From positions 1 to 36,988 of IMG/VR virus record IMGVR_UViG_3300025886_000078: a stretch of 36,988 nucleotides of DNA; one strand, given 5' to 3'. Source of the stretch: a virus. Every line of letters starts with the position of its first letter. Positions within the stretch are counted from its first letter, which is position 1. The position numbers and the translations under genes were made by a program. Shown piece after piece: positions 1 through 36,988 of this stretch. Under the pieces are notes generated by a model. That model was not told where the DNA came from. It did not search any database and saw only the letters and a list, made by a program, of their open reading frames with translations.

Positions 1-1
1 C

Positions 2-268
2 GCGAGTGATTACAATAGACAGAATTTGAGTACAGTTTTTAAAGGTTCTACGAATGGATATTGGCGGTTGAATGGCTCGCAAATCGATTCGGGTGCTGGC
101 GGAACAACCGTAAGCACAGGAACAACAAATTTGGAGTTAGGCGAGAGCGTGAACTTAGGATTCACGGGAAATTTACAAGAGGTGATTATTTGGCCTGCCG
201 ACAATTATAATAACCGCACGGGCATCGAGTCCAACGTCAACACCTATTTCCAAATTCCAGGAATGTAA
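2..268 (+). CDS. C-terminal end of a lectin-like (LamG/ConA) tail fibre protein, partial
   Basis: The reading frame is open from the window edge and ends with TAA at 266-268, so only the last 88 residues are seen. The visible sequence is beta-rich and ends in a pattern (GNLQEVIIWPADNYNNRTG, then IESNVNTYFQI) that is typical of concanavalin A/LamG-like lectin domains at the ends of Bacteroidota phage fibre or adhesin proteins, where the last strand is followed by a short helix. The likely role is binding host-surface glycans. An internal TTG at 26 should not be taken as the start because the frame continues upstream. Function rests on remembered family resemblance; the missing N-terminal part would decide whether this is a tail fibre or another virion adhesin. 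Confidence 0.6.
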   Translation, partial: ASDYNRQNLSTVFKGSTNGYWRLNGSQIDSGAGGTTVSTGTTNLELGESVNLGFTGNLQEVIIWPADNYNNRTGIESNVNTYFQIPGM

Positions 269-304
269 TGGCTACCGTATATCTCCCCGTAGAGAAGAAT
301 TAAA

Positions 305-694
305 ATGCGTATTGTATACATTTCTCTTATAGCAACGATAGGACTGCTTCTAATCCCTGTTGGAGTAGTGTTTTCTTTTACTCGTGCTTTCTTTATGTTT
401 CGCTGGAACCCCCTCCCGAAGCTTAGGAGCTACTTAAACAGCATGGGGGTGGCTTTGTCTCAGTTGCTGAATACAACGACAGCAGAGCTCTTTAATGAAG
501 TCTTGATAACCAGCAGAGGGTTTAAGTTCGGGAACGTAAAAGAAACCACTAGCTCTGTGCTAGGTAAGAACAAAGCCAAAGGCACTTTATCTCATGCAGG
601 GGAGTTTGTAGTGAGTGTGTTGAACAAAGTGGATCCAAACCACGTAGAAGACGCCTCAGGGTTTGTTCAGGTTACCGTAAAACCTCTGGACTAA
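305..694 (+). CDS. Membrane-anchored phage protein of unknown function
   Basis: This 129-residue protein begins with a strongly hydrophobic segment (about residues 4-29), an uncleaved anchor or signal sequence. The rest is soluble and contains the pattern ETTSSVLGKNKAKGTL (about residues 79-94) followed by a helix and DPNHVED. I recall an equivalent ETxSSxLG...GTL...D.NH pattern in small membrane-associated proteins near the lysis or tail genes of other phages, but I cannot name a function. It starts 36 nt after the fibre gene on the same strand, so it may be cotranscribed with it. Its last 39 bp overlap the 3' end of the convergent gene at 656-1081, which is unusual in this otherwise tidy region. 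Confidence 0.7.
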   Translation: MRIVYISLIATIGLLLIPVGVVFSFTRAFFMFRWNPLPKLRSYLNSMGVALSQLLNTTTAELFNEVLITSRGFKFGNVKETTSSVLGKNKAKGTLSHAGEFVVSVLNKVDPNHVEDASGFVQVTVKPLD

Positions 695-1081
695 AAGCCT
701 GGCCTTTTGGCTTAGCGCATACCTAACCCTATAGTTGTACTTAGTCTCGTCACGAAACAGATGATCGTCTAGGGTTTTAGACGGGGTGAGCCTACCGAAA
801 TGCTGGTATAGCAACCCTTGCTGCTGAAGGGGGTATACTGTCCTGTTTGCGAGATTGGTTCTGTTAAACCCATATTCTTCTGCCGCGTAGTCTATGGTCC
901 AAAACTCTAAGTCGTAAGCCCAAATCAAAAACTGCAGATGGCTCCATGATATGCCGTTAGACTTGCAGAAATTGTTTTTTGCAGAATGCAAGTTCTTTAG
1001 GTAGTTATTCCCTACATACTTCTCTTTCAACATAGAAAAGTCTCGAAACAGTTTCTTCTTACTGACTTTTGACTTGGGCAT
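656..1081 (-). CDS. MarR-like winged-helix protein, probable transcription regulator
   Basis: This 141-residue basic protein is the only reverse-strand gene inside the plus-strand virion block. The middle has a winged-helix layout: a helix (SWSHLQFLIWAYDL, about 45-58), then TIDYAAEEYGFNRTNLANRTVYPLQQQGLL as helix-turn-helix (about 62-91), then a short wing and a C-terminal YALSQKARLLVQRFYG helix. That order, with 'L...GLL...YALSxKAR' near the end, matches the MarR type of DNA-binding domain. The N-terminus is rich in lysine. It is divergent from the gene at 1101 with 19 bp between them, so it sits next to the promoter box at 1089-1096 and could regulate it. The fold assignment is by eye. Confidence 0.6.
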   Translation of the reverse strand: MPKSKVSKKKLFRDFSMLKEKYVGNNYLKNLHSAKNNFCKSNGISWSHLQFLIWAYDLEFWTIDYAAEEYGFNRTNLANRTVYPLQQQGLLYQHFGRLTPSKTLDDHLFRDETKYNYRVRYALSQKARLLVQRFYGNLNKP

Positions 1082-1088
1082 GATTACG

Positions 1089-1096
1089 TATCTTTG
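1089..1096 (+). promoter_or_regulatory. TATCTTTG promoter box (Bacteroidota -7 type), 4 nt before ATG
   Basis: An exact TATCTTTG lies in the 19-bp gap between divergent genes, and the ATG of the next gene begins 4 nt after its final G. A TTTTG at 1067-1071 could serve as a -33 element. The box matches the Bacteroidota -7 consensus TAnnTTTG and recurs before other genes in this window. Confidence 0.65.
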
Positions 1097-1100
1097 ATTT

Positions 1101-1400
1101 ATGAATAGTATGGATAAAGAATTTATCGCTGAAGCATACTCTTTGATCGTTCAGATAGAAGAATTGATCAAAAAATATGACTATGAAGATAGGGTTATGT
1201 CCAGCATCCTTATAGGTGTAATTGATGCCGACTTGAGTTCAGAACCCAAAGATGGGGACGAAGTCCAGTTAAAAAGCATATTTAGCTACAACTTGGATAG
1301 CGCAGAAGAACTGGAGATGATGAAAGACATCATGACTATGCAGTACCAGGACCCTGACATTGACGAACTCCTTGGCGACCTCGGAATATCTTTGAACTAA
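1101..1400 (+). CDS. Small acidic protein of unknown function
   Basis: This 99-residue protein is strongly acidic (many D and E, especially the end DPDIDELLGDLG) and mostly helical. No known motif is recognised. It begins directly downstream of a TATCTTTG box and is the first gene of a compact plus-strand run: its TAA overlaps the next gene's ATG as TAATG at 1398-1402, an arrangement that usually means translational coupling. A second in-frame ATG lies three codons in; the first is chosen because of its spacing to the promoter box. Confidence 0.6.
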   Translation: MNSMDKEFIAEAYSLIVQIEELIKKYDYEDRVMSSILIGVIDADLSSEPKDGDEVQLKSIFSYNLDSAEELEMMKDIMTMQYQDPDIDELLGDLGISLN

Positions 1401-1636
1401 TGGAAGGATTAATTAGAAAACTTGTTGTAGGGAAAGATCCTAAAAACGGGATGGCCTATTTCGTTGGCATGAGAGCTGGCGAAGGGAGGGTGTCCGCTAT
1501 CATTCAGGACGAATCTTACTTGCACAAGTTTGGCAAATGCCGTTACTTAGTGTACACAGAAAGAGAAGAGGGCACTGACCTCTGGAAGGCGATTGACGAT
1601 ATGCCATGCTTAATTGAATTTGATTTAGACTTCTAA
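1400..1636 (+). CDS. Small protein of unknown function
   Basis: This 78-residue protein shares the A of its ATG with the preceding TAA and is probably translationally coupled to it. It looks beta-rich: strands around MAYFVGMRAGEGRVSAII (about 13-30) and KCRYLVYTERE, ending in an acidic tail EFDLDF. No domain or catalytic motif is recognised. Its conserved position in a tight run of accessory genes and its lack of stop codons with sensible composition support it as real. Confidence 0.6.
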   Translation: MEGLIRKLVVGKDPKNGMAYFVGMRAGEGRVSAIIQDESYLHKFGKCRYLVYTEREEGTDLWKAIDDMPCLIEFDLDF

Positions 1637-1640
1637 GATA

Positions 1641-2222
1641 ATGAGATCCCTGAACAATTTTATTGTAGAGATAGAAAAAGAGCTTAATGACGAAATGGTA
1701 ACAAAGGGTGGACTAAAGCTCTATGTGGACACCAAATACAATGAGTTTGAGCATCGCACTACAGAAGGTAAAGTTCTGGCTACACCGATTAAGTTCGACA
1801 CTGGGGTCAGCGATGGAGACACCCTTTATTTTCATCACCATGTGGTCATCAATGGTGGGAGTCCTCTTAATAAACAAGATAAGCAATACGTTGTTAATTA
1901 TGACGAAGAGCATGCGGCGCAGAATCAGGCAATCGCTTTTAAAAAGCAAAAAGAAGGTACAGTCCATCCTCTCTTTGGCTGGGCTTTATTGGAGCCTATT
2001 GAAGAAGATGCTGAAGGACCTGAAGGGTCTATAGAAGTGGTTTCGTTAGAAGAGAACCCTGTAACACAAGGTGTTGTATCCTTTTCAACTCAACAGCTCA
2101 AAGAGATCGACGTATCCGATGGGGACGTGGTTGGCTTCAAAAAGAACAGAGACTATAGAATTAAAATTGATGGCAAAGAATACTACAGGGTTGCGATCTC
2201 AGAGCTCCTCTACAAAGTTTGA
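1641..2222 (+). CDS. Protein with two GroES-like segments, probable co-chaperonin for capsid assembly
   Basis: This 193-residue protein carries two copies of a GroES-type strand pattern. The first is GKVLATPIKFDTG followed by VSDGDTLYFHHHVV (about 43-70); the second is VTQGVVSFSTQQL followed by VSDGDVVGFKKNRDYRI and then KEYYRVAISELLYKV (about 141-193). GroES subunits have the order 'GxVLAVG...VKVGDxVLF...G.EYLIxxExDILAVI', and the ends here fit it well. In T4, gp31 replaces GroES to let GroEL fold the large capsid protein, so a similar helper role is plausible. The region between the copies (about 75-140) is longer and acidic. It is not a canonical roughly 100-residue GroES, and no mobile-loop sequence was identified with certainty. 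Confidence 0.6.
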   Translation: MRSLNNFIVEIEKELNDEMVTKGGLKLYVDTKYNEFEHRTTEGKVLATPIKFDTGVSDGDTLYFHHHVVINGGSPLNKQDKQYVVNYDEEHAAQNQAIAFKKQKEGTVHPLFGWALLEPIEEDAEGPEGSIEVVSLEENPVTQGVVSFSTQQLKEIDVSDGDVVGFKKNRDYRIKIDGKEYYRVAISELLYKV

Positions 2223-2247
2223 GACAGTATCAGCTGCAAAAAGACTG

Positions 2248-2493
2248 ATGGATGCGATGGCAATAGCCATTGACAACATGATAGAAGAAGTAAAGAAGCC
2301 AGTAGATCCAGAAGCGGGCGGGTCCGCAAGAAAGGCAGAGTTACAGTCCGTAAAGCAGACAGCTGTCGATTGCAAAGAGCTTATTCGCGAAAGACAGTCC
2401 TTAGAGCAAATGGTGAAGGAACTAAAGCAAAATGGAGAAATACAAGAAGACAAAGACTACTCTGGTGGGTTTGCGGAACGATACAGCAAGTGA
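2248..2493 (+). CDS. Small helical, coiled-coil protein; possible terminase small subunit
   Basis: From the ATG at 2248 this encodes 81 residues, nearly all predicted helix, with a charged heptad-like stretch (KELIRERQSLEQMVKELKQN). The frame is open further upstream, and an alternative ATG at 2170 would add 26 residues and overlap the GroES-like gene by 53 bp; the hydrophobic helix appears to continue upstream of 2248, so the longer form is possible. The ending YSGGFAERYSK is distinctive but not recognised. Size, helicity and position before terminase would allow a small-terminase role, but nothing in the sequence proves it. Confidence 0.55.
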   Translation: MDAMAIAIDNMIEEVKKPVDPEAGGSARKAELQSVKQTAVDCKELIRERQSLEQMVKELKQNGEIQEDKDYSGGFAERYSK

Positions 2494-2564
2494 CCATACG
2501 ATGAGAGCAGACGGGTTTAAATGGACCCAATCAAGCACTAACAACAACCATATTTATTTTAACG

Positions 2565-2897
2565 ATGAGTGGAATGATGAATACGAAAGCTAGTACTCTG
2601 GACGACCTAAGTGTTGCCGTTTTAGCATGGGCTGACGAGCGCGGTCTTATAGAAGAGGAAAACGCCCCCAGGCAGATGCTAAAGGTCATGGAAGAGATAG
2701 GGGAGCTGTCAGGAGCTTTGGCTAAGAAGAACGAGGAAGAGCTAATAGATGCGATTGGGGACAGCCTCGTGACAATCATTATCTTAGCAGCACAGATGGG
2801 ACTGTCCGCAAAGCATTGCCTTGGCAGCGCTTATAACGAGATCGCCGAACGGACGGGCGTTACCGTCGATGGCGTATTTATAAAAGATGAGCAATAA
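2565..2897 (+). CDS. MazG-like nucleotide pyrophosphohydrolase
   Basis: This 110-residue protein has the two metal-binding motifs of the MazG/all-alpha NTP pyrophosphatase superfamily: EEIGE (43-47) on one helix and EELIDAIGD (58-66) on the next, followed by the hydrophobic helix SLVTIIILAAQMGL. Family members hydrolyse (d)NTPs to monophosphates plus pyrophosphate; phage versions have been proposed to clean up aberrant nucleotides or affect (p)ppGpp metabolism. The length is right for a single-domain phage MazG. An in-frame ATG at 2574 is an alternative start. The 3' end overlaps the next gene by 11 bp. Confidence 0.82.
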   Translation: MSGMMNTKASTLDDLSVAVLAWADERGLIEEENAPRQMLKVMEEIGELSGALAKKNEEELIDAIGDSLVTIIILAAQMGLSAKHCLGSAYNEIAERTGVTVDGVFIKDEQ

Positions 2898-3108
2898 AAG
2901 AAACTACAAGGACGAGTACGAAAAGTACGGTAAGTCAAAGGCCGCAAAAAAATATAGAGCGGAGCTCAACGCATACAATAGGCGAAAGGGTACTTATGGA
3001 AACGGAGACGGTCTTGATGCGGCTCATGAAGGGGGTAAAATACGTAGGTTTATCAAAAAGGCCATAAATAGAGCGAACAACAGGCCTAAAAAAAGAGGTA
3101 GCAAATAA
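2887..3108 (+). CDS. Small basic phage protein, possibly DNA- or virion-associated
   Basis: This 73-residue, very basic protein contains the pattern GNGDGLDAAHEGGKI (about 38-52) and then a lysine/arginine-rich helix with NRANN. I recall similar 'KYRAELN..NR..G..G.GDG.D..H..G' small proteins from many marine phages, where they are usually unnamed. The GDG.D..H layout is reminiscent of a stripped-down HNH-like or nucleic-acid-binding fold, but the catalytic residues cannot be assigned. It overlaps the MazG-like gene by 11 bp and is the last gene before the intergenic region at 3109-3228. Confidence 0.6.
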   Translation: MSNKRNYKDEYEKYGKSKAAKKYRAELNAYNRRKGTYGNGDGLDAAHEGGKIRRFIKKAINRANNRPKKRGSK

Positions 3109-3206
3109 TTTACAGATATCCCCTTTCGATAATGTGTTGTTCATAAGCATTTGCCTTATATACAAAACGTTACGTTTTCGACCCCCACCACCCCAACAAT
3201 TTTTGT

Positions 3207-3214
3207 TACCTTTG
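3207..3214 (+). promoter_or_regulatory. TACCTTTG, probable -7 promoter box
   Basis: TACCTTTG fits TAnnTTTG and ends 14 nt before the ATG at 3229. It lies in a 120-bp intergenic stretch (3109-3228) that is otherwise featureless apart from a C-rich patch near 3181-3195. It is a weaker match than the TATNTTTG boxes elsewhere. Confidence 0.4.
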
Positions 3215-3228
3215 AGAAAATTCTTTCA

Positions 3229-3615
3229 ATGGAACCAGACAAGTTTACCTTCAATGGATGGAGACTCTTTTCGGTTATACTTTTATCTACTTCTCTGGGC
3301 GCTTGCGGCACTTATGCTGGCGTTAGCAAGTCACTTTATAGCGACTTAAAGGAGAGGGAGATACATCTTGACAACTATGCAGATACTGTTTTTCTGCAAG
3401 AATACAGGGCCACGTTGGAGCCTGACTACATTGCCACGCTAACGATTGATGGCAACTTAATTGGAGTGAAAGTGGATCCGTATATTATTCAGTCTACACC
3501 TGGAAGCAGAGGGTCAGAATATTACTACAGGATACATCTATATCACTCTAAAGTCGACAGCTCTTTTAGCAGTTACGTCGACAGCCTAAATCAAGTTTTG
3601 TCATGGGAAAATTAA
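3229..3615 (+). CDS. Exported or membrane-anchored small protein, candidate lipoprotein
   Basis: The chosen ATG at 3229 gives 128 residues; the frame is open back to a TTG at 3151, but that upstream part runs through a C-rich noncoding patch and the probable promoter. The N-terminus has a short positive/aromatic lead, a hydrophobic core (LFSVILLSTSLGAC, about 13-26) and then GTYAG, which could be a lipobox with C26 as the lipidated cysteine, or simply a single membrane anchor. The remainder is mixed alpha/beta with many S, Y and D. It overlaps the start of a second cysteine-bearing exported protein, a layout reminiscent of spanin pairs, though no spanin motif proves it. Confidence 0.6.
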   Translation: MEPDKFTFNGWRLFSVILLSTSLGACGTYAGVSKSLYSDLKEREIHLDNYADTVFLQEYRATLEPDYIATLTIDGNLIGVKVDPYIIQSTPGSRGSEYYYRIHLYHSKVDSSFSSYVDSLNQVLSWEN

Positions 3616-3743
3616 CCAGCCTAGCGTGTTTGTGCCTTATCGGCATGATCTGCTCTACCTGCTCACCTCGCCACTGTGAAGCATACACGGTTCATGCTGA
3701 AAAGAACTGTTTCGTAAAATGCCCTCGTAGCTCAGACGGATAG
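3603..3743 (+). CDS. 46-residue lipoprotein-like peptide that ends inside a tRNA half
   Basis: An ATG at 3603, overlapping the previous gene by 13 bp in another frame, opens a 46-residue reading frame. It starts MGKLTSLACLCLIGMIC, a good signal-peptide shape (basic n-region, hydrophobic core), followed by several cysteines (C17, C20, C25), any of which could be a non-canonical lipidation site. The stop TAG at 3741-3743 and the last seven residues are supplied by the tRNA 5' half that begins at 3721. This could be an Rz1-like outer-membrane partner of the preceding gene. Small size and the odd end lower the confidence. Confidence 0.42.
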   Translation: MGKLTSLACLCLIGMICSTCSPRHCEAYTVHAEKNCFVKCPRSSDG

Positions 3744-3747
3744 AGCA
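3721..3747 (+). pseudogene. Stranded 5' half of a tRNA gene
   Basis: These 27 bases form a perfect tRNA beginning: acceptor strand GCCCTCG (3721-3727), TA, a D-stem GCTC (3730-3733) pairing with GAGC (3743-3746), a D-loop with GG (3738-3739), and A at the position-26 site. After this the sequence turns AT-rich and no anticodon arm follows. Its acceptor strand pairs with the 3' acceptor strand CGGGGGT of the complete tRNA at 4163-4234 better than that tRNA's own 5' strand does (G7-C66 instead of A7xC66). This suggests the half was once joined to that 3' part and was cut off by insertion of the HNH element. Confidence 0.7.
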
Positions 3748-4187
3748 ATAATTTAGTTAGAATTTAAAATTTTATCCTTATATTCATGGAATGAAAAATT
3801 GCCCAAGATGTAAAACAGAAAAGCCTTTAACTGATTTCTACAGCCGTAGAGGTAAAGATGGAGGTTCTGTATACTGTAAGCCCTGCACAATAGAGCAAAC
3901 ATTAGAGAGACAAAGGAAGTTTAAAGAGCAATGTGTAGAGTATAAAGGTGGTAAGTGTGAGAAATGTAGCTACGACACGTATGTTGGAGCTTTAGAATTT
4001 CATCACGAAGACCCTAACCAAAAAGACTTTACAGTTGCACATGCAAGACTAACTTCGTTTTCGGATAAGGTTAAACAAGAACTTGATAAGTGTGAGATAC
4101 TATGCTCTAATTGCCATAGAGAAACTCATGCAAAAATTAAAGGACTTATTTAACACCCATAAGCCCTCATAGTTTAACGGATAAAAC
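3748..4187 (+). mobile_element. HNH homing-endonuclease element inserted in a tRNA gene
   Basis: The interval between the stranded tRNA half and the shared anticodon-to-3' end contains an AT-rich leader, one HNH gene and a second, diverged copy of the tRNA 5' half (4163-4187). The two halves start 442 bp apart and align closely (GCCCTC, TAG, ACGGATA in common) with several differences and one single-base indel. The arrangement fits a free-standing homing endonuclease element that carries a substitute 5' half, so the tRNA is restored on insertion. No integrase, transposase or group I intron core is seen. The exact edges cannot be fixed because the tRNA halves are similar. Confidence 0.55.
3791..4153 (+). 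CDS. HNH endonuclease with zinc-binding cysteine pairs, probable homing endonuclease
   Basis: This 120-residue protein has an N-terminal zinc-ribbon-like part (CPRC at 4-7; CKPC at 29-32), then a CEKC pair (56-59), the LEFHHEDP segment carrying the catalytic-type histidines (H71, H72), and CSNCHRETH (105-113), which supplies the second cysteine pair and the final H of the HNH fold. This is the usual architecture of small phage HNH homing endonucleases that nick or cut DNA at a specific site. The gene is visibly more AT-rich than its neighbours, with an AT-rich leader at 3748-3790, pointing to recent transfer. ATG 3791 is used because the ATG at 3786 meets a stop after two codons. Its likely target is the uninterrupted tRNA-Arg gene. 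Confidence 0.88.
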   Translation: MKNCPRCKTEKPLTDFYSRRGKDGGSVYCKPCTIEQTLERQRKFKEQCVEYKGGKCEKCSYDTYVGALEFHHEDPNQKDFTVAHARLTSFSDKVKQELDKCEILCSNCHRETHAKIKGLI

Positions 4188-4234
4188 CCCGCTCTTCTAA
4201 AGCGGTAATCCAGGTTCGATTCCTGGCGGGGGTA
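4163..4234 (+). tRNA. tRNA-Arg, anticodon TCT
   Basis: A full cloverleaf can be drawn: acceptor 4163-4169/4227-4233, D-stem GTTT/AAAC (4172-4175/4184-4187), anticodon stem CCGCT/AGCGG (4189-4193/4201-4205) with loop CTTCTAA and anticodon TCT (4196-4198), variable loop 4206-4209, T-stem CCAGG/CCTGG with loop TTCGATT, and discriminator A4234. CCA is not encoded. The anticodon reads AGA (and AGG by wobble), codons that are common in this phage. The acceptor stem has an A-C mismatch at the 7-66 pair and G-U pairs at 1-72 and 5-68, which fits a hybrid tRNA whose 5' half was replaced by the HNH element. Confidence 0.9.
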
Positions 4235-4248
4235 CGCAATTAAATACA

Positions 4249-4428
4249 ATGTCAAAATACAAGTGTGAATGCGGTAACACCGCTGATGTTCAGAACGTAA
4301 CCATAAGGGTTGTTGACGGGGGAGTCCGTCATGACGTGCCATGCGATTGCGGTAAATACATGAAACCAGCAGAAAAAAAGACTGGCATGCCTTCCTTTAA
4401 GAGTAATAGGTATGGACAGGTCCGATGA
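4249..4428 (+). CDS. Small zinc-ribbon-type protein upstream of terminase
   Basis: A 59-residue frame starts with ATG 14 nt after the tRNA and overlaps the terminase start by 17 bp in another frame. It contains two CxCG knuckles, CECG (6-9) and CDCG (32-35), spaced like a one-zinc ribbon, with a beta-rich stretch between (VQNVTIRVVDGGVRHDV) and a basic tail ending SNRYGQVR. Such small ribbons are often found just before phage terminase or in replication regions; the role here is unknown (nucleic-acid or protein binding). The cysteine pattern and overlap make it convincing despite its size. Confidence 0.65.
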   Translation: MSKYKCECGNTADVQNVTIRVVDGGVRHDVPCDCGKYMKPAEKKTGMPSFKSNRYGQVR

Positions 4429-6523
4429 CGTTATTTGGTTGGGAGACAAGCATTCAAGGGGAGAAGTCATCAAGCTCCACGGGCTTCTCGTTGGTCTTCC
4501 GAAAAAACCAAAGCGATCTGAAATACTCTTCCATGAAAAACCAAAAGGAATGCAGGTGTGGTCGCGCATTCCTATGCCCGAAGAGCTGTCGAGGATTAGA
4601 AGTATGGATGAGTGGCTCGAAAAACCTTCCGAGTTTCGAAGAAGCTTTTCTGCTTACATCGAGCAGGAGTTTGAGCGCAGGCGTAACGGTGTTTGGTTTT
4701 ACAACAATGGCGTGCCTACGTACATTACAGGGAGGCACTATATGTTTCTCCAGTGGTCCAAGATTGACATCGGATATCCTTCGTATCTTTCCTTTCAGAG
4801 TGAAATATTTCTTCACATGGCTGCGTGCGAAGCTGATCCCCGTTGTCTCGGTCAGCTTTATACTAAGTGTCGCCGTTCTGGCTATACTAATATCTGTTCT
4901 GCAGTACTTGTTGATGAAGCTACTCAAGTTAAAGACAAGCTCCTGGGCATACAGTCAAAGACTGGTAAAGACTCTCAGGAGAATATTTTCATGAAGAAAG
5001 TGGTTCCGATGTTTCGGAGCTATCCTTTCTTTTTTAAACCTATACAGGATGGCACTACGAATCCACGTATGGAACTCGCTTTTCGGGAACCATCGAAACG
5101 AATCACCAAGAAGAATAAGACGTCGCAAAAGGGCGACGCACTCAACACGATCATTAATTGGAAAAACACCACTAATAACGCCTATGACGGAGAAAAACTT
5201 CATATGCTCTACCTCGACGAGGCTGGCAAGTGGGAAAAACCTGTCGACATCAAAGAGGCGTGGCGCATTGAGCGAACTTGTCTCATCGTTGGTAAACGCA
5301 TTGTAGGTAAGGCTCTTGTTGGGAGCACTGTTAACCCTATGGGTAAGGGCGGTCAAGAGTACAAAAACTTGTGGGAGGATTCTGACCCAGACGAAAGAAA
5401 TGCTAACGGCAGGACTCGTTCTGGACTCTACAGAATATTCATACCTGCTTCTGAAGCTCTTGAGGGTTTTTTTGATAAGTACGGGATGCCTGTACTGGAT
5501 GAGCCGACTAAAAACGTAGAAGGTGTCGACGGAGAGATTATTGACCAAGGAAGCATAGATTATTTAAAAAATGAGCGAAATTCCTTGAAACACGACCCTT
5601 CTGAGCTAAACGAGGTTATCAGGCAATTCCCTCTAACTGAAGACGAAGCGTTCAGAGACAGCATCGAAGGCAGTATATTTAACATAGGAAAGATATATCA
5701 GCAGATAGATTGGAACAACAACCTATATCCTAACCCTGTGGTCCAGGGTAATTTCATCTGGAAAGAGAAAGACAAAGAGGTTCTGTTCACCCCTGACCCA
5801 AGAGGTAGGTTTAAAATAGCATGGCAACCCCCTCCTGAACTAAGGAATAAGTTCTCAGAAGTTAAGGGCAAGAAGACACCTTATAATGCTCAGTACGGGG
5901 TAGGGGGAGTCGACTCGTATGATCTTGACGAAACTGTCGATGGGAGGGGTTCTAAGGGTGCCTTGCACTTGTACAATAAGTTTAGCATGAACCAAGATAT
6001 TCCGAGCAACATGTTTGTGCTGGAGTATGCTTCTCGTCCAGACCTAGCCAGTATTTTTTATGAGGACGTTCTCATGGCTGCGTTTTACTTTGGATACCCT
6101 TTGCTCGTGGAGAACAATAAGTACGGCATCGTAAGGTACTTTGAGTCAAGAGGTTATGAAGAGTATCTTATGGATAGACCGTCACATCTAGTGGCAGCTA
6201 ATTCTAAGGTTAATGTAAAAACTAAAGGGATCCCATCTAACTCTCAAGATGTCATCCAGGCTCACGCTCACGCTATCGAAGATTACATACACAACCACGT
6301 TGGGGTGAGGCCTGAAACTGAAGATTTTGGAAGGATGTACTTTAACAGCACTCTGGAGGATTGGATAGGCTATAAAATAACTAATAGAACCAAGTATGAC
6401 CTTACAATTAGCTCTGGATTGGCTCTTCTTGGGTCGCAAAAAGTGAAGCAAAAGAAAACAAGGTCTGATTTAAGCGACAAGGTGTTCTTTAGAAAAAACA
6501 AAGTGAAAGAATGGCACCGCTAA
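4412..6523 (+). CDS. terL: Terminase large subunit (DNA-packaging ATPase and nuclease)
   Basis: This 703-residue protein has the two-domain layout of TerL. In the ATPase half, a deviant Walker A lies at LYTKCRRSGYT (149-159), Walker B at HMLYLDEAG (264-272, with D269 and E270), and a coupling motif at VGSTVNP (303-309). In the nuclease half, VGGVDSYDLD (497-506) gives the first acidic cluster, LVENN (565-569) the second, and KYDLTISSGLALLG (661-674) the last aspartate of an RNase H-like fold. It pumps DNA through the portal into the prohead and cuts the concatemer. The Walker A lacks the classic GKT/S ending. It resembles terminases of Bacteroidota podoviruses, including the crAss-like type, more than T7 or P22. 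It is followed by the portal gene, as expected. Confidence 0.93.
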   Translation: MDRSDDVIWLGDKHSRGEVIKLHGLLVGLPKKPKRSEILFHEKPKGMQVWSRIPMPEELSRIRSMDEWLEKPSEFRRSFSAYIEQEFERRRNGVWFYNNGVPTYITGRHYMFLQWSKIDIGYPSYLSFQSEIFLHMAACEADPRCLGQLYTKCRRSGYTNICSAVLVDEATQVKDKLLGIQSKTGKDSQENIFMKKVVPMFRSYPFFFKPIQDGTTNPRMELAFREPSKRITKKNKTSQKGDALNTIINWKNTTNNAYDGEKLHMLYLDEAGKWEKPVDIKEAWRIERTCLIVGKRIVGKALVGSTVNPMGKGGQEYKNLWEDSDPDERNANGRTRSGLYRIFIPASEALEGFFDKYGMPVLDEPTKNVEGVDGEIIDQGSIDYLKNERNSLKHDPSELNEVIRQFPLTEDEAFRDSIEGSIFNIGKIYQQIDWNNNLYPNPVVQGNFIWKEKDKEVLFTPDPRGRFKIAWQPPPELRNKFSEVKGKKTPYNAQYGVGGVDSYDLDETVDGRGSKGALHLYNKFSMNQDIPSNMFVLEYASRPDLASIFYEDVLMAAFYFGYPLLVENNKYGIVRYFESRGYEEYLMDRPSHLVAANSKVNVKTKGIPSNSQDVIQAHAHAIEDYIHNHVGVRPETEDFGRMYFNSTLEDWIGYKITNRTKYDLTISSGLALLGSQKVKQKKTRSDLSDKVFFRKNKVKEWHR

Positions 6524-6529
6524 GTTTGC

Positions 6530-6537
6530 TATATTTG
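6530..6537 (+). promoter_or_regulatory. TATATTTG promoter box before portal
   Basis: TATATTTG lies between the terminase stop and the portal ATG, ending 7 nt before the ATG. A second TAnnTTTG match (TAAGTTTG, 6521-6528) overlaps the terminase stop codon immediately upstream, so the promoter may be doubled. Confidence 0.6.
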
Positions 6538-6544
6538 CGGATAT

Positions 6545-9034
6545 ATGCACGGTACACAGGGAAAAAATAGCACAGGCTTTCCTGACCCCCTTGAGCCAAG
6601 GAAAACAAAAGAAGGTAGGGAGTATGGTTTGCGCTACGCAAAAGCCATTGCTTCTCAGTGGGGCAGCTATGAGCAGGATAATTCTCTGATGAGAAAACGC
6701 CGTCGCGTATTCGATAGAAATAGAAAGTACGCTAACGGAACGCAAGACACTAGCATTTATAGGCAGCTGCTTACAAGTCTAGACCCTAGCAACTCTGACG
6801 GTAGCTTTTTAAATCTAGACTTCACTCCTGTACCTATCCTCCCTAAGTTCGTTAGGATTGTAGTAAACAAAATCTTGTCTACTGATCCTTACCCCAACCT
6901 TGAAGCTGTAGACCCACTGTCTTCCAGCGAGAAGGACTTAGAGCGGAAGAAGGTTGAAATGGCTGTAGCCAACAGGCAGAAACTCAACGACATTAAGGAG
7001 AGTACAGGAGTTGACATCGCAGAGATGGAACAGATTCCTGAAACCTTAGAGGAGGCGGAGATATTCATCGGGAACAACATCAAGTCTTCTTCGGAAATCG
7101 CAGCTCAAGTGGCTACGAACATGACGCTAAAGTGGAACGACTTTAACGATGCTACTTACAGGCGTTGCGTAAATGACCTCGCTACTCTTGGAATGGCTGT
7201 GGTAAAACGATCTAATGACCCTAGCGAGGGCATTAAGACTAGTTATGTAGATCCGTCTGAGTTTATTCATAGCTACACCAAAGACCCTAACTTCGGGGAC
7301 CTGGTTTATGCAGGTCACGTCAGGCGCATCCCTATTCAAGAACTAAAGCGTATTGCTGGAGATCAGTTTACTGAGGAGGAATACAAGCAGATTGCTCAAA
7401 AGGCCGCAAAGAAGTATGGATACGATGCCAGTAAGGTTGGAGAAAGCAGTTACGACGATTACTTGAAGAGGTATCGTTTTGGGTATGACGAATACATGGT
7501 TGAGGTGATGGACTTTGAGTTTGTCTCTGTTGACTGCATGTACTTTGAGGAGAAAGAAAGCAGACACGGTAATACTGGATTTTATTACAAAGGAGATACT
7601 TACAAGGGTCCTAGCAACTCCGTCTTTAAGAGGGATGTAAAAAAACTAGAGAACGCGGTAGTATACGGAGGTAGCTACATCATGGGGTGTGATATGCTCT
7701 ATAACTACGGGATGCAGACCAACATCCCTAAGAACATGCACGACCTGTCTAAGGCTAACTTGTCTTATTCTGTTGTTGCCACGAACATGGAGGATATGAT
7801 CCCCAAGTCTATGGTTGACAGCTGCATAGGTTTTGCTGACCAGCTTCAGTTGACGCACCTAAAGATCCAGCAATCTATTGCTAAGGCTAAGCCTGATGGG
7901 ATAATCATTGATGTTGAAGGTCTTGAGAATGTTCAACTTGGTAAAGGAGGGGAGCTCCAACCTCTTGAGCTCCATGACATTTATGAGCAGACTGGTGTGT
8001 TCTACTACAGGAGTAAAAACCCTGAAGGAGGATTTCAAAACCCGCCGATCAGAGAGATTGGGAACTCAGTTAGAAACATCAACGAGTTTATCGCTTTGTA
8101 CAACCACTACCTACGCATGATCCGCGACGCTACGGGAATCAACGAAGCTATGGATGGTACAACTCCAAAAGGAGAACAGCTTGTAGGGGTTAGGCAACAG
8201 GCTATTGCTGCTGGAAATAACGCTATTTACGACATCACTAATTCTTCTATGGTCCTGTTCAAGAAGGTTTGTTCAGACATAGTGAAGTGCCTTCAGGTCA
8301 TACCCAGGGAGAGCATCCTATACAGGGCTTACGAGAACGCCATTGGTAGTGAGAACATAGGTATTCTAAACACCTTCAACAAGCTTTCTATGTACAACTT
8401 TGGCGTACAGGTAGTTAAGGAAATGGAGGATGTAGAGAAGCAATACCTAGAGCAAAATATACAGGTATCCTTGGCTCAAAAGGAGTTAGACATAGAGGAT
8501 GCTATTGCAATTAGACAGCTAAAGGATATCAATCAGGCAGAGAGGCTGCTAGTTGTTAGACGCAAGAAGCGTATAGCGGCGAATCAGCAGGCTGCTCAAC
8601 AAAACATTCAGATGCAGTCTCAAGCTCAAGTGCAGTCCGCTCAAGCCACTAGTCAGGCTAAGATGCAGGAGATGCAGGTTAAAGCACAGATTGACGCTCA
8701 GATGGAGCAGATGAAGGCTCAGATAGAGGCTCAGATGGAAACCCTAAAGCACGAGCACAGGAAGGAGATTGAGATGATCAAGGCTCAAGCCACTCTCGGA
8801 TTCAGAACTGAAGAGCAGGAGTTTAGAGAGAAGTTGGAGGTCTTAAAAGAAGACCGAAAGGACACTAGGGTTAAAAAGCAAGCTACGGAACAAAGCAAGC
8901 TGATATCGCAAAGACAGGGCGATCGAGGAGAGCTTCCTGAGGCGCAGGATTCCCCCTTGGAATCAAGCGGCCAGGAGATTATTAATAATATAATTGACTC
9001 GGCCTCTCAGGCTACGCAGCCTCCAACTCAATAA
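6545..9034 (+). CDS. Portal protein
   Basis: This 829-residue protein follows terminase directly and has the length and make-up of large podovirus portals. The first 620 residues are a mixed alpha/beta core with typical elements such as the FVRIVVNKILS helix (about 103-113) and the MIRDATGINEAMDG segment followed by GVRQQAIAAGNNAIYDI, which is characteristic of crAss-like and related portals. From about 640 to 790 it becomes an extended glutamine/alanine/methionine-rich coiled coil (repeats of MQ, QAQ, MEQMKAQIEAQ), which should form the barrel extending into the capsid. The portal dodecamer is the DNA gate, the nucleus for capsid assembly and the docking site of the connector proteins. The start is set by the promoter spacing at 6530-6537. 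Confidence 0.87.
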   Translation: MHGTQGKNSTGFPDPLEPRKTKEGREYGLRYAKAIASQWGSYEQDNSLMRKRRRVFDRNRKYANGTQDTSIYRQLLTSLDPSNSDGSFLNLDFTPVPILPKFVRIVVNKILSTDPYPNLEAVDPLSSSEKDLERKKVEMAVANRQKLNDIKESTGVDIAEMEQIPETLEEAEIFIGNNIKSSSEIAAQVATNMTLKWNDFNDATYRRCVNDLATLGMAVVKRSNDPSEGIKTSYVDPSEFIHSYTKDPNFGDLVYAGHVRRIPIQELKRIAGDQFTEEEYKQIAQKAAKKYGYDASKVGESSYDDYLKRYRFGYDEYMVEVMDFEFVSVDCMYFEEKESRHGNTGFYYKGDTYKGPSNSVFKRDVKKLENAVVYGGSYIMGCDMLYNYGMQTNIPKNMHDLSKANLSYSVVATNMEDMIPKSMVDSCIGFADQLQLTHLKIQQSIAKAKPDGIIIDVEGLENVQLGKGGELQPLELHDIYEQTGVFYYRSKNPEGGFQNPPIREIGNSVRNINEFIALYNHYLRMIRDATGINEAMDGTTPKGEQLVGVRQQAIAAGNNAIYDITNSSMVLFKKVCSDIVKCLQVIPRESILYRAYENAIGSENIGILNTFNKLSMYNFGVQVVKEMEDVEKQYLEQNIQVSLAQKELDIEDAIAIRQLKDINQAERLLVVRRKKRIAANQQAAQQNIQMQSQAQVQSAQATSQAKMQEMQVKAQIDAQMEQMKAQIEAQMETLKHEHRKEIEMIKAQATLGFRTEEQEFREKLEVLKEDRKDTRVKKQATEQSKLISQRQGDRGELPEAQDSPLESSGQEIINNIIDSASQATQPPTQ

Positions 9035-9045
9035 CGTATAATTAT

Positions 9046-9053
9046 TATCTTTG
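9046..9053 (+). promoter_or_regulatory. TATCTTTG promoter box, 4 nt before ATG
   Basis: TATCTTTG ends exactly 4 nt before the ATG at 9058, in the 23-bp gap after portal. No TTG is visible at the -33 distance. Confidence 0.62.
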
Positions 9054-9057
9054 CCAC

Positions 9058-9351
9058 ATGAAAGCTTGTAAGTCTTACAAACGTGGGGGTAGGGTTAGCC
9101 TAAAGATGGGCAAGCATAAAGACCCTAAAGGAGGCCTTACTCAAGCTGGAATAAATAAGTACAATAAAGAGACGGGGAGCAACCTTAAAATGGCTGTCAC
9201 TACCCCGCCTTCTGAGCTTAAGAAAGGTAGTAAAAAAGCAAAGAGGAGAAAAAGTTTTTGCGCTCGAATGAAAGGTGTTAAAGGGCCTATGAAAAAGCCC
9301 AATGGAAAGCCAACTCGTAAAGCGCTTGCACTAAAGAAATGGAATTGCTAA
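9058..9351 (+). CDS. Small very basic protein with KGG start, virion- or DNA-associated
   Basis: This 97-residue protein begins MKACKSYKRGGRV, a start shared with the genes at 9885 and 10063. It then has GGLTQAGINKYNKETGSNLK (about 29-48), a lysine-rich stretch KKGSKKAKRRKSFCARMKGVKG (about 56-77) and the end ALALKKWNC. I recall this GGLT..G...YN...GSNLK ... RRKSFCARM.G ... KWNC order from a domain of unknown function common in marine phages and some large viruses (possibly DUF6321). Strong basicity and position in the capsid cluster suggest DNA packaging or encapsidation; the function is unproven. Confidence 0.75.
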   Translation: MKACKSYKRGGRVSLKMGKHKDPKGGLTQAGINKYNKETGSNLKMAVTTPPSELKKGSKKAKRRKSFCARMKGVKGPMKKPNGKPTRKALALKKWNC

Positions 9352-9560
9352 TGTTAGACAGCATCACACATATTGAATTTTTAGCTGTAGCTGGCTCTGT
9401 TGTAGGGGTCTGGCTAAAACACCAAACAGACTATGCCAAGCTAGTGGCAAGGGTAGAGGGTTTGGAATCAGACAGCAGCGACTTCAAGAGAGACGTAAAA
9501 AAGCTTCTTGATAACATTCAAGAAATTAAAGTACTTTTGGCAAAGAACAAAGTAGAGTAA
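9351..9560 (+). CDS. Small membrane/coiled-coil protein
   Basis: Starting at the ATG that overlaps the previous TAA (TAATG at 9349-9353) gives 69 residues; an ATG at 9339 would add four more and overlap by 13 bp. The N-terminus holds one hydrophobic segment (HIEFLAVAGSVVGVWL, about 6-21), followed by a charged coiled coil (KLVARVEGLESDSSDFKRDVKKLLDNIQEIKVLL). This one-TM-plus-coil shape is found in haemolysin-XhlA-like and other small phage membrane proteins. A lysis accessory role is possible, but the position between head genes argues for caution. Confidence 0.65.
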   Translation: MLDSITHIEFLAVAGSVVGVWLKHQTDYAKLVARVEGLESDSSDFKRDVKKLLDNIQEIKVLLAKNKVE

Positions 9561-9561
9561 T

Positions 9562-9885
9562 ATGGCTAGAGTAAGACAACCAGGTGCTGCGGCTGCAGCC
9601 TCATTCGGACAATCAGGTAGCACTTATGCTAACGCAACTGGTTCCGCCACTATCGACGCGCCAGGCAGAGCTGCTATTGTTGCCATTCAGATTCTTTCTG
9701 ACGCTACATTTACGTCTATGACTGCGGTTACGCCTAGCACCTGCTTTAACTCTTCTGACAGCGGGTCTGGAACAGGAGGAGTCTCTTTCCCTTCCAACCA
9801 AACCCTTAGTGCTGGAGTGGTAGTTTACGGGGAGTGGTCTCAAGTTGTTCTTGCTACTGGATCCGCTATAGTGTACTTCGCATAA
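9562..9885 (+). CDS. Small beta-rich virion protein, probable decoration protein
   Basis: This 107-residue protein starts with an alanine/glycine-rich segment (MARVRQPGAAAAASFGQSG) and continues as a beta-sandwich-like chain: SATIDAPGRAAIVAIQILSD (about 28-47), then TFTSMTAVTP, a GSGTGG turn, and finally VVVYGEWSQVVLATGSAIVYFA (about 86-107). I recall this order (AT.SATI..P...VVAIQ...D..F ... G..VYG.W..V.LA.G..I.YF) from many small structural proteins of marine phages. The likely role is capsid decoration or fibre. It shares its final A with the next ATG as TAATG. Confidence 0.65.
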   Translation: MARVRQPGAAAAASFGQSGSTYANATGSATIDAPGRAAIVAIQILSDATFTSMTAVTPSTCFNSSDSGSGTGGVSFPSNQTLSAGVVVYGEWSQVVLATGSAIVYFA

Positions 9886-10073
9886 TGAAGGCTGTCAAGT
9901 ACAAAAAGGGCGGTAAGCTGAAAGTGCTTGACAAGAAAGTAAGTGTCAGCCCCCCAAAAGGGTATCACTGGATGGAAGAGTCTGGTAGGTATTACTTGAT
10001 GACTGGTGACTACAAGCCTCACCCTGGGGCTGTAGAAAAAGCAGTGTTTAAAACAGTGACTCATGAAGGCTAA
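9885..10073 (+). CDS. Small KGG-start protein of unknown function
   Basis: The ATG at 9885 overlaps the previous TAA (TAATG) and gives 62 residues. It begins MKAVKYKKGGKLKVL, sharing the MKA-K-YKKGGK start of its neighbours at 9058 and 10063, then continues SPPKGYHWMEESGRYYLMTGDYKPHPGAVEKAVF, with GYHWM...GRYYLM..D..PH being a distinctive central pattern. It resembles short 'HWM..GGYYLM.G....H.G' proteins that I recall beside head genes in aquatic phages. It overlaps the next gene by 11 bp. Function unknown. Confidence 0.65.
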   Translation: MKAVKYKKGGKLKVLDKKVSVSPPKGYHWMEESGRYYLMTGDYKPHPGAVEKAVFKTVTHEG

Positions 10074-10533
10074 GAAGTCTTACAAGAAAGGAGGTAAGTT
10101 TCCAGACCTTACTGGTGACGGGAAGGTCACCCGCGCTGATGTTTTGAAAGGTCGTGGCGTCTTCAATAAAGGTGGCAAGGTTATTAAAAGAGCTGGAAAA
10201 AACGACGTCAATTACGACATGTCTTGGCACACGGAGACTAGGCTGGGCATGAAAGACAAGGCTGACAAAAAAGGTAATATGCCAGGATCAAAAAAAGATT
10301 CTACCTCAACAAAAGGCGTAGTTATCCCATCTAGTGGTAAATACAATAAAGGCGGAAAAGTAAAGTCCCGCGTCAACGAGGCTGGTAATTACACCAAGCC
10401 TAGTATGCGTAAAAGGCTGTTCAATGAGATAAAGGCTGGTAGCAAAGGAGGAAACCCTGGTCAGTGGTCAGCTCGTAAGGCACAGCTTCTGGCACAGAGG
10501 TATAAGAAAGCTGGGGGAGGCTACACGAACTAA
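10063..10533 (+). CDS. Basic KGG-motif protein with DLTGDGKVT element
   Basis: This 156-residue basic protein starts MKAKKSYKKGGKFPDLTGDGKVTRADVLKGRGVF. The DLTGDGKVTRADV part is an EF-hand/dockerin-like calcium loop seen at the ends of many phage head proteins. NKGGK recurs twice more (about 35-39 and 93-97). The C-terminal third, SMRKRLFNEIKAGSKGGNPGQWSARKAQLLAQRYKKAGGGY, is a compact domain that I recall from many phages and large viruses. It is probably packaged or capsid-associated because of its charge and context. It is linked to both neighbours by overlaps (11 bp upstream; TAATG downstream). Confidence 0.7.
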   Translation: MKAKKSYKKGGKFPDLTGDGKVTRADVLKGRGVFNKGGKVIKRAGKNDVNYDMSWHTETRLGMKDKADKKGNMPGSKKDSTSTKGVVIPSSGKYNKGGKVKSRVNEAGNYTKPSMRKRLFNEIKAGSKGGNPGQWSARKAQLLAQRYKKAGGGYTN

Positions 10534-10772
10534 TGGGGTTAGCCAAGTCACAACAGAGCCTGAAGAAGTGGACGGCACAAAAGTGGCGAACTTCTAGCGG
10601 AAAGAAATCAGAAGGTAAGCGCAGATACTTACCTGACGCAGCGTGGAAGTCGCTGTCCCCTGCTGAGAAGGCAGCCACGAACAAGGCCAAAGCAGAGGGC
10701 AATAAGAAAGGGAAGCAGTTTGTTTCTCAGCCTAAGAATATCAAGAGGAAGGTAGCTAAGTACCGTAAGTGA
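10533..10772 (+). CDS. Small basic protein, DUF5872-like
   Basis: This 79-residue, lysine-rich protein starts on the TAATG overlap and reads SQQSLKKWTAQKWRTSSGKKSEGKRRYLPDAAWKSLSPAEKAATNKAKAEGNKKGKQFVSQP. The order KW..QKWRT.SGK....RYLP..AW..LSP.E.AATN.AK..G..KGKQFV.QP is one I associate with a domain of unknown function (possibly DUF5872) in aquatic phages and large DNA viruses. Nothing catalytic is visible. It ends the cluster of small basic genes and is followed by the scaffold promoter. Confidence 0.72.
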   Translation: MGLAKSQQSLKKWTAQKWRTSSGKKSEGKRRYLPDAAWKSLSPAEKAATNKAKAEGNKKGKQFVSQPKNIKRKVAKYRK

Positions 10773-10780
10773 TTGATATT

Positions 10781-10788
10781 TATATTTG
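10781..10788 (+). promoter_or_regulatory. TATATTTG promoter box before scaffold
   Basis: TATATTTG lies in the 30-bp gap before the scaffold gene, ending 14 nt before its ATG, so this transcript would have a short leader. It likely drives scaffold and capsid genes, since no such box precedes the capsid gene itself. Confidence 0.58.
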
Positions 10789-10802
10789 CTAAAATTTAAT
10801 TC

Positions 10803-11873
10803 ATGGAAGATCAACAAGTTAATCCATCGGAAGGTCAGGAGCAAGAAACTCCGTCTTTCACTTTTGTGGATGAATCTGAGGTCATCGAAGCACAACAAGC
10901 CGAGGCTGGTGTGTTAGAACCTCAGGTAGAGATGCAAGAGGATGTTGTAGAACAGACTCAAGACTACGGGCCTTCAACGGAAGAAGCTCAGAGTGAATAT
11001 ATAGAACAAGACTACTCCCAAGAGGATGTCGAGGGTGCCGTACTGAACTACCTAAGCGAAAGGCTAGGGTCTCAGATCGAATCTATCGACGACCTTATAG
11101 GGGGTCAGCAACAAGAGAGCGAACTTGATGAGCGCATTGCGGCCATTGCTCAGTTTGTCGAAGACACTGGAAGGGCTCCTCAAGATTGGTTTATTTATCA
11201 GCAGCTCAACCCTTCCGAAATGGATGACATGACTGCGATTCAAGTTCAGATGGCATCTGACTACCCGAACCTATCTCAAGAGGAAGTTTCCACTTTGATG
11301 AGCAGCAAGTACAAGCTCGATCCTGATCTGCATACAGAAGATGAGGTGAAACTCTCACAGTTGCAACTCAAAATTGATGCTCAAAACGCGCGTCAGGGAA
11401 TTGAAGAACTGAGAAGTCAGTATTCAGCCCCTGAGCAAAGAGAGAGCGAATATGATGAGTCTCCATTCGATGACAGCTGGTATCAGTCTATGCAAGCCGA
11501 AACTGAAGCTCTCGACGGGGTCGAATTTGACCTCGGTAACGGGAAGAACTTCACGTTCGGATTGAATGACGGGTATCGTAACGAGTTGGTGGAGAAGAAC
11601 ACTCGCCTTGACGAGTTCTTTGATCCTTACGTCCAACAGGATGGGAACTGGGATTACGACAAGCTAAATGTTCACAGAGCTGTAGTTGACAACATGGAAC
11701 AGATTGTTCAAGCTGTATACAAACAAGGTATGGCAGATGGTCAACGAGGCATTGTGAACCAAGCGGCTAACGTACAAGCTCAGGCCCCAAATCAAGGTGG
11801 ACAACCCCAGGAAGACAACCTTTCTGCGCAACTAAGACAAGCGCTAGGAGGAGATTCGACCTGGTCTTTTTAA
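10803..11873 (+). CDS. Probable capsid scaffolding protein
   Basis: This 356-residue protein is strongly acidic and rich in glutamine and glutamate, with long predicted helices. The first 90 residues look disordered (many Q, E, P, S), followed by helical parts around AVLNYLSERLGSQIESIDDLIG (about 79-100) and LSQLQLKIDAQNARQGIEELRSQY (about 180-203). The C-terminus turns glutamine/asparagine/glycine-rich and ends LRQALGGDSTWSF. Size, charge, helicity and position immediately before the major capsid gene are the classic signature of a scaffold, which guides procapsid assembly and then leaves. No protease domain is seen. Confidence 0.75.
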   Translation: MEDQQVNPSEGQEQETPSFTFVDESEVIEAQQAEAGVLEPQVEMQEDVVEQTQDYGPSTEEAQSEYIEQDYSQEDVEGAVLNYLSERLGSQIESIDDLIGGQQQESELDERIAAIAQFVEDTGRAPQDWFIYQQLNPSEMDDMTAIQVQMASDYPNLSQEEVSTLMSSKYKLDPDLHTEDEVKLSQLQLKIDAQNARQGIEELRSQYSAPEQRESEYDESPFDDSWYQSMQAETEALDGVEFDLGNGKNFTFGLNDGYRNELVEKNTRLDEFFDPYVQQDGNWDYDKLNVHRAVVDNMEQIVQAVYKQGMADGQRGIVNQAANVQAQAPNQGGQPQEDNLSAQLRQALGGDSTWSF

Positions 11874-11905
11874 CCTAAACAACAAAACTTTTTATATAAG
11901 AAATT

Positions 11906-13309
11906 ATGAGTGCTATAAACGCAACAAAACAAGGAGGGGTAACTCCTACGGGGTATCCGTCCTCTTTGAAAACCACTCCAGACAAGTACGTCTCTCTTGG
12001 CGACTTGCTTGACTACAACAAGCCCGATAACAGGGACCTGCTCATCAAGACCTTTGGTGATCAAGGTATTACTGGATTCTTGCAGTTGACTGGCGCTACG
12101 CGCTCTGCTGGTACGAACGACGAGGTTCAGTACTGGGAAGAGGGTAGGCTCCACAAGACGCTTGCTGTCACTAACATCGCCGCCGCAAACGCCGAGGCGA
12201 ATGTTGTACTGACTGTGGCTTCTTTCGTTGACGGAACCGACAACCCTGTCAGGTTGAACGACGTATTGCTTACCCCTAGTGGGCAGAGACTCGTTGTTAC
12301 AGCTCTTGGTAGCGGAACCTCAGTTACGTGCCGCACTATGGATGGCGCCGCTGTGTTGAATGATGCTGCTACTCAGAACTTGCCTATTATTGGTAATATC
12401 TACGCTCAGGGTACGGGTCAGCCTTCTCAGTTCTACCAGACTGAAGTTGTGAAGCGTACCAATCCATTCAACATCACTAAAGAGACCTACCACGTTACTG
12501 GTTCTCAAGCCACTAACATTGGCTGGATCAACGTCGGTAACGGTGACTACAGGTGGTACGTTAAAGGTGAGATGGATACGCGGAAGCGTTTCATGAATCA
12601 GCGTGAGATGATGATGTTGTTGAGCCAGAAGTGGGATCAAACCCTTGGTAACGACGGCAATGACTCTATCGCTTTGGCAGAAGGTAGAGCCACTGGTTCT
12701 GAAGGCTACTTCGATGCTATCGAAAACAGGGGTATCACTACCACTGGTACTTTTGGTGACGGTGCTGGATTCGCTGACATTGACGAGATCATCTTCGAGC
12801 TCGACAAGCAAGGTGCTCCTGCTGAGTACGCCATGTATGTTGACACGGCCACTTCGTTGGCTATCGACGACATGCTTGCTGGTGGTATCGCTACTCAAAC
12901 GACTGCAGGTCTTCCTGGTCAGTTTGGAGCTTTCCAGAACAGCGCTGACATGGCTGTCAAGCTTGGATTTAAGAGCTTCACTAGGGGTAGCTACACCTTC
13001 CATAAGCATGCTTGGAAGTTGCTGAGTGATCCTACTTTGCTCAATGCTTTCCCTGCTGGAACTAAGCCATACAAGGGCGCTATGGTTCCAATGACGCAAG
13101 TTGCTGACGCTAAGACTGGTGTTAAGGCTCCTTCCTTGGAGATGAACTACAAGGAAGTAAACGGTTACAACCGTGAGCTTGAGCACTGGGTTGAAGGCGG
13201 CGGAGTCCTCGGATTCGCAACGAACGATCAAGACGTGGCTAAGTTCCACTACCGTTCTGAAGCGAACCTGGTTACCCGCGCTGCTAACCAGCACGTTGTT
13301 CTCAAGTAA
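11906..13309 (+). CDS. Major capsid protein
   Basis: This 467-residue protein follows the scaffold gene and has the expected length and balanced composition of an HK97-fold capsid protein. The N-terminal arm (residues 1-60) leads to FGDQGITGFLQLTGATRSAGTNDEVQYWEEGRLHKT; the remainder includes FNITKETYHVTGSQATNIGWINVG (a probable E-loop/spine region) and a long SQKWDQTLGNDGND helix. The gene uses CGN arginine codons in about half the cases, more than its AGA/AGG-rich neighbours, as often seen for highly expressed phage genes. A long open frame on the opposite strand (12320-13294) is a by-product of this codon bias. A 12-bp UUCG hairpin follows the stop. Confidence 0.85.
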   Translation: MSAINATKQGGVTPTGYPSSLKTTPDKYVSLGDLLDYNKPDNRDLLIKTFGDQGITGFLQLTGATRSAGTNDEVQYWEEGRLHKTLAVTNIAAANAEANVVLTVASFVDGTDNPVRLNDVLLTPSGQRLVVTALGSGTSVTCRTMDGAAVLNDAATQNLPIIGNIYAQGTGQPSQFYQTEVVKRTNPFNITKETYHVTGSQATNIGWINVGNGDYRWYVKGEMDTRKRFMNQREMMMLLSQKWDQTLGNDGNDSIALAEGRATGSEGYFDAIENRGITTTGTFGDGAGFADIDEIIFELDKQGAPAEYAMYVDTATSLAIDDMLAGGIATQTTAGLPGQFGAFQNSADMAVKLGFKSFTRGSYTFHKHAWKLLSDPTLLNAFPAGTKPYKGAMVPMTQVADAKTGVKAPSLEMNYKEVNGYNRELEHWVEGGGVLGFATNDQDVAKFHYRSEANLVTRAANQHVVLK

Positions 13310-13323
13310 TTAACCTGAAGTGA

Positions 13324-13351
13324 GAGAGAGGGTCCTTCGGGACCTTCTCTC
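13324..13351 (+). terminator. UUCG-capped 12-bp hairpin after the capsid gene
   Basis: Bases 13324-13335 pair with 13340-13351 around a TTCG loop (one G-U pair). It lies 14 bp after the capsid stop. There is no U-run after it, so it may act as an mRNA 3'-end stabiliser or partial terminator rather than a classical terminator. Confidence 0.6.
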
Positions 13352-13373
13352 AATCTTCGAAATACATAGAGAT

Positions 13374-13709
13374 ATGGCTAAAAATGGAGTTTTCCCTCTT
13401 ATTAGAAAAGAGACACATACCACAATTGGTGCTACCACTTGGGGCGACGACACTACCAAGGAGGTAGGGGTTATCAAGATTGCTGGTGCTCACACTACTG
13501 ACTTTGATAGCACAAACTTCCCAGGCAACCCTGGGGACATGGTTATTGTGGTCAACACCACTGCAAGTAACGTTAACGTTTTGATTAGTCCAGATCCGTT
13601 TGGAGATGACACTGCGGACGGCCTGGTCCTTGGAGCGGGTGCTGCGGTTTCCGTCATTTACCATGAGGACAACGGGTGGCTCTTCATGGGTACTGTTGCT
13701 GCAAGCTAA
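13374..13709 (+). CDS. Small beta-rich head protein, probable decoration protein
   Basis: The ATG at 13374 gives 111 residues; an open stretch before it runs through the hairpin and is not coding. The protein is short and beta-rich (KEVGVIKIAG, DMVIVVNTTASNVNVLISP, AAVSVIYHEDNGWLFMG), with many T, G, D and V, as in trimeric decoration or head-fibre proteins. It lies directly after the capsid gene and is bracketed by two hairpins, so its mRNA level may be set independently. Function is inferred from context and composition only. Confidence 0.62.
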   Translation: MAKNGVFPLIRKETHTTIGATTWGDDTTKEVGVIKIAGAHTTDFDSTNFPGNPGDMVIVVNTTASNVNVLISPDPFGDDTADGLVLGAGAAVSVIYHEDNGWLFMGTVAAS

Positions 13710-13724
13710 TAAACACTGGTAATT

Positions 13725-13760
13725 GAGAGGGCCTTTCGGGGCTCTCTCTCTTACTCTTTT
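13725..13760 (+). terminator. Hairpin with T-rich tail after decoration gene
   Basis: GAGAGGGCC (13725-13733) pairs with 13740-13748 around TTTCGG (one G-U pair), followed by a pyrimidine-rich tail ending in TTTTT (13757-13761). This is a plausible rho-independent terminator 15 bp after the stop. Confidence 0.65.
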
Positions 13761-13779
13761 TAATTCAATTACAAATTCA

Positions 13780-14592
13780 ATGACTACTACAACTAAACGG
13801 GGGCCAGGTCGCCCCGCCACAAAAAAGACCGTCACGCCTCAGGCTACAAAGCAAAAGCCTAGGATAAAAAGAAATTTAGATACGAATTCCGTAAAGGAGT
13901 ACAAGACCATTAAGTCTATGGGGGCAACCTATATGATGCAGCAGAAAGGAACAACGGTCTTTGACGCTGAAGAGAACAGAATCAGAGAGATTCGGTACTG
14001 CCCAAACGAGCCTAGTATTTACAGAGAGGAGCAATCCGATAACGCAAGGCGGGAAAGCATTGTGTTTATTGAAGGAAGAAAGTTTGTTCGTCCTGACCAG
14101 CCCAACCTGATTGAGTTTATGGAGACTCACCCAGACAACAAGGCTAACGGAGGGAATCTGTTTGAAATCGTCAACAAAGAAAAGAAGGCTGAAGTAGAAG
14201 TCGAGAAGGAATTCTTGGTTGCTGATGCTGTTATGATGATCAGAAACAAAGATCTTGAAGAGCTTCTTGGAGTCGCTGTAGCCCTTGCTGTAGACGTAGA
14301 TAGGCCAGTAAACGAAATCAAGCATGATCTCTTGGTGTTTGCTAAGAAGAGCCCACAGAAGTTTATTGAGTCATTCGACAACCCTGTCGTAGAGATGAAG
14401 ACTAAACTAAAGATGGCTGAGAAGTATCAAATCATCAAGCTAAGCAGCGACGGAGTGAAGTGGTATGACACCAACAAGCTTATCGTCTCTGTGCCTGCAG
14501 GAAAGGATCCTCTGGACGTGTTTGTGAGGTACTGCCTTACAGAGGTAGCCGCACCTATCGTAGAGGAGATAGACAAGCAGATGAACGCTTAA
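13780..14592 (+). CDS. AT-hook-type DNA-associated head protein
   Basis: The ATG at 13780 gives 270 residues; the frame is open upstream only through the hairpin. The N-terminus reads MTTTTKRGPGRPATKK, an AT-hook-like GPGRP core in a basic setting, followed by about 30 more basic residues. The remainder is a mixed domain with a central acidic linker (KEKKAEVEVEKEFLVAD, about 146-162) and a helical C-terminal half (LEELLGVAVALAVDVDRPVNEIKHDLL). Minor-groove binding by the N-terminus is a reasonable expectation. Proteins with an AT-hook start are found after the capsid gene in other Bacteroidota podoviruses as I recall. It ends just before a strong terminator. Confidence 0.6.
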   Translation: MTTTTKRGPGRPATKKTVTPQATKQKPRIKRNLDTNSVKEYKTIKSMGATYMMQQKGTTVFDAEENRIREIRYCPNEPSIYREEQSDNARRESIVFIEGRKFVRPDQPNLIEFMETHPDNKANGGNLFEIVNKEKKAEVEVEKEFLVADAVMMIRNKDLEELLGVAVALAVDVDRPVNEIKHDLLVFAKKSPQKFIESFDNPVVEMKTKLKMAEKYQIIKLSSDGVKWYDTNKLIVSVPAGKDPLDVFVRYCLTEVAAPIVEEIDKQMNA

Positions 14593-14612
14593 CCAAGACT
14601 AAATACCAACAA

Positions 14613-14640
14613 AAAAGGCCGCCTTCGGGCGGCTTTTTCT
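14613..14640 (+). terminator. Strong rho-independent terminator
   Basis: GCCGCC (14618-14623) pairs with GGCGGC (14628-14633) around TTCG; A-run upstream and T-run downstream extend the stem (14613-14617 with 14634-14638) and provide the U-tract. It separates the capsid unit from the connector unit, whose promoter box starts six bases later. Confidence 0.88.
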
Positions 14641-14645
14641 TTTCG

Positions 14646-14653
14646 TATATTTG
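14646..14653 (+). promoter_or_regulatory. TATATTTG promoter box, 4 nt before ATG
   Basis: TATATTTG follows the terminator immediately and ends 4 nt before the ATG at 14658. Since the region 20-25 bases upstream is the terminator stem and U-tract, there is no room for an ordinary -33 TTG. Confidence 0.66.
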
Positions 14654-14657
14654 CTTT

Positions 14658-15374
14658 ATGGCAAGCGTATCCGCCGTATACAACACTCTTAAAGACTTGG
14701 TTAACAAAGACCAAAATGGGTTTGTTACGCCTACTGTATTCAACAATTTTGCTCAGATCGCTCAGCTTAGAATATTCAACAGATTATTCGATGAGCTGAA
14801 AGACGCAAAGCGCATGAGTAAAGCGGGCTTTAACCCTGGCCGAGACAAGTCTAGGTTCAAGAGGGTAGAGGAAGACCTGGCTTACTTCGTTAGAGTGGCC
14901 ACCCCAGCTAAAGTCGGGGATGTATTCCCTAAACCAGATGACTTGGCTAGGCTCATTGGCGTCACAACAACTGGTACCCCCAGGGTAAACGTAGAGATGT
15001 GCTATGACGAAGACAAGATTGACAGAATCTTAATTAGCAACATCAGCGCCCCTACAGCAGATTTCCCTGTAGCTCTTGTAAATCAAGATATCGAGGTGTT
15101 CCCTAGTACTATAAACAACGTTAGGGTTAAGTACTACAAGTACCCTCAAGGTATTAATAATGCTGGGGCCGCCTCTGTCTCCCCTCCCACCGTGGTCGTA
15201 GACGCAAACGACACCCCTACTTCAGCCTGTATTGACTTTGAGCTTCCTGATCATTATCTCACCGATTTAGTTATCGAGATGGGGAGTCTTATAGGAATTA
15301 ACCTTAGGGACCAGGTTTTGGATCAGACTACTCGGTTGGAGCAAAACGAACGTAAACAAGAAAGCACCTTCTGA
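14658..15374 (+). CDS. Head-tail connector-type protein 1
   Basis: This 238-residue protein begins with helices (SVSAVYNTLKDLVNKDQNGFVTPTVFNNFAQIAQLRIFNRLFDEL, about 4-50), then a beta-rich middle, and near the end has FELPDHYLTDLVIEMGSLIGINLRD, a pattern shared with adaptor and ring proteins that sit under the portal in podoviruses (P22 gp4-like and the ring proteins of crAss-like phages). It should bind the portal underside and help seal the packaged DNA. It is coupled to the next gene by a TGATG overlap. Family assignment is by pattern memory. Confidence 0.55.
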   Translation: MASVSAVYNTLKDLVNKDQNGFVTPTVFNNFAQIAQLRIFNRLFDELKDAKRMSKAGFNPGRDKSRFKRVEEDLAYFVRVATPAKVGDVFPKPDDLARLIGVTTTGTPRVNVEMCYDEDKIDRILISNISAPTADFPVALVNQDIEVFPSTINNVRVKYYKYPQGINNAGAASVSPPTVVVDANDTPTSACIDFELPDHYLTDLVIEMGSLIGINLRDQVLDQTTRLEQNERKQESTF

Positions 15375-16201
15375 TGTCGAGAAATTACATACCACTTAAT
15401 CAGGTAGTTAACGACTTCATAGTTACCCTGGACACAGACGACTACGTAAGCAACGCCCCAGACACCACCATTAGGAGCTTTGCTCTGCGTGGTATGCGTG
15501 AGATGGGGTTTGACATGCTGAAGGTGGTTAGGTCCTTGAAGATGCCTGTGTCAAGCAACAATACAATAGATCTTCCAGACGACTACGTGGACTGGAGTAA
15601 GGTAGGTGTGGTAGGTAATGACGGGCTGGTGTACGTACTTGGCGAGAACAAGAACCTCAACGTATCTCAGACATACGACTTAGACAGCAATGGAGACCCT
15701 CAGGACGCTAACAACGATGGGTTTTACGACAGGGTAGACTCTAAGTCATCTACCTCTAGTGGATCTCCTGCGTCTGACGCGGGTATCTCTGACGGAATGG
15801 AGTCGTACATCTTCCGAAACTTCGTTCATGAGAACAATCAAGGTAGGTTGTATGGTATTGGGGGTGGCAACTACTACGGGGAGTTCAGGGTAAATTTAGA
15901 TCAGAACAGGCTCGAACTCAAGAGCAACTCCAGTATCAGCGAAGTAGTCATTGAATACATTGCTGACGAGGCCAGGTCTGTAAACCCTAGGGTTCATATC
16001 TACGCAGAAGAGGCGTTGAGGTCTTTCATCTACTACAAGATGATCGAGCGCAAAGCTTCCGTACCTGCTAACGAGAAGGCTAGAGCTAGGCAAGAGTACT
16101 ACAACGAAAGGCGCAAGGCCAATGCTCGTATGAAGTCCTTCACGAAAGAAGAGTTGCTCAAGACTATTCGTAAGAACTTTAAGCAAGCACCTAAGCGCTA
16201 A
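15374..16201 (+). CDS. Head-tail connector-type protein 2 (tail tubular A/gp4-like)
   Basis: This 275-residue protein has helices at the start (TTIRSFALRGMREMGFDMLKVVRSLKMPV, about 30-58), then TIDLPDDYVDWSKVGVVGNDGLVYVL, a hallmark order of tail-tubular/adaptor proteins in podoviruses, a disordered serine-rich loop (about 121-140) and a C-terminal helical pair (VHIYAEEALRSFIYYKMIERK ... EYYNERRKANARMKSFT). It likely forms a ring between the portal side and the large hub protein. TGATG upstream and TAATG downstream imply tight translational coupling in a three-gene connector/hub unit. Confidence 0.65.
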   Translation: MSRNYIPLNQVVNDFIVTLDTDDYVSNAPDTTIRSFALRGMREMGFDMLKVVRSLKMPVSSNNTIDLPDDYVDWSKVGVVGNDGLVYVLGENKNLNVSQTYDLDSNGDPQDANNDGFYDRVDSKSSTSSGSPASDAGISDGMESYIFRNFVHENNQGRLYGIGGGNYYGEFRVNLDQNRLELKSNSSISEVVIEYIADEARSVNPRVHIYAEEALRSFIYYKMIERKASVPANEKARARQEYYNERRKANARMKSFTKEELLKTIRKNFKQAPKR

Positions 16202-19200
16202 TGGCTATTGATAAGACTATCCCGAACAGACTCCAAGCAGATGCTGATCAGAGGCTTGTACGCCCTGAAGTCGGGGAGATGCTGGACGCTCAGAACGTTA
16301 CCACGGCGGAAAGCGGAGGCAGTTCCTCTGGTGTCATCAAGAATGTCAGGGGTACTATTGCTGGCACCCCCCTTACTGCCACAGACAGGATAGAAGATGA
16401 CAACTCGGTAAGAGTCATTGGAAGCGTATCTGATTCTCAGCGTGGATTCGTATACTGGTTTGTTGCTGACGTAACTGGAAGCTCTCAAGACGCTATATAT
16501 CAGTACAATACATCAGACGATACTTATAGAGTGGTGTTAAAGGGATCTTTTTTGTCCTTCAATCATAATGGATTTATTAAAGCAGACTTAGTAAACGCTG
16601 CGTTTCAACAAGATGGAGTTATCCAAACTGCTTTATACTTTACTGATAATGTAAATCCCCCTAGAAAAATTAATGTAGACAGGGCTATATCTGGGGACTA
16701 CGCAGTTCTTGGTCAAGTTTCTGGTGACATAGATTTCTCTATACCTGTCATTAGAGCCTGTCTAACTATACCGCCTACGTTCTTTTTTGAAACAGACGAA
16801 AATTTTTCAATAAACAACTTTAGGGAGGATTCTTTTCAGTTTGCCATACAGTACATATACAAGGACGGGGAGGAGTCGGCGATATCTACTTATTCAAAAA
16901 TAGCAGTATCGAACTCAATAAAAGAGTCTGGGATTGTAGATGTGCTGTCCTCAACCAATGATGAGAACGTTTGTGTAATTGACACTAAGTGGGTGTCTGA
17001 AAACGAAAGAACGTACAAAACTGACGTAAAAAAGATAAGGATTCTGGGAAGGGTTAGGAATGGTAGCACTTTTTATATTATAGATGAGTTTGATCCAAAC
17101 TCTTCTGTTTCTAGAGAGTTTGATGGAGTCGACCTAAATGTTTACGACTCTACCCTCGGTCACTACAGATTTTATAACGAAGGGCTCTACTCTGTGGTTT
17201 CGTCAGACACAGTCAACAAGATTTATGATAACGTACCTCTTTTAGCTGCTGGTCAAGCAATGGCGGGAAATAGGTTGATGTACTCTAATTACACAGAAGG
17301 CAGAGAAAACAACCCTGTGTCTCCTAACTTGTCAGCTACTTACTCGTCAGATAATACTTCTGGAAGCTCCAGTTACCATGATCAATCTAACGCTGCTTCC
17401 GCTATTACAATCGCCCTTAATGCCTCTGACATAGATGACGGAAAAGTTATAGTTGACTTAACATCGACTGCTTTTACCTGGCCCTCTCCAAACAATCAGA
17501 CATCTACAGTACCAGACAATACCACCACAAAAATATCTTTTGATTACTTACTTTTTTCAGACGTATACAAGTCTGGAAGTGAGGTTCATACGGTTTCGTG
17601 TGTTAGTGATGGGGGAGGGTTTGACTTGGATTTTGGAACGGCAGCAAATAACAAATTTCCGATTAGACCAGCTGACTTATCTAGTAGTAACCCAAATCCT
17701 CTTTCAGTTAGCGCTACCTACACCACTTCTGGGTCGCAAGACGTAGAAGACATATCTGACGGGCTAAAAAGCTTGCTCGTTGACACTCAACACGAATCAT
17801 CTTGCATATACACAGTAACTTCTGTTTCTGCTAAAATATCTAACAGCACGGACTCATCATATCCTGACGGAGGCACGGTATTGGGGACCGTTAAGTTTAA
17901 GCTAGTGATGGGGTTTGATCAGATAACGGACGATACTGATGACGGGTTGTTTGTTATTAGCCCGTACATAAAAGAAGTAGAGGTCTTGTCTCACGACTTT
18001 TCTGCGGTCAATTCTATAACCAGCCAGTCAACAAACTCGTCTTTGCTTTCCACTCAGGCGACTTATGATGCTGATCCAACACAAACGTCAGGAACATACA
18101 TATCAAGCCCTTCTGTTTACTCTCAGTCTCCATCCCTCACTAGTTCTTTTAAGATGGGGAGCTCTCATGAATTTGGAATTGTTTATTACGACAAGTGGGG
18201 AAGAAGCGGGCTTGTAAATAAAGCGGGTAGTATATATGTGGATCACACTGCTGAAAGAACTAGTAATTACGGACCAGTATCAATAACTATGTCTTTCGGT
18301 TCTGGCGAGAACCCGCCCTCCTGGGCGGACTCGTGGCAACCCGTGTATAGGGGCATGTCTTCTTTTGATAATTTTACCACATACACTACTGGTGGGGGCT
18401 ATCCAATAAAAGAAAACGGTCACGCCACACTAATAGAGTCTGACCATAGAATATATGTTTCCTTAAACACTCTTGACATATACAACGAGGAACAAGGAGG
18501 GTTTAGGGATTACTCCTTTACGGAAGGGGATATACTCAGGGTAATATCTAGGAAAGAGGGAACATCAGGAACAGTTTATTACCCTTCGGCTAATGATGGT
18601 TCTCCGATAGAGTTTGAGGTTTTAGGTGTTGAAATACTTGGACCTGACACGAACGATGACCCCAATCCGCTTGTAGGAAATGACTCAGGCCATGGAAAAC
18701 ACTACACTGGAAAGTTTCTTGTTCTTCAAGCGCCAGATGTGGACGGAGGCAGGCAAGTTGACGCTACTGGGGATGGAACCGTTGATGATGACCTAAAGTA
18801 CAACGGCTTTGACTGGTTCTCTATTACTGGGAGCAACTATCCCAACGACCCTAACTCCACGACCGCAAACTACTGGGGTAACGAAACTGTAGTAGAGATA
18901 CTTTCTCCTAGAAGCACCACTTCTAATAACGTGTTTTACGAAATTGGAGAACGTCAAAAAGCAAACGTTTGGGCAATAGTACCTGGCAGGGTAGACACCC
19001 AGCACGGTCCCGCCTTAACGATTAGAGAAGGCGACGTCCACATGAGGGTTATTTCTTGTCAAACCCCTGTATACGATTCCTCCTGGAACACAGACTCAGA
19101 GACCCCAAAAGAAGATTGGGAGTATGCGAATAAAGTTATAGAGACAAGAACCCTAAGCGATAAACAGTCCGAAGTGTGCTGGTCAAGAGGAAGGCCTCAT

Positions 19201-20610
19201 ATACCTTTTGAAAATGCAGCAGAGGTAAATAGATACAACGGGATCACATACAGCGATGCCTATGCCGAGGACGTAGCTAACCTTTCACTATCATCATTCA
19301 ATCCTAGCCTCGCCAATTTCTTCAGCCTTGACTCAGCTAACGGGGCTTGCAACTATATCGGTACGTTTAGGGATGACTATCTTCTTGCTTTTCAAGAGAA
19401 TAGGGTTGCTAGGGTGCCAGTAGGGAAAGACATCATCACTTCTCCTACAACGAGCGGTATTGTGTCTCTTAGCACAAACGTACTTAACACACCTCAGTAC
19501 TATTCTGGTGACTTTGGTTGTGGTAATAACCCTGAGTCTGTTATTATCCGCGATGGCAATGCGTTCTTTGTAGACACATCAAGGAAAAAACTTGTCAGGC
19601 TTACTACAGAGGGCTTGTCTCCTATTTCAGAGGAGGGGGTAGACAACATGTTCAAGAGCAATCTTGATGCGTTTACAGCAGAAGGAGGTACTCGAATAGT
19701 AAGCGGGTATGACCCAGAGGACAATCAATATTATGTAACTCTTCGACAGATTCCTGACCCTAATAACGTAGGTCAATTTCTTTACGGCGGACTTACTTTG
19801 GGATACAGCGTTAGTGCAGGAGTATGGCAGAGCAGATATACATTCTATCCAGACATGTACTCAGACCAGAACGGTACAATGTACTCTGCGTACTACGTCC
19901 AGAACCCAGCGCTCGCCAATGATGCTGAGGTTTTTCACTCTCACACAAACGAAACAGACTACAATACATTCTACGGTACATTTAGTCCGTCAACACTAAA
20001 GGTTGTAAGTAATTTCAACCCAAGTATGGTTAAAGTGTTTAACGCTATATCCTTAGAGAATAGCGGAAGTGCGAGGTGGGCGGCTACTTCTGTTGTAACA
20101 GACCTTGGCGCGACTGGAAGTGTTGCTCTTAACACGTTTAGAGAATATGAAGGGTCTGACTACGCCTCAATACGCAGAGACTCTTCTTCTAATAGCACTA
20201 AGCACATAATTCCTATTGGACAGGTTACGTCATCAAACATAGGCACTGGCGAGATATCCTTTGTCAATAGGGTAAACACACTGCCTCTTATGTCGGGGGC
20301 TACTGTAATGCAAGTTGACGGGCTAGGAAATCTCACAGACATAGGCACTCCCCTCAACTCGGTACTTCAGCCCCGCACTCTCTCCTCGGTCACCGCTGTT
20401 AGAGAGATACAGATAAACTCTGGAACCTCAGTAGACCTTACTGGAGCGAACCTTGTACTTGTTACTGACCAGGCTCAAAATGGGGATCCCATACGAGGTC
20501 ACTGGGCAGAAATAACCTTAACTACTAATCAGGCCACACTATTTGAGCTGTATTGCGTAAACACACATTTTGTGCAATCCAAGCAAGATCACTCGTTAGG
20601 CCAGCAATAA
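16201..20610 (+). CDS. Giant tail hub / muzzle-type stabilisation protein
   Basis: This 1,469-residue protein is beta-rich almost throughout, with many S, T, D, N and Y and very few long helices. The N-terminus (MAIDKTIPNRLQADADQRLV... GEMLDAQNVTTAESG) is the type seen in P22 gp10/T7 gp12-like and crAss-like 'muzzle' proteins, which begin by recognising the connector ring and then form beta-propeller-like domains. Its position after two connector genes supports this. It would form the tip of the short tail, hold DNA in, and carry binding sites for fibres. Base composition shifts to more AT-rich codons over about 16,500-18,900 than in the connector genes, suggesting a module with a different history. 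Confidence 0.7.
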   Translation: MAIDKTIPNRLQADADQRLVRPEVGEMLDAQNVTTAESGGSSSGVIKNVRGTIAGTPLTATDRIEDDNSVRVIGSVSDSQRGFVYWFVADVTGSSQDAIYQYNTSDDTYRVVLKGSFLSFNHNGFIKADLVNAAFQQDGVIQTALYFTDNVNPPRKINVDRAISGDYAVLGQVSGDIDFSIPVIRACLTIPPTFFFETDENFSINNFREDSFQFAIQYIYKDGEESAISTYSKIAVSNSIKESGIVDVLSSTNDENVCVIDTKWVSENERTYKTDVKKIRILGRVRNGSTFYIIDEFDPNSSVSREFDGVDLNVYDSTLGHYRFYNEGLYSVVSSDTVNKIYDNVPLLAAGQAMAGNRLMYSNYTEGRENNPVSPNLSATYSSDNTSGSSSYHDQSNAASAITIALNASDIDDGKVIVDLTSTAFTWPSPNNQTSTVPDNTTTKISFDYLLFSDVYKSGSEVHTVSCVSDGGGFDLDFGTAANNKFPIRPADLSSSNPNPLSVSATYTTSGSQDVEDISDGLKSLLVDTQHESSCIYTVTSVSAKISNSTDSSYPDGGTVLGTVKFKLVMGFDQITDDTDDGLFVISPYIKEVEVLSHDFSAVNSITSQSTNSSLLSTQATYDADPTQTSGTYISSPSVYSQSPSLTSSFKMGSSHEFGIVYYDKWGRSGLVNKAGSIYVDHTAERTSNYGPVSITMSFGSGENPPSWADSWQPVYRGMSSFDNFTTYTTGGGYPIKENGHATLIESDHRIYVSLNTLDIYNEEQGGFRDYSFTEGDILRVISRKEGTSGTVYYPSANDGSPIEFEVLGVEILGPDTNDDPNPLVGNDSGHGKHYTGKFLVLQAPDVDGGRQVDATGDGTVDDDLKYNGFDWFSITGSNYPNDPNSTTANYWGNETVVEILSPRSTTSNNVFYEIGERQKANVWAIVPGRVDTQHGPALTIREGDVHMRVISCQTPVYDSSWNTDSETPKEDWEYANKVIETRTLSDKQSEVCWSRGRPHIPFENAAEVNRYNGITYSDAYAEDVANLSLSSFNPSLANFFSLDSANGACNYIGTFRDDYLLAFQENRVARVPVGKDIITSPTTSGIVSLSTNVLNTPQYYSGDFGCGNNPESVIIRDGNAFFVDTSRKKLVRLTTEGLSPISEEGVDNMFKSNLDAFTAEGGTRIVSGYDPEDNQYYVTLRQIPDPNNVGQFLYGGLTLGYSVSAGVWQSRYTFYPDMYSDQNGTMYSAYYVQNPALANDAEVFHSHTNETDYNTFYGTFSPSTLKVVSNFNPSMVKVFNAISLENSGSARWAATSVVTDLGATGSVALNTFREYEGSDYASIRRDSSSNSTKHIIPIGQVTSSNIGTGEISFVNRVNTLPLMSGATVMQVDGLGNLTDIGTPLNSVLQPRTLSSVTAVREIQINSGTSVDLTGANLVLVTDQAQNGDPIRGHWAEITLTTNQATLFELYCVNTHFVQSKQDHSLGQQ

Positions 20611-20611
20611 C

Positions 20612-20619
20612 TATATTTG
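20612..20619 (+). promoter_or_regulatory. TATATTTG promoter box, 4 nt before ATG
   Basis: TATATTTG lies in the 13-bp gap after the hub gene, ending 4 nt before the ATG at 20624. No -33 TTG is evident. Confidence 0.62.
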
Positions 20620-20623
20620 TAAC

Positions 20624-21607
20624 ATGCCAGTACCAGCTATTGTACCTTTTTTGCCACTAATAGGCCAGGCAGTGGGCCAAGGGATCTCAGCTCTTGGTGG
20701 AGCTAGAGCAGCCAAAAGAGAAGGTGAATTCTACGGAGACCTCCAGACATCTGGAGAGGCTCAAGCCAGAGAGCTAGAAAGAAAGAGATCAGGAATGTAT
20801 GGCATGGGGCCAACGATGCGTAAGTACATGCAGTACGCCATGCAAGATCCCACTGCTGACCTTCAAAGGCAAGAAGCGCTGCGGCAGTCTGGTACGGCTG
20901 TAGGAGCGTTAAAGTCTGGCGGAGCTAGAGCTATTCTTGGGGGGCTTGGAGCGCAACAGCAACAGGCCGCCTCTAACATGGCTCAAATTGGAGCTGATGA
21001 GTACGCAAGGATGACTGGGGCTATGAAGGGTGTCGGTCAGATGGAGGAGCGCCTTAGACAAGAACAAAGGGGAGACATAGGGGCTGACCTTATTTCAGCT
21101 AGACAGCAAGCAGCGACAGGTATGGCAGGCGCCTTTATGGCCGACCAGAGGAGGAGAGCAATAGGCACAGAAGCCTTAGCAGGACTTGCTGGAATTGCTG
21201 GTCAAGCAGCAGGAATGGCGTTTGCAGATCCAAGCTCTGCGAGCGTCAATGGTGCGCAAGGTAGCTCTAGCGGAACGGGAATCGGATTTGGTGGCGGCGG
21301 AATGGGAAGTGGTGGAGGAAGCGGAATGGGGTCCCTAGGGGGTGAATTAAACTTTGACGGCACCTTAAATCTTGACGGAAATCCATCTACTGGAAATGGG
21401 GCCGCTCAAGGAACGAAAGTTAAAAGGACTCCAGGTATATTTTCACATAGAAAAAATCCTATCGATGTCATGCAAGGGGGCGCAAAGATTGGTGAACTTA
21501 CTGGAGGTGAGTACGTACTTAACCCTGAGCAGGCAAAGAAGATAGCCAATCAAAGCAAGTATGCTAAGATGCTGTTCCGCAAATTTGACAAACAACAACC
21601 CGCATAA
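20624..21607 (+). CDS. Probable internal virion (ejection) protein with GGEYVLNP tail
   Basis: This 327-residue protein has a hydrophobic N-terminal segment (PVPAIVPFLPLIGQAVGQGISALGG, about 2-26), a helical alanine/glutamine/methionine-rich body to about residue 200, a glycine/serine-rich flexible stretch (about 210-245), and a compact end with IGELTGGEYVLNPEQAKKIANQS (about 289-311). The 'GE.TGGEYV.NP.QA..I' pattern occurs at the ends of internal or tape-measure-type proteins in many phages in my recollection. The shape fits a membrane-interacting ejection protein that helps DNA cross the cell envelope. It overlaps the next start as TAATG. Confidence 0.6.
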   Translation: MPVPAIVPFLPLIGQAVGQGISALGGARAAKREGEFYGDLQTSGEAQARELERKRSGMYGMGPTMRKYMQYAMQDPTADLQRQEALRQSGTAVGALKSGGARAILGGLGAQQQQAASNMAQIGADEYARMTGAMKGVGQMEERLRQEQRGDIGADLISARQQAATGMAGAFMADQRRRAIGTEALAGLAGIAGQAAGMAFADPSSASVNGAQGSSSGTGIGFGGGGMGSGGGSGMGSLGGELNFDGTLNLDGNPSTGNGAAQGTKVKRTPGIFSHRKNPIDVMQGGAKIGELTGGEYVLNPEQAKKIANQSKYAKMLFRKFDKQQPA

Positions 21608-22899
21608 TGCTATACGGATCAGTTAACGTAACGCCAAAGCAAGAGGTTCCTAAATATTTTGAGAATATTTCTAAGGAGCTCAATCAAATGCAGGTTCTCA
21701 AGGAGGCTGAAAAAGCTCAAGGGGAAGCTGCTAAAGCTGGTATGAGTTCCGTGCCGCTGGTGTCTTCGGCGGTTATGTTTGACTCTCATGCAAAAGCATG
21801 GCAGAAAGCAGCCCAACAGCTCAAGCAGGACAAGAATCAGTACATGGAAACTGCTGAGGGTAGGGAGGAGTACTCAAGGCTCTTGACGGAACTAGAGTTT
21901 GGCATTAAGGAGTCCCAGTCCTATTTCAAGGAGGCGAGCCCAGTCCTAGAGAGAAACCTAAACATCGCCAGATCTGGTCAGAACTTTGAGGCTTGGGAGC
22001 GGATGGGAATGAAAGACGGCCACGACAAAGGGTACTATGAGGGGGTGCTCAACGACTTAGATTCCGACAAGTTTGATGTCAGGATAGAAGATGGTCACTT
22101 CGTACTGGATGATGGTTCAGGAGCTAAAAGAGTGGAGGATCCTGGCCTGATGGACTTCTCTATTGTCAAGGAGGACTTAACGATGGCAGACCCAGTACAA
22201 CCTGATGACTGGTGGGTTAGGTCTCACGACGATAGGATGTACGAAGACAGGAGTGAAGCGAAGAAGTGGACTAGAGCAACAGTAGGACAGACTCAGAGAG
22301 GTAACCTAGACGTAGCTAGGTGGTATGTAGGCGAGGGTTTGGCGCCAGAAGGCATGACTGCTGAGGAGGTAGCAAATACAGAAGGCAGACTTAACGAGGC
22401 TCTAGATGCTTACGCAGAGGCGGCAGTACCAGAAGGGTGGGCTAAAGAAGACCCTAGTCAAAGGAACAAGCAGCCTACAGCAGAAGAAAAAAAGAAGAAA
22501 AGGTTTGATAATAGCCTAGGTCAAATAATTCCTATTACAAGCCCTAACGCGGTGGCACCCCCACCTGCTTTTCCTGGGGGCAATATTCCACCGATACCCC
22601 CAGACGGAGGGCAATACAACTTCCCCTCACAGGATTACGTCACGGTAAGCACTTCTAACTGGGGAGACGAAGCTATTAGAGACAGTAACAATAAGATTCA
22701 AAACGTATCTATTACTGGGATAAAATATGATGCAAATGAGGCTACAGGAGAAGGCCTTGCTCTTATGACGAACGCTGGAGAGATTACCTTAATCCCAGGA
22801 ACCCCTGTGTACGAAAGCGTTAAAATAAGCATCGATAGATCCGAAGGTGACGGGGCTTTTGATAAGATTGTAAGCGCCATCCATGACACTGCGCAATAA
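21607..22899 (+). CDS. Probable internal virion protein, unknown function
   Basis: This 430-residue protein starts on a TAATG overlap. The N-terminal 130 residues are helical (FENISKELNQMQVLKEAEKAQGEAAK...), the middle is acidic and tryptophan-rich (DDWWVRSHDDRMYEDRSEAKKW), a proline-rich linker (PPPAFPGGNIPPIPPDGG, about 320-337) follows, and the last 90 residues look like a small beta domain ending in a helix. No enzymatic motif is seen. Position between the preceding ejection-type protein and the giant protein suggests it belongs to the internal core or tail assembly. Confidence 0.55.
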   Translation: MLYGSVNVTPKQEVPKYFENISKELNQMQVLKEAEKAQGEAAKAGMSSVPLVSSAVMFDSHAKAWQKAAQQLKQDKNQYMETAEGREEYSRLLTELEFGIKESQSYFKEASPVLERNLNIARSGQNFEAWERMGMKDGHDKGYYEGVLNDLDSDKFDVRIEDGHFVLDDGSGAKRVEDPGLMDFSIVKEDLTMADPVQPDDWWVRSHDDRMYEDRSEAKKWTRATVGQTQRGNLDVARWYVGEGLAPEGMTAEEVANTEGRLNEALDAYAEAAVPEGWAKEDPSQRNKQPTAEEKKKKRFDNSLGQIIPITSPNAVAPPPAFPGGNIPPIPPDGGQYNFPSQDYVTVSTSNWGDEAIRDSNNKIQNVSITGIKYDANEATGEGLALMTNAGEITLIPGTPVYESVKISIDRSEGDGAFDKIVSAIHDTAQ

Positions 22900-22910
22900 A
22901 GCCATTTCAT

Positions 22911-22918
22911 TATCTTTG
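22911..22918 (+). promoter_or_regulatory. TATCTTTG promoter box before the giant gene
   Basis: TATCTTTG ends 20 nt before the ATG at 22939; this is the longest leader among the boxes found, and an AAAAGG lies 4-9 nt before the ATG, the clearest ribosome-binding-site-like sequence in the set. Confidence 0.6.
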
Positions 22919-22938
22919 CTTTTATAAGCTAAAAGGTA

Positions 22939-25900
22939 ATGGAAGAAGATTACAACAGTATCATTGAGGACTTTAGAGCGAGAGGAAAATCTGATCAATA
23001 CATAGCTAACTTTCTTGTTTACAACCCTAAGTATAAGTTAGACATAAATACGGCGAATGCCCTTCTAAACATAGACTCAAAAAAAAAAGAAGAGGAAGGC
23101 CCGTTTACTCTTTCTTCATCCATCTCTTCGGATATCGTCTTGGCTTCTCCTTCGGAGTTGACAGAGAGGACGCAAAACCCCATATCTAAGGCTTTATCCC
23201 CTTCTATTAAAGAAGAAGAGCTTGACCCACAGATCAAGCAATGGAGAAACTACAACATCTCCGAAGGGCTTCATGGTGACGTAAACATGTACGACAATGA
23301 AGACATGCAGAGCGCGTATGTTACTGATGCTGTTGATTGGTCTTTAGAAAATAACGTTTTTGAGGAGAGTTTTAGTAGGGAAGACCTGCTTGGCGGTGAC
23401 AACCAGTCTGAAATGACTGATGATCAGGCCAGTAACATTAGGTCTGCTATGTCTGCTTATGATGAGTTCCTAAAAGAAAGAGGTGAAAGAAGTGTTACTG
23501 ACGATCAGATTTCCGAGAGAGAGAAAGATGCAAAAACACTATCTATAATAAAAACATACAACAAGCGTATGGAGAGTGACTTTAAGTCAACCCATGCGGA
23601 TATGTTGTCTCAAAACCCAGAGTATAAAAGGGCCATAGAAGAGGCAGAGTCTAAGTACAAAAGCGGTGAGCTCACTAAGAGCGGATATCAAACCGAAACA
23701 AGTAGAGCTTTTCAAATTCACGCTGAAGACCACTGGAAACAGAGGTTTAACGATTACACATCTGAAATTTTAGAATCTCTTCCAGAAGAGCTCAGAGAAG
23801 ACAGAGGATTTCTTGAAGACCTGTCTGAAGATATTTACGAGAAGTCAAACAGGAGGCTCAGAATAGACCTTGATGGAGACAACGTATATAACGAAGGTAT
23901 TCCTGTCCTGAGTCAAGTAGCGGACATGTTTCTAGGAGCCGCAGCTACAACGGTAGACGTAGTTGGTCCTACCATGGCCTTATTTTTAGGGTCAGGGGGG
24001 CTTAGTCCGCAGATGCAATCTGCGATGCGGAGGCAGGCGTATGATGCCTCTAAAGAACTTTCAGAATACCTCAGAAGCAATGTAACAGACTACCAGGATT
24101 TTGAGCACCTGTCTATAGACGAAGGCGAGAATATATTCAACCACCTCGCGCATCAAGTCGGTGACGTTTCCCGCCTTGTAGGTGACATGATTCCTTACGC
24201 TGGGCTTGCCATGACTGGTCCTGTAGGGCTCGGTGTGTTGGGGGCAACTGGGGCTGTTAATACGTTTTCTGAAAGCTACTATTCAGATGTAGATAGAGTT
24301 CGGGAAGGTCTTGACCCTATTTTTGATCCCGACAGCAGCCTCGACAATGGAGCCAGGTTTGCTATGAGTGCGGCTGTGGGCGCAATTCAGTCATACGGAG
24401 GTAGGATACTGGGTGGTATTGGAGCAAGGGTTGTTGGTCAAGCTGGAACAAACGCACTAACGAATAGTATAGTAAGAGGTTTAATGGGCGGCGCAGGAAA
24501 GACCGCCACAAAGTCAAGGGCCCTTAAAGCATACCTTCTTGCTCAAGGTATCGACGCCTTTGGAGAAGGATTTGAAGAGGTCGTAGAAAACTCTGTACAA
24601 AGGGCGATTGAGGCTGGTATTGGAGATAGTGATATAACTTGGAATGAGTTTGTCGCTGAAACAGAATATGCCTTTGCCGAGGGCTTTAAGGGCGCTGCTG
24701 GTATGGGCGGAGGCGGATTGGCGCTAGGTAAAGGTAGAAGGGCTGGTCAGAGTATACTAGACGGAGATGTATCTCTTATTACGGGACCTCAAGCTGCCAC
24801 CAATTCAGTAGCAGACCCAAGTTCATCCGAAGTGGAAGTAGAAGGCGAGGCTCCTATTGTAGAAGGAGTAGACAAAGAGTCTTACGAGAAGACCTCAGGG
24901 GAGATTGAAAAACATAGACGTGACAACGAGAGAAGGTACAGAGTTATTAAACTGAGATACCCTGAGGCTTTCGATAAGATAGCTAGAATGGACGCCCTAC
25001 TTGCCAGCAAAGCAAACAAAGCAGGGGCGATTTTCTCTAAGTATAGTGAGGGGGATGCTGTTTCAGAGGAGGACCAACAAGCGTTGGCTCAAATAGAAAA
25101 GGAATACAAGGCCCTGATAGAACAAAGAGCTAAGTTCTACAACTCTTTTAAGGGGGAGTCTCTTGAGCTTACAGGTCAGGAAGCCAAGAATATAGACAAG
25201 GCCAGGATCAACAGGAAGGTCAAAGACGTTGATGACGAGATCAGCCTCTTGGAAGAGACAGTCGCGGAACAAGACGAATTAGCGGGCACAACATCTGCTG
25301 ACCCTGACGCTAGGGCAAAAGCAGCTATGGAGCTAGAGAAGGCTAAGGAAAAGAGGGAGAAAGTACAGCAGCTTTCTAACGACATAGACAAGGCTAACGA
25401 TGACATTGCTAGTGCTGCTGATCAGATGGGAGGGGAAGCAAGCGAAGGAGCGGCAGCTGAGATGAAAGCAGCTGAAGAAAGTAAAGCTAAACTTGAGCAA
25501 GAGCTACTTGACTACCTGGGAATCAAGGGAGAAGGCCTTGGGGTCAATCCCAACTTAGGGGCAGAAGAACAGACTGAAGCACCGAAACAAGAGGGTAGGA
25601 AAGCTCAAGTTGAGAGTCACTCTAAAAATGGAGGAAGTACTTTCTCCTTGGATGGTCAAAATCTGTCAGGTCAACCAAAAGCTAGTGTCAGCATATTCCC
25701 TGAAAGAACCAAGCTGGTAGACGGCGAGACCGTGACTGAAGAGGACATTGAGTCTTTCGTGGAGGAAAACAAAGACTTATTCGAAGGAAATGAAGACGTG
25801 CTCACTGTGGGGACTTGGTTTGATTCAGAGTCAGGTAAGACCTATATAGACGTTATAACTGTCGTAGACAAGAAGTCAGCTTCGGAGCTAGGCAGGCAGT

Positions 25901-28900
25901 ACAATCAAAAGGCTGTTTGGGACTTAGAATTCAACAGAGAAATTGATACTGGAGGTGATGGAGAAGCTCAGGCTGACGCTAAGCCTGAAGCGGAAAGAGT
26001 TTCTGATATAAGATCTATACTGGGTGCAGAAGCAGAGACACAAGCAGAAGCAGAGACACAAGCACAGACTGAAACAAAAACAGAAGAGAAGCCTTCAGAG
26101 ACAGAAAGGAACAAAAAGGACAGGGGTATAAAAGGTCAATTCGCGGATCACGTAGCGAATAAAGACGGGACGTTTGGAATTATAGCCAAAGGAGCCCTCA
26201 CAAAGCGTATGGCCAGGTTCCTGAACAGTAAAATAACCAGGACTGTAGCCAACCTTATTTCTCAAGGAAAGGCCATCTCCATCCGAGTTCACGATACTGC
26301 TGAGTCTGGCAACTTTGCTGATGGCACAGGAGAAAATAGAGTTAATGGATTCTACACGGAAAGATCAGGGGGTGAGGTTGTAATACACGTAAACCCAGCT
26401 CTCATAACAGAGCTAATGGAAACTCAAGGCAAGACCTTTGAGTCGGTAGTGCTTGAGGAGTTGATGCACGCTACAGTGGGTGCAAATCTTAACTCTCTTT
26501 ACCTCAAAGACAAGGTTGCTGCAGAGAAGATGCTCGATGAGCTCTACAGGATCGCGGACCCAGAAGTTGCGGAACAAGCGAAACAAAAAAGAAAAGCCTA
26601 CAAAGAATCTTACAAGAAGGATAGTAAGTTAACAGAAGATGAGGTTGATGCCATCGCCTTTGAGGAGGCTGCTCTAGAGGTAGGGGCTGAAATGTCTAGA
26701 AGTCTCAACAAGGCAGAACTAAAGGCTAAAGAGAATATCCTTGACAAGATCAGGGTAATATTCAACCAGATGTATAGGACCTTGGGCGCCCCTAAGGAGT
26801 TTGTTATTAAGGATGTAGCGAGTGCAGAGCAGTTGGTGCAAGCTATGGGGATGATCCATAAGTACGGGGCTGGCGTTAGTATTGACCAGAGACTGGGAAG
26901 CAAAACAGACTCAGAGAGGGCTTCTTACAGCGGAAAGAGCAGGGTAAAAGTAATGTCGCTTCCAGAGGAAGGGGCGTTTACAGTGCAGTACCATCAACCC
27001 GTATATGGAAGAGGCCCAGAGTCTGGATTGCAAGTAGACTCCAGGTTCAGGTCCCAAGAATTTAACGGAAAGTGGCATTTTATTAACTGGTGGAAGCGCT
27101 CAACAAGGATGGGGCAACTTCCCTACGGGGGGTGGACTATTGATCTAGGGGACGGCTCACAGCCGTTTGATGTCGACGCCATGAAAAAGTGGAAAATGTC
27201 CGCTCCTAAAAAAAGAAAGACGGCAGAAGAAAAGAGAAAAGAAGAAATCAAGTTCTGGCAGGGTGAGTCCGCTGCCCTCTACTCCGTGTTCAAGAACAAC
27301 ATAGACTCAAAGAACTTTAACGGTGTAAGAAGTGCGAAAACACGTGAAGCAGCAGAGGGGTTGTTTGGAAAGGAGGAAGTGCAAAGAAGAATCGATATGG
27401 TTGGTTCAGTCCGCGCAGGATTCTCAGAAACTCATTACACATCAGAAGAGCTTGCTCAGATTAGACTAAAGGTAGAGGAAAGCCTCGGCTTGCGCAAACC
27501 AGAGGATGGGGACGACTTGATGGTAGAGAGAGCCGCGCTGGTCAACATCTCGGAAGAGTCTCACGCAAAGAAAGAGCCTATTTCAAGGGCTGAGGAGATC
27601 GGTAAACTAGCAAAAAGAATTGTTTGTGGTGGTGTCGCATTCGAGTGCAACATATCTAGGTCAGGTATGATTCGAAACGACCTCATGAATCAGATAGCAA
27701 AGAACGTGTCAGGTTCAGAAAGAACCCCGTCTAACATAGCTGCTGACATATTGCCTGTAGTACAATACCACTTAGGGGACAGACTAAAAAGAACTGGTAG
27801 AGACATACGTAAAATAGACGAGGAGATAAGAGGGGTTTATGATGAGGTGTCTAACTTCATGGAGGAGGTTCATGGGGACATACTGCCAGAAAATCACAAG
27901 GATCACTTTGGTGTTTTTGTTGGCATCCTTTCAATTACATCTAACGGAGCTACGGCTGAGAGAAACCTTGAGGTAGCGATTAGAATCTACGACTCTTATA
28001 TCTACGGTATTTCTCAAGGGAACAGCCCAAAAAATGCTGTAAGTAAAGCCGTATTGGATGGCATTGAGCAGGCTAATCCAGAGATAATCATCAGTGAAGG
28101 CAGCATAAACAAGCAGAGGGCAGGAGCGATTAGGACTTCTCTTGAGAGACTGTTCGCTGATGCTGATAAGTACTTTGTAGACGGAAAATTTGACTCTGAC
28201 AAGATGTCCGCTAGGTACGGAAGAAAAGCACCAAGAAAGTCAGGGCCTCAAGCCAGATACATTCTGGGGACTTCCGACGCAGCTAAGACAGGAGAGCACG
28301 CCGCTGGAATGATGGGGGCAGGGCAGCACGCTTTCTTGGAGACAGAAAGATGGGTGCGTAGGTTCATGCACGTGTTCCAAGGTAAGTTCGTCCCCCTGTC
28401 TGGAGATACGTTGATCAATCAAGACGCCATAAAAGCCGCTGAGTCTCTTGCTGAGGAAGCTGGAGTTACTGAGCAGGAAATGAAAGAGGGCTTTAAGCAG
28501 TACGGTGTTTCTCCAGATAGCTACGGATACAATCACCCAGGAGCCAGGGCTATAGTAGCCATGAAGGCTATAAGAAAGAGAGGTAAGGGAGGTTACAATA
28601 ACAGAGCCTCTAAAGCTATGTGGACCTTGATGGGAAGGGACAGCATATTTGATGATGGCGGATCTAACCTTAATGTCAGCGATGCTCTTTCAAGGGCCAC
28701 CATGAAGAAGCTCGTCGATATGCTCAACAACACTATCACAGAGGGTGAGCCTAAGTGGAATGCGTACTCCGTTCAGCAAACCATCTGGGAGATTATGCAA
28801 GAAGAGATGGGGGCATACAGAGATGGAGAATACGCCTTAAGTTCTTACGCAGATCTGGCTCCATCTGTACTGGAAGAGATGAGAGAGATTGAGTTTGGAG

Positions 28901-31900
28901 ACGCTGACCTCATGATAGATATGGGAGAAGGCGACATGGTTAGAGCCGCTGACAATTCAGGAGACCTCACTATTGAAAGAGCCTCTATGTTGTTCGACCC
29001 TGTCGATCTCGGACCAGGAAAGGACGTTGTAAACTCTACAGAGTCGCCGCTGTACAGGGCTAGGGATATAGGAGAGGTAGGGATGGTGAAGGTCAATGCG
29101 GATTCATACAAGGCTATGACCGATAAGATGGTGTCTGAAGCACTGAGCTCTGATAAGCGTTCCGTCCAGATAATGAACGAAAGGAACGAAATTGAAGAAG
29201 GCAGGAAGGTTGCGGTAAGGCTGAATCTAAACGTAAAGAAAAACACAGGGGTACCAGTACAGACTGTTCACGACAAATCCGCTACAGGAAAGGCCTTGAG
29301 GTACTCAGGGGCTGTGACCTTGAAGAATGTAGAGCTGGCTGTAAATCAATCTGCCAGAGAAAAGATCGTTACTTTCCAAGACAACAAGTTCCCTATGGCT
29401 GCTGTTCAAGGAGAGTTTGTTTCAGATGGCGTAGCAAACAGCGACCTGGACGGAGTGAAGGCTACGTTTAACCCATTCAGGGAACATCTATTTGTAGACG
29501 CTTCTGGTAGAGCCATCAAGTCTGCGGAGGAAGCCACGGTAATTGGTAATACCGTATTGCTCAGGGGTAAGATCGAGTACTTTAACATGAACGACCCCAT
29601 CCTTCAAAGAGGTAAGGTTGAGTCGCCTAAAGGAAAAGCCAAGAGGGTTCTTAGGGGGGACAAGTATGAGCAGTCACTAAAAAGGTTTAAGGCTTATGCA
29701 GAGGGCGCTCTGGGTATGGAGTTTAAGAATAGGATGGAACTTGAGCTTGCTTACGATGGTATGCAAGTAGGATCTAAGGTTGCTCTTGCTGAGTCTGAAG
29801 TGGCAGAAAACATGTCTGACGCAAGGGAGAGGGCTAATATCTCTGGGTATATCAAGAACAAGAACATGAGGCAGACGGCTAGGAAGCAAGCCCAAAACTT
29901 CTTGAATACCACTAGAGAGGCGATCATACAGAACCCAGAGAACTACATATCTCCTCAGAACATAGGTAAGATTAAGAGCCGCCTACAAGACGTTACCGAC
30001 CAAGAGCTTGTTGAGTTCCTTACAGACGAGTCTGTCGGTCGCCTGTCTCAGAAGAACGACGACATCGGGGTTCTGGCGGGGTCGGAGATGATTCGAAGGG
30101 CTGTGGCCAGAGGAGAGACGGAAAGGATTCCCTCTATAGTTGCTGAGCTGGCTGCTGTAGGAACTACTGCGGGTAGGATACTTCGCCACTTCAGGGAACT
30201 TAAATCCAGCTCCCCAGAAGGGCTTGCTAGTATAATCGAAGCGGCAGTAACCAACAACGGCAATTCACTATCTGAGTCACAGAAAGCTGAGCTTCAGAAA
30301 GTTACGTCAGACCTGTTCTCTCAACAAGCTAGGGTTGAGGACCTTATGAGGAGGGCTGTAGGAGGAGAAGAAGTCGATGCTGAACTCAAGGAAGCTATTG
30401 AAGCCATGAAGATCACGGAGCGAAAACTAGACAGCTTCGCCAACAAGTACATAGAGAAGGACTGGGGCACGCTGTTTGGACAGCTTGTTCAGGGGAACCT
30501 ACTCACTACTATGTCTCAGGTGTTCAACGTAGCGGCTAATATGGTTAACGCCGTTGGTCACGTCGCTGTCGATTTAGTCTCGCTTCCGTTTGAAGCAGCT
30601 ATGGTTAAGATTGGAAATGCTATGGGCAAAGACATAGAGTCCAGAAGGAGAGCGAGCTTGATGGCCTATATGTATGGCATAAGAAAGTTTGGGAGGGGCT
30701 TTGTTGAGGCCGCAGATCAGGTTGTAACGGGACAAGATCAAGAGCTTTCTGAGTGGAGGGTTACACGGGGGTTGGCTCCGTTTAGGTCTCTCAAGGCTGC
30801 TTTCCAAAAGGACTTGCCGCTAGGTCCTGACGGGCAAGGCAGCCTAAGTCAGAGGTCTAAGCTGTTCGTTCAAGGAACTCTTGGTATTCCAGCAGAAACT
30901 ATGTTTAGGTTGCTATCTCTTGGTGACATCCCATTTAGAAGGTTTGCAGAAGGCATCGACCTTTACCAGAGCGGCAAAGAGATGGGGCTGGAAGGAGAAG
31001 CTCTGCAGAGGTTCTTGAAGTATCCTACTAGGTCAGAGCTTGAAAGGGCTCAGAGAGAGGGTCGTAGGCTTACTTTCCAGGAGGAAACAGCAGCAAGTCA
31101 AAACGTATCCGCCATAGTCAATTCCCTAGAAGGTATTGTAGCTAGAGGAGTTGAAGCTATAGGTATTGACGGTACCAGCTTCGCTAAAGCCTTGTTCAAG
31201 GTTATTCTTCCTTTCCGATCTACGCCAGCTAACATCTTGTACGAGACCTTCACTTGGGTTAACCCTTATGTTGGAACCGTGAGGATGGCCTCACAGCTTA
31301 GAAGGGGTGAGGTAGAGGAAAGCTCTAAGACCCTGGCTAAGATGATGTTAGGTTCTGTGACAATGGAGGCCGCATTGATGATGATTAGTGAGGGTATTAT
31401 TTCTGGGCCTGTTAAGTGGGATGAGGACGAGGAAAAGAATATGGCTTATGACATCTTCCCTCCAAGCAGTATAAACGTTTCTGCTTTGAGAAGGCTGATA
31501 GAAGGAGGGGATTCTGCTCACCAAACTGACGACTACTTCATAAGGTATGACAAGCTCGGAATGATAGGCGCGATCATGTCTACTGCAGTCCAATCTGTTG
31601 ATACTGAATCTCTTAGAGAGAGGGAATATAACTCACCTATGCAGTTTGCAAGCCACACGCTTTCCGACTTCTTTGGTGCTGGCTCTATGTCTGCAATATC
31701 TGCCATGATGGAACAGAGCTTTGTTCAAGGTCTGAATGGATTCCTCAAGGTATTGATAGGAGACAATGTCGAAAGGGACCTAGAGAACTTCTTGACTACG
31801 ATGTTCAAGGCTGGCAGTGCCGCTGTACTGCCCAATCAACTTAACGCCTTCTACAGGGCTGAGAGAACCTATCTTCCAGACAGTAGGGTTACAAAAGAGG

Positions 31901-32541
31901 TAGGTGAACAAGGGGGTGTTATGGGATTAGCTGAAAGGCTGGCTAAGAAGTTTGAATACACGATCAAAGACAGAACATTTGGCCTCGCTGATTACCCTGT
32001 AAGGATAAACTGGAAAGGAGAGAAAATAGAACAGACTCCAAGAGGGGCTACTGGAATAGGCTATCAACTGTTTGATGTAACCAAGTCTATGCAGGGTAGT
32101 GCGGATCCTCTCTCAAATGAAATCTGGAGGCTGTACGAGCAGACAGAAGATATGACTTCATTATGCGGAACACCTTCATATGCTTCGACCAGGAAGCTTA
32201 GCGTGCCCAACATAACTTCAAAGAAGGACATCAAGATGGTGAGAGACCTTGGAAGAGGGTATACATGGATAAACGACGAGGAGTTCATGGCGGAAAGAAT
32301 ATACCTCTCTACAGAGCAGATAAACGAGCTGATGCAAGTATCTGGAAGGGCGAGGTATGAAGAAGCTATGAAAGTTGTCCAGACTAAAAAGTACAAGGAA
32401 GCTAACGATCAAGACAAGGTTGAGATGCTAAACGAAGTGGCCGACGAATTCAACAGCGCAAAAGAGTATGGCCCGAACGGGTACAGGAGACATACTGTTC
32501 TTTTGTTTGACGTAATACAGAAGATCTACGATGCCAGATAA
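22939..32541 (+). CDS. 3,200-residue polyvalent-type protein, probably ejected with the DNA
   Basis: This single frame covers 9.6 kb. In order one sees: a helical N-terminus; two hydrophobic, glycine/alanine-rich segments (about 323-353 and 413-443) that could insert in a membrane; FGEGFEEVVENSVQRA (about 541-556), typical of large polyvalent proteins; a charged coiled-coil region (about 645-855); a disordered glutamate/glutamine/threonine-rich linker (about 1025-1060) with an 18-bp tandem repeat; a degenerate zincin-like site, EELMH (1173-1177) with a downstream AFEEAALEVGAEM (from about 1240); several unassigned globular parts (about 1340-2300); and a helical C-terminus with hydrophobic stretches near 2513-2564 and 2799-2825 and the pattern LLSLGDIPFRRFAEG. 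Known analogues are T7 gp16-like and polyvalent proteins carried in the capsid. No lysozyme motif was recognised. Confidence 0.72.
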   Translation: MEEDYNSIIEDFRARGKSDQYIANFLVYNPKYKLDINTANALLNIDSKKKEEEGPFTLSSSISSDIVLASPSELTERTQNPISKALSPSIKEEELDPQIKQWRNYNISEGLHGDVNMYDNEDMQSAYVTDAVDWSLENNVFEESFSREDLLGGDNQSEMTDDQASNIRSAMSAYDEFLKERGERSVTDDQISEREKDAKTLSIIKTYNKRMESDFKSTHADMLSQNPEYKRAIEEAESKYKSGELTKSGYQTETSRAFQIHAEDHWKQRFNDYTSEILESLPEELREDRGFLEDLSEDIYEKSNRRLRIDLDGDNVYNEGIPVLSQVADMFLGAAATTVDVVGPTMALFLGSGGLSPQMQSAMRRQAYDASKELSEYLRSNVTDYQDFEHLSIDEGENIFNHLAHQVGDVSRLVGDMIPYAGLAMTGPVGLGVLGATGAVNTFSESYYSDVDRVREGLDPIFDPDSSLDNGARFAMSAAVGAIQSYGGRILGGIGARVVGQAGTNALTNSIVRGLMGGAGKTATKSRALKAYLLAQGIDAFGEGFEEVVENSVQRAIEAGIGDSDITWNEFVAETEYAFAEGFKGAAGMGGGGLALGKGRRAGQSILDGDVSLITGPQAATNSVADPSSSEVEVEGEAPIVEGVDKESYEKTSGEIEKHRRDNERRYRVIKLRYPEAFDKIARMDALLASKANKAGAIFSKYSEGDAVSEEDQQALAQIEKEYKALIEQRAKFYNSFKGESLELTGQEAKNIDKARINRKVKDVDDEISLLEETVAEQDELAGTTSADPDARAKAAMELEKAKEKREKVQQLSNDIDKANDDIASAADQMGGEASEGAAAEMKAAEESKAKLEQELLDYLGIKGEGLGVNPNLGAEEQTEAPKQEGRKAQVESHSKNGGSTFSLDGQNLSGQPKASVSIFPERTKLVDGETVTEEDIESFVEENKDLFEGNEDVLTVGTWFDSESGKTYIDVITVVDKKSASELGRQYNQKAVWDLEFNREIDTGGDGEAQADAKPEAERVSDIRSILGAEAETQAEAETQAQTETKTEEKPSETERNKKDRGIKGQFADHVANKDGTFGIIAKGALTKRMARFLNSKITRTVANLISQGKAISIRVHDTAESGNFADGTGENRVNGFYTERSGGEVVIHVNPALITELMETQGKTFESVVLEELMHATVGANLNSLYLKDKVAAEKMLDELYRIADPEVAEQAKQKRKAYKESYKKDSKLTEDEVDAIAFEEAALEVGAEMSRSLNKAELKAKENILDKIRVIFNQMYRTLGAPKEFVIKDVASAEQLVQAMGMIHKYGAGVSIDQRLGSKTDSERASYSGKSRVKVMSLPEEGAFTVQYHQPVYGRGPESGLQVDSRFRSQEFNGKWHFINWWKRSTRMGQLPYGGWTIDLGDGSQPFDVDAMKKWKMSAPKKRKTAEEKRKEEIKFWQGESAALYSVFKNNIDSKNFNGVRSAKTREAAEGLFGKEEVQRRIDMVGSVRAGFSETHYTSEELAQIRLKVEESLGLRKPEDGDDLMVERAALVNISEESHAKKEPISRAEEIGKLAKRIVCGGVAFECNISRSGMIRNDLMNQIAKNVSGSERTPSNIAADILPVVQYHLGDRLKRTGRDIRKIDEEIRGVYDEVSNFMEEVHGDILPENHKDHFGVFVGILSITSNGATAERNLEVAIRIYDSYIYGISQGNSPKNAVSKAVLDGIEQANPEIIISEGSINKQRAGAIRTSLERLFADADKYFVDGKFDSDKMSARYGRKAPRKSGPQARYILGTSDAAKTGEHAAGMMGAGQHAFLETERWVRRFMHVFQGKFVPLSGDTLINQDAIKAAESLAEEAGVTEQEMKEGFKQYGVSPDSYGYNHPGARAIVAMKAIRKRGKGGYNNRASKAMWTLMGRDSIFDDGGSNLNVSDALSRATMKKLVDMLNNTITEGEPKWNAYSVQQTIWEIMQEEMGAYRDGEYALSSYADLAPSVLEEMREIEFGDADLMIDMGEGDMVRAADNSGDLTIERASMLFDPVDLGPGKDVVNSTESPLYRARDIGEVGMVKVNADSYKAMTDKMVSEALSSDKRSVQIMNERNEIEEGRKVAVRLNLNVKKNTGVPVQTVHDKSATGKALRYSGAVTLKNVELAVNQSAREKIVTFQDNKFPMAAVQGEFVSDGVANSDLDGVKATFNPFREHLFVDASGRAIKSAEEATVIGNTVLLRGKIEYFNMNDPILQRGKVESPKGKAKRVLRGDKYEQSLKRFKAYAEGALGMEFKNRMELELAYDGMQVGSKVALAESEVAENMSDARERANISGYIKNKNMRQTARKQAQNFLNTTREAIIQNPENYISPQNIGKIKSRLQDVTDQELVEFLTDESVGRLSQKNDDIGVLAGSEMIRRAVARGETERIPSIVAELAAVGTTAGRILRHFRELKSSSPEGLASIIEAAVTNNGNSLSESQKAELQKVTSDLFSQQARVEDLMRRAVGGEEVDAELKEAIEAMKITERKLDSFANKYIEKDWGTLFGQLVQGNLLTTMSQVFNVAANMVNAVGHVAVDLVSLPFEAAMVKIGNAMGKDIESRRRASLMAYMYGIRKFGRGFVEAADQVVTGQDQELSEWRVTRGLAPFRSLKAAFQKDLPLGPDGQGSLSQRSKLFVQGTLGIPAETMFRLLSLGDIPFRRFAEGIDLYQSGKEMGLEGEALQRFLKYPTRSELERAQREGRRLTFQEETAASQNVSAIVNSLEGIVARGVEAIGIDGTSFAKALFKVILPFRSTPANILYETFTWVNPYVGTVRMASQLRRGEVEESSKTLAKMMLGSVTMEAALMMISEGIISGPVKWDEDEEKNMAYDIFPPSSINVSALRRLIEGGDSAHQTDDYFIRYDKLGMIGAIMSTAVQSVDTESLREREYNSPMQFASHTLSDFFGAGSMSAISAMMEQSFVQGLNGFLKVLIGDNVERDLENFLTTMFKAGSAAVLPNQLNAFYRAERTYLPDSRVTKEVGEQGGVMGLAERLAKKFEYTIKDRTFGLADYPVRINWKGEKIEQTPRGATGIGYQLFDVTKSMQGSADPLSNEIWRLYEQTEDMTSLCGTPSYASTRKLSVPNITSKKDIKMVRDLGRGYTWINDEEFMAERIYLSTEQINELMQVSGRARYEEAMKVVQTKKYKEANDQDKVEMLNEVADEFNSAKEYGPNGYRRHTVLLFDVIQKIYDAR
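26026..26061 (+). repeat. 18-bp perfect tandem repeat (two copies) in the giant gene
   Basis: GCAGAAGCAGAGACACAA occurs twice in tandem (26026-26043, 26044-26061), followed by a partial third unit. It encodes AEAETQ repeats in a disordered linker. As 18 is a multiple of three, copy number can vary without breaking the frame. Confidence 0.85.
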
Positions 32542-32974
32542 GAAGTTCAAAGACACTAAGGTCGGGAAGTGGGTAAAAGAAAAACTGCCTGAGGTGGCAG
32601 GAAACTTTGCCGACATAATTCCTGATCAAGGTGTCTTGGGCATTGTAAAGCGTGTGGTGGACGGTTCTCCAGAGTTGTCTGCTCAGGATAAACTTGAGTT
32701 CGACAGGTTGGCTGTAGAGGCTGAAAGGGACGCACAGGAGAATGTAACGAGACGATGGGAAGCTGACTCTAAGTCAGACGTAAAGCTGGCTAAGTTTATT
32801 CGCCCTGCGATACTCATTTCTTTGACGCTGTTCTATATGGTCGTAACAGTATGGGACGGACTTAGCCCTTCGTTCATGCCACCAGAGAACTACATTAACC
32901 TACTGGAGATTCTGATGCTTACGGTATTCGGAGCGTACTTCGCAGGAAGGACAATAGAAAAGGTCAAAAAGTAA
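32531..32974 (+). CDS. Holin of the 3TM/GTA-holin type
   Basis: This 147-residue protein overlaps the giant gene by 11 bp. After a soluble charged part with a long helix (QDKLEFDRLAVEAERDAQENVTRRWEADSKSDV, about 52-84), it has two membrane spans, FIRPAILISLTLFYMVVTVWDGL (89-111) and INLLEILMLTVFGAYFAGRTIEK (122-144). The order 'W.AD..SD..L.K.IRP..L......F.........P......LLE.L...VFGAYF.GR..EK' matches what I recall of the holin_3TM family (GTA_holin_3TM). Holins permeabilise the inner membrane at a set time and let the endolysin out. No endolysin gene is recognisable next to it. Confidence 0.75.
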   Translation: MPDKKFKDTKVGKWVKEKLPEVAGNFADIIPDQGVLGIVKRVVDGSPELSAQDKLEFDRLAVEAERDAQENVTRRWEADSKSDVKLAKFIRPAILISLTLFYMVVTVWDGLSPSFMPPENYINLLEILMLTVFGAYFAGRTIEKVKK

Positions 32975-33005
32975 AGGGGGAGACACCGTTATGATGCCTC
33001 CCCCT
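32975..33005. terminator. Terminator hairpin between converging blocks
   Basis: AGGGGGAG (32975-32982) pairs with CTCCCCCT (32998-33005) around a 15-nt loop. Read on the minus strand, the stem is followed by TTTACTTTTTG, a good U-tract, so it should stop transcription from the reductase side; on the plus strand no T-run follows. The remainder of the gap (33006-33078) shows nothing recognisable. Confidence 0.72.
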
Positions 33006-33078
33006 CAGTAGCGAAATTACACTGCACTAGTCCGTGTAACAGCGCTAAGATAGTACAACTGGCTGACCCAGCATTGAC

Positions 33079-34971
33079 TTATCGGACGGGACATGCTCCT
33101 GTGTCACAGTCGTTAATATCAACCTCATCAAGAGAGATGCTTTCGATAGATGTGATCGGAGTCACACCAGCTTTCAACTCCTCATACTTCTCCTTTGTAA
33201 TCTCTTCCATAGGGGCCTGATCGAAACCATGGTCGCTGTGTAAGAGAAAAGAAACAGACTTGGTATTGATGTAGTTGTCGTGCAACCACCAACGTATAGC
33301 CTCCAGCTCTTCCTTGCGGTAGTAGATGGTCACTGATACGGAGTTGTCGCTCCACTCCAGCTGTAACCTCTTGATGACTTCTAGTTGATCGACAGCAGAC
33401 ATATCCGTGCCGAACTTAGTGTCCTCAGGGAAGGAGCAGGGGAAGCTAACCACAACGGTGGAGTGGTCTTCCGTCCCGTCGAAGTTGCGAACGTACTCTA
33501 CGTGGTACCCATGAGACCTAGCAACTGATGCAAGCTCGCTATCTGCAGCCATTCTGATTCTCCTAATGTAGTATTGGGAGTATCCAGGGTGAGCCCCTGG
33601 TGTAACACCAGCAAGTAGAGACAACGTTCCAGAGGGTTTAACTGTAGTAAGCTTAATGGAATGAGGAAAGCCATTGGTTTTAGAATATTCCTTATCGTAG
33701 GCCCTAAGGTAAACATAAGCTCTGTCAAGCCAACCTTTTTGCTCTTCAGAAGCCTGAAGGTATCCAGTGACACCAATCCCCATCCTCATGTTCTCATGAA
33801 CGATAGCTTCGGTCTCCTTGATGGCACATGGGATAGCAAGGCTATGCTTGTTTACCCGATACAGGTAGCGCAACACCTTCTGTAACTCCTTGTAGCTCTC
33901 AATGTTAGGGAGATAAACCTCTGCGAGACAGCAGGTCTCGAAGTTAGCAAGACTCTGTTCTGCACAAGGGTTGAAGCCCATGACATCAGGGTCAGGGTAT
34001 TCGGTTTCTCCTGTCCTCCCCATCTTACGAGAAGCTTCGAGGTTGATGAGTCCGTAAGGCTCTCCGTTTCCTTTGTACCCTTCCCAGAACTCGTCAGGAA
34101 GTAGTCCGATGTCACTGCATACAACAGAGTTGTTAGACATAGCCCTCCAGTTCGGGATGTTACCCAGGTCCCAGCGCTTAGCACGCAGGTACTCGATGTC
34201 ATCGAAGTCGCCAAGAGCGATCTGTGCGGATCGACGAACGTTTCCTGCCACCACGATCTTCCCGATGATGTTCATGATGTCCAAGCAATCTACGCTTGAC
34301 AGGCGACGACCAGCCTTAGAGTTGAGAATCCTATTGATTTCCTCCATACCCCATACAAGGTCTTCGCTTCCGCTGGCTGTACCACCAAATCCTTTGATAG
34401 GGGCTCCCTTAGGCCTGATGAGGTGAGTAGCAAAACTGAACCCCTCGCCTGTTTCAAAGCTTGCACGAAGGACTTTATCCAACAGCTTCGTCCACCCCTC
34501 ACGAGAGTCGGGGACAATGAAGTCTGCGTCGTTAGAGTCGTTGCGCTTGACCTCGACTTTGCTCAACACCTTTGGGAGCTGGTATACGTGCTCCCTTTGA
34601 ATGTTAAACCCAACTCCGCTACCCAGCATGAGCATCTCAAATGCCCAAGTAAATGGTCGGATTGGTTCGTCGACTACAACAAACGCACAGTTTTGGAGGG
34701 AGGGCAACCCCAGGCGATCCACGGTTTTGGTACCGAGTTGCCATAAAAACCTGCCAGCAACTGTGCCTTTGAGGTCAAGCATAATATTCTTTAGCTCTTG
34801 CTGTTCGTCTTCACGAAAGTTGCAACCCAACTGTTCGTTGCACGCATTTACAACGCGATCAACAGTGTCAGGCCACTCTTCTGTCTTGCCGTTTTCGAGG
34901 GGTCTTGAGTACGTTCTTTTGAACGTGGGGTATCCCACCTCACCCCATGGAGTAAGTTTTTCTTTGCTCAT
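33079..34971 (-). CDS. nrdJ: Adenosylcobalamin-dependent ribonucleotide reductase (class II, monomeric RTPR type)
   Basis: This 630-residue enzyme reduces ribonucleotides to deoxyribonucleotides using a thiyl radical made with vitamin B12 coenzyme. Visible motifs: redox cysteine C95 in LQNCAFV, catalytic FNPCAEQSL with thiyl C336 and E338, second redox cysteine C347 (11 residues after C336, as in Lactobacillus RTPR), substrate loop TVKPSGTLS (443-451), PGAHPGYSQYYIRR, and C-terminal shuttle pair C622/C627 in CDTGACPVR. The C-terminal spacing of five residues also matches RTPR. It is shorter than the roughly 740-residue Lactobacillus enzyme. It is the last gene of the minus-strand DNA-metabolism block and ends before the shared terminator. 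Dependence on B12 implies that the host makes or imports cobalamin. Confidence 0.92.
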   Translation of the reverse strand: MSKEKLTPWGEVGYPTFKRTYSRPLENGKTEEWPDTVDRVVNACNEQLGCNFREDEQQELKNIMLDLKGTVAGRFLWQLGTKTVDRLGLPSLQNCAFVVVDEPIRPFTWAFEMLMLGSGVGFNIQREHVYQLPKVLSKVEVKRNDSNDADFIVPDSREGWTKLLDKVLRASFETGEGFSFATHLIRPKGAPIKGFGGTASGSEDLVWGMEEINRILNSKAGRRLSSVDCLDIMNIIGKIVVAGNVRRSAQIALGDFDDIEYLRAKRWDLGNIPNWRAMSNNSVVCSDIGLLPDEFWEGYKGNGEPYGLINLEASRKMGRTGETEYPDPDVMGFNPCAEQSLANFETCCLAEVYLPNIESYKELQKVLRYLYRVNKHSLAIPCAIKETEAIVHENMRMGIGVTGYLQASEEQKGWLDRAYVYLRAYDKEYSKTNGFPHSIKLTTVKPSGTLSLLAGVTPGAHPGYSQYYIRRIRMAADSELASVARSHGYHVEYVRNFDGTEDHSTVVVSFPCSFPEDTKFGTDMSAVDQLEVIKRLQLEWSDNSVSVTIYYRKEELEAIRWWLHDNYINTKSVSFLLHSDHGFDQAPMEEITKEKYEELKAGVTPITSIESISLDEVDINDCDTGACPVR

Positions 34972-34999
34972 ATTTTTTTTGGAAAGGCCTACAAGATAC

Positions 35000-35497
35000 T
35001 CAATAGTCGTCGAAATACAGCCATACTCTGTACGACTGTAACGACCTGAGATTCTGCAGGGTAAGTTTAGTTATAAGGTCTTGTCTGTCTCTTCGTTGGT
35101 ACAACTTGCCACTTGATTGGCGCTTGTCTGAAACAACTTCGAGAGAAATGTTGTGGTCGACCCACTCTTTTAATTCAAGCCTGTCAACCACTGAGAAACC
35201 ACCTTCCTCTGGCATGTCGAAAGCAATTATCTTAGCCTCTCCACTTAACCAGCCTGGTTTCCCTTGTACGTTCTGCAACTCCACCCATATCTCGTCGGGC
35301 AGGTTATTCCCCTTTACGTCTACGCCCCAGCGACCCACGTTGTCGTATGCCAGCCAGTAGTCTACGTGCCCGTTTATGTCTTCGCTTCTTGAAGATTTCG
35401 TTACCTGAAGTCCCTTCGCCTCTGCCGCTCTCACAAACCTGACCTCAGCTACCCTCCCCGTCGAGCCCGAATAGGCCTTCCGTTTTTGACTCAGCAT
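35000..35497 (-). CDS. PD-(D/E)XK-type nuclease
   Basis: This 165-residue protein has a compact nuclease layout: an N-terminal helix GRVAEVRFVRAAEAKGL with E18, then HVDYWLAYD (D46) as the first active-site strand, GRWGVDVKGNN with D60 and K62 as the DxK half, and IWVELQNVQGKPGWLSGEAKIIAFD as a following strand-turn-strand. This E...D...DxK set is that of PD-(D/E)XK enzymes such as Hjc-like resolvases or restriction-type endonucleases. It lies next to a T7-endonuclease-I-like gene, so two different nucleases share one operon. It overlaps the upstream gene by 53 bp; the first ATG is kept because E18 would be lost with any later start. Confidence 0.68.
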   Translation of the reverse strand: MLSQKRKAYSGSTGRVAEVRFVRAAEAKGLQVTKSSRSEDINGHVDYWLAYDNVGRWGVDVKGNNLPDEIWVELQNVQGKPGWLSGEAKIIAFDMPEEGGFSVVDRLELKEWVDHNISLEVVSDKRQSSGKLYQRRDRQDLITKLTLQNLRSLQSYRVWLYFDDY

Positions 35498-35717
35498 GGT
35501 CTTCGTAAAATTGGTTCGATGCCTCTCTAACCAGATCGAGCTCTAGGTTAATTTGCTGACGAAACTTTTGGGTCAGTTCCACAACATACCCTGGATGCCT
35601 TTTAGGGTCCCCCTCCCTGTTAAACAGGTCCTCATAGAAGATCGATATCAAACGGTGCATCCTCTCGGTTGCCACGCCGTAGCTTCTCCCTACTTCTTCC
35701 TTTGTTATCTTGTTCAT
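35445..35717 (-). CDS. Small helical protein between two nucleases
   Basis: This 90-residue, charged, predominantly helical protein (EEVGRSYGVATERMHRLISIFYEDLFNR, then ELTQKFRQQINLELDLVREASNQFYEDHAE) has no recognised motif. The N-terminal EEVGRSYGV..ERMHRLISIF could be a helix-turn-helix. Overlaps of 86 bp with the upstream nuclease gene and 53 bp with the downstream one are long, even for a phage, and suggest selection for compact, coupled expression or that one of the starts is wrong. Confidence 0.55.
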   Translation of the reverse strand: MNKITKEEVGRSYGVATERMHRLISIFYEDLFNREGDPKRHPGYVVELTQKFRQQINLELDLVREASNQFYEDHAESKTEGLFGLDGEGS

Positions 35718-36159
35718 TGCCTTTTATAATGCTTACAGCGTGTTCTATCTGCTGTCTATTTTTACAAATAAACAACATGGGCAACGGTTTTCCAAGCTCA
35801 GTGAGGTATTTCATAAAAAGCTTCCAGCGCATGGGGAAGTCGTGATGAGAATGAAGGAAACCCTTCGTCTCTATTATCCAGCTCTCGTCTTTAGCTACAA
35901 AGTCGGGCTTGTATCGTATTGGGAGTGCAACACTACCACTCCTGTCAGTCATCTCTTTCTTCTTTGAGGTCATCTTCCAGTACACGCCTTCGTAACGGAA
36001 CTTGTCCATCAGCACATACTCGTGTTCCTCATAGCAAAAAGGTATCCCGTATTCAGCGAGAAGATCTGCGCATGTTTTTTCTAGTCCGCTCTTATATCTT
36101 CCTAACTCTCTTTTCTTAGCGGTCTTGCGCCTAGTAGTCTGTCCTCTCTTTCGCTTCAC
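35632..36159 (-). CDS. T7 endonuclease I-like Holliday junction resolvase
   Basis: This 175-residue protein starts with a basic N-terminus (MKRKRGQTTRRKTAKKRELG) and then carries the endonuclease I order: YKSGLEKTCADLLAEYGIPFCYEEHEY (E27), YKPDFV (D86), WIIETKG (E97, K99) and a C-terminal strand MLFICKN. These correspond to the four catalytic residues E20, D55, E65 and K67 of T7 gp3. The E-to-D spacing is about 24 residues longer than in T7 because of an insertion, VYWKMTSKKKEMTDRSGSVA (59-78). The enzyme resolves four-way junctions before packaging and can help degrade host DNA. The basic tail after about residue 147 overlaps the next gene's reading frame. Confidence 0.82.
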   Translation of the reverse strand: MKRKRGQTTRRKTAKKRELGRYKSGLEKTCADLLAEYGIPFCYEEHEYVLMDKFRYEGVYWKMTSKKKEMTDRSGSVALPIRYKPDFVAKDESWIIETKGFLHSHHDFPMRWKLFMKYLTELGKPLPMLFICKNRQQIEHAVSIIKGNEQDNKGRSREKLRRGNREDAPFDIDLL

Positions 36160-36175
36160 ATGGGAAAGTTACAGC

Positions 36176-36988
36176 CTATTTCGATATGAAGTCTTCATTT
36201 GGGGATATCTTAAAAGTTTTGTAGTTACTGAACTCATGACCAATGGGTTGAAACAGCTTCTCTTGTGTGTTATTCGACCTAAATGACGTCATTGAGGTGT
36301 CCATAGTAAAGGTTATTGGTTGATCAATCGACGTTGGCATACCTCCAGTCTCTACATCTCGCACTTTTCTGACGTGTAGTTCAGTTGTTTTCTTAACGTT
36401 GTTGTCTGGAGCTTGAACCTTCCTGTGTATGGTAAGGAAACAGTCTGCTCTGTTCACAAACTTGCCTCCGCCCTCGGTGTCTTCTGCATATGGAGCTACA
36501 GGTAGCCCATCATCTCCTTTGCGGCGTTGTGCTTCTGTTACAGCGTGCATGTTCAACCATACAGCTACGTCATTGGCATTAGAGAATGTCAGGAACTCCG
36601 AAGCCGCTTGGTAGTGGTAGTCATGGCTATTGCCCTGACCAGACAGTTCAAGCTTGAGACTGTTGTAAGGGTCAACAAGGACAGCATCAAACTTCTCATG
36701 GCGGTAAATCTTCTCAAGAAATACAATGATGTCAGTATAGCTGTACACCTGATTGTTACTGATCACGGTAAAGTGCTTGTTCACCCATGAGTACGCAAGC
36801 TTCCTTTGGTCGTAGGTCATGTCCCCAATCTTTCGGTTAGTGGCGAACTGCATGAGGGTCATCTTCAGTGAAGCTGTCCTATTCTCCGAAGAGTATACAA
36901 CCCACTTCCAATTATGTCTACGAGCGGCGTTCACCATTAGATACAACATCATAGTTGTTTTACCTACGTTGCTGTGTCCGTTGATGAT
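36176..36988 (-). CDS. DnaB/RecA-fold replicative helicase, C-terminal part (cut by window edge)
   Basis: The frame runs off the end of the window; 270 residues are visible. The first visible residues contain Walker A, GHSNVGKTT, then the VVYSSENR motif after the first helix-strand, Walker B in FDAVLVDPYNSLK, and DVAVWLNMHAVTEAQRR with the sensor-like histidine of DnaB-type helicases. The end FKISPNEDFISK is polar. These are the C-terminal ATPase motifs of DnaB-like or T7-gp4-like hexameric helicases, which unwind DNA at the fork. Whether an N-terminal primase domain is present cannot be seen. It is the first gene (in transcription order) of the minus-strand block and lies 16 bp from the resolvase. 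Confidence 0.8.
   Translation of the reverse strand: MINGHSNVGKTTMMLYLMVNAARRHNWKWVVYSSENRTASLKMTLMQFATNRKIGDMTYDQRKLAYSWVNKHFTVISNNQVYSYTDIIVFLEKIYRHEKFDAVLVDPYNSLKLELSGQGNSHDYHYQAASEFLTFSNANDVAVWLNMHAVTEAQRRKGDDGLPVAPYAEDTEGGGKFVNRADCFLTIHRKVQAPDNNVKKTTELHVRKVRDVETGGMPTSIDQPITFTMDTSMTSFRSNNTQEKLFQPIGHEFSNYKTFKISPNEDFISK

Follow-up and report, generated by a model that had tools for sequence, protein, structure and literature searches.

The nearest precedent for the locus described here is the set of mORF hybrid genes of fungal mitochondria, known from atp6 of Allomyces and from atp6, atp9, cox2, and nad3 of Glomus (PMC3630166). In both settings an endonuclease ORF lies in a gene, a diverged gene end that it carries is fused to the resident gene, and the native end is left stranded. 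The fungal cases concern protein-coding genes, the C-terminal end, a LAGLIDADG nuclease (in the atp6 example), and mitochondria, with transcripts shown, whereas those described here concern tRNA genes, the 5' end, an HNH or Endonuclease VII-type nuclease, and phages, and are known from sequence. In phage T4, the segB nuclease gene likewise stands beside tRNA-Arg and tRNA-Ile and has been tied to spread of the tRNA region (PMC2988022; PMC13096335); SegB, however, is a free-standing GIY-YIG enzyme encoded between tRNAs with an intergenic target (Table 1, PMC2988022), and the sections of the two papers drawn on here describe no split tRNA or carried replacement. HNH genes of the kind studied here also lie against tRNA 5' ends in phage Felix O1, although no stranded half was seen there; the sections consulted of the Felix O1 paper count six HNH genes and do not mention the tRNA link (PMC3185647). 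An HNH insertion in a phage methylase works differently (PMC11855218). Engineered home-and-rescue gene drives, one of which uses Cas9 against a protein gene of an insect, disrupt an essential gene by cutting it and bring along a rescue copy, as described in the part of that report used here (PMC7968924); those drives are man-made, and the phage element resembles a natural version of that design. We found no report of a phage tRNA version of this layout in the open-access literature.

The stretch analysed here, the window, is a viral record from a phage described as Bacteroidota-type, whose terminase shares 40-48% identity with the enzymes of Flavobacterium phages and of one uncultured phage from a spring. 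The terminase large subunit served as the anchor for finding and ordering relatives. The features of the locus are as follows.

Window, 36,988 bases: viral record
3721..3747, + strand: stranded 5' part of tRNA-Arg(TCT), first 27 nt (GCCCTCGTAGCTCAGACGGATAGAGCA), comprising the acceptor 5' strand and D-arm, from the resident gene
3748..3790, + strand: AT-rich leader, left end of the element (sequence common to L082 and L038)
3791..4153, + strand: HNH endonuclease ORF, 120 aa, intact (PHROG 2255)
4154..4162, + strand: 9-nt spacer from the HNH stop codon to the tRNA (sequence)
4163..4235, + strand: complete tRNA-Arg(TCT), 73 nt, hybrid gene (ARAGORN, Rfam RF00005)
4163..4209, + strand: element-derived (recoded) part of that tRNA (46/47 identical to the tRNA of L206; differs from the resident tRNA of L012)
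4210..4235, + strand: resident T-arm and acceptor 3' end within the hybrid tRNA (CAGGTTCGATTCCTGGCGGGGGTAC, identical to L012)
4412..6523, + strand: terminase large subunit (PHROG 6681, E 9.5e-211)

The initial annotation, made from the window by itself, proposed that an HNH gene had split a tRNA-Arg and supplied a replacement 5' half. The arrangement it described is in place: the 5' half and the full tRNA-Arg (57.2 bits against the Rfam tRNA model) start 442 nt apart with the intact HNH ORF between them, the D-stems are GCTC/GAGC in the stranded half and GTTT/AAAC in the present tRNA, and the present tRNA has an A7-C66 mismatch where the stranded half would give G7-C66. The leader holds ATTTTATCCTTATATT (3769-3784), found also in L082 and L038, and its sequence is absent from element-free sites. 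The encoded protein belongs to the HNH nuclease family PHROG 2255, as indicated by a profile match (E 3e-38 over 118 aa) and by conserved HNH and zinc residues (C56xxC59, F70-H71-H72, C105-x-N107-C108-H109, and H113, with C56, C59, F70, H71, H72, C105, and H109 invariant). Its match to the Pfam HNH model lies below the Pfam cut-off, and the AF2 model (pLDDT 94) gave weak single Foldseek matches in the PDB (best E 0.23), the best being mostly HNH/Endonuclease VII-type nucleases. Profile matches of the nuclease were to HNH/Endonuclease VII-type families, and none was to GIY-YIG, the family of SegB. Integrative elements that target tRNA genes, such as tyrosine integrase islands, restore the tRNA gene with a part that they carry. 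In contrast to those islands, the window has no integrase at this locus, the HNH gene being the sole ORF of the insert, nor does it have identical att repeats, as the 5' parts have diverged from each other.

An uninterrupted tRNA-Arg(TCT) upstream of the terminase, which the proposal predicts for related phages, was found as a single gene in about 60 relatives. In relatives, tRNA-Ile or tRNA-Met stands before tRNA-Arg; several loci (L015, L016, L040, and L066) have no tRNA-Arg upstream of the terminase and carry other genes there. The stretch from tRNA-Ile to tRNA-Arg is a spot of variable genes, and in L013 (1-165) only the 3' part of tRNA-Arg remains, fused behind another gene. The sister phage of the window is L012 (93% terminase identity; tree support 99). 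The left flanks of the two are 82% identical and unbroken up to nt 27 of the tRNA, and the right flanks, also 82% identical, resume at nt 50 of the L012 tRNA (window 4210), indicating that resident nt 28-49 have been replaced by the leader, the HNH gene, and nt 1-~47 of a foreign tRNA-Arg. The stranded half matches the resident tRNA of L012 at 26/27 nt and continues the 82%-identical left flank, which excludes a chance origin; it has no Rfam match by itself, so its identity rests on alignment to relatives. It equals the first part of the resident allele, which supports the suggestion that it is the original partner.

The replacement does come from another tRNA lineage, since 46/47 nt are shared with L206, a member of a distant clade (72-74% terminase identity) that usually carries the GTTT-type allele. 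Acceptor position 7-66 is G7-C66 in the resident, A7-U66 in the element-type parent L206, and A7-C66 in the window; the mismatch, seen only in the hybrid whereas both parents pair there, is explained by the joint between two tRNA lineages. Judged by these alignments, the present tRNA-Arg is a hybrid of element-derived and resident parts. The relatives therefore bear out the split tRNA and the carried replacement but shift their limits: resident sequence resumes near nt 47/48, where the T stem begins, rather than after the D-arm, and the carried piece covers nt 1-~47 and not the 5' half alone. The anticodon arm, which had been taken as normal, is also element-derived; the recoded part spans the acceptor 5' strand, the GTTT D-arm, the anticodon arm, and the variable loop. 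A diverged duplicate end fused to a resident gene, with the native end stranded beside a nuclease ORF, is the arrangement of the mORF hybrids, and the locus is probably a case of free-standing homing with gene-fragment rescue, known in kind and found here on tRNA genes.

The same element is present in L038 and L174 (HNH 96% alike) and, in diverged form, in L082 (HNH 84% identical to that of the window), and each of these three has an element-free sister. L038 shares 101 bp at 99% with L049, ending exactly at nt 24 of the stranded half, and L082 and L081 are 98-99% identical to either side of the exchanged segment; no stranded half remains in L082, where the exchange extended further left. L038 and L174 carry the same element joined at the same point on the left, yet their stranded alleles differ (GCACTCG...CTGG and GCACCAG...TTGG, respectively), each matching native alleles of different clades, and the right exchange point differs between insertions. 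That independent assemblies show the same junction argues against an assembly artefact. In the terminase tree, element-bearing phages are scattered among element-free ones, which we read as at least four separate acquisitions. Close relatives with an empty allele at the insertion point, together with this sporadic spread, are what is expected of a free-standing homing endonuclease.

The D-arm of the tRNA-Arg is non-GCTC in 6/6 phages with an abutting HNH gene of the PHROG 2255 family versus 4/55 others (Fisher P 4e-6, indicative only because the phages are related). The GTTT allele also exists without the element, since L196 has a GTTT-type tRNA and no abutting HNH gene, and recoding is not universal, as a second HNH family abuts a native GCTC-type tRNA-Arg in L091 and L061. 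This second family lies against the tRNA-Arg 5' end in L091 (3320-3667) and L182 (5622-5963), and in L091 the HNH stop codon is T8-A9-G10 of the tRNA.

The same HNH family was also found beside many other tRNA genes, a further expectation of the initial annotation. Among 168 distinct viral relatives of the nuclease, 52 end between -25 and +30 nt from the 5' end of a complete tRNA, in 19 of them with a stop codon that is the tRNA's own T8-A9-G10; by anticodon the adjacent tRNAs are of 19 types, mostly Asn and Arg, and cultured phages are included (Felix O1, Vibrio TCU-VP04, and Klebsiella AmPh_EK80). A search for stranded 5' halves upstream of the HNH genes gave 8 matches of at least 4 bits in 37 kb, at least one of which (DAC15, L275) is a complete tRNA-Asn missed by ARAGORN, compared to 1 in 71 kb of control flank. 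In L322, both halves of a tRNA-Asn are stranded around the HNH gene, with acceptors that pair, and a whole new tRNA-Asn is present; L355 and L444 have a stranded 5' half, then the HNH gene, then a complete tRNA; and L447 is a mirror layout, in which the whole tRNA stands upstream and a 3' half is stranded downstream. A strict search for paired stranded halves with pairing acceptors returned L322 alone among 106 phage/viral sequences and 57/81 bacterial ones, several of which were checked and are introns; one-sided cases need the looser 5'-half search.

A different nuclease occurs in the same setting in L081 (2000-2585), where an Endonuclease VII-type ORF (Pfam PF02945, E 9e-24) follows a stranded tRNA-Ile 5' part (CGGCGAGTATCTCCTCAAGCTTAT), identical to intact copies in L031 and L043, and precedes another tRNA-Ile. 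On the evidence of these arrangements, the layout recurs across phages and nuclease families. In L003 (2944-3445; also L004 and L005), a stranded tRNA 5' half (GGCGCATTAGCTCAGTTGGTTAGAG) is followed by an HNH gene whose C-terminal coding end continues into a tRNA-like, unclassified sequence (anticodon TAT).

We also observed 27 distinct 78-nt tRNA-Ile-like genes (anticodons TAT in 19, GAT in 7, and CAT in 1), located at L019:213-290, L031:2433-2510, L043:3581-3658, L182:5395-5472, L336:2247-2324, L365:913-990, L454:604-681, and in L522-L551. Where checked, they are missed by ARAGORN; they lack a D-arm at its usual position. The anticodon arm is enclosed by a helix of 3 bp (columns 11-13/37-39; the pair in column 12/38 covaries as TA/CG/AT) and is followed by a GG-bearing stretch that resembles a D-loop. 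From its sequence pattern, this family looks like a tRNA with a rearranged D-arm, of which we found no report in the open-access literature. Unusual tRNA-Arg(TCT)-like genes that stand immediately upstream of HNH genes in Felix O1 (L273:1403-1483) and PAK_P2 (L276, ~1420) lack a normal D-arm and may belong with the rearranged-D-arm tRNAs.

We consider it probable that the locus is a homing element without an intron that targets a tRNA gene and carries a recoded rescue segment. The HNH nuclease would cut the resident gene of GCTC type within the anticodon arm or close to it, a site predicted because the replaced stretch lies there and because the introns of its bacterial kin sit there. Repair would then copy the element in, guided by homologous tRNA sequence to its left and right; the stranded half would be the left homology arm, and the right exchange would fall in or after the T-arm. 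The carried part would restore the tRNA, such that insertion would cost the phage nothing, and the changed D-arm and anticodon stem would make the restored gene immune to the nuclease, with which the non-GCTC D-arm in all six phages with an abutting HNH gene of this family is in line. The recoded part may also be too diverged from the stranded half for easy loop-out. Several observations stand against this scheme: L301 and L491 have tRNAs split by an HNH gene with no replacement nearby, the stranded half is missing from L082 and from most tRNA-abutting HNH genes in tRNA arrays, and the GTTT tRNA of L196 and the GCTC-type tRNAs of L091 and L061 depart from the pairing of element and recoded allele.

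Selection on the tRNA itself is an unlikely alternative, in which phages exchange a tRNA-Arg that differs in its D-arm and anticodon stem for some advantage, for example in resisting a host tRNA-cleaving defence, and the HNH gene travels with it by linkage or assists it, in the way of SegB and tRNA-Tyr. SegB is described, in the portion of the study cited, as amplifying tRNA-Tyr against the Septu defence (PMC13096335), and the part exchanged here takes in the anticodon stem with the core of the anticodon loop unchanged; yet such selection leaves unexplained the stranded halves, the fixed junctions, and the same layout on Asn and Ile tRNAs, and nothing in this analysis shows a defence acting on tRNA-Arg. 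More improbable still, and already disfavoured, is chance illegitimate recombination, by which an HNH gene came to lie in a tRNA and another tRNA fragment happened to be joined there, with the nuclease uninvolved. The unrepaired splits in L301 and L491 are what such accidents would leave, but repeated insertion of the same gene at the same place (L038, L174, and the window), the frequent fusion of HNH genes to tRNA 5' ends, and the shared layout of other nucleases and tRNAs speak against it.

Splicing or trans-splicing, with the first half as a real 5' exon and the insert as an intron, has very little probability, although the stranded half and the remaining tRNA would fold as a perfect tRNA (-30.0 kcal/mol) and bacterial kin of the nuclease do sit in tRNA group I introns. 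In bacterial genomes (loci within L367-L440; Omnitrophota, CPR, and other bacteria), the same HNH family lies within the anticodon loop of tRNA-Asn, with group I introns matching RF00028 found in L368 (1848-2567), L394, and L410. These loci share with ours the nuclease family, the tRNA target, and the order of 5' half then HNH gene; there, however, a ribozyme can restore the tRNA at the RNA level, whereas in the window a carried DNA copy would restore the gene. A group I intron was rejected for the window, as positions 1-10000 gave no RF00028 match at E<=1, whereas the three bacterial introns, as positive controls, do match; moreover, the insert is nearly all ORF, and the downstream tRNA is already complete. 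Least probable of all is a decayed tandem duplicate, in which the first of two tRNA genes lost its 3' half: tRNA arrays are common in phages and a tRNA-Ile or tRNA-Met does precede tRNA-Arg in relatives, but it was rejected on the element-free relatives, which have a single uninterrupted tRNA and among which we found neither two tandem tRNA-Arg(TCT) genes nor, in any HNH-less phage examined, a second 5' half (the two outcomes that would have told against the original proposal), and on the flanks, which break off cleanly at nt 27 and resume at nt 50 of a single tRNA.

Homing with a carried rescue segment would explain how a homing gene persists within an RNA gene with no intron around it, namely by bringing its own recoded piece of the target, and it would mean that the principle behind engineered home-and-rescue gene drives also operates naturally, on tRNA genes. 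The finding also connects phage HNH genes that are free-standing with the group I introns of bacterial tRNA genes, and through this kinship the step between intron-borne and intronless homing becomes testable within one protein family. In its widest form, a claim to which we give even chances, natural home-and-rescue elements specialised on tRNA genes may be widespread in phages and form a convergent class, in which HNH and Endonuclease VII-type nucleases would cut conserved tRNA genes and recoded tRNA parts or whole tRNAs would restore function and immunize, and this class may be a main cause of hybrid tRNAs and of the turnover of tRNA arrays. The proposed homing offers a concrete explanation for the crowding of HNH genes in phage tRNA arrays, and hybrid tRNAs and stranded tRNA fragments that escape annotation tools are to be expected from it.

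Follow-up and report, generated by a model that had tools for sequence, protein, structure and literature searches.

The 3200-residue protein encoded in the analysed DNA is very probably a virion protein of the polyvalent type, from a phage resembling phi38:1 and elemo, and we infer that it most likely belongs to the cargo ejected into the host. The window, i.e. the whole stretch of 36,988 bases that was analysed, is a linear IMG/VR record, in which the giant ORF was called on the + strand from the ATG at 22939 to the stop at 32541 and is backed by a family alignment. As the initial annotation had pointed out, this single uninterrupted 9.6-kb frame accounts for 9603 of the 36988 bases in the window, or about one quarter; it is not a product of chance, because complete homologues of 2975-3284 aa are encoded in other viral contigs. 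The interpretation as a packaged and ejected protein is based on the synteny with the muzzle gene, the homology to phi38:1 and elemo proteins, the polyvalent-type C-terminus, the zincin-like domain, the exchange of modules in one slot and the scarcity of cysteine. The same observations, including the N4-like character of the zincin domain, favour the earlier proposal of an ejected effector; against it stand the weakness of the supposed membrane segments and the fact that the two best-understood sites deviate in the window, which has EExxH in the zincin-like domain and Gly instead of the SAM-lyase Glu in the slot.

Family and genomic setting

Scans of IMG/VR retrieved 11 loci with the C-terminus as query and 26 loci with an alignment of the C-terminal part, and 24 further IMG/VR proteins were used as relatives; two homologues are incomplete, L037 because its 5' end is open and L033 because it is truncated by the end of its contig. 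All site and slot counts refer to 25 rows, from which the C-terminal fragment L006 and the short L016 were left out, and the loci L017-L023, L029 and L032, which share contigs with other loci, were counted once. These rows include the near-copies L024/L025/L037, L026/L035, L031/L034 and L027/L039 and therefore represent fewer than 25 independent lineages; alignments A3, A4 and A5 were built without L025, L034, L037 and L039. Per block of 50 residues, identity to the window protein amounts to 41-77% in the C-terminal third (from about residue 2100) and 11-46% elsewhere. Among phages, a near-identity DNA search gave no match, and tblastn found no match for residues 1-1600 and one weak L5-gp82 match for the remaining half; the PDB, searched with the profile of a 10-row family alignment, also returned no match. 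A C-terminal relative with 37% identity (L042), unused in the counts, is located on contig DNHN01000168.1, which is binned as a Bacteroidetes MAG and provides a weak hint on the host phylum.

The window phage is a phi38:1/elemo-type (crAss-adjacent) podovirus. Its TerL, portal and several virion genes match virion families, and the portal is about 30% identical to the portals of Cellulophaga phi38:1-type and Flavobacterium elemo phages. The gene for the muzzle (tail-tip) protein of 1469 aa (16201..20610, +; PF25729 crAss_MUZ_C, phrog_14478) is followed by genes for a 327-aa protein (20624..21607, +), a 430-aa protein (21607..22899, +) and then the giant. The 327-aa family is homologous to phi38:1 gp099 (E 1e-14) and elemoE gp20 (E 6e-12), which are recorded as 'virion structural protein'; the 430-aa family, the second member of a putative ejection trio, gave no significant match among the neighbour genes of phi38:1, elemo and MW202828. 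The giant is the last large gene of the structural module, and apart from one 147-aa ORF the + block then ends. In crAss001, the muzzle gp44 is followed by the cargo proteins gp45 and gp46 and the RNAP-type gp47, gp49 and gp50, all five of which were detected in virions by MS, as described in PMC10172136. The window giant likewise lies 3' of the muzzle gene and inside the virion block.

Among cultured phages, the family profile recognizes elemoE gp18 (E 4e-18) and phi38:1 gp101 (E 1e-14), both recorded as 'structural protein', a label that is similarity-based in the phi38:1 record. The MW202828 giant is marginally related: the profile scores it at E 3, and the best BLASTP match, obtained with a single row, has E 2e-9. 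All three occupy the same genome position as the window giant. In the main text of a 2026 proteomics paper on phi38:1, 'gp101' is unmentioned.

Some further features were recorded along the window. The 147-aa ORF (32531-32974, +) shares its first 11 bases with the 3' end of the giant gene and contains a strongly hydrophobic stretch (Kyte-Doolittle 1.96 at residue 89), which makes it a candidate for a holin- or membrane-type protein, and a 630-aa ORF adjoining the virion block (33079-34971, -) carries domains of a B12-dependent (class II) ribonucleotide reductase. A short ORF within the virion block (10063-10533, +) begins with DLTGDGKVTRADVLKG, which we take to resemble a dockerin/EF-hand calcium loop, and a lone tRNA-Arg(TCT) is found at 4163-4235 (+), just 5' of the terminase gene.

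Terminal modules and cysteine content

The N-terminal module comprises residues 1-880 (22939..25578, +), as delimited by hmmsearch matches to residues 33-816 of phi38:1 gp101 and 130-920 of elemoE gp18. The membrane segments assigned to this part by the initial annotation could not be confirmed. When Kyte-Doolittle hydropathy was calculated over the whole giant, none of the 19-residue windows averaged 1.5 or more and the highest value, 1.47, was obtained at residue 332; the regions near residues 332-350 and 422-440 are weakly to moderately hydrophobic, Gly/Ala-rich stretches. The coiled coil that it also proposed fared better, in that residues 640-880 are rich in charges (33-39% K+R+E+D per 100 aa) and, judged from this composition, the segment is probably coiled.

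Cysteine is scarce in the whole family. The giant contains three Cys in 3200 residues and the proteins of the two genes directly before it contain none; 52 Cys were counted in the 78,846 residues of 26 family sequences, one fragment included (0.066%), and the numbers are 0/1691 in phi38:1 gp101, 0/3694 in elemoE gp18 and 1/3859 in the MW202828 giant. In the window and its relatives, the gene directly 5' of the giant is Cys-free in 24/24 cases and the next one in 22 of 23. The Cys content of the window TerL, portal and muzzle is 0.61-0.72%, and at a base rate of 0.66%, a rough choice taken from these three proteins, three or fewer Cys in 3200 residues correspond to a Poisson P of about 1e-6. 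The scarcity agrees with threading of the giant through a channel, of which it is no proof.

The conserved C-terminal module includes residues 2065-3200 (29131..32538, +), as defined by the alignment and by BFVD matches to polyvalent proteins. It begins near a Phage_L5_gp82 domain (PF25735/phrog_586; residues 2085-2205, 29191..29553, +), which scores over the cutoff, is present in 22/22 members and occurs elsewhere in mycobacteriophages and Bacillus phages, in small proteins annotated as hypothetical. At E<=0.001, the structural model of the C-terminus matched 42 BFVD entries, with a top match of 1e-12 over about 1000 columns; nine of these entries carry polyvalent or PolyVal in their names, each with a probability of 0.99-1.00. 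The model agrees with the helical C-terminus postulated earlier, and among the matches listed for it by VIA those to helical structures prevail (best Z 7.8); its mean pLDDT is 59, hence these fold results have to be read with caution. In NCBIfam searches of the C-terminus no family was found in more than two of 22 members.

Central domains and the exchangeable slot

Motif scans and alignments revealed an exchangeable slot that follows the charged segment and precedes the zincin-like domain (residues 884-1008, 25588..25962, +), and which in the window is filled by a type II module with the motifs G-T-W ... G-K-T ... N-Q-K-A-V. By the motif scan, 11 of the 25 rows including the window carry type II, four carry type I (DUF3293/SAM-lyase-like), four the phrog_2563-type and six none of these. 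The pair L009 and L010 demonstrates a clean exchange, because the flanking blocks are 94, 95, 89 and 97% identical and the slots, with 36% identity, hold different modules. When plotted on the C-terminus tree, the slot states require seven changes, compared with a possible minimum of three and an average of 12.7 for shuffled labels, hence they are also clustered by descent. The third module type has phrog_2563 (function unknown; E 1e-8) as its sole match; a 'GNAT-like' assignment suggested by a sequence pattern was dropped after Pfam and PDB searches gave no confirmation.

The type I modules of L015, L028, L036, L040 and elemoE keep the motifs G-x-Y, E-x-S and Q-[ED], and the motif order is the same in T3 SAMase. 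For the Svi3-3 SAM lyase, the use of G56, Y58, E69, S71, Q104 and E105 has been described (PMC7877911). The slot of elemoE passes two Pfam thresholds, with 29.8 bits against 28 for PF23780 and 52.1 against 25 for PF11697, and thus combines the gathering score of the SAM-lyase family PF23780 with the four conserved residues (G-x-Y, E-x-S, Q-E), while the slots of L028 and L036 score 25.3 and 22.5 bits, below the PF23780 cutoff. The tblastn matches of the type I module comprise 68 records from Flavobacterium (elemo) phages as well as a single Myxococcus phage. Alignment of the type I slot with T3 SAMase by hhalign was not significant (prob 2.7%), the SAM-lyase-like profile A7 had two PDB matches, neither of them a SAM lyase, and our literature search found no paper mentioning DUF3293. 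The comparison of type I with type II gave an hhalign probability of 4.9%, and type II matched DUF3293 with E 0.14, so the link between both types is confined to motif order and topology. In the motif alignment with Svi3-3, the window slot keeps Gly56 and Gln104, has Trp for Tyr58 and Gly for Glu69; the type II slot was not accepted as SAM lyase, given the loss of the critical Glu and the weak ties to type I. The giant of a cultured Flavobacterium phage, elemoE gp18, combines a SAM-lyase-family domain (L003 22779-23081) with a canonical HEIFH zincin.

The zincin-like domain (residues 1065-1304, 26131..26850, +) overlays residues 2130-2363 of N4 vRNAP gp50 with 187 aligned residues at an rmsd of 6.0 and a low VIA Z of 5.6; the metallopeptidase domain of N4 vRNAP has been placed at 2130-2448 by Iyer et al. 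(PMC5512222). The region is also homologous to residues 1487-1662 of elemoE gp18 (hhalign 95.7%, E 9e-9), where the corresponding site is a canonical HEIFH at 1543. In the window family the site reads E-E-x-x-H (E1173-H1177, 26455..26469, +) in 25/25 rows, i.e. it is a degenerate HExxH as the initial annotation had recognized. E1173, E1174, H1177, E1243 and E1247 are present in 25/25 rows and H1150 in 22/25. Judged from the alignments, the first His is changed to Glu throughout the family, and the site is altered yet held fixed. Zincin metallopeptidases are recognized by HExxH plus a downstream Glu; the family has the downstream glutamates E1243/E1247 in all 25 rows and EExxH in place of HExxH, and the domain was not filed as a peptidase. 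The MW202828 giant (L005 741-12320) contains HEFGH twice, at residues 1615 and 2500, possibly representing two zincin domains.

A small beta/alpha segment with the motif FNGKWHFINWWKR (residues ~1346-1425, 26974..27213, +), supported by alignments and by strands in the model, lies between the zincin-like and the glycosylase-like domain. It is strongly conserved in nearly all relatives, and a family search with residues ~1346-1425 gave no family.

The following region, residues 1594-1967 (27718..28839, +), probably adopts an HhH-GPD fold, as suggested by model comparison. Its top two matches among 989 aligned chains were 7ou3 and 1xg7 with 213 and 195 residues, respectively, at a VIA Z of 7.7, which like the 5.6 of the zincin-like region is a middling value, since unrelated models can reach Z 7-8 by chance; conversely, the absence of a family from the VIA matches does not exclude it. 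Both structures are AGOG 8-oxoguanine glycosylases, and the 1xg7 sequence is named N-glycosylase/DNA lyase. The alignment of residues 1560-2000 (25 rows, 658 columns) contains only four invariant positions, S1668, N1676, K1783 and Q1947. K1783 (28285..28287, +), the sole invariant Lys, is the candidate catalytic Lys, and E1803 (28345..28347, +) marks the candidate position of the catalytic Asp, because no other column is acidic in every row (18 of the 25 rows have Asp here, seven have Glu). The acid is part of a D-x-H string in 16/25 rows, which, we presume, recalls endonuclease III. Spacings of 18-20 or 30-31 residues separate K1783 and the acid; for comparison, PMC9638937 gives K249/D268 as the catalytic pair of hOGG1 and K140/D172 as that of Pae-AGOG. 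The 18 Asp rows thus present Lys and Asp at HhH-GPD-type spacing, while the window itself, like its whole clade of seven rows, has Glu for Asp (K1783/E1803). Searched against the PDB, the domain profile hit 1xg7 with a non-significant E of 0.77, below Old yellow enzyme with E 0.027. In Pfam at E<=10, no zincin or HhH-GPD match was found for 21 members among the matches listed (25/31 families). In the fold searches, which the initial annotation had recommended, VIA gave the AGOG and N4 vRNAP matches, and Foldseek against the PDB gave zero matches at E<=0.001 for both models. The region around residues 1340-2300, which according to the initial annotation could hold novel enzymatic domains, does contain an enzyme-like domain, the putative HhH-GPD-like one (Z 7.7). 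That the window's own protein is an active glycosylase is rather less likely than not.

Proposed role, alternatives and comparison with known systems

In our model the virion would carry the giant as cargo and, when infection begins, drive it by way of portal and tail into the host cell. The N-terminal 880 residues and the two small upstream proteins could serve packaging or docking and the passage of the envelope. The giant would cross the narrow channel partly unfolded, as has been modelled for the ejected crAss001 cargo (PMC10172136), and this would suit a chain of 3200 residues with three cysteines. Inside the cell, the middle part may act as effector region with its lineage-specific slot module, the EExxH zincin-like domain and the HhH-GPD-type glycosylase-like domain, and the conserved C-terminal third might form a backbone common to many phage polyvalent proteins. 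The likely purpose would be to shield the incoming DNA from host defences and to act on host macromolecules.

The strongest challenge to this model is the view that the giant is a structural ejection or tape-like protein, e.g. a channel component like T7 gp16, with enzyme-like domains that are inactive scaffold remnants. We regard this as unlikely on balance, although the change from HExxH to EExxH in 25/25 rows, the replacement of the slot Glu by Gly in the window, the Glu for Asp at 1803 in its clade, and the fast divergence of the N-terminal two thirds next to a conserved C-terminal third all point in its direction. However, E1173, E1174, H1177, E1243, E1247 and K1783 are invariant and position 1803 is always acidic in regions where the mean column identity is 26-28%, hence the altered sites are not drifting. 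Moreover, the wholesale exchange of slots between near-identical relatives would be expected for working effectors. A conventional tail protein (fibre, tape measure or tail tip) devoid of an effector role would also be large, helical and encoded in the structural module, and the homologues are indeed recorded as 'structural protein'. This explanation is improbable, because the window already contains muzzle, portal and other structural genes, the 50 BFVD matches listed include polyvalent proteins and none named fibre, the tape-measure match is weak (1/22 members, E 0.004), and the giant has enzyme-like domains and an exchangeable slot.

Giant ejected proteins are also known as virion RNA polymerases, such as crAss001 gp47/gp50 or N4 gp50. 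The zincin region matches that of N4 vRNAP, in which it is likewise fused to the giant chain, the gene lies 3' of the muzzle and cargo genes, and the window protein contains one D-x-D-G-D string at residue 310. Nevertheless, a polymerase is very improbable and was rejected, since D.DGD is found in only three of 26 family sequences (window, L007 and L030), within the weakly conserved N-terminal part, and the fold searches revealed no polymerase core among the matches listed. The model of the T7-type RNAP (PF00940) matched none of six relative records, nor any control, and is uninformative here.

Going beyond the preferred reading as ejected polyvalent protein, we can only tentatively suggest that the giant is an injected chassis of zincin, DNA-glycosylase-like and C-terminal parts with a swappable counter-defence slot. 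In the elemo phages and some relatives, the slot would then deliver a ready-made SAM (or SAM-AMP) lyase, which might disarm restriction, BREX or SAM-AMP CRISPR signalling before phage genes are read. The HhH-GPD domain could in the same scenario be an injected glycosylase/lyase whose substrates would be modified or damaged bases, either in the host DNA or in the DNA that enters. In the titles and abstract beginnings covered by our literature search, no glycosylase or SAM lyase was described in a polyvalent or virion protein, and the main text of PMC5512222 does not contain 'glycosylase', 'lyase' or 'base excision' and uses 'HhH' a single time, on a different subject. Most giant virion proteins of crAss-adjacent phages bear no label beyond 'structural'. 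Should the slot and the glycosylase-like domain function in the proposed way, the phage would bring finished counter-defence enzymes along with its DNA, and the swapping of single modules would let one ask directly with which host defence each lineage has to cope. Since the SAM-lyase-like slot of the cultured elemo phages scores over the Pfam cutoff, the slot idea is open to testing in a laboratory strain. The EExxH zincin of all relatives beside the HEIFH form of elemo also raises the question of the role of the altered site.

In comparison with known systems, elemoE gp18 (3694 aa) shares with the window giant the gene position, the N-terminal part, the place of the slot and a homologous zincin; it differs by the canonical HEIFH and by a slot that is SAM-lyase-like and exceeds the Pfam cutoff, and a match to the C-terminal third of the window was not detected. 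With phi38:1 gp101 (1691 aa) the position and about 800 homologous N-terminal residues are shared, but gp101 is half as long and has no [HE]ExxH string. The likeness to crAss001 gp45-gp50 is one of gene order and proposed ejection: these genes lie 3' of the muzzle and partly unfolded ejection has been proposed for their products, whereas the cargo described in PMC10172136 includes an RNA polymerase. Similarly, N4 vRNAP gp50 is a packaged giant with a metallopeptidase-like domain (PMC5512222), which the zincin-like region of the window overlays with Z 5.6, but no polymerase domain was detected in the window giant. AGOG and other HhH-GPD glycosylases provide the best fold match (Z 7.7) and a comparable Lys-acid spacing, in contrast to the non-significant sequence matches and the Glu instead of Asp in the window clade. 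The SAM lyases T3 SAMase and Svi3-3 share G-x-Y, E-x-S and Q-[ED] with the type I slots, while the window slot lacks the equivalent of Glu69. Finally, the phage polyvalent proteins described by Iyer et al. in 2017 (PMC5512222) differ from the window giant in its EExxH zincin site; like it, they are very large, are encoded beside virion genes and unite disparate domains, commonly including a zincin-like peptidase. The window giant correspondingly joins zincin-like, HhH-GPD-like, slot and L5_gp82 domains in one chain and shares, according to the BFVD matches of a C-terminal model with a pLDDT of 59, its C-terminal part with known polyvalent proteins.
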